A stretch of DNA of 64,000 nucleotides from IMG/VR virus record IMGVR_UViG_3300035698_019437, positions 83,269 to 147,268 of that record. One strand, written 5' to 3'. This document shows positions 1-64,000 of this stretch, piece after piece (the first letter of the stretch is position 1; each line of letters begins with the position of its first letter). The notes under the pieces were generated by a model. The model was not told where the DNA came from and did not search any database. It was given only the letters and a program-made list of their open reading frames with translations. Made by a program: the position numbers and the translations under genes. This DNA is from a virus.

Positions 1-3000
1 TATTCTTCTATACGAGATGAATACGGAGACACGGTAACAACTGATTTTGATGTGTCTATAGAAACAGATGCATCTTATGAGTTATACGAAGATGCTGCTG
101 AAAACATATTTGTAGGTGAAACTGAGGTTAATAGTCCGGATGTAGAAGATTTATATCAGTTTATACTGTCTGATCCTATTGATGAAACGGTTAAGGCAAC
201 ATTCCAAACTGCTGACGATACTTCTTTATTCGAAAATATTAAGAGTTTAAGGATAGAACTTAAATTACAGATTTCTTTACCTAATCAAGGTGGTACAGGA
301 GAAGTTTTTGAATATAGTTCTTTGCCAGTTGTGATTGAATGGCAAAATCCGATAGAGTTTGATATTATAAATAGAGACTCTAAGCATGTTATAGAATCGT
401 GTAAAAAGACTATAAACGTTTTAGATAATCAGGTTGTAGAATCCAAAAAACAGTACGATGGTATTTATGTAGGAGCTAGCGAGCCTTATGTTGCTAAGCT
501 TTCTGCTACGTACAGAGGAAGCAGCTTAGTCGGTTATTTGACTTCTACAGTAGGGGTTTTTGATTCAACAGTAGATTTGTGTTCTGGAATATTACCAGTT
601 ACAGGAGATCAAAGTACAACTGTTAGTTTTTCTGATATAAACCAAACTTCTGAAGATGAATTTACTTTAAGGAATATAGAGCAAGAGGTTTTGAATGAAG
701 ATGGTAATCCTTCTGATGTAGATGAAGGTGTATTAATTGCAAATGTCGATATGTTTTCTCCTGATTTACCAGAAAATACGATGCTGTATGTTTCAATCAA
801 TCATGGTGGGTTTGTTGTCGTTAAAAAAATCCAAATCATTTTTGGCAATCCCCTTAAAATAGAGATATCTCCAAGAACTTTAATACCAGATGGCATAGAC
901 AGAGCAGAACAGTCTGCTTTAGTATATACCGTAGACCCAGATGACCCAGAAAATATAAACAGCAGAACTACTCCAACGGATAATACTGTTGTTAGATGGT
1001 CGTTGGATGCAAAATCAGAGCAAGCTATTCAAAGATCATTCTACTCAGAAGATTTGGTTCCTATCTATGATGGTGTGTATTCATATACTACGGATGGAGT
1101 GGCAAAGAATGTATTCTTTGGACCCGTAACTGATGTTAATACTCCTGATTACGATGATGATGGTAATCCTATATTTGAACAATATGAGATTACAGCATCT
1201 ATAATAAGTGATAATATCGTAGTTACCGATAGCTATAACTTTGATTTGGTTCCAATAGCATATCTTGGAAAACAAACGGTTTCGTCTTACTTCTTAATGG
1301 AATTCCAGAATTTCCAAGAAAAATTCTGGTCTGATGGAAGTGATTATGTTCGTATGCTTGTTACTAGCGATGCATCTTCGTCTAATACAAAATACTCTAG
1401 TTGTTTTCGTGATTGTATGAGCGAAATTGGGAAAACCATTTATGCTCTACAGCCGGGGCAAAAGGTTAGAATTGATACAGATGATCCAGATGTAGAAATT
1501 ATTTCTGGAGATGTTGTAGAACATATAGACCCCTATACGGGACAAAAATGGTTAGATACTTCTAATGCTGTTATATCTACAGGATATGGATATGTAGAAA
1601 TAGAAAAAGATGGAAGTACATATGTATACTTCAGATTGAATAAATTTTTAGATGAACAAAGAACTATAGGATTCTCTAGGATCAAGCATAATAGTTGTTC
1701 TTGCTTAGGACTTATAAGAGAGGCCAGATACTTCAAAGAAGTAGTTGTGACCGGATCAATAACATCTGTATTCGATGAAAAGGTTGTAACGCTTCGATCT
1801 GGTGGAGATTATGATGATGGCATTCCACCAACAATCATGATTCCGAAAGAACCTCTGGAATTGATTGTAGCAGACAAACGAATAGGGAATGTATCTATCG
1901 AGACATTCTTGGTTGACGGGGTAAGCGAGAATAGCTTTATCACGTATGTATCTTTTGCTGGTTTGCCTGTTCCAGATGGAACTATTATTACTCCGCAAGT
2001 TTTAAGTCTATATGATGAGCTTGTTCAAACGCAAGAAGATTCTATAAACACAAGTCTGTCAATAGACTCTGCCGTAGATTCTGTTGCAAGAAGCTATGCG
2101 GAGTTGGCTTTTGAAGCAACTCCACAAGGAAAAACCTTCTTGTCTCAGGTATATATGTCTGTTTCATATAATAGAGTCGGCAGCGTAGATAGAACGGTTA
2201 CCAGATGCGTGGAAATTTCGTTTGATGCCGAAGATGTTAAGAACAGTCCATCTGTTACTGCGATTCCAAGCATATTTAGCGATAGAATTCAAGCTTCTGA
2301 AATAGGCGTAGCACCAGCAACGTGGGTTGATTTGGCGAATATGGCTTATCCTAGAGGCCATCTGTCAGTAGAGGTTATAGGTAATAAAATATATGCCATC
2401 GGAGGCATTGATGGTAAAGAAGTTACCAATCGAGTAGAACAATATGATCCTGCTGCGGATACTTGGGCTACCATGACAACAATGCCAACGGCTAGAATGG
2501 GAGCTGTCTCTGCTGTTGAGGGTAACTACATATATGTATTTGGTGGAGTAGTATATAATCGTATAGATAATTCTCTAGAAATTTCTCAAGTTGCTGAAAG
2601 ATATGATACTACAGCAGATAGTTGGGAAACTCTAGATTCTATGCCTTCTATTATCGCTGGGACTATAGACCCAGTTACTTATGGAAACGCCTACGGCGTG
2701 GCACATAGCGACGGTAGTAGGGTCTATGTAACTTCTGGTGTAAGGTTTATTACTGAAGACGGTTTAACAATAGACCATAATGATAGGGTCTTCTATTACG
2801 ATATAGCATCTGATTCGTGGGGATATTCTGATATCATCGCGGAAACTGAGTTAGATAACTACTTAAGAATTGGGCCAGCTAGTTTTTTGGATGGAAACCA
2901 GATTGTTGTATTCGGCGGTGCATGGCAAAACAGTTCACAGCTTCTGTTTATGCTTACAGATGCATACACGTATGATATAACAAACGGAGCTTTAGCAAAA

Positions 3001-5685
3001 TCAGAACAAAGGTTTGATGTAAATGTTGTACCAAGATATTTCGTTGCTTCTGCATCATCCTCGCCAGAACATTTTGCTTTGGCTGGTATCGGTAATGATT
3101 CATTTACTCTTAGAACCTTTGAGCAGATTACAGATGGTGGACCTGGCGTAAATCCTATATACGATCTGGCAGAATATGATACGACTGTTAAAGCTAGGAA
3201 CGGAGCAGGCGCAGCTATCATATCTATTGCTGGTAGCGATTATGTAGCTTTGGTTGGTGGTATGGAGAGCGGCAAAGGTTCTGGCTTTTTAAAAATATCT
3301 TCTAACATGTATCCAGATAATATAGAGTTGAATGCTCATCAGCACGCCCAATATAGAACAACATTAACGGATGAAGCTGGCGAAGAGCCAGTGAGTAATG
3401 TCGGTGTAGCTTCTAAGGGATATGTTCAAGACAAAGACAAGTCAGGCGTTTTGCTTCCTATTCTTGAAGATGCTTTGACGAGATATCATGTATTGCTTGC
3501 AGACGATTCTGATACATCGAGTGATGGTCAAACTATATCTCAACTTGAGCCAAGATCAGACGATGTTCTTAAGAACGTTACAACCGATGGATTGGTTTTG
3601 TCTGAAGGTCAGTCACAAGAAAGATATCAGCTTATTATGCAGTCTACTATTGTTGACAGTACGTACTATGGACAAACTCTTATAAATACGGTTAAAGAAG
3701 ATTCTGTTCTTCCTGTAGTTCCAGAAGCTGTGTGTGTTTCTGTAGCTTCTAATATAACGATTGCTCACTTGGCAGAGATTGCAATTACATCTCCATATCA
3801 GTTCTTCGTTATTTCGCCACCTGCTAGACAATCTGATATATCCAACATGCCTGTTTTGGCAGGTATCGCATGGTCTCCTTTTGTTGAGGACGTTACAAAT
3901 GGGGTTCCTGTTGATGGCGAATCCGCTATAACGTTGATTGACAATTTGCCAGAATTTTTAGATATTGGTAGTTCTCCATGGTTTGACGCCCTATATGATA
4001 TGTCGGTGTTGTTCTCAGGCGTCTCGTATGATGGAGAAAATAAAGTTATTTATTCATACGTTGATAATGAACCCAACTCTTCTATCAAGACTATAGACGA
4101 GGCGATAGAAGAAGTGAATACTATAAACGGGTTCAAAGAGGTTCCTGTTGTTGTCGGTAATTTCAACGTTGATCTTCCATCTGTTGTAGATATATTGAGA
4201 GATCGCGGAGAGTACGGAGAAGTTGATCAGGTTGCTTCTGGTACAGGTGGTCAAAACATTAGTATAGTAGATGAGAATTTTGTAGACGATGTTGCTTATA
4301 TTATGGCAGGTATAGCCAAAGGTTCTATGGGTAATGGATTAGCTGAATTTATTATTGATGTGGGCGAAGTGGTTTTTATCAACTCTGCAACTGTATTTTT
4401 TAGATTGTATACGAATACTAACGGCAGATGGAAAATGTCGGTTAGTGACGACAATTATCAGTATACTGATTGGACTATAAAATTTAAAGCTAATGACCAA
4501 GCAGATTTCGATGGTCTTTCTGGTAGATATATTAAATTCAGCACGGAACTGATAAGTGGTTTAAGCGAAGGAAATACTCCTGAGTATGAGATTATTCCTC
4601 TTCCAGCTTCTCCTGCCGTAACTGAAATTGAAATAGGATACATCAAAAGTCGTTCTGACTATATATACTTTGATGCAGATAATGTGAGTGATGAAGTTCA
4701 ACAAGTGGTTGTAGCGGTTAATCCAAGCGTAAATCTAGATAGTCCAAATACAGAAGTAAACATGGGTATAACAACTTGGAATTATTCTCATAACTGGCTA
4801 GATTTTGATAGCAGTTCTAAACCTGCTCAGGAGCAAGCTGGTAGAGTTGTTATTCCTATTAGAGAAGGGACAGTCCAGTCAAATAGAGTAGAGCCTCTTA
4901 TAAGTGTAGATGAATTTATTTTCAATGCGACTTACGGAAGCTGGGACTCAGGTTCTTCGGTTACTGTTTATGATGGAGATAACAACATTATATCGTCTTC
5001 GGATTACATTGTGTATCCTAGAGACGGATATATAGTCTTCGATACTAAACAAGATAGCAATCTTGTTATAAGAATAGATAATCCTAATGTCATTAAAGCC
5101 GGGGTAGAGGTTAAAAACGCATCAACGGATACTAGTATTAATCTCTATGGCTTTGGATATATGTATTCTTTAGAAGACCCCAACAGTAATCCTTTGAGTC
5201 CATTCCCAGAGAGTAGTTCTAGTTCTTCATCATCGACTACTCCTTGTTCAGACGAACCATGTACTGATTGCAATGGGACACAGATTGGTCGTCGTGCGTC
5301 GGTTGCTGTAGATGCTGTTGCAGGTAATGTATGTTACGATAGAATAAATGGAGAATACACGTTTGATAGTTATCTTAAATTAGAGTCATCTTGCACTTGG
5401 TGGTATAGAAATCCGAACGATAGCGATGTAGCATTGACCATAGTATATTGTGAAAATGAGCAAGAATGGTATTCTCAGATATATGATGACGATGCAGATG
5501 TTGCTTTATTCGGAGGCAGTCCAGATGAATGTCCGTGCTTAGATATGGTTAATGACAGATTAGATGAAGTCACTGGACTTATATGTTGTCGCGGAGACGT
5601 TGTAAGCGGTCAATATGAATTAGGCGGGTTGAGCACTTGTGCAGGACGAACGGTATCCATAACTGTAGGGCTAGACCCTCTATAA
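1..5685 (+). CDS. Giant tail or baseplate adhesin-like protein with Kelch repeats (5' end outside window)
   Basis: The frame is open from base 1 with no stop, so the true start lies upstream and at least 1,894 residues are visible. It is mostly beta-type, Asp/Ser/Thr/Val-rich sequence, as in phage baseplate wedge or fibre proteins. Bases 2323-3264 encode about four to five Kelch-like units (see the repeat entry), which should form a beta-propeller. Bases 4370-4560 (FINSATVFFRLYTNTNGRWK onward) resemble a carbohydrate-binding discoidin-like beta sandwich, a weak guess. Near 5210-5235 an eight-Ser run leads into a Cys-rich C-terminal domain (CSDEPCTDCNG, CPCLDM, ICCRGD) with about 11 Cys, possibly metal-binding or disulphide-linked. 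Three glycosyltransferase genes follow directly, so it may be a glycosylated virion protein. The structural role is inferred from size, composition and context; no specific family was recognised. Confidence 0.6.
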   Translation, partial: YSSIRDEYGDTVTTDFDVSIETDASYELYEDAAENIFVGETEVNSPDVEDLYQFILSDPIDETVKATFQTADDTSLFENIKSLRIELKLQISLPNQGGTGEVFEYSSLPVVIEWQNPIEFDIINRDSKHVIESCKKTINVLDNQVVESKKQYDGIYVGASEPYVAKLSATYRGSSLVGYLTSTVGVFDSTVDLCSGILPVTGDQSTTVSFSDINQTSEDEFTLRNIEQEVLNEDGNPSDVDEGVLIANVDMFSPDLPENTMLYVSINHGGFVVVKKIQIIFGNPLKIEISPRTLIPDGIDRAEQSALVYTVDPDDPENINSRTTPTDNTVVRWSLDAKSEQAIQRSFYSEDLVPIYDGVYSYTTDGVAKNVFFGPVTDVNTPDYDDDGNPIFEQYEITASIISDNIVVTDSYNFDLVPIAYLGKQTVSSYFLMEFQNFQEKFWSDGSDYVRMLVTSDASSSNTKYSSCFRDCMSEIGKTIYALQPGQKVRIDTDDPDVEIISGDVVEHIDPYTGQKWLDTSNAVISTGYGYVEIEKDGSTYVYFRLNKFLDEQRTIGFSRIKHNSCSCLGLIREARYFKEVVVTGSITSVFDEKVVTLRSGGDYDDGIPPTIMIPKEPLELIVADKRIGNVSIETFLVDGVSENSFITYVSFAGLPVPDGTIITPQVLSLYDELVQTQEDSINTSLSIDSAVDSVARSYAELAFEATPQGKTFLSQVYMSVSYNRVGSVDRTVTRCVEISFDAEDVKNSPSVTAIPSIFSDRIQASEIGVAPATWVDLANMAYPRGHLSVEVIGNKIYAIGGIDGKEVTNRVEQYDPAADTWATMTTMPTARMGAVSAVEGNYIYVFGGVVYNRIDNSLEISQVAERYDTTADSWETLDSMPSIIAGTIDPVTYGNAYGVAHSDGSRVYVTSGVRFITEDGLTIDHNDRVFYYDIASDSWGYSDIIAETELDNYLRIGPASFLDGNQIVVFGGAWQNSSQLLFMLTDAYTYDITNGALAKSEQRFDVNVVPRYFVASASSSPEHFALAGIGNDSFTLRTFEQITDGGPGVNPIYDLAEYDTTVKARNGAGAAIISIAGSDYVALVGGMESGKGSGFLKISSNMYPDNIELNAHQHAQYRTTLTDEAGEEPVSNVGVASKGYVQDKDKSGVLLPILEDALTRYHVLLADDSDTSSDGQTISQLEPRSDDVLKNVTTDGLVLSEGQSQERYQLIMQSTIVDSTYYGQTLINTVKEDSVLPVVPEAVCVSVASNITIAHLAEIAITSPYQFFVISPPARQSDISNMPVLAGIAWSPFVEDVTNGVPVDGESAITLIDNLPEFLDIGSSPWFDALYDMSVLFSGVSYDGENKVIYSYVDNEPNSSIKTIDEAIEEVNTINGFKEVPVVVGNFNVDLPSVVDILRDRGEYGEVDQVASGTGGQNISIVDENFVDDVAYIMAGIAKGSMGNGLAEFIIDVGEVVFINSATVFFRLYTNTNGRWKMSVSDDNYQYTDWTIKFKANDQADFDGLSGRYIKFSTELISGLSEGNTPEYEIIPLPASPAVTEIEIGYIKSRSDYIYFDADNVSDEVQQVVVAVNPSVNLDSPNTEVNMGITTWNYSHNWLDFDSSSKPAQEQAGRVVIPIREGTVQSNRVEPLISVDEFIFNATYGSWDSGSSVTVYDGDNNIISSSDYIVYPRDGYIVFDTKQDSNLVIRIDNPNVIKAGVEVKNASTDTSINLYGFGYMYSLEDPNSNPLSPFPESSSSSSSSTTPCSDEPCTDCNGTQIGRRASVAVDAVAGNVCYDRINGEYTFDSYLKLESSCTWWYRNPNDSDVALTIVYCENEQEWYSQIYDDDADVALFGGSPDECPCLDMVNDRLDEVTGLICCRGDVVSGQYELGGLSTCAGRTVSITVGLDPL
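2323..3264 (+). repeat. Kelch-like repeat region inside the giant structural gene
   Basis: Repeating units pair a D-x-W-x-x-(hydrophobic) segment and a MPxxR-type turn with a strand ending in GG. Examples are DTWATMTTMPTARMG followed by YIYVFGG, and ANMAYPRGHLSVEV followed by KIYAIGG. Further units carry DSWETLDSMPS with VYVTSG, DSWGYSDI with IVVFGG, and finally YVALVGG. Units are 35 to 95 codons apart. Kelch repeats usually fold as a beta-propeller that binds proteins or glycans. Confidence 0.75.
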
Positions 5686-5716
5686 GCCAATGGGATATGA
5701 TTGTGTCTAATAGTTA

Positions 5717-6508
5717 ATGTACATTATAAATATGAAGCAGTATTATGAGATTATAGTAAATCCTAAGCAGGATGCATATCTTAACATAGTTGTTTTGTGT
5801 CATAACAACGTCAAAGTTACGCAAGATTTTTTGCGCCTTCTGTATAGGAATACCCCATCGGATGCATTCAATCTTATGATGATAGATAATGATTCTTCTG
5901 ATTCAACTCCAACATTTTTGTCTGAATACTTGAAAGAAAAAGACAATGCTACTTTAGTACTTTCTAAAGAAAATTTAGGTGTTGCAGGTGGCAGAACGTT
6001 AGGATGTAACCTGTGTATGAAACAGAGGATACAACCAGAGTTTGTTATGTTTATAGACAACGATCAATTCGTATTAGAGGGTTGGCTAGAACAACACATT
6101 GGAGTTATGGGGAGAGGTTACGATCTGGTAAGCGTAGAAGCATGGCAAATGGATAATAAGTTTTTCCCAATCAAGAAAAATACGCATTTATCTGAACATT
6201 TCGCTTATGTGGGAGGGGGAGGCATGATAATACGTAGGAATGTGATTGAGTCTCTTGGTATGTTTGATGAACAATTTTATCCAGCATACTATGAAGACCC
6301 TGATTACTGTTTTAGAGCATATGACGCTGGATTCAAAATAGGATGGAATATAAAGTCAAAAATAGTGCATATGGCTCACCAGACTCTTGGAGCTAATCAG
6401 CAGGAAAAACAAAAAGTCTTTCTTCGCAGTTGGAAAAAATTTAGGGACAAGTGGAAGAACAGAAAGCTTCCTACTATAAGGCAGATAGATTTGCCGGAAT
6501 TTAAATGA
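5717..6508 (+). CDS. GT2 family glycosyltransferase
   Basis: Predicted to transfer a sugar from a nucleotide-sugar donor with a GT-A fold. The N-terminal strand NIVVLCHNN is followed by MIDNDSSDS (about residues 53-61) and the metal-binding FIDNDQF (about 113-119). A GGGGMIIRRN loop and YEDPDYCFRAYDAGF (about 193-207) form the usual acceptor-side motif of family 2 enzymes. At 263 residues it is a single catalytic domain without membrane segments. The start may be the ATG at 5717 or the in-frame ATG at 5732; neither has a clear Shine-Dalgarno. It overlaps the next gene by an ATGA junction, and the trio 5717-8380 reads as one operon placed directly after the adhesin. Confidence 0.85.
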   Translation: MYIINMKQYYEIIVNPKQDAYLNIVVLCHNNVKVTQDFLRLLYRNTPSDAFNLMMIDNDSSDSTPTFLSEYLKEKDNATLVLSKENLGVAGGRTLGCNLCMKQRIQPEFVMFIDNDQFVLEGWLEQHIGVMGRGYDLVSVEAWQMDNKFFPIKKNTHLSEHFAYVGGGGMIIRRNVIESLGMFDEQFYPAYYEDPDYCFRAYDAGFKIGWNIKSKIVHMAHQTLGANQQEKQKVFLRSWKKFRDKWKNRKLPTIRQIDLPEFK

Positions 6509-7650
6509 CAGATAAATTTAAACTTGTTATAGCAGCTAATCACAGTTTTCCTCATGTAGGAGGTACTGAGGTAGTCATCCAAAACATTGCTGAAAGTTTT
6601 GTCAACGACTTTGATTGTGAATGTACCATAATAAGTAGAGTATTAATAGAGAAAAAGATTTCTCAAAATGGTGTAGAAATAGTGAAATGCGGTATAGATG
6701 CTAATGCATTTAGGGATCAACTTGTTTCCATCTCACCAGACCACGTTTTTATATATAGCGATTGCTTTAGATATTGGCCGGATATTTTGAATAGTAATAA
6801 GTTTACAGATTCGAAATACAGCATCGCTCTAGTGGGTATGAATAATATGTTGTCAGGGAATAAGAGTTTATTTTATAAATTCAAAAGGAAATACAATCAA
6901 TATAATGTGATTACACATTCAGACAACTATCAAGATTACATGTATTGTCAAGATGCGGATATACCCGTTCATGTTATACCAAATGGAGTTTCTATCAAAG
7001 AGTTTGACGTAGACTCTTCTGACTTTCGTAAAAAACACAAAATAGATACTGAGAAAATTGTTCTTTGTGTATCTAACTTCTTTCCCGGTAAGGGTCAGGA
7101 ATATCTGTTACCGATACTTGACAAACTATATCAACAACGACAGGATTTTACTGCTGTATTTATATGCAGCACCGTCAATTTTTATGTAGCGAATAATATT
7201 AGAAACAAATTTAGACAGATGTTAAAGCGTGCTAAATTCCCTTCTAAAGTAATATCTGATGTAGCTAGGAAAGAAGTATTAGAGGCTTACAAAGAGGCAG
7301 ATGTTTTTGTTTTCCCATCGCAAAAAGAAGTAGCTCCAATAGTGATACTGGAAGCTATGGCTTCTGGGACTCCTTGGGTAGCGATGCCAGTAGGTAATAT
7401 TGGACAGCTTAAAGGAGGTAAGCAAGTTCCGTACCGTTCTAAGGATGCAGAGGGATTTGCTACCTACAATGCAGAGTCAAATGATTATTTTGTGAAATAC
7501 CTATATGACATATTATCCGATGATCATCTGAGAAAACAACTTGGAGACGAAGGTAGGAAAGAAATAGAAGAAAAATATTTATGGGAAAAAATTGTTCCTA
7601 TATATCATGAATTATTCACTTTAGGCACTAAATATGAAGCCACTAGTTAG
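6505..7650 (+). CDS. GT4-like (GT-B fold) glycosyltransferase
   Basis: A 381-residue retaining-type glycosyltransferase. The N-terminal Rossmann half opens with a GGTEVVIQNIAESF loop near residue 19, typical of acceptor-binding domains. The C-terminal half begins near VLCVSNFFPGKGQEYL and contains the donor-site motif with the E-x7-E pattern (KEVAPIVILEAMASGTPWV, about residues 274-292). No transmembrane segment is visible. It starts on the ATGA overlap with the preceding GT2 gene and overlaps the following GT2 gene by 17 bases, so translation of the three is probably coupled. Substrate cannot be read from sequence. Confidence 0.85.
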   Translation: MTDKFKLVIAANHSFPHVGGTEVVIQNIAESFVNDFDCECTIISRVLIEKKISQNGVEIVKCGIDANAFRDQLVSISPDHVFIYSDCFRYWPDILNSNKFTDSKYSIALVGMNNMLSGNKSLFYKFKRKYNQYNVITHSDNYQDYMYCQDADIPVHVIPNGVSIKEFDVDSSDFRKKHKIDTEKIVLCVSNFFPGKGQEYLLPILDKLYQQRQDFTAVFICSTVNFYVANNIRNKFRQMLKRAKFPSKVISDVARKEVLEAYKEADVFVFPSQKEVAPIVILEAMASGTPWVAMPVGNIGQLKGGKQVPYRSKDAEGFATYNAESNDYFVKYLYDILSDDHLRKQLGDEGRKEIEEKYLWEKIVPIYHELFTLGTKYEATS

Positions 7651-8380
7651 CGTTATAACAACTTTATACAATTGCGAGAAGTATGTTCGTGAATCTCTGG
7701 AATCAATTGTAGAACAAGATTTCAAAGATTTTGAATTTATCATAATTAATGATGGTTCTACTGACGCTACTTGGGATATTGTAGAATCCATAAAAGATGA
7801 TAGAATAAAGCTTTACGACTATAAAGACAATAAAAGAATTCCTACTAGAAGGAATCAAGCTATAGATTTTGCGAAAGGCAAATACGTCGCTATCCACGAT
7901 GGTGATGATATAAGTATAAGAGGTCGATTGACTGCTCAAGTAGAAAGTCATGAGAGTTACGATAATTTGTTTTGCTTGGGTGCTCATGCCGCTAAAATCA
8001 ACGTTGAGGGAGAAACCACTGGGTTTATGACATACCCTCCAGTCAATCATGATAATATTGTGAGATCGTTTTTACGTAGTATGAATCCCATGATAGACCC
8101 GACTACAATGTTTAAGAGAGAGGACTTTCTAGAACTTGGGGGCTATACATTGGACAAGAGTATTTATACGGTGCCAGATTTGCATCTGTGGACAAGAGCA
8201 GCATTGAAGGGATTGAGATTTCATAATATCCCTATATCGCTGATAAAATATAGGATCAACCCAAATGGTGTTACTAGGAGTCATGCCAAGGAAATGCAAT
8301 CAGCACATAGCAGGGTACTGAGAGGGTATTTCGAACAGTTTATTAAGCAAAATAAGATAAGAAATGCGAGGAAACGCTGA
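7634..8380 (+). CDS. GT2 family glycosyltransferase
   Basis: A compact GT-A glycosyltransferase of 248 residues. It has the family 2 signature SVITTLYNCEKYVRESLES at the N-terminus, then IINDGSTDAT (about residues 36-45), and the metal-binding DGDD (about 93-96) within VAIHDGDDISIRGRL. A PTTMFKREDFLELGGY stretch precedes an acceptor-side region. The start lies inside the end of the previous GT4 gene, and the stop overlaps the next start (TGATG). It belongs to the three-gene glycosylation operon after the adhesin; the acceptor is unknown. Confidence 0.87.
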   Translation: MKPLVSVITTLYNCEKYVRESLESIVEQDFKDFEFIIINDGSTDATWDIVESIKDDRIKLYDYKDNKRIPTRRNQAIDFAKGKYVAIHDGDDISIRGRLTAQVESHESYDNLFCLGAHAAKINVEGETTGFMTYPPVNHDNIVRSFLRSMNPMIDPTTMFKREDFLELGGYTLDKSIYTVPDLHLWTRAALKGLRFHNIPISLIKYRINPNGVTRSHAKEMQSAHSRVLRGYFEQFIKQNKIRNARKR

Positions 8381-9573
8381 TGAGTAAACATAACAAGGCT
8401 TGGACTGATAAAGAAACAGAAATCTTGTACGTACTAAGAGAAGAAGGAATTCCTTACAAAATTATTTCAACGGAATTGAAGAGAAGTGTAAAATCGTGCG
8501 AAAGAAAGTATAATAGTACTAATTGGTCTTTAACTGATCTATATGATCCTGTAAAAGGCAGAGTAAAACAATCTTTGAGACGAGCTTATTCAGAGCATCT
8601 TACTAGGAATCAGGATAAGAGACAGAATACTCGTCATATGGTAGGCGATCTTATTTCAGATAGGATAGAACGATGTGTTGAGGCTTTGCCGAAAGTTCCC
8701 AAGCCTACTTATAGAAAATCGAAGTCTAGGAAAAAGGTTGTTCATTCAGATGAAGATGTGGGACTTATTATGAGTGATGCTCATGTAGGTCACCATCATA
8801 CGTTTGAAGAGACTGGCGGTATATCTGAATACAACACAGATGTATTCAAAAAACGTATTAATAATTTAATGTATGCAGTCAAAGATATTAAAGAGTTGCA
8901 TTCTAGATTGTATAATTTACCAACGTTGCATATATTCGCATTAGGAGATATGGTTGCTGGTATGAATCATGTAGGAGCATGGTCTCCAACGTATATCAAT
9001 TTACCGATCTATGATCAAGTTATTATGGGAGTGGATGCAATCGCTGGTGCGATAAACTATTGGCTTGGTCTGTTTGGAGAGATAAAGTTTTATGGTGTTG
9101 TAGGTAATCATGGTCGTGCCGCACCTGTTGGCAGTGAAAAAGAATACGTTAACTGGGATTTGATTTGTTACAAATTCTTGGAAGCTCGTTTTAAAGATAA
9201 TCAAAGAGTAACGTTCAATAATACTTTGACTTGGTGGATTATGGAACGTATTAGAAATCATAATTTTCTCATGGTTCATGGAGATACCATTAGAGGCTCT
9301 AATCCCTTGAGAAAACTGGTTGATTTGGAAGAAAAAATGACAGGTATTTTAAAAGAGATGCCAGATTATACGCTTGCTGCTCATTTCCATAATCCTGCTG
9401 AGATGACAACTAATCATGGTAGGGTTATTATTAATGGGTCTTTCATAGGTAGCGATATATATAGTTTGAAAGACTTGAAACGAAGTTCTCCACCAGAGCA
9501 GAAGGTTTTCGGTATTCATGATAAAAGAGGTATTACATGGACTTATAACTTGAATCTCAATATTGACAGGTAA
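8380..9573 (+). CDS. Calcineurin-like metallophosphoesterase with N-terminal SANT/HTH-like domain
   Basis: Residues about 1-55 (WTDKETEILYVLREEG, SVKSCERKYNSTNW) resemble a Myb/SANT-type or helix-turn-helix DNA-binding domain. From about residue 125 all five metallophosphoesterase motifs are present: SDAHVGHHH, LGDMVAG, GNHGR, MVHGDTI and AAHFHNPA. These residues hold two metal ions and cleave phosphoesters. Coupling of a DNA-binding head with a phosphoesterase suggests a nuclease or a phosphatase acting on nucleic acid ends, which is inference. It is 397 residues and begins on the stop codon of the preceding glycosyltransferase, so it may be co-transcribed with that operon although functionally distinct. 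Confidence 0.85.
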   Translation: MSKHNKAWTDKETEILYVLREEGIPYKIISTELKRSVKSCERKYNSTNWSLTDLYDPVKGRVKQSLRRAYSEHLTRNQDKRQNTRHMVGDLISDRIERCVEALPKVPKPTYRKSKSRKKVVHSDEDVGLIMSDAHVGHHHTFEETGGISEYNTDVFKKRINNLMYAVKDIKELHSRLYNLPTLHIFALGDMVAGMNHVGAWSPTYINLPIYDQVIMGVDAIAGAINYWLGLFGEIKFYGVVGNHGRAAPVGSEKEYVNWDLICYKFLEARFKDNQRVTFNNTLTWWIMERIRNHNFLMVHGDTIRGSNPLRKLVDLEEKMTGILKEMPDYTLAAHFHNPAEMTTNHGRVIINGSFIGSDIYSLKDLKRSSPPEQKVFGIHDKRGITWTYNLNLNIDR

Positions 9574-9610
9574 TAACAAGGATTAAAAAGTCTAATGAAG
9601 TATATGTATA

Positions 9611-10135
9611 ATGGATGGGAATTATAATAAAATGCTAGATTTACCAGTATGGTTAAAACTTGTGGTGCCTACTTTAAATTGTCCTCATTGCGATGCGGCA
9701 TTGAGGAAGGAGAATATTTTATCTATAGGCATAAGAATAAGTGCAACTTCAGAAGACAAAAGCGTGTTGTTTTTTGAATATCAGTGTGATTCCTGTAAAA
9801 ACAGGTCCATTCTAGAACTCAGCGAAATGACGGTTGAACAATTTGCGAAATCGATGCAAGATATGAAATCTGAGTATCTTCCTAAGCATATTGATGATGA
9901 AGAAGAAGTTGAAGATGAATCTCGTAGACCTAGACGTGTGTATATAAATAGAAATGCTAAAAAGCGCAAGCCTAAAAAATCTAAGATAACTAATAAAGAA
10001 GTTAAAGAGGCTGTTAAGTGGATAGAGGGATGTAAAGATTCTCAAGAATTTTTGTTAGGAATAGGATTGTCCAAAGAACAGATAGAAGCTATACTCACGA
10101 CAAAAGACAAGGACGAAAAGAAAAATAATGAATAA
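9611..10135 (+). CDS. Hypothetical zinc-ribbon protein
   Basis: A 174-residue protein with a probable zinc ribbon formed by CPHC (about residues 23-26) and CDSC (about 60-63). A middle acidic stretch (DDEEEVEDESRRPRR) leads to a Lys-rich linker, and the C-terminal helix region VKEAVKWIEGCKDSQEFLLG may be a small interaction domain. The ribosome binding site is weak. It overlaps the next gene by eight bases, so the two are probably translated together. The function is unknown; a role in nucleic-acid or protein binding is possible because of the ribbon and the basic segment. Confidence 0.75.
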   Translation: MDGNYNKMLDLPVWLKLVVPTLNCPHCDAALRKENILSIGIRISATSEDKSVLFFEYQCDSCKNRSILELSEMTVEQFAKSMQDMKSEYLPKHIDDEEEVEDESRRPRRVYINRNAKKRKPKKSKITNKEVKEAVKWIEGCKDSQEFLLGIGLSKEQIEAILTTKDKDEKKNNE

Positions 10136-11204
10136 AGTTACAGACTACCAATTTGTTTATGCAATTATTAAAGCGGCATGCAAAGCGGTATGTTGTGACT
10201 TTGTTGACGTACCTGTTGTTATAGATGAATTCAATGATTTTGTAGGTATAAAAGATGGAAGTATATATGTAGGACATCCAACTAATTTGTCAGAGATGAT
10301 GGCTAATATTATTTTGATATATATGGGTTCTTTTGAAGAGATAACTGGGAAATCCCTATTTTGCAACAGAGATCAGGAAGATAACACACTTTTACTTATA
10401 GCTAATTTTATTAGGAAGTTATCAAATGTAGAAGATGTACTACCAGAATCTATATCATTAGACCCGGTAGTACAGAGATTATATCAATATAAGCTATCTT
10501 GGTTGTTAATGAAAGATTTGGTGTGTCCAGCTTTTTCAGTCCCGATAATAAATCATCGAGTTATAAGCTATCATTCTCCTCGTTTCGATATTGCAGGTGC
10601 TTTTGAAGAAAATAAAGATGACGATGTAGAATTGACAGCTTTTGTAAATACAGATGTTGAGTATAAACCATGTTTAGAAGCAGCCTTGTTTATTGCAAGT
10701 TTAAAGTGTCATGAACTAGACATAACAAGAACAGTACAACAGATTGTAGAATCTGGACTTAGAGATCAGCTTCAAGGTCTAGTTAAGTTGGCTTTTAAAA
10801 AAGATGAAGAAGTAGATGATTTCATGGGATTTCTTCTTACATTTTCTGGTATTGGCAATAAGATGGAATCAATTATTGGTAAAGTTCCTGATGTATTATC
10901 TTCTGGTGAAACGAATGAGATGTATAAAGAGTCTCAGAACACAAGAGATTTTACCAGTAGTTCTTGGTGGTATTTTGGATTGATTGAGAAAATGCTTGAA
11001 GAAGTGAGAGGTTCGGATTGGACTACTTACAAAAGTCTGACTCCTTATCTCAAAGAACACTGGGATAAAATTCATGCTGCAAGAAAAGCTAAAGGTCGAG
11101 ACGGCTTAAGCTATGAAGCATTATTGAGAGTTAAGTATAAAGATAACGAAGATGAAAAACCTAGAATTATGGAAAGTCTTCTAGGTGCTAATAGAGTATG
11201 GTAA
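10128..11204 (+). CDS. Hypothetical protein (358 aa)
   Basis: No family was recognised. The protein looks globular and mainly helical, with hydrophobic helices such as EMMANIILIYMGSF and LLLIANFIRKL, and a basic Lys/Arg-rich C-terminus. There is no signal peptide or convincing membrane segment. It lies upstream of two small genes and a UvsW-like helicase, so a role near replication or DNA metabolism is possible from position only. Confidence 0.7.
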   Translation: MNKVTDYQFVYAIIKAACKAVCCDFVDVPVVIDEFNDFVGIKDGSIYVGHPTNLSEMMANIILIYMGSFEEITGKSLFCNRDQEDNTLLLIANFIRKLSNVEDVLPESISLDPVVQRLYQYKLSWLLMKDLVCPAFSVPIINHRVISYHSPRFDIAGAFEENKDDDVELTAFVNTDVEYKPCLEAALFIASLKCHELDITRTVQQIVESGLRDQLQGLVKLAFKKDEEVDDFMGFLLTFSGIGNKMESIIGKVPDVLSSGETNEMYKESQNTRDFTSSSWWYFGLIEKMLEEVRGSDWTTYKSLTPYLKEHWDKIHAARKAKGRDGLSYEALLRVKYKDNEDEKPRIMESLLGANRVW

Positions 11205-11219
11205 TTTTAGGAGAATACA

Positions 11220-11441
11220 ATGAACAAAGAACTAGAAAAAGAATTAAAGGAAACGATAGGAAAGATTCAAGGTTCTATCAACATATTACGTTCGTCTCCG
11301 GTAATTCTAGCATATAATAAGCTTGTGGGAATTAACCAGAAGCTGACTATGCTACTGTCGAATTTAGAAATAGGCGCATGTGATCCAGAAGTTACATGTA
11401 AAGATACGGATAAAGAAACCAATGAAGGTAATTCAAACTAA
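11220..11441 (+). CDS. Small hypothetical protein (73 aa)
   Basis: A short charged protein preceded by a strong ribosome binding site (AGGAGAATACA before the ATG). The first 50 residues form an amphipathic helix (KELEKELKETIGKIQGSIN), and the tail has three Cys/Asp-rich turns (ACDPEVTCKD). Function is unknown. The next gene starts within its last 20 bases. Confidence 0.7.
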   Translation: MNKELEKELKETIGKIQGSINILRSSPVILAYNKLVGINQKLTMLLSNLEIGACDPEVTCKDTDKETNEGNSN

Positions 11442-11634
11442 ATCTTACATAAAGTTGGCGTATACGTCTTATGACGACCAGCCTGGTTTTGTTAACCGAG
11501 ATGATAAGGATCAAGGGTCTACTTTATTCTTTGATCCTAATCCTGAGAGTGAAGATAATATCAAAAAAAAGTGGACAAAGAAAAGGAAGTTTCGTCCGCA
11601 AATTCTAGAAGAGATGCCTAAAGGTTCTATCTAA
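11422..11634 (+). CDS. Small hypothetical protein (70 aa)
   Basis: A 70-residue protein starting at the ATG inside the end of the preceding gene (MKVIQTKSYIKLA). An ATG at 11380 in the same frame would add 14 residues that fully overlap the previous gene, so I prefer 11422. The middle is Asp/Gly-rich and the tail is basic (KKKWTKKRKFRPQ). It ends just before the UvsW-like helicase. No family was recognised. Confidence 0.6.
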   Translation: MKVIQTKSYIKLAYTSYDDQPGFVNRDDKDQGSTLFFDPNPESEDNIKKKWTKKRKFRPQILEEMPKGSI

Positions 11635-11636
11635 GT

Positions 11637-13172
11637 ATGACGGATAAACTCATTCTGCATGTAGGAAACACTTCCATTTCTATAGATGGGAAGTTCCCCA
11701 AGGGATTGTATAAGAACTTCAAACAATCTCTAGGTTATCGTCCTGAAGATGCTATATTTAGGATGAAGATGAGTCAAAATAAATCAGCCAAATCGGGTCG
11801 AAAGTGGGCTTGGGATGGTTATATAACTACAGTATGCTATAATAGGCATCATTGTAAATGTCCTATCAAAAAAGATGGTACCCATTTCCCAACAGGGCTT
11901 CTAGGAAAAGCCAGAGATTTCTTCCAGACATACGAAATACCTTATCAATTTGTAGACGATAGAGTTAAAGTTGTAAGAAGCACTGGTATGACTATGAGTG
12001 ATGATTTCGAGAGTCGCCCATATCAGCTAGAAGTAGTAAACAATGCCGTTAATAGCCAGAGAGGTATCATCAGAGCTTGTACAGGCAGCGGTAAGACCGC
12101 TATGGCGGCTCAAATCATAGCAAAGCTTGGTGTTTCCCCTTTTATATTTTATGTGCCTTCTATAGACCTTCTGATACAAGCAAGAGATGAATTGAGCAAG
12201 TTTATCGTTAAAAATGGAAGTAATCTTAAAGTAGGTGCAATCGGAGGCGGTTTTTTTGATATACAAGATGTAAATGTTATGACAATACAAACCGCAGTAA
12301 GAGCGACTGGTGAGAAATACATCAAGTTTGATGAAGAAGAAAACAAGATAAATGATTTAGAAATTATAGATCAAAACAAAATCGACATACGTGATTTGAT
12401 TATATCTGCTAAAGGCTGTATATGTGATGAAGTTCAGCATTGGGCTGCTGAAACTTGTCAGATTATATCTGATTATTCGTCTTCTTGTTATTACAAATAC
12501 GGTATGTCTGCTACTCCTTGGAGAGATAAAGGAGATGACATATTAATAGATGCTTGTTTTGGTAAGCTAATAGCTGATATAAGTGCATCGTACTTAATCA
12601 AAGAAGGATTCTTAGTTAAGCCCAATATCTATTTTGTTCCTATGAAACATCCTTCATATAAGGGACAAGTATATAGCTCGATTTATGAATCTGCTATTGT
12701 AGAGAATACGATGAGAAATAATTGTATTGCTTCGGTAGCTAAAAAGTTTGCGGATCAAGGAAGAACTGTTTTGGTTCTTTGTAGATATATAGCTCACGGT
12801 AAGACTTTGAATTCTTTAATGGATAACAGCGTTTTCTTGCATGGTAAACATAGTGGTTTAGAAAGAGAAGAACATCTTAATAAGATGAGATTACAGCAGG
12901 CTCCAATAACGATAGCAACTTCTATCTTCGATGAAGGTATTGACTGTAGACCACTAGATACTCTTGTTTTAGCTGGTTCAGGCAAGTCTCAAACTAGAGC
13001 GTTGCAAAGAGTTGGACGTACTTTGAGACCATTTCAAGGAAAAAACACGGCAATAATAGTTGATTTCGATGATAAGTGTAAATATTTATCTTCTCATAGC
13101 AAGAAGAGAAAAAAGATATATGAAACTGAAGAAGAATTTTACATAGAGAACCTGCAAATAGACAATGGCTAA
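11637..13172 (+). CDS. Superfamily 2 DNA helicase, UvsW/D10-like
   Basis: A 511-residue ATP-dependent helicase. After an N-terminal domain of about 120 residues (with HHCKC and basic stretches, likely DNA-binding), the motor shows motif I ACTGSGKTAMAA, motif II CDEVQHW (a DExH-type box) and motif III SATPWRD. The second RecA-like lobe has a motif V-like region near SIFDEGIDCRPL and motif VI RALQRVGRTLRPFQG. T4 UvsW and T5 D10, the closest types by motif, unwind branched DNA and R-loops and help switch from origin-driven to recombination-driven replication. It overlaps the start of the following methylase by eight bases. Confidence 0.88.
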   Translation: MTDKLILHVGNTSISIDGKFPKGLYKNFKQSLGYRPEDAIFRMKMSQNKSAKSGRKWAWDGYITTVCYNRHHCKCPIKKDGTHFPTGLLGKARDFFQTYEIPYQFVDDRVKVVRSTGMTMSDDFESRPYQLEVVNNAVNSQRGIIRACTGSGKTAMAAQIIAKLGVSPFIFYVPSIDLLIQARDELSKFIVKNGSNLKVGAIGGGFFDIQDVNVMTIQTAVRATGEKYIKFDEEENKINDLEIIDQNKIDIRDLIISAKGCICDEVQHWAAETCQIISDYSSSCYYKYGMSATPWRDKGDDILIDACFGKLIADISASYLIKEGFLVKPNIYFVPMKHPSYKGQVYSSIYESAIVENTMRNNCIASVAKKFADQGRTVLVLCRYIAHGKTLNSLMDNSVFLHGKHSGLEREEHLNKMRLQQAPITIATSIFDEGIDCRPLDTLVLAGSGKSQTRALQRVGRTLRPFQGKNTAIIVDFDDKCKYLSSHSKKRKKIYETEEEFYIENLQIDNG

Positions 13173-14289
13173 AATATATGATCAAACAGATTGTAACTTT
13201 GATACTGGGAAGATTACTAGACCTTTTATAACTGAACTTATATATAGTATTAATCAGGTCAAGGCTATAACAAATCCATATGTAGGAAATAAGAGGAAGA
13301 TTCTTTTCAAAATATTCCAGACTCTAAATAATTACGAATTCGATTCCATGCTGGATTTGTTTAGTGGTAGCGCGTGTGTTTCAGTAGTTGCTAGACGTAT
13401 GGGTAAAAAAGTAGTAGCTAATGATCTATTAGCTAGTTCTTGGGTATACGCAAAGAAGTTTTTGGAATGCGATGAGAAGCTTTCAGAACAAGAGAAAAAG
13501 TTTTTAATCTATAACGACAATAACTCAAGTTCTGATTTTGTATCTAAAAATTTTGGGGAACGATTCACGAAAAAGGAAAGTAAATTTCTAGACAATTATT
13601 ATGCTAATATGGATACTCTTTTCAGAGTATCTAATGCGGCAAATTTTCCTAATTTATGTTCAAACAAAGCCATTACAGCTTTAGTATCTATACAGCTTTA
13701 TATACTTGATAAGTGCTTTGTAGGTGGAAGACTTAATCGCGGTCAAGTACTGGCTAAACTAGAACATAGAATTCAACACAAGAGGAACGATGGTTCTGAA
13801 ATGTGTTTTCAAAAAATGGAGTGGTCTCATATAGATCAGGATAACGAACACCAGTGTTTTGCTTATCGTATGGATGCAATAGAACTTTTGAAGAGCGATA
13901 TTATAATTGAGTTTCAGCCAGAATTGGTTTATATAGACCCTCCCTATGGTGGTAGTCAGAGCGATTATGGAAACATGTATTCGTTTTTTGAGTCTTATTT
14001 GACTCAGAAGATGCCGGATGAATGGGACCATATCAGCAAAGATTCGCTGAAAAAATTTGCGAATAAGAAAAATTATGAAGCCAATTTTGTAGAACTGATG
14101 AAAGGGACTCAATTTTCTCCTAGAGTTGCAATTAGTTATAACGACTCTAGTTGGGCAGATATAGACAAGCTCAAGGAAATTATTTATGGATTTAGGAAAA
14201 AAGTGGAAGTTCATAGTATAGATTATGAGTATAAGTACAGAGATAAGAAAAACAAATCAGGTACTGAGTACCTAATTGTGGCAACATAA
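13165..14289 (+). CDS. D12-class (Dam-type) adenine-N6 DNA methyltransferase
   Basis: Predicted to methylate adenine in a short DNA site using S-adenosylmethionine. Motif order is that of the D12/Dam family: NPYVGNKRKIL (motif X), LDLFSGSACVSVVARR (motif I, AdoMet pocket), ANDL (motif II), and VYIDPPYGG (motif IV, the catalytic DPPY). The length of 374 residues exceeds that of T4 Dam, with an insertion between motifs II and IV holding the target-recognition part. It may protect phage DNA from host restriction. No partner restriction enzyme lies next to it, so it looks like an orphan methylase. Confidence 0.88.
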   Translation: MAKIYDQTDCNFDTGKITRPFITELIYSINQVKAITNPYVGNKRKILFKIFQTLNNYEFDSMLDLFSGSACVSVVARRMGKKVVANDLLASSWVYAKKFLECDEKLSEQEKKFLIYNDNNSSSDFVSKNFGERFTKKESKFLDNYYANMDTLFRVSNAANFPNLCSNKAITALVSIQLYILDKCFVGGRLNRGQVLAKLEHRIQHKRNDGSEMCFQKMEWSHIDQDNEHQCFAYRMDAIELLKSDIIIEFQPELVYIDPPYGGSQSDYGNMYSFFESYLTQKMPDEWDHISKDSLKKFANKKNYEANFVELMKGTQFSPRVAISYNDSSWADIDKLKEIIYGFRKKVEVHSIDYEYKYRDKKNKSGTEYLIVAT

Positions 14290-15140
14290 TGATGAATAAA
14301 AAAGAAGAAAAGAGCTTGTTGCTAGAAGCTTTGAAGGATTCTGGAATAGTAGGTAAAGAAGCTTCTATCAAGCAAGGTGTTTCGCTAGTGGGGAAAGTCA
14401 AAGGTGTTAGAACCATTGAATTCGGCAAAATCAAAAAGACAGGTTGGGAACTCAAGCCCGACTTGGCTAATTGGACTAATAGAGATTTTGCTATTTTTAT
14501 TAGAGATAGGTACACATCTCAATACTCGAAAAACTGGGAACTGAATACTCTTGGTGTTACTAGTTATATGGGACGAATCAAGGAAACATTGGTCAATTCT
14601 TTAGATTTCTGTGACAATATAGTTCTTAAAGATTATATTGAATTTTATTTTGATAGGTGGTCTGACAAGTTTTTAAGAGATTCTTTTTCAGTTCATCCTA
14701 TGAGATTTGATACTCCAATAAAAGATTTTGTTCAACAATATGATTACAAAGCTAGAGTTAGAGAATATGTCAGGAATAGAAATGATTATATAGAAGTAAA
14801 GAGCGATAATCTGTCGGCTAAGGATATAGAAAGTGCTTATCTATTAGGCGAAGAAGCATTTGTTATGTCTTGTGGGATTATCGTTTCAGTTAATTGGTTA
14901 GCCTGTAAACAGAATATGTCTGTACTAGAAGCCGTTGATTATGTCTGTTCAATTTTGAAGGATATATCTGTTGAGAATGGTGTAACGACTGTATTAGAAG
15001 CTACTCTTATGCATTCTCCGTATTCAACTGAATGGCTATTTAAGGATGTAGAGACGCTTTTGTTAAAATGTAGCATTAACCCCTCAAAAGATTTTTTGGA
15101 GAGTATTAAGTTCAATGAAAAATGTAATATTAAATTCTAG
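14289..15140 (+). CDS. Hypothetical protein (283 aa)
   Basis: No family was recognised. It starts on the stop of the methylase gene (TAATGATG, so the second ATG at 14292 is also possible) and ends with TAG. The N-terminal 60 residues are Lys-rich; the rest is globular with aromatic residues (WELNTLGVTSYMGRIKE, FVQQYDYKARVREY). One hydrophobic helix (MSCGIIVSVNWLACK) is too polar for a membrane segment. Translational coupling with the methylase hints at a shared role, which is inference. Confidence 0.7.
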   Translation: MMNKKEEKSLLLEALKDSGIVGKEASIKQGVSLVGKVKGVRTIEFGKIKKTGWELKPDLANWTNRDFAIFIRDRYTSQYSKNWELNTLGVTSYMGRIKETLVNSLDFCDNIVLKDYIEFYFDRWSDKFLRDSFSVHPMRFDTPIKDFVQQYDYKARVREYVRNRNDYIEVKSDNLSAKDIESAYLLGEEAFVMSCGIIVSVNWLACKQNMSVLEAVDYVCSILKDISVENGVTTVLEATLMHSPYSTEWLFKDVETLLLKCSINPSKDFLESIKFNEKCNIKF

Positions 15141-15155
15141 GGAGCAACATTAGAA

Positions 15156-15650
15156 ATGTCGCAAGAAATTAGAGTTAACACTCGTATCCGTGCATCATTG
15201 GTTATGCTTATCGATTCGTTAGGTGAAAACAAAGGAACAGTAAATAGAGATCAAGCTATCTCTATGGCTGAAGTAGAATGTTTGGACCTTATCCAAATGT
15301 CATATCCAGAAAATGGTCAACCGCCGGTGTGTAAAATCATGGATTATGGTAAATATAAATACAAGCAATCTAAGAAATCTAAGAACAAACCTGAGAGCGT
15401 GAAAGAAATAAGAGTAAGCTATAAGATAGCTGATCATGATTTGGGTGTTAAGATTAAGAAGGTAAAACAGTTTCTTAGTAAAAATCATAAAGTACGCATG
15501 GTAATGATGTTAAGAGGACGTGAAAAACATCTTCATGCAGCAGCAGCAGAACGCTTCAAAGGCATGTTGAAAAAGTTTGACGACGATGCATCTTGGGATA
15601 ATGTAAGTACATCAAGTAATCAAGTTTTTGTTGTGCTAAATCCTAAGTAA
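15156..15650 (+). CDS. infC: Translation initiation factor IF-3 homologue
   Basis: In bacteria IF-3 binds the 30S subunit, keeps it free of 50S and checks start codon and initiator tRNA. This 164-residue protein keeps both domains. The N-terminal domain begins IRVNTRIRAS and ends with the hallmark PPVCKIMDYGKYKYKQSKKS (about residues 55-74). A Lys-rich linker leads to a C-terminal domain with VKEIRVSYKIADHDLGVK and the RGREKHL segment equivalent to the RGRE of host IF-3. It is slightly shorter than usual (about 175-185). A Shine-Dalgarno GGGAG lies upstream. It sits just ahead of replication genes, so it is probably made early and may bias initiation toward phage messages. Confidence 0.92.
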   Translation: MSQEIRVNTRIRASLVMLIDSLGENKGTVNRDQAISMAEVECLDLIQMSYPENGQPPVCKIMDYGKYKYKQSKKSKNKPESVKEIRVSYKIADHDLGVKIKKVKQFLSKNHKVRMVMMLRGREKHLHAAAAERFKGMLKKFDDDASWDNVSTSSNQVFVVLNPK

Positions 15651-15669
15651 TACTTCTGAAGGAGATGTA

Positions 15670-17391
15670 ATGCCGATTAAGACGAAAGTAGAAAAAGCCA
15701 CAGTCAAATCGCAAACGAAAGCAACAAAGCCTGTTACGGCAAAACAAGAGCATGAAGAAACTCTTGAAGCTATGGCTACACCTGAATTCTCAGATAACCT
15801 CATGGCTCTGTTGAAAATCAGGTCTCCTATTATTTATCTCACGGTTAATGAAGAGAAAAGGATGCTTAATTACTTCAAGCATCTTTCCATTGCAAAGGGT
15901 TACAGAACATCAAAATGGGACTGCTATCTTGGTTTGTTGGATTTGATTAGTGACCAGAAAAGTAAAGCTAGTACGGATGATATTAAAGAACCAGAAGTTA
16001 TCCTAGAGAAGATTATAGAACAGGCCCAACAAGATATCAAAAATCAAGAAGCTATGACATCTGATGGATATAAGGGAAATATCTATATCCTATTGGACTT
16101 CCATAGATTTATTGAAGATGCGGATTCAGGTATTGAAAGAAGACTCAAGGAATTATGTAATATAGAGTCTATGACTACAGTTATTATAACTGGTCCTCAT
16201 TTCGAAACGACTCCTGCGTTGGAAAATAGTTTTGCGGTATTAGATTTCCCGTATCCTAATAGAAAAGAAATCGGAAGTGCTTTATATACGTTGGTTAATT
16301 CCGAGAACATTCAAGCAAAATTACCGAAGCTAGCAAAGGTAGCAAAAGCCAGAGAGAATGAACTAATCAATGCTGCCAGTGGATTGACTTTGAATGAGGC
16401 TCAAACAGCATATTCAAAGTCTGTTGTTATGCACAGAGATTTTGATATTTCTACTATCCTTAATGAGAAGCAGCAGATCATCCGTAAAAAGGGAATCCTT
16501 GAATTCTACAAAACCAACGTAAAAATCGAAGATGTTGGTGGTTTAAAAAGGATGATACGTTGGTTTGAAAGACGCCGACTCGCGTTCCACCCAGATGCTA
16601 AGGAATATGGTTTGAGATATCCAAGAGGCGCATTGTTTATCGGAATGCCGGGTTGTGGAAAATCCTTAACGGCAAAGGCGATTGCATCAATGTATGAGAT
16701 GCCTTTGCTTAGACTCGATTTTGGAAGGTTGTTTAATTCTCTTGTTGGAGAGTCTGAGAAAACCGCTAGAGATGCGATTAAGCTCGCAGAAACAATATCG
16801 CCGTGTATTCTTTGGTGCGATGAAATAGAAAAGGGATTAGCTGGTGCTAAGTCTAGTGGACAAACAGATGGTGGAACTACAAGTAGGGTTATATCAACTT
16901 TCTTGACTTGGTTGCAAGAAAAGGAAACGCCTGTATTTGTTGTTTGTACCGCGAACGATCATATGCAAATACCTCCTGAGTTTATGAGAGCAGGTAGATT
17001 TGATGAAGTATTCTTCGTAGACCTCCCTGACGTAGATGAGAGAGAACAAATTACAAATGTACTTTTGCGTAAATTCGGTAGAGATTCAGAAAAATTCAAT
17101 GCTAGAAAGATTGCTTTGGCTAGCGATAGCTATAGCGGTGCAGAAATAGAAAAAGCTATTGAATGCGCAATGTTTGAAGGTTTTAATGATGGTAAGAGAG
17201 AGATTCTTGAAAAAGATATTATAGATGCGCTTAATGAATTTGAACCTCTTAGTGCTACTCGTTCTGATGTGTTCGATAGTATGAGAGAATGGGCGCACAG
17301 TTATTGTGTTTTAGCTAATGGGAGTGACAAAAATTTTCCCAAGGCTAAAGTCTCTTCTAAGAAAAAGAAAGCAAATATAGATTTAGAATAA
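15670..17391 (+). CDS. Ycf46-like AAA+ ATPase
   Basis: A 573-residue ATPase. Residues about 40-250 match the N-terminal region of cyanobacterial and plastid Ycf46 (LKIRSPIIYLTVNEEKRML), a degenerate P-loop-like fold. The C-terminal AAA module has Walker A GMPGCGKSLTAKA (about 318-330), Walker B ILWCDEIEKG, a sensor-1 region VVCTANDH, and the arginine-finger box FMRAGRFDEVFFVDLPD. This module resembles FtsH and proteasomal ATPases but has no protease or membrane segment. The Shine-Dalgarno AAGGAG is strong. Ycf46 is poorly understood in cells; a role as an unfoldase or remodeller is inferred. A Ycf35-like DUF1257 gene occurs at 47524 in the same window. Confidence 0.85.
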   Translation: MPIKTKVEKATVKSQTKATKPVTAKQEHEETLEAMATPEFSDNLMALLKIRSPIIYLTVNEEKRMLNYFKHLSIAKGYRTSKWDCYLGLLDLISDQKSKASTDDIKEPEVILEKIIEQAQQDIKNQEAMTSDGYKGNIYILLDFHRFIEDADSGIERRLKELCNIESMTTVIITGPHFETTPALENSFAVLDFPYPNRKEIGSALYTLVNSENIQAKLPKLAKVAKARENELINAASGLTLNEAQTAYSKSVVMHRDFDISTILNEKQQIIRKKGILEFYKTNVKIEDVGGLKRMIRWFERRRLAFHPDAKEYGLRYPRGALFIGMPGCGKSLTAKAIASMYEMPLLRLDFGRLFNSLVGESEKTARDAIKLAETISPCILWCDEIEKGLAGAKSSGQTDGGTTSRVISTFLTWLQEKETPVFVVCTANDHMQIPPEFMRAGRFDEVFFVDLPDVDEREQITNVLLRKFGRDSEKFNARKIALASDSYSGAEIEKAIECAMFEGFNDGKREILEKDIIDALNEFEPLSATRSDVFDSMREWAHSYCVLANGSDKNFPKAKVSSKKKKANIDLE

Positions 17392-18242
17392 TGGAAGATA
17401 TCACTAAATTAAGAGAGTTGCTGGAAAAGAAATACGCTAAGAAGTTTTGTGATATAGATGATATTTCTAAATGCCCTCATGGTGATAAGTGTACGTGTAA
17501 AATAGCTGCTGAAATTAAAGCATATTTGTATACTATTATTCCATCTTCTTTTAGAAATCTTACGTTATCAGATTTTGATGGTCGTAATGGAGATGGGAAG
17601 CAGCTTATTTCTGATGGGGTTGCTCTGAAAGCAAAGAAAAAGATTCTTAGCTATTGTTGGAAAGATGTATCCTTGAATAATCTAGTTGGTCCTAAAAAAC
17701 TTACAACGGATCAGTTGGACTCTTATTCTATTATAGATAACAGGAGATATTCTGGTGATAACGTTGTTATTTATACAGATTCTCCTACTCAAAGTAAAGG
17801 GTTGACTGGTAAAGGGAAAACTATGGTAGCTTCTTTGATTATGAAAGAAGCTATAAAAAGACGATCTTCGCCAAAACATAGTTCTGATACATATGAGTGG
17901 ATTTCATTTAGAAGTTTGTTGCAAAAAATCAAGTTAGAAGATAGGGGAGATAGATATATCAATCTCTCGGATATAAAGTTTTGTGACTGGCTTGTTGTAG
18001 ATGATATACCAGACGATTTCGGAAGGACCGTAAAAGGTCAGGATTATATTTCTTCTATATTAGACCCATTCTTTTCAGATAGATATACTGCTAGACTTCC
18101 AACCATATTCGTATTCAAATTTGATATTATGCAACCATCGGTTGAGATAGAAAGAAGTTTCGGTATATCAATTGGAAAAGTTGTACAAGATTCTCATACT
18201 ACATTAATACCTCTGTGCGAATATAATAATGATAACGGATAA
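17391..18242 (+). CDS. DnaC/IstB-like helicase loader ATPase
   Basis: Predicted to load the DnaB-like helicase encoded immediately downstream. The N-terminal 50 residues carry a Cys cluster (CDIDDISKCPHGDKCTCK) that could bind zinc. The ATPase core has Walker A GLTGKGKTMVA (about residues 142-152) and Walker B DWLVVDDIPDDF (about 197-208), as in DnaC and IstB. The segment ISSILDPFFSDRYTARLPTI matches the DnaC sensor region in which a helper ATPase is compared with others. It is 283 residues and overlaps the helicase gene by 14 bases, which supports the pairing. Confidence 0.8.
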   Translation: MEDITKLRELLEKKYAKKFCDIDDISKCPHGDKCTCKIAAEIKAYLYTIIPSSFRNLTLSDFDGRNGDGKQLISDGVALKAKKKILSYCWKDVSLNNLVGPKKLTTDQLDSYSIIDNRRYSGDNVVIYTDSPTQSKGLTGKGKTMVASLIMKEAIKRRSSPKHSSDTYEWISFRSLLQKIKLEDRGDRYINLSDIKFCDWLVVDDIPDDFGRTVKGQDYISSILDPFFSDRYTARLPTIFVFKFDIMQPSVEIERSFGISIGKVVQDSHTTLIPLCEYNNDNG

Positions 18243-19716
18243 ACAGAAAATAGACATCGAAAGAGACTTTATAGCTTTACTTTTGAAGCATAAAGATTTG
18301 GTATCAGAATGGATTGAAGGTGGACCTTCTACAGACTTTTTCGATGAAACACATCACTTATTATTGTACGCTATCATGTCAGCCTACAATAATAATGCAT
18401 TACTGACTTTAAGAGGTTTAAGAGGATTCTTAACTGTTCAATCTTCTAGCAAATTAAATAATCTAGCTCATGAAAAAGAATTCAACTTAGCTAATATGGC
18501 TTTTGTTGGTAAAGATGATTTTCATGTGTTGCGTACTAAAATTACAGAAGCGCACGTTTCAAAGAACTCGATAGATGCTATTCAGAATTTTAGGAATGAC
18601 TTGGGTTCTAAAGGGGCGATGTTTGCTGTTAAGAAGTTAGAAGATAGTCTGTCTAGTCTTGTGCTTAATACGGAAGTGCAGAAACCTATCGTTTATGAGT
18701 CTTTGATGGATTATATGCCAGAGTTTATGCATCTTCTTGAAGCAAGGAAGGATGGCAACGGCGAAGAAATCATTTCTTGCGGAATCAAGGAAATAGATTA
18801 TGCGATGGTTGTAGGGTTCGCTCCCGGTACTTTGACTTTGTTTTGTGCAGATGTAGGCGGATATAAAAGCACGATGATGCTTAACATAGCCGTGAACATT
18901 TGGAAGAAATCAAAGAAGAACGTTTTGTTCGTACCTCTAGAAATGCCAAAAGACAAAATCGCAGAAAAAATACTTTCTAGAGAAACAGGTATTCCGTTCG
19001 AAAGGTTTGAGCATAGTGAACAACTAACCGATGATGATTGGAAAAAAATCAAAGAGTTTAGTGAAGAGAGAAAAAATTGGGATCATAAGTTGTTTATTAT
19101 GGATGCACCTGAACGTATTCCAGTATCTGTTATTCGTAGAGAAATAGAAAAGCATATAGATATATTCCAACCCAACTTAGTGGTTGTAGATTACATAGCA
19201 AACTTGATTCCTGATAAAAGATATAGAAATGACAGAAACGACTTGCAAATTGGTGAGATGTTGAAAGACTTGAGACATATGGGAAGGGTTAATAGTATTT
19301 CTAAGAAGGGCTTTGCGATTGTATCTGCTGCTCAAATAGGTAGAGAGGGATTAAAGCGAGTAAGAAAGCTAGGTGCAGGTAAGAGTACATTCTATTCAGA
19401 AGATTTGAGAGGTAGTCATGAATACGCTGCTGATGCGGATAATATATTCGGACAAATGGAAGACCCCTCTCAGCCTACTTCTAATTTACAGCTAGTTGTT
19501 ATTAAAGCGAGATACGGAAGAAAGACTTTTTCTGATGGAAAAGTTAAATCCATATTGGATATCAAACCAGAGATTGCTTTAATTCAAAGTAAAGATGAGG
19601 CATGGCTTAATTCAGAACAAGCTCAAGCTAACATCCTTACCAAAGTAGATACTCCTGACGAGGATTGGGATATACAGATAGATTCTCCTGATTTTGGAGT
19701 AGATGGACAGATATGA
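18229..19716 (+). CDS. Replicative DNA helicase, DnaB-like
   Basis: A 495-residue hexameric-type helicase that unwinds the fork. The N-terminal domain (about 1-150) is followed by the RecA-like motor. The ATP site is unusual: FCADVGGYKSTMMLNIA replaces the normal GxxxxGK(S/T), with Tyr in place of the Gly before Lys. Other motifs are sound: VLFVPLEMP (motif 1a region), LVVVDYIANL (Walker B), VSAAQIGREG, RGSHEYAADADNI and VIKARYGR, the arginine-finger strand. It overlaps the loader upstream and the primase zinc-finger gene downstream (ATGA), forming a primosome operon. Confidence 0.88.
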   Translation: MITDKQKIDIERDFIALLLKHKDLVSEWIEGGPSTDFFDETHHLLLYAIMSAYNNNALLTLRGLRGFLTVQSSSKLNNLAHEKEFNLANMAFVGKDDFHVLRTKITEAHVSKNSIDAIQNFRNDLGSKGAMFAVKKLEDSLSSLVLNTEVQKPIVYESLMDYMPEFMHLLEARKDGNGEEIISCGIKEIDYAMVVGFAPGTLTLFCADVGGYKSTMMLNIAVNIWKKSKKNVLFVPLEMPKDKIAEKILSRETGIPFERFEHSEQLTDDDWKKIKEFSEERKNWDHKLFIMDAPERIPVSVIRREIEKHIDIFQPNLVVVDYIANLIPDKRYRNDRNDLQIGEMLKDLRHMGRVNSISKKGFAIVSAAQIGREGLKRVRKLGAGKSTFYSEDLRGSHEYAADADNIFGQMEDPSQPTSNLQLVVIKARYGRKTFSDGKVKSILDIKPEIALIQSKDEAWLNSEQAQANILTKVDTPDEDWDIQIDSPDFGVDGQI

Positions 19717-20381
19717 GCAAAGCAAATAAATATCTTATAGATCAGATAAGAAAGAAACATAAGATAACTGAGTTCTTAGCGTCTAAGAATATACAGCCAA
19801 AGAATATAGGAGATCGTAGAATAGGCTACGTGTGTCCAATACATAATGATAGTCAACCTTCTTTCTTTGTATATACAGACCCTGGAACATATGAAAACTA
19901 TTTTTGTTTTGGATGCAAAAGTTTTGGTGACATTATATCTTTGTATGCAGCTATGGAAAAAGTGTCGTGGTTAGAAGCTATAAACATACTAGGAAAGGGT
20001 ATGACGGTTTCTGACGACCATAGACTTGATGTAACTATAGATGAAATCAAAAAAGAGATATCAGACATACATGAAGATAAACAAGATAATAAGTTTGGTG
20101 AGTTTTCTTTGTTAATATCTGTAATGGGTAATAACCATGCCAGAAAGACCGAACAAGATAAAGCAGAGTTAGAATTACTAGAACAGTTATACCAGAGAAT
20201 AGACAAAATGGTTCATGAATACAACATAGACGAATTACAAGAGATGTACGAATACATAACTGGTAATAACAGTTTAGGAAGAAATGCATTTGAATACCGT
20301 ATGTCTATATGGTATTGTAAGCAGCAAGAGAAATTGAAGAAAGAACTTCATATGGAAAACGTTTTTAATGAAGATGGTTAA
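19713..20381 (+). CDS. Primase zinc-finger (CHC2) protein
   Basis: The N-terminal 90 residues match the CHC2 zinc finger of DnaG primase, which reads template sequence: CPIHNDSQPSFFVYTDPG then YFCFGCKSFGDII, giving C-x2-H and C-x2-C ligands. No TOPRIM catalytic domain follows; the remaining 130 residues are charged helices (YQRIDKMVHEYNIDELQEMY). The catalytic part seems to be the separate gene at 33090, so this phage has a split primase. ATGA overlap with the helicase gene indicates coupled translation and a primosome role. Confidence 0.85.
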   Translation: MSKANKYLIDQIRKKHKITEFLASKNIQPKNIGDRRIGYVCPIHNDSQPSFFVYTDPGTYENYFCFGCKSFGDIISLYAAMEKVSWLEAINILGKGMTVSDDHRLDVTIDEIKKEISDIHEDKQDNKFGEFSLLISVMGNNHARKTEQDKAELELLEQLYQRIDKMVHEYNIDELQEMYEYITGNNSLGRNAFEYRMSIWYCKQQEKLKKELHMENVFNEDG

Positions 20382-21108
20382 AAAACTTAGAAATCCCATA
20401 GACTTAGAAATAATACAACGTATATATGACATGTACGTTGAAAAGGCGTATTTAGAAACCCAATTTCAAACGGATATAGATTTATACAAAATATCCGATG
20501 AACTGGAAATGGATTGCAGACAGCTATATGAAAGATTGAAAATATGTGATTATAAATTTTCAATAAAAGGGTATAGGCATAAGTTTATGCCTTCTTATCA
20601 TAAGGATGAGAAACTTCCTTCTAAACAGCAGAAGGGACATAAAGGAAAGCATAATTTGAGATTTCCTTTAGTAGAATATGCGTTGGCTAAATTGAAAGCA
20701 GAGTACCGTACAACAAATTTATTGGATAGAGCTAATGAAAATCAGATTAAGACGAATAACAAACAAAATAAAATTAGTATTACGATTAAAAAATGCACGA
20801 TAGCAATGGTATGTTTTACGGCGTTAATGTTTGTCTGTATGATTTCTAATGTAGTAATATCTGTTATGGATTATAAGAAGGATAATATTCATCTCCCCTG
20901 TAGTAATATAGGAGAGGTGAATAAAAATGGCATTGAATATAACAGAGAAAGAATTACGGAGTTTATACGTCGATCAGAATTTATCGAGTTATCAAATAGC
21001 AAAAATATACAACACGAAAGGACAGTCGATACAGTATTATATCCGGAAATTTGGTATCCCTATGAAGCAAAGAAATGGAAAGTACCAAGTACCATTCCGA
21101 GTAAATGA
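20368..21108 (+). CDS. Hypothetical protein with one transmembrane segment, C-terminus overprinted by an endonuclease gene
   Basis: A 246-residue protein. The N-terminal 120 residues are basic and helix-rich; a single hydrophobic segment (TIAMVCFTALMFVCMISNVV, about residues 148-167) should span the membrane. The last 60 residues, from about base 20927, are read in a different frame from the homing endonuclease and are low in hydrophobic structure. The original C-terminus was probably lost or altered when the endonuclease gene arrived. Function is unknown. Confidence 0.6.
   Translation: MKMVKKLRNPIDLEIIQRIYDMYVEKAYLETQFQTDIDLYKISDELEMDCRQLYERLKICDYKFSIKGYRHKFMPSYHKDEKLPSKQQKGHKGKHNLRFPLVEYALAKLKAEYRTTNLLDRANENQIKTNNKQNKISITIKKCTIAMVCFTALMFVCMISNVVISVMDYKKDNIHLPCSNIGEVNKNGIEYNRERITEFIRRSEFIELSNSKNIQHERTVDTVLYPEIWYPYEAKKWKVPSTIPSK
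20890..20919 (+). promoter_or_regulatory. Hairpin that can hide the ribosome binding site of the homing endonuclease
   Basis: CATCTCCCCT (20890-20899) can pair with AGGAGAGGTG (20910-20919) across a 10-base loop. Nine of ten positions pair, one of them a U-G wobble; one C-A mismatch remains. The 3' arm is the Shine-Dalgarno of the endonuclease gene, whose ATG is at 20927. In T4, several homing endonuclease genes have similar hairpins that block translation from long read-through transcripts. Here the same effect is likely but inferred. Confidence 0.5.
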
Positions 21109-21859
21109 AAAATACTTTTTAAAATGGTCATATAATATGGCATATGTTTTAGGCTATATTGCCGCAGATGGTTGTGTTAGACCAGATAAATATGAACTCA
21201 AATTGAAATCTATAGATTATGAGTTACTTGAATTTGTTAGAGATCAACTTTCTTCTAATTATGATATAAAGAAAGAAAAAAACTCTTCCTGCTATGTTTT
21301 GTATTTATATGGTAAAAAGCTTGTTTCAAGTTTAGTACAATTAGGGATACATCATAGAAAGACTTATAGCCTTGAAATGCCGGATATTCCGGATAAATAT
21401 TTTTGGGATTTTTTAAGAGGGTATGTCGATGGAGATGGCTGTATACAGGTGTCAGAACACAATAGAAGCATATCAATAGGTATTGTTAGTACTAAGAAAT
21501 TTTTAAATGATGTTTTAAAAGAATTGCATGATCGCATTGGATGCAAAAAGTACGTTTTGAATTGTAATATGAAATCAAAAGTCAATGCGTCTGTTAACAT
21601 ATATGGACGACATGCTTATAATGCTATGAAGCACATGTACGATAATAAAAGATTTGCGATTAGCAGGAAAAAATATGTAGTAAAAAAAGCTCTTAAGGTA
21701 TACAAAAATACTATTAAGTGTAAGTTGTGTAATAAGACAATAGACTTTGCTCATAAAAATCGCAAGTTTTGTAAAAAGTGTTCTTATGAAAGAAATAAAG
21801 AAATATGGAGTCAACATGGCAAAGACTGGTATAAGAATCATGAAAGAATACGAAAATAA
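20927..21859 (+). CDS. Free-standing LAGLIDADG homing endonuclease
   Basis: A 310-residue intron-like selfish endonuclease. After an HTH-like start (SSYQIAKIYNTKGQSIQYYI), two dodecapeptide motifs occur: VLGYIAADGCVR (about residues 74-85) and FLRGYVDGDGCIQ (about 162-174), each with the acidic residue that binds metal. The C-terminal part has a possible zinc finger (CKLCNK, FCKKCSYER). It is not inside an intron or intein, and it overlaps 181 bases of the membrane-protein gene and about 40 bases of the methylase gene. Its codons look AT-rich. It probably cuts the corresponding site in related phages lacking it. Confidence 0.9.
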   Translation: MALNITEKELRSLYVDQNLSSYQIAKIYNTKGQSIQYYIRKFGIPMKQRNGKYQVPFRVNEKYFLKWSYNMAYVLGYIAADGCVRPDKYELKLKSIDYELLEFVRDQLSSNYDIKKEKNSSCYVLYLYGKKLVSSLVQLGIHHRKTYSLEMPDIPDKYFWDFLRGYVDGDGCIQVSEHNRSISIGIVSTKKFLNDVLKELHDRIGCKKYVLNCNMKSKVNASVNIYGRHAYNAMKHMYDNKRFAISRKKYVVKKALKVYKNTIKCKLCNKTIDFAHKNRKFCKKCSYERNKEIWSQHGKDWYKNHERIRK

Positions 21860-22616
21860 AATCATTACAGGTGATTCTCTTAAAGTACTTAAAACTATAC
21901 CAGATGAAGTTGTTTCTTTAACAGTTACATCTCCTCCTTATTGTTTAAAAATTAAGTATAATTCCTATGAAGATGATATGCCATATGATGAATATATAGA
22001 TTGGTTAAAATCCATATTTCAAGAGGTTTATCGTGTAACTAGAAAGGGTGGTCGAATAGCTATAAATATAGATGCTATGACCAACCGACAAGAAGATAAA
22101 GATAAAGAATACGTAAGAGCTATATATGCCCATCTTTATAACAAGATGAAAGAGATAGGATGGAAATTCCGTACGGAGATATGCTGGTACAAACAGAATG
22201 CCGTAGGACGTGCAACTGCTTGGGGTTCTTACAAATCTCCATCTAATCCCATTATACGAAGAAATCATGAATATGTGTTGGTATGGTCAAAAGAAGAGTG
22301 GAGATTGGAAGGCACAGAGAAGCCTGATATAACGGCAGAGGAATTTCAACATTGGACACTTAGTACATGGTTCGTACAACCAGAAACTAGGAATGTGGGT
22401 GGTCATCCTGCTCCATATCCTAAAGAACTTGTTAGAAGGGTTATAAAACTATTTTCCTATCCTGGCGATGTTATACTGGACCCGTTTAATGGCATAGGAA
22501 CGACTACGCATGTAGCTAAGATGAATAACAGGAAATACGTAGGAATCGACGTAGATTCTGAATATTGTAAATATACTAGAGAAAGAATGGAAAAGAGTAA
22601 GGACTTATTGGCTTGA
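21816..22616 (+). CDS. DNA methyltransferase, beta class (N4-cytosine or N6-adenine)
   Basis: Predicted to methylate DNA. The catalytic motif TSPPYC (about residues 36-41) precedes the AdoMet-binding motif DPFNGIGTT near the C-terminus, which defines the beta class; SPPY favours N4-cytosine. The start chosen is ATG 21816 because GGAG lies six bases upstream (AAATATGGAGTCAAC); ATG 21840 is also possible. Either start falls within the end of the homing endonuclease gene. This is the second DNA methylase of the window (see 13165), so the phage may methylate two sites. Confidence 0.88.
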   Translation: MAKTGIRIMKEYENKIITGDSLKVLKTIPDEVVSLTVTSPPYCLKIKYNSYEDDMPYDEYIDWLKSIFQEVYRVTRKGGRIAINIDAMTNRQEDKDKEYVRAIYAHLYNKMKEIGWKFRTEICWYKQNAVGRATAWGSYKSPSNPIIRRNHEYVLVWSKEEWRLEGTEKPDITAEEFQHWTLSTWFVQPETRNVGGHPAPYPKELVRRVIKLFSYPGDVILDPFNGIGTTTHVAKMNNRKYVGIDVDSEYCKYTRERMEKSKDLLA

Positions 22617-23062
22617 GTGAAGATGAGAATGAATTTGACTTAGAATTTTCAGATATGACTCTGATTGAAGCCAAAGGTAACTACGCTAAAGTAGTTGAGA
22701 TCATGGATGATGAATTTACAGGTGATGTATGGATGCTACGTACAGATGTGACCATTGCAACTGATGCTGGTTCTACTTTTATGGTATTGCATTTTTATAA
22801 TGACGGAAATGTTTATATCTTCAAATATATGCCATCATCATCTGATATATTCTTTAATACTGATATACAGTATTTATCTTGGTGGATGCAAGATAGTGGC
22901 TGGAATGTTCCAAGAGTTCATAAAGAATTGATAGATGAAAACATTTATATGTGGAAACAATATTGGGAAACAATGCTAGTAGATTCTGAATATCTAGATG
23001 GTATGTTCGGAGAAAGAATTGCAGATTATTCTGATGAAGAGGACGATGATAGTATAGAGTAA
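22613..23062 (+). CDS. Hypothetical acidic protein (149 aa)
   Basis: Uses a TTG start that overlaps the methylase stop and has AAGGAC upstream at good spacing. The protein is strongly acidic, ending SDEEDDDSIE, with aromatic strands such as IFFNTDIQYLSWWMQ. No family was recognised. Its acidity could suit a DNA mimic or a partner of a basic protein, but that is only speculation. Confidence 0.65.
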   Translation: MSEDENEFDLEFSDMTLIEAKGNYAKVVEIMDDEFTGDVWMLRTDVTIATDAGSTFMVLHFYNDGNVYIFKYMPSSSDIFFNTDIQYLSWWMQDSGWNVPRVHKELIDENIYMWKQYWETMLVDSEYLDGMFGERIADYSDEEDDDSIE

Positions 23063-23079
23063 ACATAAGGAGTTACAAA

Positions 23080-23772
23080 ATGCCTATTAAACATAACGAA
23101 AAAGATGTCATTATAGATTTTGAGTATAGTGAAGAACCCGATGATACAGGTACGGTTAGAGGGATTAATAGATTTAAAATACGTTATCATTTTATAGAGA
23201 GTTTTGGAGCTACAGTTTCGTTAGCCCCTTATAATAATGAATTCAAATCCTTTGACGATAATGGACATAGCTATATATCCATGCCCGCAGAGATGATAGC
23301 AGAAATAGCCGATTTCTTAATTAGTAAGGGTATGATTGAAGGTAGGGGAATTCCTGTAAAACGTAAACCATATAACACTACCCCAATATCTGATGGGACA
23401 AAGAAAAAGACTCCACTTTCTGGTACTAATATATCTGGTAATTTAGAAATTCCTAATCCTCATAATACCGCAACGTTGTCTTCTCCTAAAGTAGAAAAGA
23501 CTTCGGAATACGAAGCTGAATTGTCTGCTCCGCTGGTTGAGACAATGGATACTGTTGAGGGAGAACCTATACAAACGTTTTCAGGTGGTGATGACATAGA
23601 ATATGAAGAAACTGTTGTGGCTCCTGATCCTGTTCCTCAATTGAGTAGTCCTAGAGTTATGCCAAAAACAAAAGAAGTTAATCCAGCAGTAGCTGAATTG
23701 TCTCAAGAGAGAGAAAAAGCTTCTGAAAGAGCATCTACCGGGGAAGAACAGAATAAGATAAACAAACGATAA
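23080..23772 (+). CDS. Hypothetical protein with disordered C-terminus (230 aa)
   Basis: Preceded by a clear ribosome binding site (AAGGAGTTACAAA). The N-terminal 90 residues look like a beta-rich domain (VRGINRFKIRYHFIES) ending in a helix (MIAEIADFLISKGMIEG). The remaining 140 residues are rich in Pro, Ser, Thr and Glu and probably disordered (LSSPRVMPKTKEVNP). No family was recognised. Confidence 0.7.
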   Translation: MPIKHNEKDVIIDFEYSEEPDDTGTVRGINRFKIRYHFIESFGATVSLAPYNNEFKSFDDNGHSYISMPAEMIAEIADFLISKGMIEGRGIPVKRKPYNTTPISDGTKKKTPLSGTNISGNLEIPNPHNTATLSSPKVEKTSEYEAELSAPLVETMDTVEGEPIQTFSGGDDIEYEETVVAPDPVPQLSSPRVMPKTKEVNPAVAELSQEREKASERASTGEEQNKINKR

Positions 23773-23987
23773 TGGAATACCAATGCAAGACAATATCGAT
23801 TGAAGTATTACCAATAGGTCATCAAGGCACTATATGCCCTTTATGTGACATATGTTCGTCTATGGACTGTTCTAATCCAATTCAGAAGTCTAAGGTTAGC
23901 GTTCAAGGCATCACAGAAGAACACAGAACGTATATGAGGGGCAAAGAGCCATATTACGTTATAGCATGTCAGGGATTTATAAAATGA
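23772..23987 (+). CDS. Small Cys-rich hypothetical protein (71 aa)
   Basis: Overlaps the preceding stop (TAATGG). It has five Cys in a compact pattern (ICPLCDICSSMDC, IACQG), suggesting a metal site. The following gene starts inside its end. No family was recognised. Confidence 0.65.
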   Translation: MEYQCKTISIEVLPIGHQGTICPLCDICSSMDCSNPIQKSKVSVQGITEEHRTYMRGKEPYYVIACQGFIK

Positions 23988-24781
23988 GAAGATTTTCGCT
24001 TTCTGATGTTATGAGGTTTAAGGAAGCAAAGAGAAATGCTTTCCAAAAACAAATCGCGCTGTCCGAAGGACATATAGAGAAGATCAAAAATCATAAGAGT
24101 ACAAAGATTGTAAAATGGTCTGACTCTCCTAAAGCATTTGCTTATGTGGATGCTTTATTCCCAGAAGCAGAGGTTGATAAGGTCTGTGTATACTCTCCCG
24201 ATAGCTCATTGACCAGTAGGCTTGGTTACAAGGGTATTGGAGGGTTCTTTAGTAGAGTCGATAGATGTATTGTTATACCTAAAGAAAACAAAAGAAAAAT
24301 CAAGAAGAATAACATTGATATTTGGGAGCAAGTTAGCGCAAAGGTTTCTTTCGATGAAGTTCTTGTACATGAGTTGTTGCATTATGCATCTAATTGCCAG
24401 AAAAAGGGTTTCAGTAGTGTAGAGATGGAAGAAGAATTTGCATATGGGAATTCCATAGAATATCTACGTAAAAAGAAATATACCGATGAAGATATCATTA
24501 ATAACAACTTCATGCCATTTTTGATTGCTACATTGGACATGAAAAAAATCGTTCAAGGGGTTTTAGCATTTCACGGGTATACGGTATGGGACATGAAGAA
24601 TTGGTCTGAGGATAAACAGAAACGAATAATAAAAAAGCATGAAGAAGATATATTTAAGTCAGCTACTACAAAAGCATTTAAAAAAGGTGAAGAACTTATA
24701 GGAATATATGCTAGATATCCAGAAGATATAGAAGTAAAGATTGACGATGGATCAGCTAGGTTCAACTTACTGGATTTATAA
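23984..24781 (+). CDS. Putative zinc metalloprotease-like protein (HELLH)
   Basis: A 265-residue protein with the zinc-protease signature LVHELLHYASNC (about residues 131-142), where two His and a catalytic Glu are in place, and a downstream Glu-rich segment VEMEEEFAYGN that can supply the third ligand (gluzincin-like). The C-terminus is basic and helical. I chose the ATG at 23984 because it forms an ATGA overlap with the previous stop and has AGGGAT before it; ATG 23966 is possible. Phage peptidases may trim virion or host proteins; the target is unknown. Confidence 0.7.
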   Translation: MRRFSLSDVMRFKEAKRNAFQKQIALSEGHIEKIKNHKSTKIVKWSDSPKAFAYVDALFPEAEVDKVCVYSPDSSLTSRLGYKGIGGFFSRVDRCIVIPKENKRKIKKNNIDIWEQVSAKVSFDEVLVHELLHYASNCQKKGFSSVEMEEEFAYGNSIEYLRKKKYTDEDIINNNFMPFLIATLDMKKIVQGVLAFHGYTVWDMKNWSEDKQKRIIKKHEEDIFKSATTKAFKKGEELIGIYARYPEDIEVKIDDGSARFNLLDL

Positions 24782-25266
24782 TGCTTAAAGTGAATTGGAA
24801 TCAAATTGATGGATCATATATCTATCTCGATAGTGATGGATATCTGACATTCAGACCACAGGATGCTAATGGTATACCTAATAAAGGTATCGGTCTTGTA
24901 AGCCAAAAAGGGATGTCTGGTATTTCTAAGCTAGGCTCGTATGGAGTAAATATTGATTTAAGTATAGAAGTATTTGATTCTTCTATGAACCCTATGGTTA
25001 GTGTTGATCAAGATGCGGCGTATAATGCTTTGAAAGTTATACAGGGAAAAAATCCAAATTCAAATTCCATAGAGGGTATAAGTATGGGTGACATAGAGGA
25101 ATCCCAGTTATTAGAAGTAAAGATGCCAAGTAATCCTCCAACAGTTGTTGATGGAAAGCTCGTTCTTGATGCAAATAAAAAAAATGGCAATATAGCGAGT
25201 AAAAAAGATTCTAAAGGCTATGAAAAATCTTATAAGTTTATTGATATAGAAGATTCAGATACATAA
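24781..25266 (+). CDS. Hypothetical protein (161 aa)
   Basis: Begins on the TAATG junction with the peptidase gene. The sequence is Gly, Asn and Ser-rich with beta-strand character early (GSYIYLDSDGYLTFRP) and a flexible Lys-rich end. No family was recognised. The neighbouring genes 23772-25900 form a run of overlapping small genes that are likely expressed as one unit. Confidence 0.65.
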   Translation: MLKVNWNQIDGSYIYLDSDGYLTFRPQDANGIPNKGIGLVSQKGMSGISKLGSYGVNIDLSIEVFDSSMNPMVSVDQDAAYNALKVIQGKNPNSNSIEGISMGDIEESQLLEVKMPSNPPTVVDGKLVLDANKKNGNIASKKDSKGYEKSYKFIDIEDSDT

Positions 25267-25541
25267 TGCCAACATATTCATATAGACATCCAGAAAGTGG
25301 TGAAATCTTAGAAGATTTTAGAACCATAAGCAAAAGAGAAGAACCATTTATAGCTCCCGATGGAGCGGAATGTGAATTCGTTCCATTCTGTCATGGGAAA
25401 GCTCCTGAGATAGGCATTGGTAAAAAAGAAGGATGGGAACTTGATGAGAAGTTCTATCGAAAGACTAATCCAAAATTTGTAAAATATCGCGATGGCCGAA
25501 GAGAACGATATGATCCTAATAAGCATCGTAAACAATATTAA
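25266..25541 (+). CDS. FmdB-like small protein lacking most zinc-ribbon cysteines
   Basis: Starts with MPTYSYRHPESGEILEDF, which resembles the MPTYEYRC..CG..FE start of FmdB-family zinc-ribbon regulators. In the usual family four Cys bind zinc; here the first pair is replaced by His and Ser, and only two Cys remain (ECEFVPFC). It is 91 residues with a basic tail (KYRDGRRERYDPNKHRK). The role is unknown; a zinc-free derivative of the ribbon is my inference. Confidence 0.6.
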   Translation: MPTYSYRHPESGEILEDFRTISKREEPFIAPDGAECEFVPFCHGKAPEIGIGKKEGWELDEKFYRKTNPKFVKYRDGRRERYDPNKHRKQY

Positions 25542-25900
25542 TGAGATATATACGTCAACAACAATTTATTACAACTGTCACCGATCAAGAAATTAAAAAA
25601 CACGATGACATAAATAATCTTCTAACTGCTATAAGAAACGGAAGTGCAGATATCCATTTAGTCTATGAAGATGCAAGAACGTCTTCTATCATATCCCATA
25701 AAAAAACTCGTATTAAAAAAGTGGAAGACGGTAAAATAGACATTACATCTTTCGGTAAAAGCGGTAGCATCTCTGTCAAAAATATTACTTTTGATAATAT
25801 CATATCGATTAGAATAGTGACAGATACTGAGAATATAATGGTAGATGAAAAGAAGATTACAAGAGCAGATTTACTTGATATAGAAATAGAATCGGAGTAA
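25541..25900 (+). CDS. Hypothetical protein (119 aa)
   Basis: Begins on the TAATG overlap with the previous gene. A beta-rich, small, charged protein (ISVKNITFDNIISIRIVTD) with no clear family. Directly upstream of the polymerase gene; co-expression is likely. Not recognised. Confidence 0.65.
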   Translation: MRYIRQQQFITTVTDQEIKKHDDINNLLTAIRNGSADIHLVYEDARTSSIISHKKTRIKKVEDGKIDITSFGKSGSISVKNITFDNIISIRIVTDTENIMVDEKKITRADLLDIEIESE

Positions 25901-25905
25901 TCAAT

Positions 25906-27219
25906 TTGCAATTCTCTAACTCAAACTTTGTTCATTGTCATGTACACTCAGAGTATAGTCAGTTCGATGGAATATGTTCTATCAATAAATTGGTTATGAA
26001 GGCTAGAGAGATGGGTTTTCCTGCTTTAGCTTTGACTGATCATGGTTCGGTAGGTGGATGGATTAAGTTTTTGAATGAGTGTAATGCAACGAAAACCAAA
26101 AAAGGAGAATCTATTCCTTTTCCAAAAATTAAGCCTATTCTTGGAAGTGAACTATATGTTTCTAAGGATATGTATGCTCAGAGTAAAAATGAGCAGCCAG
26201 AAGGCAGGAAGGGAAACCGTCACTTAGTACTGCTTGCTAAAAATTGGGAGGGTTACAAGAATCTAGCTAGATTGTCCAATGCGTCTTGGACAAAGGGGGT
26301 ATATTATAATCCTCGTGTAGATTTCGACTTATTGTCGAAACATTCTGAAGGTATTATAGCTAGTTCTGCATGTCTTTCAAGCGTTATAAATGCAAATTTG
26401 TTACATGATAGATATGATCAAGCTAAGGCTGCTTCATCTTTATTTAAAGATATTTATGGTGAAGACTTCTTCTTAGAAGTTATGTATCACGGTATTGATG
26501 CTCAACGAGTAATTATAGCTGATATATTTAAGCTAAGTAAAGAACTGGATATTCCTGTAATAGCTACAAATGATGTTCATTATCTTAGCAAGGCTCAATC
26601 CAAATCTCATGAAATTTGGATGTGTATGAAAAGCGGTGATAATGTTAAATGTATTCATGATACAAAAAGAATCAAGTTCCCGTTCCCAGAAATGTATTTG
26701 AAAAGTGCAGAAGAGATGTCAGTTGTATTTGGGGATTCTCCTCAGATTCTTTTCAACACTCTATCTATAGCGGAAAGAGTAGATGATGCTGATATAAATA
26801 AAAACCTCTTTGGTGGTATGAGACTTCCTGTATTTCACGTGCCAGAAGAATTTGAAACTTCTTACGACTATCTAAAGAAGTTATCATTAGATGGTTTAAA
26901 GAAACTTGGTTGGGATAAAAGCCCACAGCACGTAGAAGCGTTTGAAGTTGAGATGGAAGATATAAGGATAGCTAAAGAGAATAACGATTATGATTTTGCT
27001 ACATATTTTCTTATCGTAAGAGATTATATCAAAAATGCGAAATCAAAGGGGATTCTTTGTGGACCCGGTAGAGGTTCAGGTTATGGAAGTGTTGTTCTAA
27101 GATGTATAGGAGTTACATATGGACCAGACCCATTAAAGTATGGATTGCTTTGGGAAAGATTCTTGGGTTTTGATAACAAAAGATTTGTTATGGAAAAAGA
27201 CTTTGGTTTTGAGGAATAA
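25906..27219 (+). CDS. dnaE: DNA polymerase III alpha, N-terminal part (PHP domain and first palm segment)
   Basis: Carries the PHP domain and the start of the polymerase core. PHP motifs are intact: HCHVHSEYSQFDG (about residues 10-22), LTDHGSVGG and ATNDVHYL, so a metal-dependent nuclease activity is possible. The C-terminus holds LCGPGRGSGYGSVVL (about 384-398), the nucleotide-binding GRGSG of C-family polymerases, and ends after LWERFLGFDNKR. The catalytic aspartates are absent and sit in the gene at 27906. The start is TTG 25906 with GGAG at 25894. The N-part and C-part together give about 1,090 residues, close to a whole DnaE core. Confidence 0.9.
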   Translation: MQFSNSNFVHCHVHSEYSQFDGICSINKLVMKAREMGFPALALTDHGSVGGWIKFLNECNATKTKKGESIPFPKIKPILGSELYVSKDMYAQSKNEQPEGRKGNRHLVLLAKNWEGYKNLARLSNASWTKGVYYNPRVDFDLLSKHSEGIIASSACLSSVINANLLHDRYDQAKAASSLFKDIYGEDFFLEVMYHGIDAQRVIIADIFKLSKELDIPVIATNDVHYLSKAQSKSHEIWMCMKSGDNVKCIHDTKRIKFPFPEMYLKSAEEMSVVFGDSPQILFNTLSIAERVDDADINKNLFGGMRLPVFHVPEEFETSYDYLKKLSLDGLKKLGWDKSPQHVEAFEVEMEDIRIAKENNDYDFATYFLIVRDYIKNAKSKGILCGPGRGSGYGSVVLRCIGVTYGPDPLKYGLLWERFLGFDNKRFVMEKDFGFEE

Positions 27220-27220
27220 T

Positions 27221-27388
27221 ATGCTTCATAATGAAATGGCAGATATGTTTGTTATAAAATATAAAGAAGAATTGTCAGAGTTAGTTAAGGATGTGCCTCG
27301 ATTAAGGTGGACAATAGTTCAGGAATTCAAAGTAAATTTTCCTACTGCCATGTCGGTGGTGAAACATATAATGGAGAATAACAGATGA
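27221..27388 (+). CDS. Tiny hypothetical protein between the polymerase halves (55 aa)
   Basis: Starts at ATG 27221, right after the stop of the N-terminal polymerase gene, with GAGGAATAAT in front. An in-frame ATG at 27140 would add residues that overlap the polymerase gene fully, so I prefer 27221. Sequence: charged, with one helix (ELSELVKDVPRLRWTIVQEF). Overlaps the deaminase-like gene by four bases. No family recognised. Confidence 0.6.
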   Translation: MLHNEMADMFVIKYKEELSELVKDVPRLRWTIVQEFKVNFPTAMSVVKHIMENNR

Positions 27389-27906
27389 TGATAGATGATT
27401 TTATGAGTGATCTAGACTTTTTAAGAATTGCGTATCGCGTAGCAGAACAACATTCAACTGATCCAAGCACCCAGAACGGTGCCATTCTTGTGAAGAAGTG
27501 TTTTGATCCTAATTCCATACAAGTATGGGGCATGGGCGCTAACCATTTTCCAGAAGGTGTGAAAGATATTCCCGAGAGATGGGAAAGACCACAGAAGTAT
27601 GGATATGTAGAACACGCTGGAAGAAACGCTATATACGATGCCGCTAGAAAAGGTTTTGGTACAGAAGATTTAGTAATGTACTGTCCTTGGTTTGCATGTT
27701 CTGATTGTGCTAGAGCTATCATACAAGCAGGTATTTCAGAAGTTATAGGTCATCAGGATCAACTGGATCGAACTCCTGAGCGATGGATGGAAACGATTGA
27801 TGTCGCCCTTAATATGCTTAAGGAAGCCGGTGTTGACTATAGATTTGTCCCTGGCAAAGTTGGTGGAGTAAAGATTACATTTAATGGAGAAATTATTGAG
27901 CCGTAA
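27385..27906 (+). CDS. dCMP deaminase-family protein lacking the catalytic Glu
   Basis: A 173-residue member of the cytidine/deoxycytidylate deaminase fold. The zinc ligands are present: His in VEHAGRNAIYDAA (about residues 75-87) and the Cys pair in WFACSDCARAI. The proton-shuttling Glu that normally follows His-Ala (HAE) is replaced by Gly (GGA codon). If this reading is right, the protein may be inactive, regulatory or of altered chemistry. Its position between the two halves of the polymerase gene suggests a link to DNA synthesis, such as nucleotide supply. Confidence 0.8.
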   Translation: MMIDDFMSDLDFLRIAYRVAEQHSTDPSTQNGAILVKKCFDPNSIQVWGMGANHFPEGVKDIPERWERPQKYGYVEHAGRNAIYDAARKGFGTEDLVMYCPWFACSDCARAIIQAGISEVIGHQDQLDRTPERWMETIDVALNMLKEAGVDYRFVPGKVGGVKITFNGEIIEP

Positions 27907-29867
27907 TGTCTGATATTAGAAACGAAATTCTGAAGCATATAGGTGATGTTGATTCTAAGTCGTGTGATAAGGTTAATATTGAACTTGATATCATGGAAAT
28001 CACTGATGCTTTAGAAGGTGGAAGCTCTCTAGAAGTTTTCTATGATATATGGCAAAAGAATCGTCATAGAACAGGAAAAACCAACAACGTAAATAGTTGG
28101 ACTGCTTATCTATTAGGCATTACGTCTATGAAACCTGATGGCGATTTTATGCCTGAACGTAGAGCATTTGCAAGAGCAGGATTTCCTGATATTGATTCTG
28201 ATTTTGACTATTTCAGAAGAGATGAAGTCTATGATTATATTATAGATAAGTTTGGTCGAGATAATGTAGCTAACATAGGAACGTATCAGGCTTTAAAGTT
28301 GAAATCTGCTGTTCGTCGTATAGGTAAGGTTATTGATATTGCAGGAGCTTATCATAAGGGTAAAGATAAATATACAACTGAAAATGAGAAAAAAGTTTCA
28401 GAGATTATCAATTCTTTGCCTTTCCAAGTTGGTGCAAAACTAAAAATAAAAGACGATAGCGGTGAAACGCAAGAAATAAAATCAATTGAAGATGCATACA
28501 AGTACTGTAAAGATTTTAGATATTACATGGACAAGTATCCTGATATTCGAAATCATGCTAAGAACATTGAAGGTCTTCTTTCTATATTTGGGAAGCATGC
28601 CGCAGGTATTGTTGTTTCTGATGTTCCTTTAGACGAAATTGCTCCTGTTAGAACGGCAAGAGGCAATAGTCTTGCAACACAGTTCGTGTTGGATGAGCTA
28701 GATCAGATCGGACTTATTAAGTTTGATATTCTTGCTTTAAGTGCGCTTACTGTAATAGATAGAGCGGTCAGTATGGTTAAAGAAAACTATGGTATAGATA
28801 TAGACATAGAAAATTTGCCATTAGATGACTCTAAGACCTTGGCTCTTTACAGGACTGGGAAACTTGCTGGGGTATTTCAAGCTGAAACAAGTGCAATGCA
28901 AAAAACTATGATGGATATCAGTATAAATAGATTTGAAGACATCATAGCTTCAATTGCGTTGTTTAGACCTGGCCCAATGGATAGTATTCCAGAATATTGT
29001 GCCAGAAAAAGAGGAGAGAGAAGTGTAGAATATTTTCATCCGTCTATTGAGCCACATGTTAAGAAGTACTTAGAAGGTACATATGGAGTTTTGGTTTATC
29101 AAGAGACGGTTATGCAAATATGTAATGCCCTTGCAGGTTTTTCTATATCCGATGGTTATGTTGTCATTAAGGGTATTGGAAAGAAGAAAGAACATATTAT
29201 TAAGAAGTTTAGGGGTCAGTTTATAGAAGGTTGCGTGAAGAATGATGTCCCTAGAGATGTAGCAGAAAAATATTGGGACAAGTTCATTACTCCGTTTGCA
29301 TCTTATGGATTCAACTTAGCTCATAGTTGTTGCTATGCATACTTGAGTTATATAACCGCTTATCTCAAAGCAAATTATCCTGACGAATTCATGTGTTCTT
29401 TCTTGAACGTAGAAAATGAAAGAAAGAATCACGATAAGGTCGCGGTACTTATGAAAGATTTGAAAAATTTCAATATAGAGCTAGGCCCAAAAAGAATTAA
29501 CTCATGTAGCGTAGATTTTTGTATTGTGAAAAAGAGGGATGTATCATCTGGTATAGAGAAAACCGTTATATCCCCAAGTATTGCATGTAAGGGTGTAGGG
29601 TCAAATAGTGCAGAAGAAATAGCTAAGAATGGTCCTTATGGAGGTCTTAGAGACTTAGCTACTAAAACCAGTTCTAATATAGTAGATCAAGAAGTAATCA
29701 GCAACTTATTCGACGCAGGGTTTTTTGAATCTTATCTTAAAGATTATAAAAAGAAGAATAAGAAGGCAATGACCAAAGAATTATTGGTTAGTCGATTTGC
29801 TTCTATAAGAGAAGATATGAAGAAAGCCGCCCAGAAGGGCGTAATATCAAAAGACCTATTTGGTTAA
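27906..29867 (+). CDS. dnaE: DNA polymerase III alpha, C-terminal part (catalytic palm, thumb, fingers)
   Basis: Contains the active site. PDIDSDFDY (about residues 96-104) gives two catalytic Asp and KFDILALSALTVI (about 274-286) the third, as in E. coli DnaE D401, D403 and D555. Fingers motifs follow: RPGPMDSIPEYCARK, GVLVYQETVMQIC, and GFNLAHSCCYAYLSYITAYLK. The helix-hairpin-helix part is seen near GPYGGLRDL. The OB and tau-binding C-terminal regions appear reduced. Residues about 64-95 (SWTAYLLGITSMKPD) repeat the fold segment that ends the N-part, so the halves overlap in homology. It begins on the deaminase stop (TAATG). Confidence 0.9.
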   Translation: MSDIRNEILKHIGDVDSKSCDKVNIELDIMEITDALEGGSSLEVFYDIWQKNRHRTGKTNNVNSWTAYLLGITSMKPDGDFMPERRAFARAGFPDIDSDFDYFRRDEVYDYIIDKFGRDNVANIGTYQALKLKSAVRRIGKVIDIAGAYHKGKDKYTTENEKKVSEIINSLPFQVGAKLKIKDDSGETQEIKSIEDAYKYCKDFRYYMDKYPDIRNHAKNIEGLLSIFGKHAAGIVVSDVPLDEIAPVRTARGNSLATQFVLDELDQIGLIKFDILALSALTVIDRAVSMVKENYGIDIDIENLPLDDSKTLALYRTGKLAGVFQAETSAMQKTMMDISINRFEDIIASIALFRPGPMDSIPEYCARKRGERSVEYFHPSIEPHVKKYLEGTYGVLVYQETVMQICNALAGFSISDGYVVIKGIGKKKEHIIKKFRGQFIEGCVKNDVPRDVAEKYWDKFITPFASYGFNLAHSCCYAYLSYITAYLKANYPDEFMCSFLNVENERKNHDKVAVLMKDLKNFNIELGPKRINSCSVDFCIVKKRDVSSGIEKTVISPSIACKGVGSNSAEEIAKNGPYGGLRDLATKTSSNIVDQEVISNLFDAGFFESYLKDYKKKNKKAMTKELLVSRFASIREDMKKAAQKGVISKDLFG

Positions 29868-29880
29868 TTGGAGAAATTAG

Positions 29881-30186
29881 ATGTCAGAACAAACACGCAA
29901 ATCTATTATTCATAAGACAATCACTAGAAAACTTAGTACCGCAAAATTTGAGAGTCTAGACTTAACTGTTGAATTTGAAGAAGAGGTAGAGTGGAATTCT
30001 ATTAAAGAAAGACAAGAAAAGTCCGATAAGATTACAAAGCTTCTTTTGGTTGATTACACGAAAACAAGAAATGCTGTTTTGGATGTTCTTGGTTTGACAG
30101 AAAAGAAAGCGTCTGTAAGCAGCACAGTTACAACTAAAAGCAAAGAATATAATGTTCAAGAACTCGGCTTGGACGATTTGAAATAG
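29881..30186 (+). CDS. Hypothetical protein (101 aa)
   Basis: Has a GGAG ribosome binding site. A Glu/Lys-rich, mostly helical protein ending VQELGLDDLK. It may be a small partner of the polymerase or SSB proteins because of its place between them, but no family was recognised. Confidence 0.65.
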   Translation: MSEQTRKSIIHKTITRKLSTAKFESLDLTVEFEEEVEWNSIKERQEKSDKITKLLLVDYTKTRNAVLDVLGLTEKKASVSSTVTTKSKEYNVQELGLDDLK

Positions 30187-30194
30187 GAGTAAGT

Positions 30195-31181
30195 ATGAAA
30201 GATTTAGATGATATTTTTGATATACCTACAGAGAAAAAAGAACAGCAAGAAGATGATCCGAATACGAAGTTCGGAGACAAAGTTGCAGACGTTGTAGGAG
30301 ATTTGTCTAAAGACTCTGTAGCTTTGGAAGTTACGCATGTTATGGCAGCAGATGATGCGCCTCCCGGCGTAGCTGAAGATTTAGAGAAGATAGTTGAAGC
30401 TAAATCAGAACCCGAGTCTCTTCCAGAAGAGGTTGTACCCGCACAAGGTGGTGAAGAAGTAGGGAAATATTACGACGAACCCGGTGCCATACCAGGTGGT
30501 CCATGGATACTTAAAAGTCCAAATTCTATGTATGATAATTTCTATGAAGAGAAGAAGGAATTATTAACACAGATACTTGTTGATGGAGCTATACCATTTC
30601 CTAAATACAGGAACGAGCTTAAAACAAGTAGCGTAGATATATCTGTAGTTACCTTTGATAAAGATGAGATATACCAGAAGATGTCTGCTGTTCAAGGTTT
30701 GAAAGAAAGAGTTAAGCAAATTCAAATTCATTGCAATAGCCAATTTTTTCTTTGGGAACGTTCTTTACAGCTTATGCACGGTGTTCTAGCTCGTATAGAT
30801 TACGAAAAACCAGTTGTTAAGAATGAAGGCGTTGTATATGAACATATGAATGATATGGAAAGATACTTTGGTAATCTTAAAGGGTTGACCAAATCTGCTG
30901 ATGCTGTTATGAAGACGCTAGAAGGTGCGTTTGATTGTCTTTCCAGGAGAGTAACTATAGCTATGCCGATGCGAGGTATAGAAAGAAAAGAACCTCAACC
31001 TCAACTGCAACCGCAACTGCAACCTCAACCGCAACTGCAACCTCAACCGCAACCCAAGTCGGAAGAAATGTCTTATTTCGATAAATTAGATTCATCTGCG
31101 TCTAAGCAAATTATTGAAAGTCATAAAGTTTCTGAGAAAAAAGTCAAGGGTACACAAAGTGTGAGTTGGGGAAACATATAA
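30195..31181 (+). CDS. Hypothetical protein with Pro-Gln repeat (328 aa)
   Basis: Preceded by TAGGAGTAAGT. The first 110 residues are acidic and low-complexity; a helical core (about 115-255) contains QGLKERVKQIQIHC and ERYFGNLKGLTK. Near residues 267-287 lies a PQ/LQ tract, then a Lys/Ser-rich tail. No catalytic motif is visible. It sits between polymerase and SSB genes and may be a replication scaffold, which is only a positional guess. Confidence 0.65.
   Translation: MKDLDDIFDIPTEKKEQQEDDPNTKFGDKVADVVGDLSKDSVALEVTHVMAADDAPPGVAEDLEKIVEAKSEPESLPEEVVPAQGGEEVGKYYDEPGAIPGGPWILKSPNSMYDNFYEEKKELLTQILVDGAIPFPKYRNELKTSSVDISVVTFDKDEIYQKMSAVQGLKERVKQIQIHCNSQFFLWERSLQLMHGVLARIDYEKPVVKNEGVVYEHMNDMERYFGNLKGLTKSADAVMKTLEGAFDCLSRRVTIAMPMRGIERKEPQPQLQPQLQPQPQLQPQPQPKSEEMSYFDKLDSSASKQIIESHKVSEKKVKGTQSVSWGNI
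30993..31055 (+). repeat. Short tandem repeat coding for Pro-Gln/Leu-Gln units
   Basis: Units of CCTCAACCT, CAACTG and CAACCG type alternate to give PQPQLQPQLQ-like protein. Likely to vary in length by slippage between related phages. Encodes a flexible linker in the gene at 30195. Confidence 0.7.
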
Positions 31182-31224
31182 TAGTAATGTTGTCAAATAA
31201 TGTTCTACTTTAGAGGAGATCGCA

Positions 31225-31890
31225 ATGAGCAATGAGATTAACTGGAAGGAAGTTGGCGAGAATTCCAAGCTGAATTCATTTGATGGAGAAAGCAAGAAGA
31301 TTAACTTTTTAAGGTTGTCAAGTGGACAAACTTATAAAGTAAGACCTTTGGGAAGTCCTGTTATGTTTTACAAGTATGTTGTAAATCACGAGGGTTCTTG
31401 GCGTTGGGCTATTTGTTCTGATCCTGATACGTGTCCCGTAAGAAGCAAGCATAATGTAGAGCCAAGAGAGCGATATGCTGTCAATATCATCGACCGTTCT
31501 GATGGTCAGATTAAGATTATGGAAGGTCCGGTTACTGTATTCAAGAAGTTCAGAGAGTACTTCGAAATGACTGATGCCTCTCCCGGTGGGAAACAAGGTG
31601 CTGATTTTATTATCAAGGTAACTGGTGCTGGATTAAAGACTCGTTACGAAGTTTCTAAGGATCAAAGAACCCCCTTCACTGAGGAAGAGACTGCTTTTAT
31701 CAAGGATAACTTCTACACGCTAGAGAATATTTTTAAGGCTACTCCGGAAGATGAGATTGAAGATGTATTGTTCGGAGAAGGTAAGAAAGAAAAGGTCAGC
31801 GAACCGCAAGTTGCTGTTGCGGAACCTGCTCCTTCGCCTACTACCACGACTGAAGCTGCTGCAACAGATGGTGATGAGCTTCCTTGGTAA
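31225..31890 (+). CDS. Single-stranded DNA-binding protein, gp32/gp2.5-like
   Basis: A 221-residue protein with N-terminal KINFLRLSSGQTYKVRPLG (as at the start of gp32-type OB folds), a Cys pair (CSDPDTCP) that could bind zinc, and a charged disordered tail ending DGDELPW. Acidic tips ending with a hydrophobic residue recruit partner proteins in SSBs. The strong site AGAGGAGATCGCA precedes the ATG, fitting high expression. It lies just before recA, as expected for a recombination partner. The family is inferred from motif and context. Confidence 0.75.
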   Translation: MSNEINWKEVGENSKLNSFDGESKKINFLRLSSGQTYKVRPLGSPVMFYKYVVNHEGSWRWAICSDPDTCPVRSKHNVEPRERYAVNIIDRSDGQIKIMEGPVTVFKKFREYFEMTDASPGGKQGADFIIKVTGAGLKTRYEVSKDQRTPFTEEETAFIKDNFYTLENIFKATPEDEIEDVLFGEGKKEKVSEPQVAVAEPAPSPTTTTEAAATDGDELPW

Positions 31891-31939
31891 TATGATTCTT
31901 TAGCAACTTAACACTGTTTATATATACAAGGGAGATGCT

Positions 31940-33178
31940 ATGTCAAAATCAAAAGATATTGTAGTAGAAAATTTGAAAGGGTTTGTAAGAAAAGGAGCAT
32001 CTTCTTGCAGTCCGGGAAATATCCCGACTGGTCATTTCCCTCTTGACTTTGTTATTCATCACGGGACTACTCCCGATAAAGTCGATCTCAACAAAGTAGA
32101 TGGATACGATCCCTCTAAGCCACTAGGTTTACCGCTTGGAAAACTTATCGAGATTTTCGGTGGGGAAGGAGCCGGTAAATCTAGTTTGGCTTATAGGGTA
32201 GTAGGATATGCTCAGAAGCTAGGGCATGCCTGTGCGTGGCTAGATACTGAAAATAGCTTTGCTGAGAACCTAGCTACAATTAACGGTGTCAATAAAGAAG
32301 AACTGTATTATTCTGATATGTCAACTGAGGAAGAACTAGATAAAGTCTTCTATGCAGAAGATGTTTTTGACGCGATTATAACTCTTATCAAGAGTGGCGT
32401 TAAGGTTATTGTCTTAGACTCAGTTGCAAATTTAGTCCCGAAGGTTCGTATGGAAGCACAAGCAGAACAAAGAACTGTTGGTGTCCTTGCTAGACTTATG
32501 AGTGAAAATCTTGGGAAGATTGTTAACTATGCTGGTAGTCATGGAGCTATGGTTATCTTTATCAATCAGTTAAGAGAAAAGATCGGGGTTTTCTTTGGAA
32601 ATCCAGAGACAACTCCTGGCGGTAGAAGTCTAAAGCATAATTGTTCTGTAAGGATTCAGATTTCTAAGAAGGGCGGCAAAGAAGCTGATATCTTCATAGA
32701 GAACGAAGAAGGCAATGAATCTCTTATCGGAAGATATGCTAGAGTGAATGTTAGAAAGAATAGAATGGCTAAGCCATACATGGAAAGCATTTTGGTTCCT
32801 GTTTATTACGAAGCATATTTCCCAGACATTGAGGAAATGCTATTTGATGTCGGTCGTCAACTCAAATTGATTTCAGTTAGAAAAGGCGTATTTAAATGGG
32901 AAGACAGTAAAGGAAAAGAACATAAGTTGGATGGCAGAAGAGCTTTCATTGATTACATTAAAAGTAATAAGTTGGAGTTTTTGCTTGCTAATAGCCTTAT
33001 CGCTAAGGCTGCTGAGGTAGGCGTATTTTTGCCGCCAGAAATTACTCAATGGTATATGAATAATACGAAAGCAGAAGAGGGTATCGGAAGTGACGAAAAA
33101 ACATCCAATAAGGAGGGATCGGCTTCCGGACGCAGAAAGGGAAAAAGTAGCAAGGTGGGCGACGGAGACTCTCAATAA
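31940..33178 (+). CDS. recA: RecA-family recombinase (UvsX/RecA-like)
   Basis: Forms a filament on single-stranded DNA and drives strand exchange. Walker A GGEGAGKSSLA (about residues 75-85), Walker B VIVLDSVANLVP, and the L1/L2 region QLREKIGVFFGNPETTPGGR are clear RecA signatures. At 412 residues it is slightly longer than E. coli RecA, with a Lys/Ser-rich C-terminus. The start has AGGGAGATGCT before ATG. It overlaps the downstream primase gene by 89 bases, an unusually long overlap. Confidence 0.93.
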   Translation: MSKSKDIVVENLKGFVRKGASSCSPGNIPTGHFPLDFVIHHGTTPDKVDLNKVDGYDPSKPLGLPLGKLIEIFGGEGAGKSSLAYRVVGYAQKLGHACAWLDTENSFAENLATINGVNKEELYYSDMSTEEELDKVFYAEDVFDAIITLIKSGVKVIVLDSVANLVPKVRMEAQAEQRTVGVLARLMSENLGKIVNYAGSHGAMVIFINQLREKIGVFFGNPETTPGGRSLKHNCSVRIQISKKGGKEADIFIENEEGNESLIGRYARVNVRKNRMAKPYMESILVPVYYEAYFPDIEEMLFDVGRQLKLISVRKGVFKWEDSKGKEHKLDGRRAFIDYIKSNKLEFLLANSLIAKAAEVGVFLPPEITQWYMNNTKAEEGIGSDEKTSNKEGSASGRRKGKSSKVGDGDSQ

Positions 33179-33833
33179 AAGAGAAAATGGAGAATCAAAA
33201 GAAGCGTTTGAGTATTTGAGAGATGTTAGAGGGCTATCTGAAAGAACTATTAAGGACTTTCGAATAGGTTATGTTCCCAAGAGTGTCCAGAATGAGTACG
33301 GTAATAGACACGAATGTGCAGGTAGGATCATTTTTCCTATCTTCGATGCCTATAACAGTTTAGTAGCTTTATCTACAAGAGACTGGCGAGAAAATGCCAA
33401 GATGAAACATTGGCATGAAAGTTTTGCCAAATCTCTTTATCTATACGGTTTGAATGCTGTAAAAAAATGGGTTTCTCATTATAATCTTTGTATGATAGTC
33501 GAAGGTGAATTTGACCTATTCTCCGTATATAATGTAGGGTTATATCCAGTTGTAGGTACTTTGGGAACATCTCTTAACCTTTTTCAAATTTCCATGCTTA
33601 AAAGATATTGTGATAACATATACCTTATATTTGATGGTGATGAACCTGGTAGGAATGCGACTCAAAGAGTGTTAACTGTAAGTAAACAACATGGGTTATC
33701 TAGTTTCGAGATAAACATAATACCTGTATATATGCCTGAAAAATCAGACCCCGATAGTTTCGTCAGACAAAACGGCAAATCATCATTTGTAAGTTTGATG
33801 CGCGAAGCTAAGAAATTGAAAGAGAAGAAATAA
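33090..33833 (+). CDS. DnaG-type primase catalytic (TOPRIM) protein
   Basis: A 247-residue protein holding the primase core without the zinc finger. The N-terminal segment AFEYLRDVRGLSERTIKDF (about residues 39-57) and FRIGYVPKS match the RNA polymerase-domain start of DnaG. The TOPRIM acid motif VEGEFDLFSVYNVGL (about 138-152) and YLIFDGDEPGRNAT (about 180-193, with DxD) bind metal. It starts with GTG 33090 within the recA gene. Paired with the CHC2 protein at 19713, it likely makes a two-subunit primase. Confidence 0.88.
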   Translation: MTKKHPIRRDRLPDAEREKVARWATETLNKRENGESKEAFEYLRDVRGLSERTIKDFRIGYVPKSVQNEYGNRHECAGRIIFPIFDAYNSLVALSTRDWRENAKMKHWHESFAKSLYLYGLNAVKKWVSHYNLCMIVEGEFDLFSVYNVGLYPVVGTLGTSLNLFQISMLKRYCDNIYLIFDGDEPGRNATQRVLTVSKQHGLSSFEINIIPVYMPEKSDPDSFVRQNGKSSFVSLMREAKKLKEKK

Positions 33834-34771
33834 TGGATAATTGGAATATGGTATCTCCTGACGTTGCTGCTGTCATGGGAGTTGTTGATACTGTTATGCA
33901 ATGGAAGCGTCTTGGTTCTCACCGTTCTTATATACATTATCATCCTTCTGAATTTGGTAAATGTCTTCGAAAGATGCAATACAAGCATTATGAATCGCTT
34001 GGTCTTATTGGACCCGCTAAAGAAGAATTAGATAGTAAGCTTCTTAGATTGTTTGATAAGGGTCATAATATGCATGCGAGATGGACAACCTATTTTGAAG
34101 CTGCGGGAGTGTTGAGAGGATACTGGGTTTGTCAGAATTTGCTTTGCGATAAATCCAAAGATGGTAGAAGAAAGATTTATGGTTTGGATGATGTTCTTGG
34201 GGTATTTAAACCAGAAGTATGCGAATGTGGATGTAAACTTTTTGCTTATGAAGAAGTAAAAGTTGAAAGTAAAGAGATGAATGTATTTGGTCATGCTGAT
34301 ATGATCTTAGATTTTTCTGCTTTTGACGGGAGTTCACTTAAAGGAGTCGATCCACAATTCACAATAGCAGATTTACCAAGTAAACCGATTGTAGTTGATA
34401 TGAAAACTGCCAATGACAATAGTTTTAAAAGAGTCATAAAAGATGGTCCGTCTCCCGAATATCAAATACAGCTAACTATCTATGCCAATATACTTGGATG
34501 CCAGTATGGTCTTCTAGTATATGAAAATAAGAATAATTCAGTAACTGCTAGTTATAAAATAGCTACAAAGACTGATACCCTTTTTGAACTTATAAATCGT
34601 CAAGCGAAGTTAATGATTGAAATGGTTCCACATAAATTATTACCTCCACCTAGACCTAATAAGCGTGATTGTTATGAATGTAAAGGATGTCCCTTCAACG
34701 CAGTATGCAAGAAGTCCGGTATTTGGGAGAATCCTAAATTGGAAGAGATAAAGAAAAAGTTTTACGGCTAA
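33833..34771 (+). CDS. PD-(D/E)XK nuclease with Fe-S cluster, Cas4/RecB-like
   Basis: A 312-residue nuclease. GHADMILDF (about residues 152-160) and IVVDMKTAN (about 184-192) supply the catalytic Asp and the DxK pair. The Cys set CYECKGCPFNAVC (about 282-294), plus an N-terminal Cys (FGKCLRKMQY), matches the Cas4 and AddB 4Fe-4S pattern. Such phage exonucleases process DNA ends for recombination. It begins on the primase stop (TAATGG), in a recombination operon with SSB, RecA and primase. Confidence 0.85.
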   Translation: MDNWNMVSPDVAAVMGVVDTVMQWKRLGSHRSYIHYHPSEFGKCLRKMQYKHYESLGLIGPAKEELDSKLLRLFDKGHNMHARWTTYFEAAGVLRGYWVCQNLLCDKSKDGRRKIYGLDDVLGVFKPEVCECGCKLFAYEEVKVESKEMNVFGHADMILDFSAFDGSSLKGVDPQFTIADLPSKPIVVDMKTANDNSFKRVIKDGPSPEYQIQLTIYANILGCQYGLLVYENKNNSVTASYKIATKTDTLFELINRQAKLMIEMVPHKLLPPPRPNKRDCYECKGCPFNAVCKKSGIWENPKLEEIKKKFYG

Positions 34772-34843
34772 GTCTATATGCCAAATGCTTTTGCCGATAC
34801 ACTAAATTAGTAATACTTGATAACTAATTCGAAGGAGAAACTA

Positions 34844-35191
34844 ATGCACGACAACCAAGTAGATGATTCTGGAAATAGTAAGCATCCTTTTATCAATTCA
34901 GAAGACCCGAAGTTGTTACTTATAAAAGGTAATTTGACAAAAGAGAAATCAAAAGATTATGTCAAGAAGGTAGCCAATGCTATTAACAAAGTAATTAGCA
35001 AGCATGAGACGGCTATTCTAAGATGTGTTGGCGCTGCGTCTGTTAACAATGCAGTCAAGGCGACCATCATTGCATCTGGAGAAGCCAAAAAAAGAGGAGA
35101 TGATTTAGCAATTGTTCCAAGCTTCCATAACGTAAATTTTGATGGTGTGGGAGAGAAGACCTCTATAGTATTAGAAGTTAGGAAAATTTGA
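34844..35191 (+). CDS. SpoVS-family protein
   Basis: A 115-residue protein. After a short lead, LLLIKGNLTKEKSKDYVKKV (about residues 23-42), LRCVGAASVNNAVKATIIA (about 61-79) and AIVPSFHNVNFDGVGEKTSI match the SpoVS family, an Alba-like small domain used in sporulation of Bacillus and present in non-sporulating bacteria. The start ATG 34844 has GAAGGAGAAACTA. A further 72 bases upstream are non-coding and may hold a promoter. In a phage it could bind nucleic acid; the function is inferred. Confidence 0.82.
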   Translation: MHDNQVDDSGNSKHPFINSEDPKLLLIKGNLTKEKSKDYVKKVANAINKVISKHETAILRCVGAASVNNAVKATIIASGEAKKRGDDLAIVPSFHNVNFDGVGEKTSIVLEVRKI

Positions 35192-35206
35192 TCGAAGGAG
35201 ATAACA

Positions 35207-35791
35207 ATGTTATATAGGTTGAACCAAACAAAGATTGCGGAATTAATAGAAGCTGGTGAAGTCAAACCACTCGATTCTGATTTAGAAATTGAAGATTGCA
35301 TTACAGCCGTATCAGATTTAGATAGGAAAATAGATTTCCTAAAGCGTCTAAAGAAAAACAGACAAGAAACTATTGATAAGGTTATTAAGAAACATGAATC
35401 CACCAAGAACCTGATTAGACAGGTTATTCTTGAAACTCTCAAAGTCAATGAGATCAAATCTTTAGATTTTCCCGGTGTAGGAAGAGTTGTATCTAAAAAT
35501 ACAAAGGGCAAATGGATTATTGATGATGAGGAAACTTTGATATCTATTCTTGAGAAAGAACTAGATAAAGATCAATTAGAAGAAACCGTTAAGAGTAGCA
35601 AGAGTTTAGTTAAGAAGCATCTTAATAAGATTCTTGAGCGTTGGTCTAAAACAGATTCTGTACCTAAATGTGTAAAGAAAGAAGATGATCAAGTTGGGTT
35701 GTCTGTATCTATTTATGAGCCTGAGAAGCTTCCTGAAGCTAATGCAAATAGTGCAACAGACACTGAGGATTTGGATAAGCTAGATTTTTGA
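35207..35791 (+). CDS. Gp157-like or Mu Gam-like coiled-coil protein
   Basis: A 194-residue protein with a helix-rich N-terminus and coiled coil (DLDRKIDFLKRLKKNRQETI) followed by a small domain containing KSLDFPGVGRVVSKNTKGKW. That combination resembles siphovirus Gp157 and the Mu Gam host-nuclease inhibitor, which bind DNA ends. The site GAAGGAGATAACA precedes the ATG. Position next to the RecA and Cas4-like genes fits. The relationship rests on pattern only. Confidence 0.6.
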   Translation: MLYRLNQTKIAELIEAGEVKPLDSDLEIEDCITAVSDLDRKIDFLKRLKKNRQETIDKVIKKHESTKNLIRQVILETLKVNEIKSLDFPGVGRVVSKNTKGKWIIDDEETLISILEKELDKDQLEETVKSSKSLVKKHLNKILERWSKTDSVPKCVKKEDDQVGLSVSIYEPEKLPEANANSATDTEDLDKLDF

Positions 35792-35792
35792 T

Positions 35793-37715
35793 ATGAAAAA
35801 GAAGAAAAAGAAGACAAAGAAGACAAAGACAAATAAAACTGATCTAATCAGTAAGGCTAGAGTAAAGCTAGAAAGAATATATAAGAAAATACCAGATACT
35901 CAGGGATGTATGGAGAATTTGAAGAAGGAAAATGGTTGTAGTGCTTGGTGCTGCGTTGCGGCTGGAACTAAAGTATATACTCCTTCTGGATTGATACCGA
36001 TTGAAAACTTATCTGTCGGTGATCCTATTTTTACTAAAAATGGTTTGAGTAGAGTTGTCAGAACAGGTAATAGGTTTATCAAGGAACATATTTTAGAGAT
36101 AAAAACGTGCTATGGCAGAACAATCAGGCTTACAAAAGATCACAGAGTATTTGTAGATTTGATAACTAGAAAAAGTAGGTATGTATATGATAAATCGGAA
36201 TTTGTAGAATCTGAGTCGTTAATTCCTAAAACGGGTAAAAACGACCCTGGTCATTATGTAATTTTTCCAAAGATAAATATAAGAGAGAACGATAATCCGA
36301 TTTATATTCAAGTAAACAATTTCGCTGATGTTTTTGTTTGCAATGAGGGGGATGATCTTTCAAAAGATTCTGAATATTGTTATGCTTCATCTGTTAAAAG
36401 AGGTCGTAAAATCAAGAAAAATATTTTGTTAGACCCCGATTTTTGCTGGGTGCTGGGGTTATATCTAGCTGAAGGGTCTGTTTCTACAGATAGTGTAGAT
36501 TTTCATATTAGTTCTGACGAAGTAGATTTATTAAGTAAGTTAGAAAAGTTTGCTAAATCTTTGAATGTTTACTGTTCTAATAAAATTAATATAGGGAAAA
36601 GTAAAACTGTTAGAATTTTTAGTAGGGTATTAGCTAGATTTTTTAAGAATGCGGGTGGTTCTGGCTGTGAAAACAAAAAACTTGATGATAGACTTTTCAA
36701 ACTTATTGTATCAAAAAAAGAATTAAGAAACTCATTTCATCAAGGATTATATGCAGGAGACGGAACAAAAAAACTTTATAAAAATTTAAAATATGCTTAT
36801 ACTACTACTTCACGGAACTTAGTTGATCAGGTCGTATTTTTAAATTATCTAGATAATGAAATTCCTATAGTTCATCGTACACGAAGATATAATAGAAAAG
36901 ATTCTTTTTCTATATCTATCTCTAAGGGTAAGTTTAAGGATTATGTTGAAACCGATAATGATTTTAGGGTTCCTGTGAGAGATGTAAAAACCGTGTCATA
37001 CGATGGTTTAGTTTATGATATTGAGGTCGCTCACGGAGAATCTTTTTTGACTGAGGCAGGAGAAATACATAATTGTCAGATACAGTCTCCACAGGTTCTA
37101 TATGCTGAATTCCTTAATGGTTGGCAGTTTATTCTAGATAACTGGAAGCCTGTTGATATTATAGAGCTTGTAAGAAGGTCTCTTAATACTTATGTAGATA
37201 ATAAACCCACTAAAGGGTGTGTTATGTGGGATTCTGAGTCTAAGCTTTGTTTGAGTCATACGACTAGACCGTTTAGCTGTAGAATGTATGGTATTATTCC
37301 TGCTGAAGAATTTGCTTCTAGAATAGCTAGAGTAAAAGAGCAACTTAAGGATAAGAAAGATGCCGTTATCCATGATCAATGTGTTTTGGTTAGTACAGTT
37401 AGCGGAGAAAAAGTATCTACCATACAGACTGATATTTGGATGGATCAACTAACTCAAGTGGAAATGTTCATAGGCGTTCCACGTCATAGCATTCATGATC
37501 AATTTGGTGGTAGTTACAGAACATATCATGATCATGTATTAATTCATCTTTTTCCTGATGATGTGATGCAGAACCTTTCTATAGTAAGGGTACAAGGAAC
37601 GGATGAAGAAAAGGAAATTGTTGTAGAAAAGTTAACTAATCACTTTAGACAAAGAATGTTTAATATATTCACTGAAGGTGAAGAAAGTGGCAAAACAAAC
37701 ACAGAAGAGAGTTAA
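35793..37715 (+). CDS. YkgJ-like Cys-cluster protein interrupted by an intein
   Basis: A 640-residue precursor. The host protein has an N-terminal Lys run (MKKKKKKTKKTKT), then Cys motifs typical of the YkgJ/UPF0153 metal-cluster family: GCMENLKKENGCSAWC before the intein, and after it CQIQSPQVLY, GCVMWDSESKLCLSH and RPFSCRMYGIIP. These Cys would chelate zinc or an iron-sulfur cluster. Splicing out residues 54-427 (374 residues) would leave a 266-residue protein and join Cys53 to the Cys at 428. The intein cuts into the Cys cluster, so the protein cannot work before splicing. Family function is unknown. Confidence 0.85.
   Translation: MKKKKKKTKKTKTNKTDLISKARVKLERIYKKIPDTQGCMENLKKENGCSAWCCVAAGTKVYTPSGLIPIENLSVGDPIFTKNGLSRVVRTGNRFIKEHILEIKTCYGRTIRLTKDHRVFVDLITRKSRYVYDKSEFVESESLIPKTGKNDPGHYVIFPKINIRENDNPIYIQVNNFADVFVCNEGDDLSKDSEYCYASSVKRGRKIKKNILLDPDFCWVLGLYLAEGSVSTDSVDFHISSDEVDLLSKLEKFAKSLNVYCSNKINIGKSKTVRIFSRVLARFFKNAGGSGCENKKLDDRLFKLIVSKKELRNSFHQGLYAGDGTKKLYKNLKYAYTTTSRNLVDQVVFLNYLDNEIPIVHRTRRYNRKDSFSISISKGKFKDYVETDNDFRVPVRDVKTVSYDGLVYDIEVAHGESFLTEAGEIHNCQIQSPQVLYAEFLNGWQFILDNWKPVDIIELVRRSLNTYVDNKPTKGCVMWDSESKLCLSHTTRPFSCRMYGIIPAEEFASRIARVKEQLKDKKDAVIHDQCVLVSTVSGEKVSTIQTDIWMDQLTQVEMFIGVPRHSIHDQFGGSYRTYHDHVLIHLFPDDVMQNLSIVRVQGTDEEKEIVVEKLTNHFRQRMFNIFTEGEESGKTNTEES
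35952..37073 (+). mobile_element. Intein with LAGLIDADG homing endonuclease domain
   Basis: A 374-residue in-frame insert. It starts with Cys1 (CVAAGTKVYTPSGLIPIENL), carries the Hint-type N block, two endonuclease motifs (VLGLYLAEGSV and GLYAGDGTKKL), and ends with block F and G VYDIEVAHGESFLTEAG then HN before the next Cys. Terminal HN and Cys+1 are the standard residues for protein splicing. It is a selfish element inside the YkgJ-like gene at a conserved metal-cluster position. Confidence 0.92.
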
Positions 37716-38028
37716 GGTAGTTAGTTGTGAATACCATAGCGATAAAAACCTTGTAGTATGGACTGTTCAACCTCTGGACGAAGATAAACCTATTAAAATG
37801 GCATTTAAAAGTACTGAGTTAGGTGCTGCTGTAGGAATATCAGGATATATCCCACCAGATGCAATAGAAAAATTCTGTAAAGAAATTACAGGGAAAGAGA
37901 TTAATTGGGTTCATGAAGTTACCTATGAAAATTCTCCTTCTTTAGATGATGTTAGTAATGAAGACTTAGCAGAACAAGTCCATGAGTTAGATAGTTATCC
38001 ATATGAAGAGATTGAGGACTTGGAATGA
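37687..38028 (+). CDS. Hypothetical protein (113 aa)
   Basis: Start chosen at GTG 37687 (MAKQTQKRVKVV) because AAGG lies eight bases upstream; GTG 37678 is also possible. A small, acidic protein with KPIKMAFKSTELGAAVG in the middle and a Glu/Asp-rich end. It overlaps the intein gene and ends with an ATGA junction to the thioredoxin-like gene. No family was recognised. Confidence 0.65.
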   Translation: MAKQTQKRVKVVSCEYHSDKNLVVWTVQPLDEDKPIKMAFKSTELGAAVGISGYIPPDAIEKFCKEITGKEINWVHEVTYENSPSLDDVSNEDLAEQVHELDSYPYEEIEDLE

Positions 38029-38336
38029 ATATAATATTTTTCGGAAGTGATGATTGTAAAAAATGTATAGCTGCTATAGAAGAAATGAAAGAAACAGGTT
38101 TAGACAAACTTGCTTCTCATTTTCTATATGTAGATGCATTCGATGATGACAAACAACCATTATGTGATGAACATGATGTAGATAAATTGCCTCATGTAAA
38201 GGTATATAGTAACGGACAACTTGCATATGAATCAGTTGGTTCGTGTGATATTGATAAAATAGGAAAAGTTTACGCTGAAGAGCGTGGCAAGATGAAAAAG
38301 TTCAATTTTTTGAAACGTCGAGGAAAGTCTGATTGA
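38025..38336 (+). CDS. Thioredoxin/glutaredoxin-fold protein
   Basis: A 103-residue protein with an N-terminal strand MNIIFFGSDDCKKCIAAIEEM holding a CxxC site (residues 11-14), then DKLPHVKVY where the cis-Pro-type strand of thioredoxins lies. It would reduce disulphides or supply electrons, perhaps to ribonucleotide reductase. Overlaps both neighbours by four or fewer bases, so it belongs to the same operon. Confidence 0.8.
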   Translation: MNIIFFGSDDCKKCIAAIEEMKETGLDKLASHFLYVDAFDDDKQPLCDEHDVDKLPHVKVYSNGQLAYESVGSCDIDKIGKVYAEERGKMKKFNFLKRRGKSD

Positions 38337-40243
38337 TGATCAATTTAAATTCGCAGCAGAAGAAAGCAGTTGAACACGAAGAAGGTCCATGTCTAGTTGC
38401 CTCTGTTCCCGGAAGCGGTAAAACAGCGGTTCTAGTAGAACGTACTGCTAGGCTTATAGAGAAAGGTGTAACGCCTTCGTCTATATTGAGTGTTACGTTT
38501 ACTAATAAAGCATCTAAAGAAATGCGCAAACGAGTTACTAGTAGACTCGGTACTTCTAAAGTTGATTGTGTCATATCTACGTTTCATTCTTTTTGTGTAA
38601 AAGTTCTCAGGAATTATGGTTCGAATATAGGTTATGGTAGCAATTTTTCTATATTAGGTGATTCCGATCAAAAAGCTTTGATTTCTCAAATCGGCAAGAA
38701 GCTAGGTATTCCTAAGAAGAAAATCAATGCATATTCCATACTTTCTAAGGTAAATATATCCAGAGAGAATCTTGAGGAATTTATCGTTCTTGCAGCAAGA
38801 TTCGATAACGATCCAGCATCATGGGCTATAGCTAAAGAATATCTTGAAGAGATGAAGAAGCAGAACGCTATTGATTTTAGTGGTTTGCTATATGAGACTG
38901 TTCAGTTATTCCAGAAGTATCCTAAAATTCTGGAAGCTTTTCAGAATACTTTTAAGTATATACAGGTAGATGAAACCCAAGATACAAACTACATCCAATT
39001 TTACATGATTAATATGATTGGAAAGAAACATAGAAACATTATGCTTGTTGGGGATATCGACCAGTCAATCTATGCGTTCAGGAATGCAAGATATCAGAAT
39101 ATCGTTGATTTCCTAGAAGATCATAAAGATTGCGTTCGTATTCCACTTGAGAAGAACTACAGATCGACTCCTCAGATTATTCGTGTTGCGAACAAGTTGA
39201 TATGCCATAATTCTTCTCATATCGTAGATAAGTTTGAGACAGATAACCCTGATGGGCCTCCTGTTGTATATAAGGAGTTTAATGAGCCTCAAGACGAAGC
39301 TAGGTGGATCGCTTATAAGATTAACAAATTCAAAAATGAACTTGGGTATGATGGAAGCGATATAGCTATCTTCTATCGACTTAATAGGTTGTCTATGGAT
39401 TTGCAGCCTGCATTACGTCATGCAAATATTCCTTTTGTAGTTATAGGTGGTCCCAGCTTCTTTGATAGGAAAGAGATAAAAGATTCGTTAGCTATGATGA
39501 GATTTCTGTCTAATCCTAAAGACGGTACTGCTTTTTACAGATTGATAGACTTGTTCGACGGTATTGGCGATGTAACTGCGCATAAGATACAAGAATTGTC
39601 TAGACAAAACGATATTAGTCTTATTGATGCTTGTAGGAAAGTAGATGGATTGACAAATAGGACTCCTATCCGTAAGGCAGCTAAAAGAATAGCAGATGTT
39701 TTCGATTTCGATTACAAGGCATGCAATTTGACTCAGTGTTTCGATACGCTTATGAATAAACTTCGTTACAAAGATACTTTAGAATTGAAGTGCAAAACCG
39801 GCAAAGAATTTTTGGAAAGACAAGATAATATCGATTCCTTCGTCTCGGATGCAGTAGGTTTTACGAATAACAGTACAGCTAAAATAGATGATTATCTGAA
39901 GAACGTAAGCTTAATGTCTTCAGAAGATGGTGACGCGGATGAGCAATCGATTAGTCTAATGACGTTCCATGCAGCTAAGGGATTAGAATTTCCGATAGTA
40001 TTTACGGTAGGTGTCGAACAACAGATATTGCCTCATTATCTTGCTGTGGCTGATGCGACAGATGTTCAGTCTAAGAAAGAAGCCATAGAAGAAGAGAGGC
40101 GTATATTTTATGTTGGTATGACTAGAGCAAAGAAACATCTGAATATTTCTTCATGCAAATATCGCAGAGTACGTCAGCAAGGAATGTTCATACAACAATC
40201 AGGATTGCCTAGTCAGTTTTTAAAAGAATCTGGTTTAAGATGA
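38336..40243 (+). CDS. UvrD/PcrA-type superfamily 1A DNA helicase
   Basis: A 635-residue 3'-5' helicase. Motifs in order: SVPGSGKTAVLVERTA (motif I), TNKASKEM, VDETQDTNYIQ (motif II), VGDIDQSIYAFRNA (motif III), NYRSTPQI (motif IV), TFHAAKGLEFPIVFTVG (motif V) and RRIFYVGMTRAKKHL (motif VI). The start ATG 38336 has GAGGA ten bases upstream; a TTG at 38333 is an alternative. It likely removes proteins from DNA and helps repair or replication restart. Confidence 0.92.
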   Translation: MINLNSQQKKAVEHEEGPCLVASVPGSGKTAVLVERTARLIEKGVTPSSILSVTFTNKASKEMRKRVTSRLGTSKVDCVISTFHSFCVKVLRNYGSNIGYGSNFSILGDSDQKALISQIGKKLGIPKKKINAYSILSKVNISRENLEEFIVLAARFDNDPASWAIAKEYLEEMKKQNAIDFSGLLYETVQLFQKYPKILEAFQNTFKYIQVDETQDTNYIQFYMINMIGKKHRNIMLVGDIDQSIYAFRNARYQNIVDFLEDHKDCVRIPLEKNYRSTPQIIRVANKLICHNSSHIVDKFETDNPDGPPVVYKEFNEPQDEARWIAYKINKFKNELGYDGSDIAIFYRLNRLSMDLQPALRHANIPFVVIGGPSFFDRKEIKDSLAMMRFLSNPKDGTAFYRLIDLFDGIGDVTAHKIQELSRQNDISLIDACRKVDGLTNRTPIRKAAKRIADVFDFDYKACNLTQCFDTLMNKLRYKDTLELKCKTGKEFLERQDNIDSFVSDAVGFTNNSTAKIDDYLKNVSLMSSEDGDADEQSISLMTFHAAKGLEFPIVFTVGVEQQILPHYLAVADATDVQSKKEAIEEERRIFYVGMTRAKKHLNISSCKYRRVRQQGMFIQQSGLPSQFLKESGLR

Positions 40244-40941
40244 TATCTTACGAAACATTGATAGGAAAACACGATGGGGAGTCGGCATTTGTGTTTGGTG
40301 CTGGTACAAGTCTATTCGGAGTTGATCTTTCTCCTGTTCATAAACATATAGTTTTATGTGTTAATTCGAGCTTCATACTAATGCCGTGGAACGAGGGAGA
40401 ACCAGATAGAAGGTATTGGTTATCTAATGATGCTTTAGTAAGAAGATGGACTTACTGGTCTAAAGTGAAGAAATCTAAAGCCATTAAAATAGTACGCGAT
40501 AGTTGGAAGAAGTATGAAAAAGAGATAAGCGACTTTCTTGTTTTTTCTCCTAGACCGACTAAGGAAAGTGTTATCAATCCAGATGATACTGGTTTGTGCT
40601 ATTGTTCTAGCGTTCCAAGTAGTATAGATTTGGCAATACAAATGGGATGTAAAAAAATATTTGTAATGGGCTTGGATCAATATAAAGTTTCAGATCGCAG
40701 ATATTTTTGGGAATTTATGCCAAGGAAAGAACAGCCTACTTGGTCTCATGGATTTAGATATTTACCAAATTATGATCAGCAACTTTGGACGTTTGGTTTT
40801 GATAGACAAGCATATTCGGCGTTAGAAGAATTCTCGAAAATCAAAGGTGCAAAAATATACAATTGTAACATGATTAGCAAGATAGATTCGTTTGAGAAGA
40901 TAACGTTTGATCAAGCTTTGGAGATCGTCAATGGGAATTAA
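40240..40941 (+). CDS. DUF115/GT42-like protein (possible nonulosonic acid transferase)
   Basis: A 233-residue protein with a single Rossmann-like domain: GESAFVFGAGTSLFGVDL (about residues 9-26), VLCVNSSFI, and SIDLAIQMGCKKIFVMGLD (about 127-145) followed by RYFWEFMP. Order and spacing match the family of DUF115/Maf proteins and GT42 sialyltransferases, which use CMP-sialic acid type donors. A paralogue at 41740 and neuA, neuB and phosphatase genes lie next to it, supporting a sialyl-type sugar transfer. This is a motif-plus-context inference, not a certain family call. Confidence 0.55.
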   Translation: MISYETLIGKHDGESAFVFGAGTSLFGVDLSPVHKHIVLCVNSSFILMPWNEGEPDRRYWLSNDALVRRWTYWSKVKKSKAIKIVRDSWKKYEKEISDFLVFSPRPTKESVINPDDTGLCYCSSVPSSIDLAIQMGCKKIFVMGLDQYKVSDRRYFWEFMPRKEQPTWSHGFRYLPNYDQQLWTFGFDRQAYSALEEFSKIKGAKIYNCNMISKIDSFEKITFDQALEIVNGN

Positions 40942-41440
40942 ATGGACACATTTCAAAGAAACATCCAAACATAAGTTTTGGGTTTCTTTTTATATAGTAA
41001 AGATATGTCTGAAGCTTCTTAAGAGAGCGATTGTTCATGACGATAGCAAATATTCAGGAGAAGAAGGTAGACTTTTCGCTTTATCAGTTCCTAAGCTTAG
41101 AGGTTTAACTTATGGCTCGGAAGAGTATAAAGATATCTTAGCCAATATGCTCAATCCCGCAATCAAAAGTCATTATGCTAGGAATCGTCATCATCCGGAA
41201 CATCATGATAATGGAATTAATGGCATGTCATTTATTGATAAGATAGAAATGGTGTGTGATTGGAGAGCAGCAACAAGAAGACATGATGATGGTTGTATAT
41301 TTAAGTCTCTTGAAATAAATCAGAAACGATTTGGATATGATGATAGAGAGAAAGAATTGTTCTTGAGTATAGTAAAAGAATTGGAGAACGATAATGCAAA
41401 AAAGAGATACAATCAGGAGAAGATACACAGTGAGAGATAG
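40931..41440 (+). CDS. DUF5662-like hypothetical protein
   Basis: A 169-residue protein with many His and Asp: RAIVHDDSKYS, HYARNRHHPEHHD and EMVCDWRAATRRHDD. This resembles the phage-common family DUF5662 and looks like a metal-binding HD-type fold. The start (ATG 40931) overlaps the end of the preceding gene. Function is unknown; a phosphohydrolase activity is possible but not shown. Confidence 0.65.
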   Translation: MGIKWTHFKETSKHKFWVSFYIVKICLKLLKRAIVHDDSKYSGEEGRLFALSVPKLRGLTYGSEEYKDILANMLNPAIKSHYARNRHHPEHHDNGINGMSFIDKIEMVCDWRAATRRHDDGCIFKSLEINQKRFGYDDREKELFLSIVKELENDNAKKRYNQEKIHSER

Positions 41441-41750
41441 AGTATATAGAAAAAGTCATTTTCATAAATTCCCTTTCGATGCTATAAAGTATCGTAAAGA
41501 TGAGCATGGGTATCAGACTGAATATCCTTTGAACACATCCTTTGGTCTTGGCGGTCATGGATTTGCTGATGGAGTCTGGACTATTTCTATTATACATAAA
41601 GACTCTAGTGCGGATATATATGAATTGCCTGATTATCTGCAATACGTTCTGAATACAGTTAGAGACTGGGGCAGAAGTGACGTTAAGAACGATCTGAGAG
41701 TCAAGCTAGAAGATGTAACAAGATTATTAGGTATAGTCAATGAAGATTGA
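41394..41750 (+). CDS. Hypothetical protein (118 aa)
   Basis: Preceded by GGAGAACGATA and overlapping both neighbours. Basic N-terminus (KRDTIRRRYTVRDRVYRK), then a His/Gly/Phe-rich core (SFGLGGHGFADGVWTISII). No family was recognised; co-expression with the nonulosonic acid genes is implied by overlap. Confidence 0.65.
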   Translation: MQKRDTIRRRYTVRDRVYRKSHFHKFPFDAIKYRKDEHGYQTEYPLNTSFGLGGHGFADGVWTISIIHKDSSADIYELPDYLQYVLNTVRDWGRSDVKNDLRVKLEDVTRLLGIVNED

Positions 41751-42510
41751 AGAACTAGAAAATATGCATGCAGATTCTCCCCTGATATTCGTAACAGGAT
41801 CAGGTCCATCTCTTCATGATGTTAATATTGATATGATTAAGGAATATCCTATCATATCTGTTAACTCTTCTATTATGAAGTTCGGAGCATTTGCGAATCA
41901 TTTTGTTTCAGATGATATAGGTGCAAAAAACTGGAATTACTATACTCAAATACTTCCCAATATTCCATGTACCAAGTTGTTGTATAAAGACAAGTTGAAA
42001 ATGCATGCTAAATATTTTGATAAAGATAAGGTAGTATTCTTTAAACATAAATGGTGGTTTTCTCCTAAAGAAAACAAGTACAACTCAAAAGGTCTTGTTT
42101 TGACCAAGGATGCGAAGGCTCCAATTGTAGGTGCTAGAACTTCTTTGGGTACTGCTTTACATTTTGCGTACATAATGGGCGGAGAAAATACGAGAATAGT
42201 ATTATTGGGTTCTGATTGTTGTTACAGAGGAAATAAAAGATATTTCTGGCAACTTGATGGTGAACCTCAAGTATTTAGAACTACAGGAGAACCAGTATTT
42301 TCTACTCCTAATAGGGGTAGGTATATGGGAGAGCCAGTAGATGCTCATTCTATGGACTTCCTTCAATATTGGAAAGCGTTTGTAAAACAAAATGAAGGTA
42401 CTCCTAATCTTCATATTATAAATTCGTCAGGCGGCATTCTAGATTATTTTGAACGTATGCCTTTGGAAGAAGTGTTGATTAAATATGGAAACAAAAAGGA
42501 GCAAACATAA
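41740..42510 (+). CDS. GT42/DUF115-like protein (possible sialyltransferase-type enzyme)
   Basis: A 256-residue protein. FVTGSGPSLHDVNIDMI (about residues 18-34) compares well with the GNGPSL start of CstII-type sialyltransferases; IISVNSS follows, and RTSLGTALHFAYIMGGENTR (about 134-153) with IVLLGSD matches the nucleotide-binding half. The C-terminal LHIINSSGGILDYF (about 228-241) fits the last strand of that fold. Paralogue of the protein at 40240. Together with NeuA-like and NeuB-like genes it could transfer a CMP-activated sugar. The acceptor is unknown. Confidence 0.6.
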   Translation: MKIEELENMHADSPLIFVTGSGPSLHDVNIDMIKEYPIISVNSSIMKFGAFANHFVSDDIGAKNWNYYTQILPNIPCTKLLYKDKLKMHAKYFDKDKVVFFKHKWWFSPKENKYNSKGLVLTKDAKAPIVGARTSLGTALHFAYIMGGENTRIVLLGSDCCYRGNKRYFWQLDGEPQVFRTTGEPVFSTPNRGRYMGEPVDAHSMDFLQYWKAFVKQNEGTPNLHIINSSGGILDYFERMPLEEVLIKYGNKKEQT

Positions 42511-43258
42511 AATATTATCTGTAGTGACTGCTCGTGCTGATTCAAAAGGATTACCGGGTAAAAATTTCAAGATACTTGGGGGAAGACCTCTTTTTGAGTA
42601 TTCTGTATTTGCATCTCTTGACAGCGAAAACGTAGGGTTGACAACTGTAAGTTCCAATTGTAACGAAGTAGAAAAATACACCAAGATCATGTTGAATAGG
42701 ATGAATAGGAATATGGGGGTGTTGAATGATCGAATTTCTATGTTTAACGGTGGCGGTTACTTCATTGGTTGGTTAGAGTTTATAAGAAGGCCAGATGAAT
42801 TTGCTGGTGATATGAGTAAGAACGAAGATGCTTTGATACACACTTATAATTATTGTAAAGACAAATGGAACTTCGATGCGGATATCATAGTCAATCTACA
42901 GCCAACATCTCCAATTCGCAATAATGGTTTGCTTGATAAATGTATAGAGAAATTCATAGATGACGATGCGGATAGTTTATTCACATCATCAAAGCATACG
43001 CCGTTCTTCTTCAAGGAAAGAGATGGATTAGTGGTAGCTGAATGGGATGTGAAAAACAGGCCGATGCGACAAGAAATTTCTGATTTTATGTTTCACGACA
43101 ATGGGAATATTTATATAATGAAGAGAGACTTATTATTAAGTGAAAGATGTAGATTGGGTGGTAAGATGATAATGATGGAAACTGATAAGTTTCAAAGCAT
43201 GCAAATAGACGATGAAGATGATTTAGCTATCATAGAAAATGTCATGAGCAGATTATGA
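42485..43258 (+). CDS. neuA: CMP-nonulosonate (sialic acid) cytidylyltransferase, NeuA-like
   Basis: Activates a nine-carbon keto-acid sugar with CTP to a CMP-sugar. The signature TARADSKGLPGKNFKILGG (about residues 15-33) is the CTP-binding loop of NeuA. NLQPTSPIRNNG (about 138-149) and FHDNGNIYIMKRDLL (about 199-213) are also characteristic. At 257 residues it is about the usual length (around 220-230 plus an N-terminal extra). It overlaps the GT42-like gene by 26 bases, so sugar activation and transfer are co-translated. Exact sugar (Neu5Ac, KDN, legionaminic or pseudaminic acid) cannot be told. Confidence 0.85.
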   Translation: METKRSKHKILSVVTARADSKGLPGKNFKILGGRPLFEYSVFASLDSENVGLTTVSSNCNEVEKYTKIMLNRMNRNMGVLNDRISMFNGGGYFIGWLEFIRRPDEFAGDMSKNEDALIHTYNYCKDKWNFDADIIVNLQPTSPIRNNGLLDKCIEKFIDDDADSLFTSSKHTPFFFKERDGLVVAEWDVKNRPMRQEISDFMFHDNGNIYIMKRDLLLSERCRLGGKMIMMETDKFQSMQIDDEDDLAIIENVMSRL

Positions 43259-43551
43259 TTATTGTAGATATCGTATGGATAAATAAAGAAGATCACAGTG
43301 GTTTTGGTTCTATGGTAGCTCAAAAAATGGCAGATTATTTTCGTAGTCCTTATGGTTTTAGGACTCTATCTTATAAAGCAGATATCAAAAAAGAAAGATG
43401 GTTAGACCCTGATTATCACACTAAAGGTATGCAAGAGCCTAGATGCACTTTGTGGTACAAAGGGGATAAGCCAGATAATCACTTAGAAATCTCCGAAAAA
43501 TTGAAAGATATAGTGAATAAACTGTTTTTCTGGGATGTTATTATGGTTTAG
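43255..43551 (+). CDS. Hypothetical protein (98 aa)
   Basis: A compact protein in the nonulosonic acid region, beginning on the ATGA overlap with neuA. It shows IIVDIVWINKEDHSGFGSMV at the start and RCTLWYKGDKPDNH in the middle. No family was recognised. Confidence 0.6.
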   Translation: MIIVDIVWINKEDHSGFGSMVAQKMADYFRSPYGFRTLSYKADIKKERWLDPDYHTKGMQEPRCTLWYKGDKPDNHLEISEKLKDIVNKLFFWDVIMV

Positions 43552-43621
43552 TCGCGTGATAAGATTTCCTGTAACATCGTCATATGATGGACGATATGGT
43601 ATCAGTAGCAGGAGATAAATA

Positions 43622-44848
43622 GTGTATACACAGTCAGATTTTTTCGGCAACGTAATCGATTTAGATTTGAAAAGAGGGGTTAAGAAAATAGACTTACTTG
43701 ATGAAGGAAGAGAATCTTCTACTTTTAGTCTATGGGACGAAGAATTTACTCTACAAGAAGTTTCTAGTTGGATATATGGCATACTGGGAAGCCGATTTGT
43801 TAAGTGGACTAAAACCACGGAAACTGAAAACCGGAAATTTGTTTTTGGACCAGAAGTAAGGGTGTGGATGAATAGAAAATCAAATAGAAACTTATCTTCT
43901 ATTTTATTAGATACTGGCGTGAGCATAGAGCGTCAAAAACCATTTAGGAACTATTATGGAGGGACTTTAGTAGGCCCATCGCAGTCTAAGATATGGGCCT
44001 TTTTCCGTGAATCCGGTTTGAATAAATTTCTAGAACATTATTTATACGAGATGGATGGAGTAAAAATATATGAACAGTCAATCCCTGAGTTGAATCTTGA
44101 AAAAGAATATGAAAAGAATAGAAAATGTTTTTTAGGGGAAAATTTCTGCAATAGAAGTTTTAAACTAGGTATATCTGGATTGTCTTTAAGTTCGTCTTTA
44201 AATGTAAGTATATTAGATCAAGAAAATAAACTGCTAAAGTTAAAAACTGAAAAGCTTGCTAAGCGAAGTAAAAACTTATCGGATGTACCAATAGAAAATA
44301 TAAGAATTGCAGCTAGAAATTCTCATTATATTCCAAGGATACCTGTATATATAGATGGCTATGCAAATCATGTATCGTTATTTAAAGACGAGATGGTAAA
44401 TAACATGTCTGCTTTAGAAAATGTAGTACCTAAAAATATGTTAAGGCTAATAGAGAGTGAAGTCTGTTTGCACGGATTATCATCTACAAAAGAATCAAGG
44501 AAGTATCAAGCTTACAAGATAAGTAAAGAGCATATTGTAGATAACTCATACTTACAAAATTTTTTGTTCTACCCTCATTTTGTTGAAAACATAACTTTTT
44601 TACCTGTCGGTTATAATTGTTCGCTACCTAAATGGCAAAACGTAGAATCAGGAGTCAGGAAATCAGTAAAAACGATTAAAGACGGATGCTATTATGATTT
44701 TGACGAGTGGCGAGATTTAATATATGCTATTTTACAGAAATTGGAAGTTCAGTTATTAGATGAAACAAACAAATTACAAAAGAGTAAAATGACTAAATGT
44801 ATAAAAGAAATAAATCAAGTTATTGTATTAGTAGGAAAAGTTTTTTAA
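43622..44848 (+). CDS. Hypothetical protein (408 aa)
   Basis: GTG start with GGAGATAAATA upstream. A large globular protein without membrane segments or recognised motifs; basic surfaces (VRVWMNRKSNRN) and several Trp-rich turns (FSLWDEEF, VSSWIYG). It runs tail-to-tail into the neuB-like gene, the stops overlapping by four bases. It could be linked to the sugar pathway only by position. Confidence 0.65.
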   Translation: MYTQSDFFGNVIDLDLKRGVKKIDLLDEGRESSTFSLWDEEFTLQEVSSWIYGILGSRFVKWTKTTETENRKFVFGPEVRVWMNRKSNRNLSSILLDTGVSIERQKPFRNYYGGTLVGPSQSKIWAFFRESGLNKFLEHYLYEMDGVKIYEQSIPELNLEKEYEKNRKCFLGENFCNRSFKLGISGLSLSSSLNVSILDQENKLLKLKTEKLAKRSKNLSDVPIENIRIAARNSHYIPRIPVYIDGYANHVSLFKDEMVNNMSALENVVPKNMLRLIESEVCLHGLSSTKESRKYQAYKISKEHIVDNSYLQNFLFYPHFVENITFLPVGYNCSLPKWQNVESGVRKSVKTIKDGCYYDFDEWRDLIYAILQKLEVQLLDETNKLQKSKMTKCIKEINQVIVLVGKVF

Positions 44849-45720
44849 CCTCTTAACTTCTTTCTTTGTTCTGCTTCCATTTCATCTAATCCTTCAGGTT
44901 TGCTTTTTAAGCTCTTATATACAGCTTTAAGGTCTCTGCATAGTCTTCTTAAACCATCTGGCTCTAAGCTAGCTGCGGCATCCGTGTGAGGGAAAGCTCT
45001 ATCATCAACGAAGTGCCTTTCGATGTATGTAGCTCCCAATGTGTATGCTGCGATGTCTGCTGCTATTCCGTACCCATGATTAGAGAATCCAGTTTTGTAA
45101 GGAAAGTCGTATTTTATTCTTTTATTGTAATCAAATTCTGCTAAGTGTCTAACTTCTTCAAGATACATCTTTTCAAATGGAACAGGATATCCAGACGTAC
45201 AGTGGTAAATTACCATTCTGTCAGAATGTGCTTCATCTAGATCATGAATAAAATTGCTTCGTTCTTCTTGTGTCGTCATACCTAAAGAGATATGAATCTG
45301 TCCCTCGAAATTTTTATACAGATAATCTAATATATCTTTTCTGTGATTGCAGGCGCTTGGTATTTTTATCATATATGGATTTAGTTCTACAACTTCTTTC
45401 ACTGATGTCATGTCCCATACAGATGTACCGTACCCTATACCAATGTCTGCGCAGTAGTCTTTTAGCTTCGCATGTTGTGAAATATCTAGTTCAAGATTCA
45501 TTCTATGTTCTAGATAGGTATCTCCGTAAGCAAATTTTTCGTTAGGATGAGGCTTGTTCCACCACTCTTTTGGAACGCATTCCTTTGGATTTCGTTTTTG
45601 AAATTTGACAGCGTTTGCGCCAGCGAGTTTCGCTAGTTTTATAAGGTCTTTTGCTCTATTTATATTGCCAGCATGAACACACCCGATTTCCGCTATTACT
45701 TTACACAATTCATAATTCAT
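44845..45720 (-). CDS. neuB: Nonulosonate synthase, NeuB-like, without SAF domain
   Basis: Condenses phosphoenolpyruvate with a hexose or hexosamine derivative to make a nine-carbon acid sugar. Motifs: VIAEIGCVHAGNINRAKDLI (about residues 8-27), AVKFQKRNP, CTSGYPVPFEKMY (about 174-186), TGFSNHGYGIAADIAAY (metal His, about 207-223), IERHFVDDR and DAAASLEPDG. It is 291 residues and ends at the point where other NeuB proteins (about 340) begin their C-terminal SAF/antifreeze domain. The ribosome binding site CAGGAGAATACTA is strong. It is the only minus-strand gene in the window, perhaps a separate acquisition. Confidence 0.88.
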   Translation of the reverse strand: MNYELCKVIAEIGCVHAGNINRAKDLIKLAKLAGANAVKFQKRNPKECVPKEWWNKPHPNEKFAYGDTYLEHRMNLELDISQHAKLKDYCADIGIGYGTSVWDMTSVKEVVELNPYMIKIPSACNHRKDILDYLYKNFEGQIHISLGMTTQEERSNFIHDLDEAHSDRMVIYHCTSGYPVPFEKMYLEEVRHLAEFDYNKRIKYDFPYKTGFSNHGYGIAADIAAYTLGATYIERHFVDDRAFPHTDAAASLEPDGLRRLCRDLKAVYKSLKSKPEGLDEMEAEQRKKLRG

Positions 45721-45738
45721 TAGTATTCTCCTGCTTAT

Positions 45739-45767
45739 ATAATCGGAAATAAAATAACAGGTGTAAA
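45739..45767 (-). promoter_or_regulatory. Candidate promoter for the neuB-like gene
   Basis: On the minus strand TTTACA (5 of 6 bases of the -35 consensus, 45762-45767) is followed 17 bases later by GATTAT (4 of 6 of the -10, 45739-45744). It lies in the 68-base divergent gap, and the neuB-like gene must be transcribed from its own promoter since all neighbours run the other way. The exact boxes are inferred. Confidence 0.35.
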
Positions 45768-45788
45768 ACTGTTAGTTAAAATATATTC

Positions 45789-46292
45789 ATGGGAAAAAGA
45801 ATAAAATTAGTTGTATTCGATGTTGATGGAACTCTAACAAATGGAGTGTACTATATCTCAGAGAGTGGGGCAACCATGAAGGGTTTCCACACCAGAGATA
45901 TGTATGCACTGAATTTGCTTAAGAAATATGGTATAAAAGTTCTTATTATGACACAATCTCATGACAATTGTATGCAGGCGAAGTTGCAAAATGCATTTAA
46001 TTACGATACTAAGGATTGTCATATTGAACTTGTAACTCAAATTCAGGATAAATTTGAGTTCTTAGGAAACTACATAATTCAAAGAGGAATCACTTGGGCT
46101 GAAGTTGCTTATATGGGAGATGCAGAAAATGACAGGTTATGTTTGCTGAATGCTTGTAAGTCAGGTTGTCCAAAAGATGCTACTCAAGTAGCTCGTTGCG
46201 CATCTAGCTTTTTATCCGATAAAGATGGTGGACATGGTGCAGCATATGATTTTGTCATGCATATAACAAAAGATATCGAGGAAATAGAATGA
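45789..46292 (+). CDS. KdsC-type HAD phosphatase (nonulosonate 9-phosphate phosphatase-like)
   Basis: A 167-residue C0-type HAD phosphatase. Motif I VVFDVDGTLTNGVYYI (about residues 8-23) has the nucleophile and acid Asp; motif II is LIMTQS; and motif IV YMGDAENDRLCLL (about 113-125) binds Mg2+. In KDO biosynthesis this fold removes phosphate from KDO-8-P; in animal-type and KDN pathways a related enzyme removes the 9-phosphate. Divergent from neuB, it fits a route in which NeuB makes a 9-phosphate sugar. No clear ribosome binding site precedes the ATG. Confidence 0.82.
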   Translation: MGKRIKLVVFDVDGTLTNGVYYISESGATMKGFHTRDMYALNLLKKYGIKVLIMTQSHDNCMQAKLQNAFNYDTKDCHIELVTQIQDKFEFLGNYIIQRGITWAEVAYMGDAENDRLCLLNACKSGCPKDATQVARCASSFLSDKDGGHGAAYDFVMHITKDIEEIE

Positions 46293-46759
46293 AAGACAAT
46301 ATTACATTAAGATCATGGCAAAAAGTAGTAATAGACATTATAGATGATCATGAAGATTTTATAAGCGGAGAAGAGTTTCAATCTCTTTCGGACTATGACA
46401 TAAATAGGCTTTCTTCCGTAACATTGAAGATGCCTCAAGGCTATGGTCATACAATTCTTACTTCACATATAGCAACTAATTATTCTTCTGTAATTGTTTA
46501 TACTAACATGGATCATTGGAATAGGGTAGAAAAGAATATGGGAGATGAGTGCGATGATTTTTGTCCCATGTCTATGTATGAGTTATATTATATATTGATG
46601 ACTGCAAATGATCCCGGTGGGCAGATTACTGTGGAAAATTTGAAAGCAAAGTTTATTGATAGAAAAGTTGTAGTAGTAGATGGAGCATCTAATTTACCAG
46701 CAGGCATGAAAGACTTCTTGTTAAACGTAGCAAGAGGTATCGTAATATTCTTAGATTGA
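46289..46759 (+). CDS. Degenerate P-loop NTPase-like protein (156 aa)
   Basis: The beginning LRSWQKVVIDIIDDHEDF resembles the start of terminase or helicase ATPases, followed by TLKMPQGYGHTILTSHIATN (about residues 48-67) where a Walker A should be, but the invariant GK(S/T) is replaced by YGHT. VVVVDGASNLP (about 130-140) resembles Walker B with the catalytic Glu missing. It looks like a short, inactive remnant or a regulatory ATPase-like fold. Its overlap with the phosphatase gene is four bases. Confidence 0.6.
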   Translation: MKDNITLRSWQKVVIDIIDDHEDFISGEEFQSLSDYDINRLSSVTLKMPQGYGHTILTSHIATNYSSVIVYTNMDHWNRVEKNMGDECDDFCPMSMYELYYILMTANDPGGQITVENLKAKFIDRKVVVVDGASNLPAGMKDFLLNVARGIVIFLD

Positions 46760-46772
46760 TTGGAGATCGAAA

Positions 46773-47237
46773 ATGGCATTAGACATATCTAAAAGAAAAG
46801 TAGTAGCAAAGAGAATCGGTGATATCACCAAAGTGAAGAACAGTGAAAGAAAGTTTGGAGCGGCGTTGAATTACAGTCATCTTCGCGTTCAATTCTCTAA
46901 AGACGTTGAATGTCATCTTCTATTCACTGATAGTCAGATTAAGGTTGGTCTAAAAAGAGCAAGAAAAAACACTGAAGACCTTCCTAAAGTGCATTGGTTT
47001 CGTGATATTCTAGAAGACATCGTAACGGAAGGTAGAATCGCTGATGTTCAGGATGTGATTAATCAGGGTAAACTTCCAATGGCTGCTAAGAAGTATAACC
47101 ATATACGTGCAGAGTTTGGTGATAAGGAAGTTCATCTATTGTTTACGGATAACGATATACGAATTGCTTATGAAAGAGCTTTGAAAAATAGAGAAGACCT
47201 TCCTAAAGCCTCTTGGTTTAGGGACATTTTGGATTAA
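46773..47237 (+). CDS. Hypothetical protein with duplicated 50-residue domain
   Basis: A 154-residue protein made of two similar units. Unit 1 (about residues 33-82) carries LNYSHLRVQFSKDVECHLLF then LPKVHWFRDIL; unit 2 (about 107-154) carries KYNHIRAEFGDKEVHLLFTD then LPKASWFRDIL. Both end in a WFRDIL motif. It shows an internal duplication of a small alpha/beta fold. The strong ribosome binding site TTGGAGATCGAAA suggests good expression. No family was recognised. Confidence 0.75.
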   Translation: MALDISKRKVVAKRIGDITKVKNSERKFGAALNYSHLRVQFSKDVECHLLFTDSQIKVGLKRARKNTEDLPKVHWFRDILEDIVTEGRIADVQDVINQGKLPMAAKKYNHIRAEFGDKEVHLLFTDNDIRIAYERALKNREDLPKASWFRDILD

Positions 47238-47247
47238 GGAGAATATA

Positions 47248-47439
47248 ATGGCTGATTCACTTTTATTGGGAATTAAGAGCAATAATTTAAATGTTGATCA
47301 AATGCAAATTCTTTTGCAGATGCATGATAAGAGGCTTATATCCAACACAACATTTCTGAAAGAACTAGGTTATGACGAAGAAACAGAAGTAACAAATATG
47401 ATTAAGGAACAAGCCGATAGAGATACCAAAGGTTTGTAA
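47248..47439 (+). CDS. Small hypothetical protein (63 aa)
   Basis: Preceded by AAGGAGAATATA. Helical and hydrophilic, with DQMQILLQMHDKRLISNTTF in the middle. No family was recognised. Confidence 0.65.
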   Translation: MADSLLLGIKSNNLNVDQMQILLQMHDKRLISNTTFLKELGYDEETEVTNMIKEQADRDTKGL

Positions 47440-47450
47440 TAACAGAAAGT

Positions 47451-47478
47451 TGTAATATAAAGATGTTGTTACATTTTT
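47451..47478 (+). terminator. Weak AT-rich hairpin with T-tract, possible terminator
   Basis: TGTAATA (47451-47457) can pair with TGTTACA (47467-47473), seven pairs including one G-U wobble, over a nine-base loop, followed by TTTTT (47474-47478). It lies in the gap between the small gene at 47248 and the DUF1257 gene. A weak rho-independent-type stop is possible. Confidence 0.3.
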
Positions 47479-47523
47479 GCCGAGAATATGTATTTGACCG
47501 GCAAGAAAGGAAGGTTAAGTTCA

Positions 47524-47922
47524 GTGTCAGAATACCACGTAGTAGATATTGAAGTAACAGACCAGCAGACTCTCGTTGAAACTCTCATTGAAATGGGATA
47601 TGCTCCTAAAATATATGATGAAGCTAAGGCTCTTTATGGATATCAAGGTGACGCTAGGTCTCAAAAGGCTCATGTTGTTGTTCCACGAAGTCAAGTAGGT
47701 AGCGCTAGTAACGATGTAGGTTTTGAACGTAAAAATGGAAAATTCATTATGCATATTTCTGCGTATGATAGAAACCATAAAAAGCTTAAAAAGAAAAAGA
47801 TACTTCAGCTTTATGCTAAGAACAGGATCGCTAAGGCTGTCAAGATAAAAAGCAAATATTCTATTGCTTCTCAAAAGACTGAGAAGGATGGAAGAATTCG
47901 TTTAAGAGTAAGGGTGTCTTAA
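47524..47922 (+). CDS. DUF1257 (Ycf35-like) protein
   Basis: A 132-residue protein starting at GTG 47524 (AGGAAGG lies nine bases upstream; an ATG at 47488 would add 12 residues). SEYHVVDIEVTDQQTLVETL and DEAKALYGYQGDARSQKAHV match the DUF1257 family, which includes plastid Ycf35. The C-terminal half is Lys-rich. The family is often near Ycf46-type ATPases, and such an ATPase is encoded here at 15670. Function is unknown; the pairing suggests a shared process. Confidence 0.8.
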   Translation: MSEYHVVDIEVTDQQTLVETLIEMGYAPKIYDEAKALYGYQGDARSQKAHVVVPRSQVGSASNDVGFERKNGKFIMHISAYDRNHKKLKKKKILQLYAKNRIAKAVKIKSKYSIASQKTEKDGRIRLRVRVS

Positions 47923-48503
47923 TGTCAAATAAATTATCTAGAAGACAGAAGAGTAAGTTTCGCAAGAAGGATCGTCTAAGGCAAAAAGATCAGAAAGCTA
48001 TATATAAAGCTGGTCTCAAGGCAATGGTAAAGAAATTTGATGACCCTATTCTTTCTTGTCAATGCTATTTTGTTAGGGAAGACGAAGATTTGAGTTTTGT
48101 CAAGACCCTTAAGAAAGTTCTTCTTGTTCATGACAATGGTGTCGGTTTGGCTGCATCGCAGATAGGAATCACTAAAGCCGTTGTAGCTGTGAGATTCGAT
48201 ATCAAGAAATACGATGTTAAGATTATGATTAATCCAGAAATTGTAGAGCATACTACGGAGATGGAAGCTGGTCAAGAAGGTTGCCTGTCCTACCCAAAGG
48301 TGGTTGGTAACATAACTCGATATAAGGGCGTTACTGTAAAATATCTGGATGAAGAGATGAAGGAACATGTTGAAAAGTTTACTGGTTTTAATTCTCGCGT
48401 TGTACAACACGAACTGGATCATATCGACGGAGTTTGTAAAATAGGAATCTGGTGGAAAGAGAATCAGGATCAGAAAGTCTACTCTGCACAGCCTTCTTCA
48501 TAA
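47922..48503 (+). CDS. def: Peptide deformylase
   Basis: Removes the formyl group from the N-terminal Met of new proteins. All three family motifs are present: GVGLAASQIG (about residues 73-82), EGCLSYP (about 117-123), and QHELDHIDG (about 162-170), giving Cys and two His metal ligands with the catalytic Glu. It has a basic 40-residue N-terminal extension (SRRQKSKFRKKDRLRQK), unusual for phage deformylases, which may bind ribosomal RNA. It starts on the DUF1257 stop and overlaps the AmrS gene. Confidence 0.93.
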   Translation: MSNKLSRRQKSKFRKKDRLRQKDQKAIYKAGLKAMVKKFDDPILSCQCYFVREDEDLSFVKTLKKVLLVHDNGVGLAASQIGITKAVVAVRFDIKKYDVKIMINPEIVEHTTEMEAGQEGCLSYPKVVGNITRYKGVTVKYLDEEMKEHVEKFTGFNSRVVQHELDHIDGVCKIGIWWKENQDQKVYSAQPSS

Positions 48504-49525
48504 TGAAATATTCAGAAAAACTTAGGGACGTAGTTTCTAGAACGGAAATCGGTAAAAAGTTCCGTTGTCTTATTTGTCCAAATAAATGTCTGATATCTCC
48601 AGGTGATCGTGGTAAATGCTACGTTAGAAAAGCTAGCAATGAATCCGTCTTCCTTGCTGAATATGGGAAAGTATCTTCTGCTGCCGTAGAGCCAATTGAG
48701 AAGAAACCAATTTATCATTTTATGCCTGGCTCTAAAGTTTTTTCGATAGGTACTCTTGGATGTTCGTTTAGTTGTGTATATTGTCAGAATCATCGTATCA
48801 GTCAAGACCAAAATTGTCCAGTTGTAGACATGCCTGTCAGTAAGGCTATAGACATAGCTTTGCATAAAGGCTGTGATGGTGTTTGTATGACATATAACGA
48901 GCCAATTCCTTCATATGAGTACCTTATAGAACTGGCTGAGGCGGCTCACAAGGAAGGTTTATATTTTGCCCTTAAAACTAATGGTTATGCAGAAAAAGAG
49001 CCTTGGAGGGACATCTGTGAGGTCACAGACGCTGTTAATATAGATTATAAGGCTGACAGTACCGAAAACTTTGCTAGTATTACAAGAGTTGGGTCTGATG
49101 CGGGTATAAGTTTTCGTAAAATACTCATGAGAATACAAGAAGCTATAGAAGATGATAGTATACATGTAGAAATGAGTCTTCCTTTGTATACCGGTTCAGA
49201 CGATTACAGTACTTTTAGAGGTATTATATCTGATGTAGATAGGAACGTTCCTGTTCATATCCTGAAGGTTTTTCCAGATCATGATTCCATGAAGTACAGC
49301 AGCACCCCAAATAAATCTTTGTTCGTTTTGAGAGATTATCTTAAAGAAGAACTTAATTTTGTATATGTAGAAAATGTTTTTGATGAACAAGGCCAAGAGG
49401 CTAGAAATACTGTTTGTACTAAATGCGGATATGTCGTAGTAAGAAGAAATAAGTTCGACATATATGTTACTAATTCCAATTGCGATGAATGCTCATCTTC
49501 TTTGGTATTGCAGTATGAGAGATAA
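48503..49525 (+). CDS. Radical SAM enzyme, AmrS (AmmeMemoRadiSam)-like
   Basis: A 340-residue radical SAM protein. An N-terminal Cys motif (CLICPNKCLISPGDRGKC, about residues 22-39) is followed by the cluster motif CSFSCVYCQNH (CxxxCxxC, about 87-97) and typical MTYNEPIPSYEY, KTNGY and NIDYKAD. This order is that of the AmmeMemoRadiSam radical SAM protein, related to pyruvate formate-lyase activase. A C-terminal zinc-like pair (CTKCGY and CDEC) follows. The natural substrate is unknown. ATG 48503 overlaps the deformylase stop. Confidence 0.88.
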   Translation: MKYSEKLRDVVSRTEIGKKFRCLICPNKCLISPGDRGKCYVRKASNESVFLAEYGKVSSAAVEPIEKKPIYHFMPGSKVFSIGTLGCSFSCVYCQNHRISQDQNCPVVDMPVSKAIDIALHKGCDGVCMTYNEPIPSYEYLIELAEAAHKEGLYFALKTNGYAEKEPWRDICEVTDAVNIDYKADSTENFASITRVGSDAGISFRKILMRIQEAIEDDSIHVEMSLPLYTGSDDYSTFRGIISDVDRNVPVHILKVFPDHDSMKYSSTPNKSLFVLRDYLKEELNFVYVENVFDEQGQEARNTVCTKCGYVVVRRNKFDIYVTNSNCDECSSSLVLQYER

Positions 49526-49542
49526 TATTCCGAATAATACTT

Positions 49543-51459
49543 ATGGGTTCACCGGAATTTACTATTGTACACTACATAGACAGTTTAGGCATAGGCGGCG
49601 CACAGTCTATGCTTTTTGAGCTGTACCATGCCTTAGAAAAATACTATCCAGAAGTATCTCAAAGCGTTTGGTTATCTAACAAAAAATGTACATGTTCTTC
49701 TTTTATCAAATCTTATGGTATAGATTACCATTTTGTTCCTAAAAGTAGCTTCGTAATGACTATTACGGCTTTTGAAAAGCCCGTAATATTGATCTATCAT
49801 AAATTGATGGGTTCTCATACTGACATATACAGAGGTATCAGGAAAAGAGTGCCAATCATAACCATTAATCACACCTTTACCAAGAATCCTGTTTATAATA
49901 GAATTAGTCCATGCGATATGGTTGTATGTGTCAGTAGACATATGAAGTCGTTTCTTAGACGAAGACTAAAAAATCAACGTATGGCTGTTATACGAAATGG
50001 TATAGATTTAAATAGATACAGCGGGATCGCCCCAAGAGAGAATCCATATAAGGATGTATTTCTTACTGGTAGAATCAACTCTTTCAATTCTATTAAGTTT
50101 TCTAAATCTTGGGTGAAGTGGTGTATCGATGTTAAGTTGTCTAAGAAGATGATCCATGAATATATAGGAGATGGTCAATACTATAAAAGTATAAAAACGT
50201 TTTTGAAAGAGAAAACTGATTCTAGAAACGACGTTGTTTTACTAGGTAAGATTAAAGACTTCGACAGAAAAATATCCATAGTCAAAAACTGGGATATCTT
50301 TTTGTATGAGGTTAATCGTGATGAGGGTGTGAGTATAGCTATATTAGAAGCTCTTGCTTGTGGTGTTCCCGTAATATGCAGTAATCATTTCGGTAACAAA
50401 GAAATTATAGAAGAAGGCGTCAATGGATATGTATTTACAAAGAGAGAAGAAGCTGCTTCTATTTTGAAAAGACTTTCTTCTAGACCTGATGAGCTAGATG
50501 CTTTGAAAAAAAGTACGTTGGAGCATTTCAAAGAAAATCTAGATATCAAATATGCAGCAGAAGGATACATGGAAAAAATAGTTAATATTTGTAAGAAAAA
50601 GAAAATCAGGATTCCTTCTGGTATAAAAAGCAAAATAGAGGGTAGGAAAGAGAAGGAAGCTATTAAAGAGATTGTTGAGAAAAAACCACAATCTAAAGAC
50701 AACAAGCTTTTTTCTATATTGACTGCTGCTAGGAATGTGAGTCCATATCTAAATGATTGGGCGATGTCTATCTTAGAACAAACTTATAGACCTTTGGAAG
50801 TTATTTTCGTAGATGATTCATCTACAGATGATACGTTTGAAAAAATAATTAAACTGTATCCTAAATTCAAAAGAGAAGATATATCTATGAAAGTTGTCCA
50901 CAATGATAAAAGATATCATTGTGGCACGGCTTATGCGAAGGCATGGGAGATCGCATCTGGATTCTATTTCGGAGTTCTAGATGGCGATGACATGTTATAT
51001 CCAGATGCTGTTGATTATATAGTAGATTTGTACGAATCTAATCCTGATATAACATACATATATACCCAGTTTATGTTATGCAACACTAAAATGAAAAATG
51101 TCAGAAAAGGTTTTTGTCATGCTCCTAAGAGGGGTAAGTCTTTATTGGATATGGGAGGTGACAAAGTTCATGGGTTCTCCCATTGGCGAACCTTCTCTAA
51201 TAGATTACCAAAGATAGAAAAGATTTGGGGTAGAGGGCTTAGAGCAGGAATAGACAAGTATATGGGATATAGATTAGAAGAATTTGGAAAAGGCATGTTC
51301 ACTAATAAGGTGTGTTATAAATACAGGTGGGCTAGACCGGGATGTATATCTAAAACTGAAAAAGCCATAGCTTCATGGCAAAAGATTATTAAAGAGGCTG
51401 AATGGCGTAGGAAGAAGTATAACATTAAACCTTACCCAATAATAGACCATAAGGGATGA
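49543..51459 (+). CDS. Fused GT4-like and GT2 glycosyltransferase
   Basis: A 638-residue bifunctional enzyme. The N-terminal GT-B half (about residues 1-355) has GIGGAQSMLFELYHA near residue 18 and the donor motif SIAILEALACGVPVICSN (about 265-282) with EIIEEGVNG. A Lys-rich linker follows. The C-terminal GT-A half (about 388-638) has LFSILTAARNVSPYLNDW, FVDDSSTDD and LDGDDMLYPDAV. The C-terminal half is closely similar to the separate GT2 protein at 55225 (shared YTQF, GFSHWRTFS, DKYMGYRLEEFGKGMF). This suggests a fusion or fission between neighbouring enzymes. Confidence 0.88.
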   Translation: MGSPEFTIVHYIDSLGIGGAQSMLFELYHALEKYYPEVSQSVWLSNKKCTCSSFIKSYGIDYHFVPKSSFVMTITAFEKPVILIYHKLMGSHTDIYRGIRKRVPIITINHTFTKNPVYNRISPCDMVVCVSRHMKSFLRRRLKNQRMAVIRNGIDLNRYSGIAPRENPYKDVFLTGRINSFNSIKFSKSWVKWCIDVKLSKKMIHEYIGDGQYYKSIKTFLKEKTDSRNDVVLLGKIKDFDRKISIVKNWDIFLYEVNRDEGVSIAILEALACGVPVICSNHFGNKEIIEEGVNGYVFTKREEAASILKRLSSRPDELDALKKSTLEHFKENLDIKYAAEGYMEKIVNICKKKKIRIPSGIKSKIEGRKEKEAIKEIVEKKPQSKDNKLFSILTAARNVSPYLNDWAMSILEQTYRPLEVIFVDDSSTDDTFEKIIKLYPKFKREDISMKVVHNDKRYHCGTAYAKAWEIASGFYFGVLDGDDMLYPDAVDYIVDLYESNPDITYIYTQFMLCNTKMKNVRKGFCHAPKRGKSLLDMGGDKVHGFSHWRTFSNRLPKIEKIWGRGLRAGIDKYMGYRLEEFGKGMFTNKVCYKYRWARPGCISKTEKAIASWQKIIKEAEWRRKKYNIKPYPIIDHKG

Positions 51460-51460
51460 T

Positions 51461-52036
51461 ATGAAAGATACTCTGAAATTTTATGATAAAATATATAGTC
51501 CACTTTTTAAAAAAAATTATACGAAAAAATCAAATCGAGCAGGACCGTCATTACAACAGTTAGAAGTTTTTAGAAAATCTAATAAAATAGACATACATAA
51601 AGTAATAGATGTTGGGTGTTCGTGGGGAAGGGCTTTAAAATATTGGAGAAAGCGTAATGTCTATGCTGTTGGGGCAGATGTTTCTAAAATCGTTGTAAAA
51701 CATTGCATTAAACATAAACTTAATTGTAAACGATCTTCTGCAACTGATTTATCTAAGTTTAATGATAAATCTTTTGACCTTTATATGTCAACAGATGTTT
51801 ATGAGCACATTAGAGAAAAAGATTTACAATTTGCTATAGAAGAAGCAATACGTGTTACAAATAAGTATTTTCTTATCAGAGTACATACTATGCTAGATAA
51901 AAGAGGTACACTTCATTTGACTGTGTGGAACCTTGATCGTTGGGCCTCTTTTTTTATGAATAATGGTTTAAAAATACTTAATTTCGGGGATGGTAAATTT
52001 AATACATATAAAAATACGTTTTTCATGGAGATATAA
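51461..52036 (+). CDS. Class I SAM methyltransferase
   Basis: A 191-residue methyltransferase with VIDVGCSWGRALKYW (motif I, about residues 48-62), GADVSKI (motif II), FDLYMSTDVYEHI (about 102-114) and LIRVHTM in later positions, like methyltransf_11 enzymes that modify small molecules, sugars or lipids. Lies in the glycan island and may methylate a sugar. The DNA around it is more AT-rich than nearby genes. Confidence 0.8.
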   Translation: MKDTLKFYDKIYSPLFKKNYTKKSNRAGPSLQQLEVFRKSNKIDIHKVIDVGCSWGRALKYWRKRNVYAVGADVSKIVVKHCIKHKLNCKRSSATDLSKFNDKSFDLYMSTDVYEHIREKDLQFAIEEAIRVTNKYFLIRVHTMLDKRGTLHLTVWNLDRWASFFMNNGLKILNFGDGKFNTYKNTFFMEI

Positions 52037-52542
52037 TGGCAACTGAATTAAGGGCAAAGCACAATAAATGGCTTAAAGAGATTTTGAAACATAAAAAATT
52101 CGGTATCGTATTAAATCTTGGCTGTGGTAAAAATAGAGATTCTGAGGGGCATACATATAAATCTTATATAAATTGTAAAAAGATTATAAAGATAGACCCA
52201 GACCCAAAATTTAAGAAAATAGTTGACTTTAAGGCTAAAGGAGAAGATATACCGCTTGAAGATGGTTTAGTTGATCTAGTATTTATGAATTGGGCGTTTC
52301 ATATGACTGACATGACTGTTGTACTTTCTGAGATTTGTAGGGTTCTTCGTAAGAATGGAAAGGTACTTATAAGTTATGCAGATCATAATTATGATGAAAC
52401 AGTGGCAAGGAAAAAAGTAGCTGATATTAGATTTTTGTTAGAGAGTAAGATTACTATTGAAAAGTTTTTTGAAAATGAAGCTCATGGTATTACTGGTGGT
52501 TTTTTTCAAAGAGCCGAAGCTATATATGGTAGGTTAAAATGA
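52036..52542 (+). CDS. Class I SAM methyltransferase (short)
   Basis: A 168-residue methyltransferase, with VLNLGCGKNRDSEGH (motif I, about residues 23-37), KIDPDPKF, and LVDLVFMNWAFHMTD (about 77-91), plus an EICRVLRKNGKVLISY strand. Typical of type-11 methyltransferases. ATG overlaps the preceding stop, so it is coupled with the methyltransferase upstream. Confidence 0.78.
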   Translation: MATELRAKHNKWLKEILKHKKFGIVLNLGCGKNRDSEGHTYKSYINCKKIIKIDPDPKFKKIVDFKAKGEDIPLEDGLVDLVFMNWAFHMTDMTVVLSEICRVLRKNGKVLISYADHNYDETVARKKVADIRFLLESKITIEKFFENEAHGITGGFFQRAEAIYGRLK

Positions 52543-52991
52543 CAAAAAAGTGTTTCGATATATCTGGTAAAATAATATGTGGTATTCGAGCTGCTTTTGT
52601 TAAAGAGGATGGGTTGCTTGGAGATATCATTCCTAGAAAAGATAGTTTGAACGAAGCTGTTCTTAAATTACAATCGAAGATGAAATTACATAAATCGTTA
52701 TTAATATCTTCGCCAAGTAATTTAGCTTTTAAAGATGGTCATTTTTTTTGCTATTATGGGAGCAAGAAATTTTATTATCCGATGTCAGAAGAAAAAGGTG
52801 TGTTTATTTTTATGCCATTAGTAACTGGTAGAAAGGATTCTAAGGATACTTTTATATCGAATTATATTCAATGCGCTCGTATATTGGCAGTTAAAGGTAT
52901 ATTTCCAAAAATTCTAGGTGCACAAAGTGTAAATGTAGATATTGATGTATATTATGTTAAAAAAATCTTGATGATCTTGGACAAAAGATAA
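52539..52991 (+). CDS. Hypothetical protein (150 aa)
   Basis: Overlaps the previous gene by four bases. Two Cys and a Lys-rich region; mixed alpha/beta appearance (GVFIFMPLVTGRKDSKDTF). Lacks recognised motifs. By position it is part of the glycan island. Confidence 0.6.
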   Translation: MTKKCFDISGKIICGIRAAFVKEDGLLGDIIPRKDSLNEAVLKLQSKMKLHKSLLISSPSNLAFKDGHFFCYYGSKKFYYPMSEEKGVFIFMPLVTGRKDSKDTFISNYIQCARILAVKGIFPKILGAQSVNVDIDVYYVKKILMILDKR

Positions 52992-53020
52992 AAAAATGTC
53001 ATAGAGATAATGCTGTAGGA

Positions 53021-53380
53021 ATGATAGTAAAGAGAATAATATCTCCTTCTTTTGATTTTGATTTATGTGAAAAAAATAGAGATATGATTATATCTATTTT
53101 TACGAAGTTATGGAAAGAAAAAAAGTATGATGCATATAATCTTAGTAATCATGAAAAGGATTTTTTATATGGTAATGGTTTCTCTGATGAGAATCCATTA
53201 TTCACAAAATATTACTTTAAAGAATTTTGTAAAAAGATTATAAGTGAAGTCAAAAAAAATAAAATGTGGAAATATATGAATCGTGAAAAATCAGCTTTTA
53301 TGAATAATTTAGATTTAAAATATGGTAATATATTATACAGTAAAGAAGAAAAGAAATGGTACTATATAGATTTTTGTTAA
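53021..53380 (+). CDS. Hypothetical protein (119 aa)
   Basis: A helical, aromatic-rich protein (FTKYYFKEFCKKIISEV) in the glycan island. A Shine-Dalgarno is not evident. No family was recognised. Confidence 0.55.
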   Translation: MIVKRIISPSFDFDLCEKNRDMIISIFTKLWKEKKYDAYNLSNHEKDFLYGNGFSDENPLFTKYYFKEFCKKIISEVKKNKMWKYMNREKSAFMNNLDLKYGNILYSKEEKKWYYIDFC

Positions 53381-53390
53381 AGGAAAATAA

Positions 53391-54278
53391 ATGATACCAA
53401 ATATTTACAAAGGTCTCAGTTTTGATGATTTGTTAAAAATCATATCTCGTGGTATAAATATAAAAAAGAATAATAAAGTTGGTCCTTTTAAAGATTCTTG
53501 TTGTAATGGTGGTTATTATATGACTGCTCCAGGGACTGATATATATTGTTGCTTACCATATCTCAACGAAAAGCAAATTAAACTTGCAGGAATTAAGTTT
53601 GCTCATGCTTGGCCTAAAAAGGCACCTGTTTCTCATTTGTCTTACGCTGCATGTGTTCGTTTTATATATGGACAGTTAGATAAAAATGGTGGGTTGTTAT
53701 CTGATCCTACTTTTTATCTTCCGATAGATTCGGCAGAAGATATAGGGACTTCTTCTATATATAGAATGAGAGAGTCTCCACCAGACTGGACATTAGCTAG
53801 AAAATTTTTAAAGTATACAATTGAAGAGATGATAAAAATTAAACAGTATTATGGTTTGTGTATATTATATGAAATGGAAGGACATCGAGTCGGAGATGAA
53901 TCTCTTATTTATAAAAGTAAGACAAAATTATTAGAAATGAAAAAAATGTATAAGAGGTCATATCGTTATGCAGTTAAGTCTAAGAGTTTTAAACAAATGT
54001 TTACTCCTTTTTATTGGGGGTCTCGCTATATGATGAAGTTTGGAGATAAAGAAATGGCATTAAATTTTTGTAACAAGGCTATAAGGAAAGCAGCAGTTCA
54101 CTGTCCAGACAATAGAAAATCATATATGCAAAAGATACACAAATGTTGTGTGTATATGCAATTAAATCATGATAATCCTAAAAATTATTTTAAGGAAATT
54201 CTTAGCAATAAAGCAAAAAAAGCTGTTAAAGTTGCAATCTCTAAAGCACGTTCGTTGAAACTTCCACATTTAAAATGA
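53391..54278 (+). CDS. Hypothetical helical protein, possibly TPR-like (295 aa)
   Basis: Has AAAGGAAAATAA before ATG. The N-terminal part (about 35-110) is Cys/Gly-rich (DSCCNGGYYMTAPGTDIYCC). The C-terminal half looks like helical pairs (KEMALNFCNKAIRKAAVHCP) of the tetratricopeptide kind. No catalytic motif is visible. In the glycan island, perhaps an accessory or chaperone for a glycosyltransferase. Confidence 0.6.
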   Translation: MIPNIYKGLSFDDLLKIISRGINIKKNNKVGPFKDSCCNGGYYMTAPGTDIYCCLPYLNEKQIKLAGIKFAHAWPKKAPVSHLSYAACVRFIYGQLDKNGGLLSDPTFYLPIDSAEDIGTSSIYRMRESPPDWTLARKFLKYTIEEMIKIKQYYGLCILYEMEGHRVGDESLIYKSKTKLLEMKKMYKRSYRYAVKSKSFKQMFTPFYWGSRYMMKFGDKEMALNFCNKAIRKAAVHCPDNRKSYMQKIHKCCVYMQLNHDNPKNYFKEILSNKAKKAVKVAISKARSLKLPHLK

Positions 54279-55228
54279 TTATAATGGATAAAAAAATAAC
54301 TATATTTTTACGTAAACCAAAATTTTCAGGTGGACCAAGAATTTTTCTTGATAGAATTTTACCTTTTTTGGAGAAACAAAAAGGCATCTCAATAACCTAT
54401 AATGAGAAGAAAGCTTTTGATACAGAATTGGTCATTGTTACAAAAACTACTAAACATAATAAACAATATACTGTTAGACTAGATGGATGTTATTACAGGA
54501 AGAAAGTTTTCAATAAAAATATTCCGATTATCAAAACAATTAAAAATGCAAAACATCTTATATTCCAGTCTGAATTCTCATATAAGATGTGTAAGAAATT
54601 GTTAAAATTTGGTAATAAGCCTTATGATATAATACGTAATGGTATAGATTTGGAATGGGTCAAAAGTATAAAAGCAAATGATAAAATAGTTCTAGGATCG
54701 TTTGTTGCTTGTTCTAATTGGAGAGGAAGAGATAATAAAAGGCCGTTGTCAATAATACGAGGGTTTCTAGAAGCTAATACTGGTAGGCATTTGTATTTTA
54801 TAGGAGAGTTTGAAGATAATAGTATTCCACTTAAATATAAAAGTAATTTTATACATTTCCTTGGAAAGAGGTCTAGCGAAGATATTATATCCATAATGAA
54901 AGCATGTGACTATCAAATTCATCTTTGTCATATAGATTCTTGCCCGAATGCCGTTATAGAGGGTTTAGCATGTGGTCTTAACGTTCTTTGCACAAATCTG
55001 GGGGGAACACCAGAGCTTGTTGCTTCCGATGGCGTTGTATTGAATGTAGATAAATGGAATTTTAAAGTCAAAAAGTTCAAAATTCTTGATAATTTACCAG
55101 TTGATGTAGTATCTAACGGTATCAATGATATTCTTGAGAAAAAAGAAAGATGCCTTCGGCCTGATGTCGATATAAATATAACAGCATCAATGTATGCGAA
55201 TTCCATAAAAAGGTCAGTAAATAAATGA
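54275..55228 (+). CDS. GT4-like glycosyltransferase (paralogue group)
   Basis: A 317-residue GT-B enzyme: FSGGPRIFLDRILPFL at the start, RLDGCYYRK in the middle, RNGIDLEWVKS and GSFVACSNWRGRDNKRPLS opening the donor half, then HLCHIDSCPNAVIEGLACGL (about residues 213-232) with NVLCTNLGGTPELV. It belongs to a paralogue group with 55997 and 58650 that share the HLCHIDSCPNAVIEGL-type loop. The in-frame ATG at 54284 is an alternative start. Overlaps the downstream GT2 gene by four bases. Confidence 0.85.
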   Translation: MIIMDKKITIFLRKPKFSGGPRIFLDRILPFLEKQKGISITYNEKKAFDTELVIVTKTTKHNKQYTVRLDGCYYRKKVFNKNIPIIKTIKNAKHLIFQSEFSYKMCKKLLKFGNKPYDIIRNGIDLEWVKSIKANDKIVLGSFVACSNWRGRDNKRPLSIIRGFLEANTGRHLYFIGEFEDNSIPLKYKSNFIHFLGKRSSEDIISIMKACDYQIHLCHIDSCPNAVIEGLACGLNVLCTNLGGTPELVASDGVVLNVDKWNFKVKKFKILDNLPVDVVSNGINDILEKKERCLRPDVDINITASMYANSIKRSVNK

Positions 55229-55995
55229 ACAAACTTTTCACAATAATGACAGCAACATATAATTGTTCTAAATATCTGGACGACTGGGCCAGGTCTATCT
55301 TAGAACAAACTTATAGACCATTAGAAGTTGTTATCGTAGATGATTGCTCTAATGATGGGAATAAAACAAAAAATACTATTCGTAAGCTTGAAAACAGTTT
55401 TGCGAAAAATGATATCTATATTAAGTATATTAAGAACAAAAAAAGAAAGTATTGTGCAAGCTCATATGAGATATGCAGATTACACTCTAATGGAGATTTT
55501 ATGGGAGTTCTGGATGCTGATGATATGTTGAAAGCTGGTGCAGTTGATCATGTTATGGATTTATACGAAATGTATCCAGAGGTTACATATATTTATACAC
55601 AATTTCAAATATGTAATATGAAGATGCGTTCCATTAAGAAGGGCATGAGTTGCCACCCTGGCAAGCATGGTTCGTTGTTAGCTCTTGGCGAACATGGCAT
55701 ACATGGTTTTTCTCATTGGCGAACATTCTCTACACGGTTCCCAAGACCTGAAAAAATCTTCAAGAAGGGGTTGACTTGTGCTGTAGATAAATATATGGGA
55801 TATAGATTAGAAGAGTTTGGAAAAGGCATGTTCTCAGACAGTATATGCTATAGATACAGACAACGTATGGGATACTCATTAACCACATCAGGTACACCTA
55901 CTAAGATAATATGGGCTGGTATCATAAAAGAAGCAAAAAAGCGCAGAATAAAGTATGGATTGAAGGCACATCCAATTATACAACATAGGCTATAA
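55225..55995 (+). CDS. GT2 family glycosyltransferase (paralogue of the fused GT)
   Basis: A 256-residue GT-A enzyme. LFTIMTATYNCSKYLDDW, VIVDDCSNDG (about residues 36-45), and VLDADDMLKAGAVDHV (about 94-109) are catalytic motifs. The stretch ILEQTYRPLEVV and the C-terminal half (HGFSHWRTFSTRFPRPEKI and DKYMGYRLEEFGKGMF) are close to the C-terminal half of the 49543 protein. It therefore arose by duplication of that domain, or its source gave rise to the fusion. Confidence 0.88.
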   Translation: MNKLFTIMTATYNCSKYLDDWARSILEQTYRPLEVVIVDDCSNDGNKTKNTIRKLENSFAKNDIYIKYIKNKKRKYCASSYEICRLHSNGDFMGVLDADDMLKAGAVDHVMDLYEMYPEVTYIYTQFQICNMKMRSIKKGMSCHPGKHGSLLALGEHGIHGFSHWRTFSTRFPRPEKIFKKGLTCAVDKYMGYRLEEFGKGMFSDSICYRYRQRMGYSLTTSGTPTKIIWAGIIKEAKKRRIKYGLKAHPIIQHRL

Positions 55996-55996
55996 T

Positions 55997-56929
55997 ATGA
56001 TTACAGTTTTTATACAAACAGAAAAGTTCAAAGGTGGTCCTGCTGTTTTTAGGTCGAGGATTATCCATCAGCTAAAGACGTATGACGATATCAATGTTGT
56101 TACGAATCATAAAAAGCATTTTGATATTGAGTTGTGCTTTATACGTCAAATCCATAAACATAAGAAGCCACGCATAGCAAGGATGGATGGTTGTTATTAT
56201 ATAGGTAGTACGTTGCCAAACGATTCTCTTAAGCATAATGTGAAAAAATCTAAGTACGTTATCTACCAATCGTCTTTCTCAAGGCAGATGTGTCATCATT
56301 TTTTGGGAGTTCATAAACCATCCAAGGTTATCTATAATGGAGTCGATACAGATTGGATAAATAGTATTGAACCAAATAAGAATATAGAACCTGGTTCTTT
56401 TGTAGGCGTTAGTCATAGGTGGCGTAAGAACAAAAGACCCGTTTCGATTATAAATGGTTTTGAAGAAGCTGATTGTGGACGAACCTTATATATTATTGGT
56501 TCGGCTGGTAAAGATATTATTTTCCCTAAGAATGTGTCACACCGTGTCAAATTTTTAGGCGACAAAACGTCGGAAGAAACTATTGCTATTATGAAAGCAT
56601 GTGATTATCAAATGCATCTATGCCATATAGATTCATGTCCAAATGCGGTTATCGAAGGGTTGGTATGCGGTCTTAACGTATTGTGTACTAATCTGGGCGG
56701 CACCAGCGAGCTTGTGAAGGAAAATGGCGTAATTATGAAGGTTGACCCATGGGAAAACAAAAAGCTTCCTAAAGCTGATTTAGACTCTTTAAAGCCGCAT
56801 GTTGTTGCAGAGGGCGTTCATAATCTTCTTAAGATAACCAAGCGGCCTTTACGGCCTGATTTAGATATAACCGTTGCTGCTGATAAATACTCAGATGTTA
56901 TTAGGAAGGTTATAGCCAATGACTTTTGA
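55997..56929 (+). CDS. GT4-like glycosyltransferase (paralogue group)
   Basis: A 310-residue GT-B enzyme, paralogue of 54275: KGGPAVFRSRIIHQL, ARMDGCYYIGS, YNGVDTDWINS, and HLCHIDSCPNAVIEGLVCGL (about residues 212-231) with NVLCTNLGGTSELV. Adjacent to the GT2 gene in the same order as the GT4-GT2 pair before it, giving repeated GT4-GT2 gene pairs. Confidence 0.86.
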   Translation: MITVFIQTEKFKGGPAVFRSRIIHQLKTYDDINVVTNHKKHFDIELCFIRQIHKHKKPRIARMDGCYYIGSTLPNDSLKHNVKKSKYVIYQSSFSRQMCHHFLGVHKPSKVIYNGVDTDWINSIEPNKNIEPGSFVGVSHRWRKNKRPVSIINGFEEADCGRTLYIIGSAGKDIIFPKNVSHRVKFLGDKTSEETIAIMKACDYQMHLCHIDSCPNAVIEGLVCGLNVLCTNLGGTSELVKENGVIMKVDPWENKKLPKADLDSLKPHVVAEGVHNLLKITKRPLRPDLDITVAADKYSDVIRKVIANDF

Positions 56930-57641
56930 GCCTGAAGTTTCTGTTGTTACTACGCTATATAACTATAGGAACTATATAGGAGATGCTATAGAGTCTTTTC
57001 TGTGTCAAGACAAAGAAGAATCTGAGATGATTATTGTAGACGATGCATCTACAGACAATCCTTATAAGATTATATCAAAATATGAGTCAGAACGTGTGCG
57101 GTATATTCGACTAGATAAGAATAAGGGCTATTCGCACGCGAAGAATGTAGGTATTAAGGCTTCTCAAAGCGAAGTTCTCGTTATGCTCGACGCGGACGAT
57201 ATGTTGACTAAGAACGGTGTCTCGTCACGTTATGACAAGTTGATGGAAGGATATGATTTTGTTCATGGTCCCGCTTTAGATTATTGGATGAATAATCAGA
57301 AGACAAGTAGAACTAAGATGTGGAAACAATGGATGAAGAGCAACGCACATAAATACGTTCATGCTCAAGGTGTCATGCTCCGTAAAAACATACATCGTAA
57401 GATAGGTTTGTATGATGAATCTTTGAGATGCAACTCTGATAGAGAGATGTTTGCACGCATTTTTAATCGTGATTTTAAAATAGGATATGTTACGATTGAT
57501 GTATCCATATATCGTAGACACCCTAAGCAAATGCATAAATCTAAAGCCAAGCTATTGATAAATAATAAGTTGCAAAAAATAGTAAAAGCAAAAGTAGAGA
57601 AAAGAAAAACAGATTTATCTGATCTAGATTTTCTTAAATAA
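56919..57641 (+). CDS. GT2 family glycosyltransferase
   Basis: A 240-residue GT-A enzyme. VSVVTTLYNYRNYIGDAIES is the N-terminal motif; IIVDDASTDNPYK and VMLDADDMLTKNGVS hold catalytic residues. MLRKNIHRKIGLYDES and CNSDREMFARIF form the acceptor half. Related to the GT2 gene at 61888 (same DADDMLTK and GYS/KNVG). It overlaps the preceding GT4 gene by 11 bases. Confidence 0.86.
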   Translation: MTFEPEVSVVTTLYNYRNYIGDAIESFLCQDKEESEMIIVDDASTDNPYKIISKYESERVRYIRLDKNKGYSHAKNVGIKASQSEVLVMLDADDMLTKNGVSSRYDKLMEGYDFVHGPALDYWMNNQKTSRTKMWKQWMKSNAHKYVHAQGVMLRKNIHRKIGLYDESLRCNSDREMFARIFNRDFKIGYVTIDVSIYRRHPKQMHKSKAKLLINNKLQKIVKAKVEKRKTDLSDLDFLK

Positions 57642-57651
57642 AGGGAAATTG

Positions 57652-58653
57652 ATGCGTGTAAAGCCTAATAGTTTTAAAAAACTTATAGCAGTTACTAAAG
57701 AAGGAAAGATCACCAACTTAGATATTACGTTGATGAGAAAACCTTTTGGTGCTGAAGTACAGAATAAAAAGATAAAAAAAGCTGGTATTTGTATTTCTTG
57801 TGATTATAGATTTGCAGAAAAAAATATAACTTGGTCTAAGAAGGTGAAGGCTATTTGTCATCCGTTTAGGATTAAAACCTATTTACCTTCATCTATCCCA
57901 CAATATTCGTTATCCGAATCGGATTTCTGTGATGATCTTTTGACCAGTATAGGAGATACGTCTGAAATTCCTCAATATGATTTTGTTTATTTTACTCTTT
58001 TATCTAGACAAGGCATTAAATGTAAGGGTCTTTATATGCTTCGTCTGATAGATAGAGCGGCTAGGGAACTTGGGTTGAATGGACTTATTGTTGACTATTG
58101 TACTAATAACTCAAAAAAGTATAAAAGACCTATCTATAAAAATCTTTTAAAGATAGCAAAAAAGGAGTGGAATAATTTTACGAATATTAAAACAAAACAT
58201 AAACTTTTTACAGATAAAAAATTATCTTCCGTGATAACTTCTGCAAAATTTGTTCTTTTCCCCAATACCGCCGATAGCAGCCCAAGAATAATAACTGAAG
58301 CAATTGTAAATTCTAGGCCAGTTGTTGTCAATGGTAATATATATGGTGGATGGAAGTATGTTAATGAAAATACAGGAAGATTTTTCGAAGCTCCTAGCCT
58401 GAAGGACGCTCCAGATAAAATAGAAGAAGAACATTATCTTGATTCTTTAAAAAAGGCTATGAAAGAAGTTTTGGTCTTAGATCGAAGTAAAATAAGAGAT
58501 AGTTATTACAAAGAGTTTGGGTTTTTAAATACTTCTAAAAGATTGGCAGATATCGTATTTGATGTTACAGGAAAAAGATATAGAGCGGTTGCGTTTAGGG
58601 ATTGGAAAAAACAACTTTTGATAGTATCTAAACAAGAAGGTTGGATTAAGTGA
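57652..58653 (+). CDS. Putative GT-B glycosyltransferase
   Basis: A 333-residue protein. The N-terminal half is divergent. The C-terminal half has AKFVLFPNTADSSPRIITEA (about residues 195-214) and NSRPVVVNGNIYGGWKYVNENTG, a typical GT-B donor site with conserved acidic residue. I prefer ATG 57652 over the TTG at 57649; AAAGGGAAA lies in front. The gene and its right neighbours look more AT-rich than the GT genes on their left. Confidence 0.68.
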   Translation: MRVKPNSFKKLIAVTKEGKITNLDITLMRKPFGAEVQNKKIKKAGICISCDYRFAEKNITWSKKVKAICHPFRIKTYLPSSIPQYSLSESDFCDDLLTSIGDTSEIPQYDFVYFTLLSRQGIKCKGLYMLRLIDRAARELGLNGLIVDYCTNNSKKYKRPIYKNLLKIAKKEWNNFTNIKTKHKLFTDKKLSSVITSAKFVLFPNTADSSPRIITEAIVNSRPVVVNGNIYGGWKYVNENTGRFFEAPSLKDAPDKIEEEHYLDSLKKAMKEVLVLDRSKIRDSYYKEFGFLNTSKRLADIVFDVTGKRYRAVAFRDWKKQLLIVSKQEGWIK

Positions 58654-59567
58654 AAATTGGATTTAGTGTAAATATAAAAGAGAAAGATGTTAATTCTGGT
58701 AAACATCGTTTTTTTATTAGGTTAGCCAAATGTTTCGAGGAGCAGGGTATTGATGTTTCGTCTTCTAATCCAGATATATTTTTAATGAATTCTAATGACA
58801 AACGTAATACAAAGGCAAAAGTTAACATCTTGCGACTTGATGGTTTAATATTAAATAGTGAACAAAATTATAAAATTAAAAATAAAAAAATAGTAAACAA
58901 TATAAAAAAGTGTGATGCTATTGTATATCAATCTACATTTTGCAAAGATGCTTATAGAAAATTTCTTAAAGTAAAAAAAGAGCCATATGCAATTATAAAT
59001 AATGGTGCAGATATTTACGAATTTCTTCCCAGAACTACTGAGAATTTTATTTTAGCAAATTGCAAATGGAGACCACATAAAAGACTTAATGATATAGTTA
59101 AATCTTTTATAATTGCTCTTGATATGGGTTTGGATTCTGATCTTGTTATTACTGGTAAACCTGATAGGAAAATTAAGAAACACAAAAGAATTAAATATAT
59201 TGGATGGCAACAGGTTAATGAGTTAAAAATATTGTTATCAAAAGCAATATGTACGATACATCTTACATGGTTAGATTGGTGCCCAAATGCCATGATAGAG
59301 TCTATTATGGCTGGATGCCCACTTGTATATACAAAATCAGGTGGACATACAGAACTGGGCAGAGGTTCAGGTATAGGGATAGATGACCAGAAATGGGATT
59401 TTAAACCATGTAAGTTATATTCGCCTCCAAAAATAGATAGAAAAAAAGTAGCAGAAGCGATGTTATCTATGAAGAACGAAGGAATGAAAACAGATAGAAA
59501 AAGATTTGACATTGTTTCGATTGCAAAACAGTATAACGAGTATTTTTTAGATATACTTTCTAAGTGA
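58650..59567 (+). CDS. GT4-like glycosyltransferase (paralogue group)
   Basis: A 305-residue GT-B enzyme with a GTG start on the upstream stop. LRLDGLILNSEQNYK, INNGADIYEFLPRT, LANCKWRPHKRLND and TIHLTWLDWCPNAMIESIMA (about residues 203-222) with YTKSGGHTELG link it to the 54275 and 55997 paralogues, but it is more divergent. Followed by FkbM genes that may methylate the product. Confidence 0.84.
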   Translation: MKIGFSVNIKEKDVNSGKHRFFIRLAKCFEEQGIDVSSSNPDIFLMNSNDKRNTKAKVNILRLDGLILNSEQNYKIKNKKIVNNIKKCDAIVYQSTFCKDAYRKFLKVKKEPYAIINNGADIYEFLPRTTENFILANCKWRPHKRLNDIVKSFIIALDMGLDSDLVITGKPDRKIKKHKRIKYIGWQQVNELKILLSKAICTIHLTWLDWCPNAMIESIMAGCPLVYTKSGGHTELGRGSGIGIDDQKWDFKPCKLYSPPKIDRKKVAEAMLSMKNEGMKTDRKRFDIVSIAKQYNEYFLDILSK

Positions 59568-59574
59568 GGACATT

Positions 59575-60198
59575 TTGAACTATTATATTGAATTAGGAAT
59601 GTATGATGCATCTACTTTTTTACGAGGAATAAAACTTTTTCCAGAATTTGATCGTTATATAGGTTTCGAGCCAATTCCTGTTTTATATAAATCTATAAAA
59701 AAAAGTCTTAAAAAAAAGTTGAAACTTAAAAATCCCTCTTTGTATGAAAAAATTACTTTAGAACGTAAAGCAGCTAGTGTCGTTGATGATTCTAAGGCAA
59801 AATTTTATGTAGGGAAAAATAAAAAAAGTAAATCAGGTATAAGTGAAGGTTCTACGTTAAATATAAATAAAACGTCAGGACAAATATCAAAAGAAAAGTT
59901 TATATATGTACAGTCTGTCGATTTTTCTCAGTATATATATGATACTTTCAAAGAAGATGATTTTATTGTTTTAAAAGTTGATATAGAAGGAGAAGAGTAT
60001 AACTTGTTTCAACACATGATAGAGGAAGGTTCTATATCTTATATAGATAAGATATTTTGTGAATGGCATTATAAAAAAGTTGAAAACGTTAACGAGATAG
60101 ATCATAATGACATTGTTACTCGTCTTAATAAATTCGGATTTGAATTAACCGGATATAATTCTGATGATGATTTTTCTCGTTTGTATTCTAGAAAGTAG
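59575..60198 (+). CDS. FkbM-like methyltransferase (divergent)
   Basis: A 207-residue protein with a TTG start preceded by GAGGACATT. It begins YYIELGMYDASTFLRGIKLF and carries VLKVDIEGEEYNLFQHMI (about residues 131-148), the KxDIEGxE motif of FkbM methyltransferases. The AdoMet-binding region is reduced. FkbM enzymes methylate sugar hydroxyls, so the gene fits the island. A second FkbM gene follows. Confidence 0.7.
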   Translation: MNYYIELGMYDASTFLRGIKLFPEFDRYIGFEPIPVLYKSIKKSLKKKLKLKNPSLYEKITLERKAASVVDDSKAKFYVGKNKKSKSGISEGSTLNINKTSGQISKEKFIYVQSVDFSQYIYDTFKEDDFIVLKVDIEGEEYNLFQHMIEEGSISYIDKIFCEWHYKKVENVNEIDHNDIVTRLNKFGFELTGYNSDDDFSRLYSRK

Positions 60199-60251
60199 TA
60201 TTAGATTGATATCGAAAGTATAGTAGGTCATAGAAAGAGTTGGAGTCAATT

Positions 60252-61112
60252 ATGAATTTTAGTAAAGGTAATCTTGTTAAAAAGAAGATAGATGGATTTA
60301 AGTTTTATTTAGACCCGCGAGATAAAGGGGTGTCTTCAGCTTTGTTGCACGCTGGATCGAGAGAGCCAGAATTTATTTGGATGATTAAAAAAGAAGCAAA
60401 GGGTGCATTGGCTATTGATATAGGAGCTAATATAGGACATATAAGCATGTATCTTTGCAGAAGTATGGATCATGTTGTATGCATAGAAGTTGATAGTCGT
60501 ACAAGGCGGATTCTGAAAAAGAATATAGACAAAAATGGTTTTAAAGAAAAAACAACTGTTCTTAGCTGTGCTATTTCTAATGTTGCAGGAGAACAAGATA
60601 TATATTATGCCGATAGTCCTAATTTGACGACAATGAACAAACCTGATAAATCTAAGATACAAAAAGCAGGGATAGTAGAGACCAATACAATAGACCAGTT
60701 AGGGTATGCCCCAGATTTTATAAAGATGGATATAGAGGGATATGAGATAGAAGCTTTATTGGGAGGAATGAAAACATTTTCCGAAGCTAAGCATTGCAAA
60801 ATTTTGATAGAGGTTCATCCAGAAACTTATAGTGAGTCTCGTAATTTTTCAAAGGTTCTTAGAGAGTTACTGGATATAGGTTATAATTTTAAATATGTTG
60901 TATCTGCCGCCGTTGCTTGTCCAGACTTATTTAGAGATAGAGGTTATAGTCCACATAAAGTTTTTAAAGATGGGAAATGGGCTAGGGGCATATATACAGA
61001 TGTAAGTAATGAAGATGCAATATTCTTTTGCGAGAAATCTCATAAGCAATATATCCCAAAATATGACAAGACAAGTCCAAGAATAGTTAGATCAATACTC
61101 CTAGAAAAATAA
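60252..61112 (+). CDS. FkbM-family methyltransferase
   Basis: A 286-residue SAM methyltransferase. AIDIGANIGHISMYL (motif I, about residues 53-67), CIEVDSRTRR and FIKMDIEGYEIEALLGG (about 156-172, the FkbM signature) are present, plus LIEVHPETY. Start ATG 60252 has GGAG before it; TTG 60240 is an alternative. Likely O-methylates a sugar or a glycan. Confidence 0.88.
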   Translation: MNFSKGNLVKKKIDGFKFYLDPRDKGVSSALLHAGSREPEFIWMIKKEAKGALAIDIGANIGHISMYLCRSMDHVVCIEVDSRTRRILKKNIDKNGFKEKTTVLSCAISNVAGEQDIYYADSPNLTTMNKPDKSKIQKAGIVETNTIDQLGYAPDFIKMDIEGYEIEALLGGMKTFSEAKHCKILIEVHPETYSESRNFSKVLRELLDIGYNFKYVVSAAVACPDLFRDRGYSPHKVFKDGKWARGIYTDVSNEDAIFFCEKSHKQYIPKYDKTSPRIVRSILLEK

Positions 61113-61885
61113 TGTCTACAATAAACCAATGTAGAATGAATAAGGGTTCTAAGCTTTTATTCTCTGATTTTATGCACAAATATAGTTTGCGTAATATTAA
61201 TAGCAGGAACAAGCCGTGCATCTTTTTTGGCGTTTATTGGAATGATATAACTGTTCTACTTAGTCATAAATCTTTAGCTATAGCGGTCTGGCGAGGCTCA
61301 GACGCTATGAGCGATAATAGGATTAAAAAGTGCAAAAAAAAATCTAATATAAAACATGTTGCAATTTCTTCTTTTATAGAAAATGATTTCAAAAGATTAG
61401 GCGTTGAATACAAATTTTTACCCATAATTGGAACTAATGCAAAAATGTTTAAACCCTGTCCTCTGGGTGATGAAATATACACTTATATACCTAATTCAAA
61501 ACCAGATTTTTATGGGTTGGAAATCATAAAAGACATACAGCGTAAATCTAAGTTCAAGATTAATATTATAGGCGGAGATAAAAGATATACAAGACAAGAA
61601 CTTGTAGATATATACAAAAGGTGTTTTATAGGATTAAGGCTTACTCCACACGATGGAATCGCTAATAGCGTTATAGAACTGGGTCTTATGGGAAGAAAAT
61701 GTATATATAATGATAACCGTGTACCGGGAGCTATACACTGGGACAGAGGGAATGTAAACAAAATAATGGAATCTATAGATATCGAGTCTAAAAAAATAGG
61801 ACAAATTAATTTATCTCTGTATAAGTCAGTGAAATCCTATATAGACATAGGGAAAAATTGGCTAAAACCTAAATTTTGGATATAA
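61112..61885 (+). CDS. Putative GT-B-like glycosyltransferase
   Basis: A 257-residue protein. KPCIFFGVYWNDITVLL, IAVWRGSDAMSD, then FLPIIGTNAKMFKPCP and IYKRCFIGLRLTPHDGIANS with VIELGLMGRKCIYN (about residues 190-203) follow the layout of a shortened GT-B enzyme, the last being a donor-site helix with a conserved Glu. No exact family was recognised. It begins on the previous stop (TAATG). Confidence 0.65.
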   Translation: MSTINQCRMNKGSKLLFSDFMHKYSLRNINSRNKPCIFFGVYWNDITVLLSHKSLAIAVWRGSDAMSDNRIKKCKKKSNIKHVAISSFIENDFKRLGVEYKFLPIIGTNAKMFKPCPLGDEIYTYIPNSKPDFYGLEIIKDIQRKSKFKINIIGGDKRYTRQELVDIYKRCFIGLRLTPHDGIANSVIELGLMGRKCIYNDNRVPGAIHWDRGNVNKIMESIDIESKKIGQINLSLYKSVKSYIDIGKNWLKPKFWI

Positions 61886-61887
61886 AA

Positions 61888-62682
61888 ATGTTAAATAATC
61901 CACTTGTGAGCGTAGTTGTAACTTTATATAATTATGAAAAATATATAAAAGATTGCCTTCTGTCAATCAAAAAACAGGATTATGATAATATCGAGATTAT
62001 TGTAGTAGATGATTGCTCTAAAGATAAATCAGTGGATGTTGCAAATTCCGTTGATAAAGTTAAGGTTATAGCATTGACGGAAAACAAGGGTTATTCTTTT
62101 TGCAAAAATGTAGGTATTAAATCATCTAAGGGTAAAGTTATAGTATTGTTAGACGCAGATGACATGTTAACGAAGAAGTCCGTGTCGCACAGGCTATCGT
62201 CTTTGTTATCAAACGATGTTGAATTTGTGTACGGTAATGCTATAGCTGTTTATGGTGATATATCTCTTAAAAAATGTTACAAACTTAAGAATTTACCATA
62301 TCAAAATATCAAATTGTATGCTAAGAAAAAACCTTCTATAGAGATGTGTAATACTTTGTATAATATACATGCTCAAACAGTAATGGTGCGTAGGCATGTA
62401 TATCAGGAGTATGGTTTATATGATGAGGATTTAGTATCTAGGTCTGATAGAGAGATGTGGTGGAGGCTTTTTGGGAAATCTGACGATGATAAAAAATTAG
62501 TAACGCATGCTTTTGTTAATAAACCATTAGCATATTATAGATATCATAGAAAGTCTATGAGATATAAGAGAAAAAAGAATAAAGAGAAAAATCAAGTGAT
62601 TATAGCTGCTTCTGAGAAATCTTTTGAAAAAAGGAAAAGAGAAGGTATTACTCTCGATAATACATCTTTTTTACAATACTAA
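61888..62682 (+). CDS. GT2 family glycosyltransferase
   Basis: A 264-residue GT-A enzyme: VSVVVTLYNYEKYIKDCLLS, IIVVDDCSKDKSVDV and VIVLLDADDMLTKKSVSHRL carry the catalytic residues, and MVRRHVYQEYGLYDEDLV, SRSDREMWWRLFGK the acceptor part. Start ATG 61888 is preferred; a TTG at 61876 overlaps the previous gene. Close to the gene at 56919, indicating duplication. Confidence 0.86.
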   Translation: MLNNPLVSVVVTLYNYEKYIKDCLLSIKKQDYDNIEIIVVDDCSKDKSVDVANSVDKVKVIALTENKGYSFCKNVGIKSSKGKVIVLLDADDMLTKKSVSHRLSSLLSNDVEFVYGNAIAVYGDISLKKCYKLKNLPYQNIKLYAKKKPSIEMCNTLYNIHAQTVMVRRHVYQEYGLYDEDLVSRSDREMWWRLFGKSDDDKKLVTHAFVNKPLAYYRYHRKSMRYKRKKNKEKNQVIIAASEKSFEKRKREGITLDNTSFLQY

Positions 62683-62683
62683 T

Positions 62684-63763
62684 ATGAAAATATTTGTTCA
62701 ACATGGTTCGGTTCGGAAAATTGCTCCTTTCAAAGGATCAGGCGTTATTACAACAATTAATATGTGTTGCGCTCTTAGCTTGTTTACAGAAGTTTATTAC
62801 TCCGGTTATAAAATTATCCCAAACGAACCCCATTATGGTACAAAGTCTCATCGTTCTACTTTTGAATTGAAATCTATAGAAAGAGATTATGATCTATATA
62901 TAATCAGAAATAACATGTCGTTACTAAGATTTCTAAGAAAAAAAAGACCTAATGCTAATATAGTTTGGTTTGTTGATAGTTTTTCAAAAAAAGCTTTTAA
63001 AAAATCTACCATATTAGCAACTACAACAATGTCCTGGGCAGATTTATTGAGAAATGGCAAAAAAGCGGTAAAAATAAATCCTGAAGGTTATAGACATAAG
63101 AGAGTAATCACATTACAACAATCTTTTTTACCTAGTTTTAAACCTCTTCAAGATCATGCTGAAACACAAAAGATAAGGGAAGAAATAGGTGGAGATTTTA
63201 TAATAGGATACTTTAGCAAATCTTTGGGAGGGTTTAATCATCCATATATTCTTTTGAAATCTATACCTGAGATAATGAAAAAAATTCCAAATGCTAAGAT
63301 TGTTATAGGGACACGTGATACTCGCAAAAAAAGAGAAAAATTAGAGAAAAAAACTGGTGTTAAAGTATGTAAAGTTAGTCATAAAAAAATGCCGTATATG
63401 TTATCTGCATGTGATTTGGTGATGATAACTTATTATAAGTCTGGTTGGGATTATTATGGTAGCTTAAGAACGTTAGAGACAGCAGCATGTGGAGTCCCTT
63501 TAATATTACCCAAGTCTATTGCTAGAAAAGAAGTTTTAGGCGATGATTATAAGCTATTTGTAAATAGAAGTATTTTTGAACCACCTATAACAAAAGATAA
63601 AGTAAAACGATTTGTTAAAATAATAAAAAAATTATCAGATGATGAAAGTTTGAGAAATCAAATATCTGCTCAGTTAATACAAAAAGCATCTATGTATACT
63701 ATTGAAAAAACCGCTGAATCTATAAAAACTCAATTATCTGTATATTGTAGAAAATTAAAATGA
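62684..63763 (+). CDS. GT4-like glycosyltransferase
   Basis: A 359-residue protein starting MKIFVQHGSVRKIAPFKGSG. An in-frame ATG at 62624 would overlap the previous gene by 59 bases and is unlikely. The donor half has IIGYFSKSLGGFNHPYILLK, AKIVIGTRDTR, YMLSACDLVMITYYKSGWDY and YGSLRTLETAACGVPLIL (about residues 261-278), with conserved Glu. Related by layout to other GT-B enzymes, not to the 54275 paralogue group. Confidence 0.78.
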   Translation: MKIFVQHGSVRKIAPFKGSGVITTINMCCALSLFTEVYYSGYKIIPNEPHYGTKSHRSTFELKSIERDYDLYIIRNNMSLLRFLRKKRPNANIVWFVDSFSKKAFKKSTILATTTMSWADLLRNGKKAVKINPEGYRHKRVITLQQSFLPSFKPLQDHAETQKIREEIGGDFIIGYFSKSLGGFNHPYILLKSIPEIMKKIPNAKIVIGTRDTRKKREKLEKKTGVKVCKVSHKKMPYMLSACDLVMITYYKSGWDYYGSLRTLETAACGVPLILPKSIARKEVLGDDYKLFVNRSIFEPPITKDKVKRFVKIIKKLSDDESLRNQISAQLIQKASMYTIEKTAESIKTQLSVYCRKLK

Positions 63764-64000
63764 AAAAGAAAATATTATTTATATACAATAAAATAAGAGC
63801 CACAAAAAAGACTAATAGAATCATACACTGTGGATGGATAACAGATTGTCAAAATCTTTATGAAGTAGAATTTTGGGGAAAGGGATTTTCGGAGACAAGC
63901 ATAGATTCTCTCCAAAAGAAGATAGATTCATTTAAACCTGATTATATATATAGCACAAACAGAAAGGCATCTGAAAAGTGGTTGCCAGATATTAGTAAAA
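63760..64000 (+). CDS. Partial gene at right edge, probably another glycosyltransferase
   Basis: ATG 63760 overlaps the stop of the preceding gene, and the frame stays open to the window end (about 80 residues). It begins MKKKILFIYNKIRATKKTNR and has CQNLYEVEFWGKGFS and YIYSTNRKASEKW. A start with KILFIYN and DYIYSTN-type strand is common in GT-B enzymes. The family is a guess from context. Confidence 0.5.
   Translation, partial: MKKKILFIYNKIRATKKTNRIIHCGWITDCQNLYEVEFWGKGFSETSIDSLQKKIDSFKPDYIYSTNRKASEKWLPDISK

Follow-up and report, generated by a model that had tools for sequence, protein, structure and literature searches.

A pathway for KDN has been described in Bacteroides thetaiotaomicron, comprising a KDN-9-P synthase, a KDN-9-phosphatase and a CMP-KDN synthetase (Wang et al. 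2008, as relayed in PMC6200933). The phage locus described here has these three enzyme classes in common with it, including a C0-type HAD phosphatase, and the top NCBIfam model for the phage phosphatase is the one named for the B. thetaiotaomicron enzyme. Unlike that pathway, the locus is phage-borne, its NeuB is devoid of a SAF (antifreeze-like) domain, it includes two dedicated genes with a sialyltransferase fold, and its proteins score below the equivalog cut-offs. As to the animal 9-phosphate route (NANS, a phosphatase and CMAS), the two halves of mouse CMAS are the closest solved relatives of the phage NeuA and HAD proteins. The latter are encoded by separate genes, whereas they are fused in animal CMAS, and the phage HAD retains both catalytic Asp, the first of which is Asn in the mouse domain (3ewi).

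Among cellular loci, the closest NeuB clade (about 50% identity) combines a SAF-less NeuB with a NeuA-HAD fusion; the closest cellular NeuBs mostly adjoin such fusions, which have the architecture of animal CMAS. In Sediminibacillus (L124), the related NeuB lies inside a flagellin-glycosylation island with flagellin, Maf and FliD, and in this island, as in the phage cassette, nonulosonate (NulO) genes are accompanied by an MptE/Maf-superfamily transferase. In two other cellular loci (L140 and L195), a gene similar to the phage GT2 adjoins a NeuB/NeuA pair. Compared with the cellular fusion loci, the phages have separate NeuA and HAD genes and short (233-256 aa), single-domain transferases. These share with the GT42 sialyltransferases (CstII, 9c08) the fold, a weak profile similarity and the GxGPSL and GxD motifs, but do not reach the CST-I cut-off or clearly align with the catalytic His. 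Activation and transferase genes are also phage-borne elsewhere, as illustrated by phrog_4603 ('alpha-2,3-sialyltransferase') and by neuA, which is listed among marine viral AMGs (PMC10653327), but these are single auxiliary genes, whereas huge phages carry an apparently complete, conserved, multi-gene CMP-NulO cassette.

Organization of the cassette

The window (the whole stretch of 64,000 nucleotides that was analysed) corresponds to positions 83269-147268 of a linear IMG/VR record of 147,268 bp, which belongs to a large, uncultured phage. The genes for NeuB, NeuA, a KdsC-type HAD phosphatase and two paralogues that had been proposed from inspection of this DNA were all found there as intact open reading frames (Table 1). 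The original prediction gave no strand for the NeuB gene, which is on the minus strand; the same inversion is seen in phage loci L100, L101 and L116. The 3' end of the GT2 gene overlaps the 5' end of the NeuA gene by 26 bp. Because a gene at 43622-44848 and a DUF5662 gene at 40907-41440 had no homologue in the other loci compared, they were not counted as parts of the cassette. The cassette sits among replication genes, adjoining a UvrD-like helicase, and a large glycosyltransferase array is found downstream (49543-63763).

Table 1. Genes of the predicted nonulosonate cassette, with positions in the window
Gene	Position	Strand	Length (aa)	Assignment
GT1	40240..40941	+	233	GT42/MptE-like putative NulO transferase
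GT2	41740..42510	+	256	MptE/GT42-like putative NulO transferase
NeuA	42485..43258	+	257	NeuA-type CMP-nonulosonate synthetase
NeuB	44845..45720	-	291	NeuB-family synthase without SAF domain
HAD	45789..46292	+	167	KdsC-type (C0) phosphatase, predicted NulO-9-phosphate phosphatase

NeuB, NeuA and the HAD phosphatase

NeuB matched PF03102 with E = 4.7e-59 and 200 bits, well above the curated cut-off (22.1). The match stops at profile position 239 of 241, and the SAF domain of canonical bacterial NeuB, PseI or LegI had no match anywhere in the record. NeuB_NnaB was the top NCBIfam model; the protein matched TIGR03569 at 2e-49 (168 bits, under the equivalog cut-off of 399.65) and the PseI model at 1e-34. 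The catalytic Glu and Lys residues and the two metal-binding His (E11, K39, K119, H215 and H236) are invariant across the cassette family. A TYxxH[RK]xx[LI]E motif, presumably also present in animal NANS, was found in all 14 cassette NeuBs and in 1 of 92 NeuBs from other phage loci. The position of human NANS Met42 varies across the cassette NeuBs and is thus not decisive for the substrate.

NeuA scored 37.4 bits against PF02348 (3e-9; cut-off 22.6), and its closest solved relative was mouse CMP-NeuAc synthetase (CMAS, 1qwj, 7e-15). The motifs ARADSKGLPGKN, LQPTSPIR and QIDDEDD are kept across the family, LQPTSPIR being of the NeuA type. The pathway reading had been said to fail if the closest relatives of NeuB and NeuA were KdsA/KdsB or other families. 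Model scores and motifs ruled out the KdsA and KdsB identities; in the case of NeuA, the PseF model gave 1e-15 as compared with 1e-6 for the top KdsB model.

The assignment of the HAD protein as a KdsC-type phosphatase also held, with KdsC models matched at about 1e-17. Its top NCBIfam match was NF058599 (KDN-9-phosphatase; 3e-22, 79 bits, under the equivalog cut-off of 180) and its top PDB match the HAD domain of mouse CMAS (3ewi, 7e-20). The Asp pair, Lys and distal Asp that define a C0 HAD phosphatase are all present, D11, D13, K88, D111 and D115 being invariant in the family. The residues that we take to determine the specificity of the Bacteroides phosphatase were not seen in the phage HADs.

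Putative transferases

GT1 and GT2 are distantly related paralogues, sharing 22% identity (E 1e-7), and belong to the GT42/MptE/Maf fold superfamily. Both matched phrog_4603 (1e-10 for GT1 and 5e-10 for GT2). The AlphaFold model of GT1 (pLDDT 92) matched in Foldseek searches both CstII (GT42, 1ro8; probability 1.00, TM 0.54/0.51, E 8e-4) and the MptE-type kinase 8sd5 (probability 1.00, E 1e-4), the two equally well. With GT2 the model (pLDDT 94) matched viral MptE-like proteins at TM 0.56-0.65 and gave weak fold matches in the PDB (E > 1e-3, TM < 0.4). The GT2 family profile retrieved GT42 sialyltransferases as top PDB matches (9c08, 2.7e-4, and CstII; E 3e-4 to 1e-3), with 8sd5 ranking below the GT42 chains. 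The resemblance to GT42/DUF115 proteins proposed from sequence patterns was therefore borne out, by the model for GT1 and by the profile for GT2, so that the other ground named in the original prediction for giving up the pathway reading, models without the CMP-binding fold, did not apply either. Against the Pfam CST-I model (cut-off 25), GT1 reached 13.3 bits and GT2 had no match, and no clear counterpart of the GT42 catalytic His was found in GT1. In GT2, H203, Y162 and Y168 are conserved and are candidates for the active-site positions of CstII. GT2 matched PF01973 at 2.4e-5, and its L011 orthologue scored above the Pfam cut-off. The fold by itself fits a sialyltransferase and an MptE-type pterin kinase alike, and it is the gene context that tells the two apart. 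GT1 orthologues adjoin NeuA in L098, L100, L101, L102, L109, L112, L115 and L116. We therefore regard GT1 and GT2 as putative transferases of NulO from CMP-NulO.

Conservation in other phages

At least 13 more IMG/VR contigs (up to 548 kb) contain NeuB with NeuA and with GT1 and/or GT2, at 30-60% identity. These homologues were recovered with alignment queries; scans of viral contigs with the single NeuB and 41740 (GT2) sequences gave no matches. In the closest measurable pairs of GT1, GT2 and NeuB, dN was 0.14-0.29 and dS 0.8-3.5, indicating purifying selection. The joint recurrence of the same genes in independent, diverged phage contigs is more than expected by chance. Since many huge phages have the set, it gives the impression of a genuine device, kept by selection, for coating some target with sugar in the course of infection. 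The neighbours of NeuA/NeuB in other phage lineages likewise include MptE-like genes or members of GT29, the vertebrate-type sialyltransferase family.

In INPHARED, the matches to NeuB were limited to MH319754 and LR756508 and those to NeuA to a Moritella record; 41740 (GT2) had no match. A search confined to the open literature retrieved no phage cassette of this kind; only neuA was named, among marine AMGs.

Proposed pathway and alternatives

The cassette probably serves a 9-phosphate route to a NulO, followed by transfer through GT1 and GT2 to acceptors made during infection. A KdsC-type HAD gene was found near 13 of the 14 cassette NeuBs, as against 1 of the 92 NeuBs at other phage loci. 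Together with the NeuA-HAD fusions beside the closest cellular NeuBs, this linkage strengthens the 9-phosphate reading, already put forward in the original prediction, and suggests that the cassette NeuB uses a sugar-6-phosphate. DegT and NanE were absent from 13 cassette records and NeuC was present in only one, so that the route is likely to begin from a sugar phosphate of the host; for lack of DegT in these 13 records we also rejected a phage-complete pseudaminic or legionaminic route. In the window record neither NanE nor NeuC was found, but this record is a fragment and its absences count as weak evidence. We infer the following order of steps in vivo. NeuB would condense a host hexose-6-phosphate (Man-6-P being favoured and ManNAc-6-P possible) with PEP to NulO-9-phosphate, which the HAD phosphatase would convert to NulO; NeuA would then form CMP-NulO, most likely CMP-KDN, from which GT1 and GT2, two enzymes with a sialyltransferase fold and kinship to GT42, MptE and Maf, may transfer the sugar to the acceptors.

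KDN is the favoured sugar. The same enzymes could make an N-acylated product, Neu5Ac, from host ManNAc-6-P as in animals. The kinship of NeuA and HAD with mouse CMAS and the first rank of NeuB_NnaB are in line with this, but we consider it rather unlikely. The SAF domain, which in Neisseria meningitidis NeuB supplies an Arg touching the N-acetyl group, is missing from the phage NeuB; with no NanE or NeuC in the window record, the host would have to supply ManNAc-6-P, which is made by fewer bacteria than Man-6-P is. It is still less probable that GT1 and GT2 share only a fold with transferases and work as MptE-type pterin pyrophosphokinases or as some other kind of nucleotide-binding enzyme, the product of NeuA, NeuB and HAD being used by host transferases. 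The matches to PF01973 and 8sd5 would fit, as would the occurrence of both functions on one fold. However, such genes lie next to NeuA time and again, in several independent lineages of phage NeuB and in the cellular loci L140 and L195, GT29 genes occupy the same place elsewhere, and the GT2 profile puts GT42 chains ahead of 8sd5.

With respect to the acceptor, a protein, possibly of the virion, is slightly favoured. PF01943 flippases were not matched in the window record or its nine relatives (10 cassette phage records), which mildly favours a protein acceptor in the cytoplasm, where Maf modifies its target protein (PMC13317340). We tentatively propose, without rating it as high as an even chance, that huge phages of a widespread lineage sialylate the proteins of their own virions (e.g., giant tail or adhesin-like ones) in the host cytoplasm, with a self-made CMP-KDN-like sugar and Maf/GT42-like transferases, as a phage-autonomous system. 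Modification of a host surface polysaccharide, resulting in receptor masking or superinfection exclusion, is a serious contender that also falls short of likely. NulO are common on bacterial LPS or capsule, phage genes that alter the host surface have many precedents, and the downstream glycosyltransferase array would suit such a role; the lack of a flippase and the flagellin/Maf island among the closest cellular ones argue against it. We kept this explanation because host enzymes could provide the missing export steps. Finally, it is very improbable that the sugar is placed on modified DNA bases. DNA glycosylation is known in other phages and the cassette lies among replication genes, but the thymidylate synthase/hydroxymethylase family was unmatched in the window record and in 7 of 9 relatives.

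Sugars of the sialic acid type are well known as markers of self and as receptor determinants. As huge phages have a conserved route of their own to an activated nonulosonate and dedicated transferases, a charged sugar at the surface of virions or hosts may be under their control, with possible effects on adsorption, superinfection and recognition. The cassette also yields small enzymes from a little-studied, SAF-less NeuB clade and renders the question of phage sialylation directly testable. Elsewhere, the window record encodes very large structural or adhesin-like proteins upstream, and phage replication genes are found inside the window.

The cassette is conserved across phages

All five ORFs of the cassette were intact in the window, and the families originally predicted for them (putative transferases GT1 and GT2, NeuA, NeuB and a KdsC-type HAD protein) stood, with one correction: NeuB lies on the minus strand. 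A profile built from three phage NeuBs retrieved hundreds of NeuB relatives from IMG/VR, and a scan of their neighbourhoods showed GT2-NeuA-NeuB-HAD in a single order, with the same helicase gene close by, in loci L011 (494 kb) and L013 (334 kb). Additional cassette contigs were obtained with GT1 and GT2 profiles. L100 and L101 have all the genes and, like the window, an inverted NeuB, L109, L112 and L115 have the five genes collinear, L116 has GT1, NeuA, inverted NeuB and HAD, L107 is without GT1, L104 has two GT2 genes, and the cassette of L102 is cut by the contig end. NeuB was present in all 13 records searched whole. Pairwise identity across cassettes was 27-77%, and dN was well below dS in the most similar pairs of GT1, GT2, NeuB and HAD that could be measured; synonymous sites of NeuA were mostly saturated, the one measurable pair shown giving dN 0.44 versus dS 1.98. 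Judged by these sequence comparisons, the cassette is a linked set under long-term purifying selection, not a group of chance neighbours. Each of its enzyme families is already known, neuA appears among published phage AMGs (PMC10653327), and the cassette belongs with phage-borne glycan synthesis, an already known phenomenon. In the open literature that could be searched, we came across no account of a phage CMP-nonulosonic acid cassette that is conserved and has transferases of its own.

NeuB, HAD and the likely sugar

The catalytic residues E25, K53, Q55, K129, S154, Y186, H215, H236 and D247 of N. meningitidis NeuB aligned with E11, K39, Q41, K119, S145, Y178, H215, H236 and D247 of the window NeuB, all invariant in the cassette family. 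Cassette NeuB stops short of the C-terminal antifreeze-like (SAF) domain, and none was found elsewhere in the window's record. The motif TYxxH[RK]xx[LI]E occurred in 14/14 cassette NeuBs versus 1/92 NeuBs at other phage loci, and a KdsC-type HAD lay nearby in 13/14 versus 1/92. In the NeuB tree, a branch with 100% SH-aLRT support placed the cassette NeuBs, which could have a single origin, with a broad cellular clade and apart from other phage NeuBs. Many of the cellular NeuBs adjoin a protein of about 390 aa with the NeuA + HAD architecture of animal CMP-sialate synthetase. Both domains were confirmed in L124 (Sediminibacillus terrae), where the pair shares its neighbourhood with genes for flagellin, FliD and a transferase of Maf type (PF01973 + PF20157). 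The NeuB and HAD evidence, all of it from sequence, supports a 9-phosphate route.

Neither a DegT aminotransferase nor NanE turned up in the 13 cassette records, and NeuC was detected in just one of them, so the host would be the source of the starting sugar phosphate. Among sugar phosphates Man-6-P has the broadest availability, and it would lead to KDN, which we infer to be the product. KDN-9-phosphatase was the top NCBIfam model for HAD, with a score under its cut-off. Hao et al. (cited in PMC6200933) reportedly found in 2006 that one mutation at Met42 of human NANS, the animal 9-phosphate synthase, abolishes KDN activity; the position presumably matching it varies across cassette NeuBs and leaves the sugar choice undecided.

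GT1, GT2 and their acceptor

GT1 and GT2, the putative TRANSFERASES, are distant paralogues with confident AlphaFold models (pLDDT 92 and 94). The GT1 model matched both MptE (8sd5) and CstII (1ro8) with probability 1.00. The GT2 model had weak PDB fold matches and a TM of 0.56-0.65 to viral MptE-like proteins, and its family profile retrieved GT42 enzymes first. A transferase and a pterin kinase are inseparable by fold alone, but can be separated by gene context. Since NeuA also has an MptE-like neighbour at phage NeuB loci unrelated to the cassette (for instance L029, L034, L067 and L068), and GT29 genes take that place at others, GT1 and GT2 are more probably transferases than pterin kinases. 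The GT29 genes beside phage NeuB/NeuA in L003, L018 and L074 encode true members of this family of vertebrate-type sialyltransferases (PF00777, E as low as 2e-32), with about five copies in LR756508.

The acceptor is slightly more likely to be protein, perhaps that of the virion, than host polysaccharide, because PF01943 flippase had no match in ten phage records, the window's record lacks the thymidylate synthase/hydroxymethylase family, and cytoplasmic modification of flagellin is known for Maf relatives (PMC13317340).

Genomic surroundings and other NeuB loci

The record is linear (147,268 bp, the window being positions 83269-147268). It comes from a tailed phage, since it encodes very large structural/adhesin-like proteins outside the window, and DnaB, DNA polymerase III alpha, UvsX and UvrD-type genes within it; it is probably a piece of a larger genome. 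Genes of the glycosyltransferase array resemble counterparts in phage records G003 (548 kb) and G012 (219 kb), and a block of HAD, DUF1257, deformylase and radical SAM genes is common to the window and L014 of G003. The giant kelch-like protein is possibly a fibre or adhesin, and a candidate acceptor.

Features of the window and of other phage loci
Feature	Location	Remarks
Giant protein, kelch-like repeats + Ser-rich stretch	window 1-5685	ORF start G000 (window's record) 80893; 2686 aa in full
DNA polymerase III alpha	window 25906-29867	two ORFs, 437 + 653 aa
Deoxycytidylate-deaminase-like ORF	window 27385-27906	between the two polymerase ORFs
Intein, LAGLIDADG-type domain	window 35793-37715	interrupts cysteine-rich protein
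DUF1257 protein, peptide deformylase, radical SAM gene	window 47488-49525	after cassette; gene order as in L014
Glycosyltransferase + methyltransferase array, 14 kb	window 49543-63763	first ORF a fused GT4-GT2 protein; arrays alike in G003, G012
GT29 (PF00777)	L003 7247-12068	LR756508, 484-kb phage
GT29 (PF00777)	L018 7439-8107	
GT29 (PF00777)	L074 4770-5369	
Second, canonical sialate-type locus	L201 4159-10079	G004:C1:180000-194000
NeuB-SAF protein	L202 4001-5458	G003
NeuB-SAF protein	L203 3133-4599	G012

L201 lies in a 351-kb phage record that also has a cassette (L015/L119). It encodes a full-length NeuB with SAF, NeuC (352 bits versus an NCBIfam cut-off of 236), a cytidylyltransferase-like ORF, MptE/DUF115-like ORFs and a KdsB-type gene above the NF003952 cut-off. 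The NeuB-SAF proteins of L202 and L203 (about 485 aa) have a C-terminal extension, possibly cupin-like, and an SpsF-like cytidylyltransferase ORF lies near their genes.

Follow-up and report, generated by a model that had tools for sequence, protein, structure and literature searches.

Sialic acid-like sugars are known decorations of cell surfaces, and bacterial O-antigen and capsule clusters typically mix GT2 and GT4 glycosyltransferases (GTs) with FkbM and NeuB proteins. The NeuB TIM barrel is marked by a conserved metal-binding His and by Lys and Ser residues at the PEP site, and the KDN pathway of Bacteroides consists of a KDN-9-P synthase, a KDN-9-P phosphatase, and a CMP-KDN synthetase. 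Autonomous glycosylation of virions has been reviewed for the chlorovirus PBCV-1 and for Mimivirus, where sialic acids go unmentioned (PMC4691112, PMC9614988), and a mycobacteriophage glycan is found on capsid and tail-tube proteins (Freeman et al., 2023, as cited in PMC12619734). In this study, we describe a 64-kb stretch of DNA (the window) whose right edge coincides with that of a linear 147-kb IMG/VR virus contig, itself a fragment. Its genes are best read, with moderate confidence, as serving the cytoplasmic assembly of a methylated, nonulosonate (NulO)-containing glycan on virion tail proteins.

Gene content of the island, the upstream cassette, and the adhesin region

An earlier note on this DNA had placed an island of about ten GTs and four methyltransferases at 49543-64000. 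Its content and coordinates hold: 49543-63999 is a one-strand run of GTs and four methyltransferases, 99% coding, whose genes overlap or sit no more than 41 bp from their neighbors:

49543..51459, + strand, GT4::GT2 fusion glycosyltransferase (Pfam; full-length orthologues at 43-45%)
51461..52036, + strand, methyltransferase, Methyltransf_11 (Pfam)
52036..52542, + strand, methyltransferase, Methyltransf_11 (Pfam)
53391..54278, + strand, conserved all-helical protein (orthologues at 35-38% in four huge phages)
54275..55228, + strand, GT4, lineage-specific duplicate of 55997-56929 (Pfam; tree support 97/92)
55225..55995, + strand, GT2, paralogue of the C-terminal half of the fusion (Pfam)
55997..56929, + strand, GT4 (Pfam; orthologues at 41-46%)
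56919..57641, + strand, GT2, best-conserved island gene (Pfam; 60-65% in huge phages)
57649..58653, + strand, probable GT-B glycosyltransferase (hhalign 62%; conserved at 34-39%)
58650..59567, + strand, GT4, weak (Pfam just under cut-off; orthologues at 46-47%)
59575..60198, + strand, FkbM methyltransferase (PF05050, 4.4e-10)
60240..61112, + strand, FkbM methyltransferase (PF05050, 3.4e-14)
61112..61885, + strand, probable GT-B glycosyltransferase (hhalign 70%; homologues in the L048 and L050 cassettes)
61876..62682, + strand, GT2 (Pfam, 1.6e-29)
62624..63763, + strand, GT4, start codon uncertain (Pfam, 6.3e-7)
63760..63999, + strand, truncated ORF open at the contig end

Eight ORFs with nine GT domains were found by Pfam, one of them just under the cut-off, and the methyltransferases are two Methyltransf_11 and two FkbM proteins. 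Two further proteins, 57649-58653 and 61112-61885, gave no Pfam match; part of each aligns, profile to profile, with the GT-B C-terminal domain of the neighboring GT4s (62% and 70% probability, respectively), making them probable GTs and bringing the tally to about ten. The GT2 at 55225 shares 54% identity with the C-terminal half of 49543, and its relatives lie at 47-53%. In the Pfam-based survey ORFs 52539, 53021, and 53391 were not recognizable as GTs or methyltransferases; the AlphaFold model of 53391 (pLDDT 78) had TPR-like and 14-3-3-like matches below significance, and Foldseek likewise returned no significant match.

Since the window stops at the contig end, the island is cut rather than finished, and its right border is an assembly end rather than a biological one. 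On the left, the start given in the earlier note did not hold: a nonulosonate cassette at 40240-46292, which it had missed, belongs with the island, which therefore starts further upstream than 49543. We think it rather likely that the window ends in the first part of a glycan super-island belonging to a huge tailed phage. The cassette combines two GT42-like sialyltransferases, a CMP-NulO synthetase, a NeuB without the SAF domain, and a HAD protein resembling KDN-9-P phosphatase, and is followed by three conserved genes:

40240..40941, + strand, predicted GT42-like sialyltransferase (nonulosonate transferase), first (phrog_4603 alpha-2,3-sialyltransferase, 9.6e-11)
41740..42510, + strand, predicted GT42/Maf-like sialyltransferase, second (phrog_4603, 4.5e-10; profile)
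42485..43258, + strand, predicted CMP-nonulosonate synthetase, NeuA/PseF-like (PF02348; TIGR03584 1.2e-15, under cut-off)
44845..45720, - strand, predicted NeuB nonulosonate synthase without C-terminal SAF domain (PF03102, 4.7e-59)
45789..46292, + strand, HAD phosphatase, KDN-9-P/NulO-9-P phosphatase-like (best NCBIfam KDN-9-P phosphatase, 3.3e-22)
47488..47922, + strand, small conserved protein (29-50% identity in four relatives)
47922..48503, + strand, peptide deformylase (PF01327; same place in G003 and G004)
48452..49525, + strand, radical SAM enzyme, AmmeMemoRadiSam-type (TIGR04337 5.2e-60, under the 220-bit cut-off; conserved)

The profile of the GT42-like family matches the PDB profile of Cst-I at 8e-8 over nearly its whole length. 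The second protein, 41740, also has a weak PF01973 match under the cut-off, and its AlphaFold model, a weak one (pLDDT 63), had MptE (HPPK kinase) as its highest-ranking VIA-align match at Z 12.4, ahead of Cst-I at Z 10.9, and no significant Foldseek match. An MptE-like identity was rejected, as the sequence profile favors GT42 and MptE is absent from the profile matches at E up to 1. The alignment contains no column with an invariant His, the catalytic base of GT42 enzymes. The profile places both 40240 and 41740 with GT42, as predicted sialyltransferases, and so does the fold of the weak model for 41740.

The synthetase at 42485-43258 matches a PDB CMP-NeuAc synthetase at 7e-15. The window NeuB (291 aa) has no SAF match and stops where SAF would start, and about 81 of 95 viral NeuB-like ORFs likewise lack a tail of SAF size. 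It keeps the NeuB TIM-barrel domain and the conserved catalytic columns, with E11, K39, K119, S145, S213, H215, H236, and D247 invariant across five phage NeuBs. Its match to TIGR03569 (N-acetylneuraminate synthase, 2.2e-49) scores 168 bits against a cut-off of 400, and we therefore call it NeuB-like with the sugar left unspecified. The HAD protein has intact DVDGT and GDxxND motifs and scores 79 bits against the 180-bit cut-off of NF058599 (KDN-9-phosphate phosphatase). Because all NulO enzymes of the window fall under the NCBIfam equivalog cut-offs, the exact sugar can only be suggested; it would be KDN or a Neu5Ac-like sugar.

The three additional GTs that had been seen near the adhesin are also present, at 5717-8380, adjoining a large kelch-repeat protein that is a candidate acceptor of the glycan:

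52..5685, + strand, very large kelch-repeat virion protein/adhesin, start codon uncertain (Pfam Kelch; PHROG virion structural protein, 2e-5)
5717..6508, + strand, GT2, first of the adhesin-linked trio (PF00535; orthologues with conserved order in G002, G003, and G004)
6505..7650, + strand, GT4, second of the trio (PF00534; conserved)
7634..8380, + strand, GT2, third of the trio (PF00535; conserved)

The adhesin has collinear relatives in two huge phages; G003 and G004 preserve the order of adhesin followed by trio, and G002 has the trio itself. In several phages GTs or cassettes lie directly 3' of tail-fiber or kelch-adhesin genes: at locus L049 a sialyltransferase-like gene begins 13 bp past a tail-fiber gene that is preceded by baseplate genes, and at L048 and L050 comparable GT cassettes come after Ig/lectin, tail-fiber, and kelch proteins. 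The window also has a DNA methyltransferase-like gene, and Rfam found no RNA families in the window.

Relatives in huge phages and other viral contigs

The earlier note had called for the flanks to be checked for a host chromosome with an O-antigen cluster and for a comparison with huge phages. The flanks consist of phage genes for replication and structure. Three huge-phage contigs, 298, 351, and 548 kb long, are collinear with the whole 64 kb and thus also with the island, at 42-44 reciprocal best pairs and |rho| 0.995, so that an origin in a host chromosome is rejected. The window carries the collinear core of the G002, G003, and G004 huge-phage clade, namely adhesin, helicase, PolIII alpha, RecA/UvsX, and island; the PHROG terminase model matched in G002 only. 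In the three long relatives the island extends for tens of kb more, with three NeuB paralogues in each. The GT load had been described as far more than usual for a phage: the count stands but is not unique, because the GTs of related huge phages are similar in number.

The most conserved GT2 reaches no more than 33% identity over most of its length in its best bacterial and archaeal matches (one genome per species, 84,980 species) and 44-67% in viral contigs, and the island GT2s fall in phage-only clades of the tree with 100/100 support. Relatives in viral contigs were reached only by alignment queries, as single-protein scans of these contigs with NeuB or the GT2 at 55225 gave no matches. The collection of named phages held no relative of 55225 at 1e-5, distant relatives only for 49543 and 56919, and two distant NeuBs. 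About a dozen viral contigs contain the NulO cassette; the HAD gene is present at all 13 of the closest viral NeuB loci, and sialyltransferase, CMP synthetase, NeuB, and HAD lie within 8 kb at 11 of the 13. A curiosity of one phage is thereby ruled out, the cassette being common to many viral contigs. On the evidence of its genes the island is phage-borne, and their content supports the earlier suggestion of a complex methylated glycan.

Proposed pathway and alternative explanations

In the pathway we propose, the SAF-less NeuB would condense PEP with a six-carbon sugar, which may be phosphorylated; the product would be dephosphorylated by the HAD phosphatase, and the CMP synthetase would activate the nonulosonic sugar for use by the GT42-like sialyltransferases. 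The GT2/GT4 series would build the remaining chain from host nucleotide sugars, and the FkbM and type-11 methyltransferases would cap or decorate it. The chain would grow sugar by sugar in the cytoplasm on phage virion proteins, most likely tail-fiber or kelch adhesins, and the phage may benefit through a change in adsorption to the host or through a shielded tail. A simple hydropathy scan of four islands, run without a positive control, found none of 265 ORFs with at least two hydrophobic segments, and thus no Wzx/Wzy flippase, polymerase, ABC transporter, or GtrA-like protein; with no gene for polytopic membrane transport present, cytoplasmic assembly of the chain is the most likely course, and host machinery could supply any membrane steps.

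We consider it unlikely that the phage GTs and NulO enzymes instead remodel the host surface. In that reading they would modify the LPS, capsule, or flagellin of the cell during infection, which might, for instance, prevent superinfection or conceal receptors from the progeny. Prophage enzymes that alter host glycans are known, as in pseudaminic acid conversion (PMC12053666) and a prophage capsule polymerase (PMC9241936), and bacterial Maf-type NulO transferases act on flagellin (PMC11339370). Some of the GT2s weakly match PHROGs for GtrB-like O-antigen conversion, and host flippases or cytoplasmic acceptors could serve; however, the hydropathy result and the placement of GTs and cassettes with tail genes speak against such remodeling. 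Glycosylation of phage DNA (hypermodified bases) against restriction is very improbable: phage GTs can put diverse glycans on DNA (Pyle et al., 2024, as cited in PMC12619734) and the window has its DNA methyltransferase-like gene, but the GTs adjoin adhesin and tail genes, and their number and the three NeuB paralogues go beyond the needs of base glycosylation. We know of no DNA-modification route that includes NeuB, CMP-NulO synthetase, sialyltransferases, or FkbM enzymes. A bacterial O-antigen or capsule cluster acquired by host contamination, chimeric assembly, or recent transfer would fit the mixture of GT2, GT4, FkbM, and NeuB, and can be dismissed almost entirely in view of the synteny kept across three long phage contigs that come from different samples and in further contigs, GT2 clades exclusive to viral contigs, bacterial relatives this distant, and the lack of Wzx, Wzy, and ABC genes in the four scanned islands.

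Assembly on virion tail proteins thus remains the preferred reading. We extend it to the whole clade tentatively: these huge phages might run a largely self-contained factory of tens of kb that synthesizes, activates, and transfers its own NulO and lays a methylated sialic acid-like coat on tail adhesins without a lipid carrier. If true, prokaryotic viruses that make their own sialylated glycoproteins would form a class not described before, and the SAF-less NeuB would be a virus-typical synthase type present in hundreds of viral contigs. Our literature search turned up no account of huge phages with a nonulosonate pathway, and the apparent "NeuB" matches examined were author names; this is weak evidence of absence because the search was restricted to open-access literature. 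A conserved phage pathway for NulO synthesis and transfer would mean that bacterial viruses can build elaborate glycoproteins; it would offer concrete genes for asking why phages sugar their virions, be it for adsorption, shielding, or mimicry. The new soluble GTs and methyltransferases, together with the minimal NeuB synthases, are also a large set to draw on.

Comparison with known glycosylation systems

The same three-step gene set is found in the Bacteroides KDN pathway, and the HAD protein has KDN-9-P phosphatase as its best NCBIfam model, although its score is well below the cut-off and its substrate is a prediction. The predicted sialyltransferases resemble Campylobacter Cst-I and Cst-II in profile and in fold (Z 9-11, weak model); they differ in their 11-16% identity to these enzymes, and the alignment shows no invariant His. 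Flagellin O-glycosylation by Maf and FlmG (PMC11339370, PMC7591256) likewise combines NeuB, CMP-NulO synthetase, and a transferase free of lipid carrier, and the central PF01973 domain of Maf resembles Cst-II, as does 41740; here, in contrast, the genes are phage-borne, NeuB lacks SAF, a HAD phosphatase is present, and there is no flagellin. With the mycobacteriophage system, as summarized in PMC12619734, the island would share a phage glycan on virion proteins, whereas it is far larger, encodes its own sugar synthesis, and has fibers or adhesins as suspected acceptors. The chlorovirus PBCV-1 and Mimivirus systems also rely on virus-encoded soluble GTs, GT fusions, methyltransferases, and nucleotide-sugar enzymes (PMC4691112, PMC9614988), and the GMD and fucose synthase of PBCV-1 have counterparts in G003. 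The present genes differ in belonging to a tailed phage of prokaryotes with a nonulosonate pathway and a candidate acceptor, and the likeness is one of gene content; judged from its genes, the island may work much as chlorovirus self-glycosylation does.

Glycosylation genes of the window

The glycosyltransferase (GT) island of the window lies beyond a putative nonulosonate (NulO, a sialic-acid-like sugar) cassette that was absent from the earlier note. ORFs are named here by their start coordinates.

52-5685: kelch-repeat adhesin
5717-8380: three GTs (GT2-GT4-GT2)
40240-46292: two sialyltransferase-like genes, CMP-nonulosonate synthetase, NeuB (other strand) and HAD phosphatase
47922-49525: peptide deformylase and AmmeMemoRadiSam-type radical SAM, between cassette and island; conserved in several huge phages
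49543-64000: GT island, one strand, 99% coding, genes overlapping or nearly so

The island had been proposed to hold about ten GTs and four methyltransferases. ORF calling and Pfam return nine GT domains across eight GT ORFs, and the methyltransferases number exactly four (two of type 11 and two of FkbM type); ten GTs would be reached by adding 57649 and 61112, which have no Pfam match and align partly with the GT-B C-terminal domain of the adjacent GT4s (62% and 70%; hhalign). The three further GTs claimed near the adhesin are real by Pfam, and further left the same contig has another GT4 and a gene weakly resembling GT4. The GT4 pair 54275/55997 is a duplication within the window's lineage (tree support 97/92), and 55225 is 54% identical to the C-half of the GT4::GT2 fusion (49543).

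The sialyltransferase assignment is based on phrog_4603, which matches both genes (4.5e-10 and 9.6e-11), on the PDB hits of a family profile (Cst-I, Cst-II and a Pasteurella enzyme; best 8e-8), and on the fold of a weak model, compared with Cst-I (Z 10.9 over 198 residues) and MptE (Z 12.4). In addition, 41740 weakly matches PF01973, the Maf_flag10 domain, which resembles Cst-II (PMC11339370). NeuB retains the conserved catalytic columns and stops where the SAF domain would start. PHROG has no family for NeuB, the HAD or the CMP synthetase, and since all NulO enzyme family scores in the window fall below the equivalog cut-offs, the cassette leaves the precise sugar unspecified. The family nearest to the HAD is KDN-9-P phosphatase; if it acts on a 9-phosphate, the pathway could begin with a hexose 6-phosphate and PEP, metabolites that are common in cells.

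Phage replication and structural genes fill the remainder of the window, among them helicases, primase, single-strand binding protein, UvsX/RecA, exonuclease and PolIII alpha. The latter is in two ORFs (25906-29867), separated by about 1 kb that contains a 173-aa ORF and has no match in Rfam; it is also interrupted in three relatives (G002-G004) and a single ORF at locus L013. An intein with a LAGLIDADG-like domain lies at 35793-37715, and its gene has short counterparts in G002 and G003 that seem to lack the intein. On contig G000:C1, 32014-42514 (L008, L009) holds a row of small paralogous ORFs, and several ORFs there start with MNWY and then continue alike, which suggests a repeated N-terminal signal.

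Relatives among huge phages

Single-protein scans of viral contigs found no relatives; a two-GT2 alignment query reached metagenomic contigs of 548, 351, 298 and 47 kb (G002-G005). Their neighbourhoods share the window's order of NeuB, HAD, 47488-like protein, peptide deformylase, radical SAM, GT4::GT2 fusion, GT2, GT4, GT2, 57649-like, 53391-like and GT4. In the 548 kb phage, an inserted element appears to divide the radical SAM gene into two ORFs (L016 2228-6167). With 50-58 kb left of each island read for comparison, the whole window is collinear with each of the three long contigs (42-44 reciprocal best pairs, |rho| 0.995), and RecA identity is 52-57%. For 56919, the GT2 with the highest conservation, additional viral relatives stand at 44-67%; in bacterial genomes, identity is at most 33% over most of its length and at most 47% over segments of some 90 residues. 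A maximum-likelihood tree places the island GT2s in two clades (100/100 support) without bacterial members, and the adhesin-linked GT2 7634 falls apart from them.

The source, an IMG/VR virus record, is linear (147,268 bases) and the window is its bases 83269-147268; the right edge is thus the assembly end, and the island is cut. In G003 the region reaches 190 kb or beyond and holds two additional NeuBs, a hydrolysing UDP-GlcNAc 2-epimerase NeuC (352 bits), a GDP-mannose dehydratase and an HldE-type adenylyltransferase domain (all three above cut-off), KdsB-like and PseF-like cytidylyltransferases, and a fucose-synthase-like enzyme. Three NeuBs are likewise present in G002 and in G004. By homology we infer that the window covers no more than roughly the first third of the relatives' island, though this genome may differ.

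An alignment of five phage NeuBs, queried against viral contigs, gave 295 NeuB relatives among 336 candidates, of which the best 80 were kept. Among the matches listed, the 13 closest loci (48-60%) all have the HAD, and in 11 a stretch of 8 kb or less holds NeuB together with the sialyltransferase, CMP synthetase and HAD; the independent phages are fewer than 13, because the set includes the four known relatives and possibly some near-duplicates. A SAF-sized tail is missing in about 81 of 95 NeuB-like ORFs. More distant NeuBs occur on one cyanophage contig and in one 484 kb phage, where the neighbours resemble GT29 sialyltransferases by motif only (L015 11247-15322). By motif only, a 149 kb contig also has one ORF with a GT29-like sialylmotif (L051 17676-18308). 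The cyanophage contig, MH319754, carries a dense glycan cluster (L014 2511-17905) with NeuB, aminotransferase-like and cytidylyltransferase-like genes.

Assembly and candidate acceptor

A hydropathy scan found at least two hydrophobic segments in none of the 265 ORFs of four islands, and thus gave no indication of Wzx, Wzy, ABC transporters or polytopic initiating transferases, which points to glycan assembly that would be soluble and cytoplasmic. Gene position suggests an acceptor. The adhesin followed by its GT trio has counterparts in G003 and G004; at locus L049, a sialyltransferase-like gene starts 13 bp past a tail-fibre gene (phrog_24210, 3.6e-15) that itself comes after baseplate hub and wedge genes; and at L048 and L050 similar GT cassettes, the former also with NeuB and CMP synthetase, lie downstream of Ig/lectin, tail-fibre and kelch-domain proteins. 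We therefore favour tail fibres or adhesins as the candidate acceptor; modification of the host surface and glycosylation of DNA are possible rival readings.

Comparison with self-glycosylating viruses

Chloroviruses and Mimivirus glycosylate their own virions without the host secretory machinery (PMC4691112, PMC9614988), and virion glycans are known in mycobacteriophages (cited in PMC12619734). Term searches of the two giant-virus reviews (PMC4691112, PMC9614988) found no mention of sialic or nonulosonic acids, and no published description of a phage nonulosonate pathway was found in literature of incomplete coverage. The virus studied here would, like chloroviruses and Mimivirus, be self-glycosylating; unlike them, it is a probable huge phage with a predicted sialic-acid-type sugar supply of its own.
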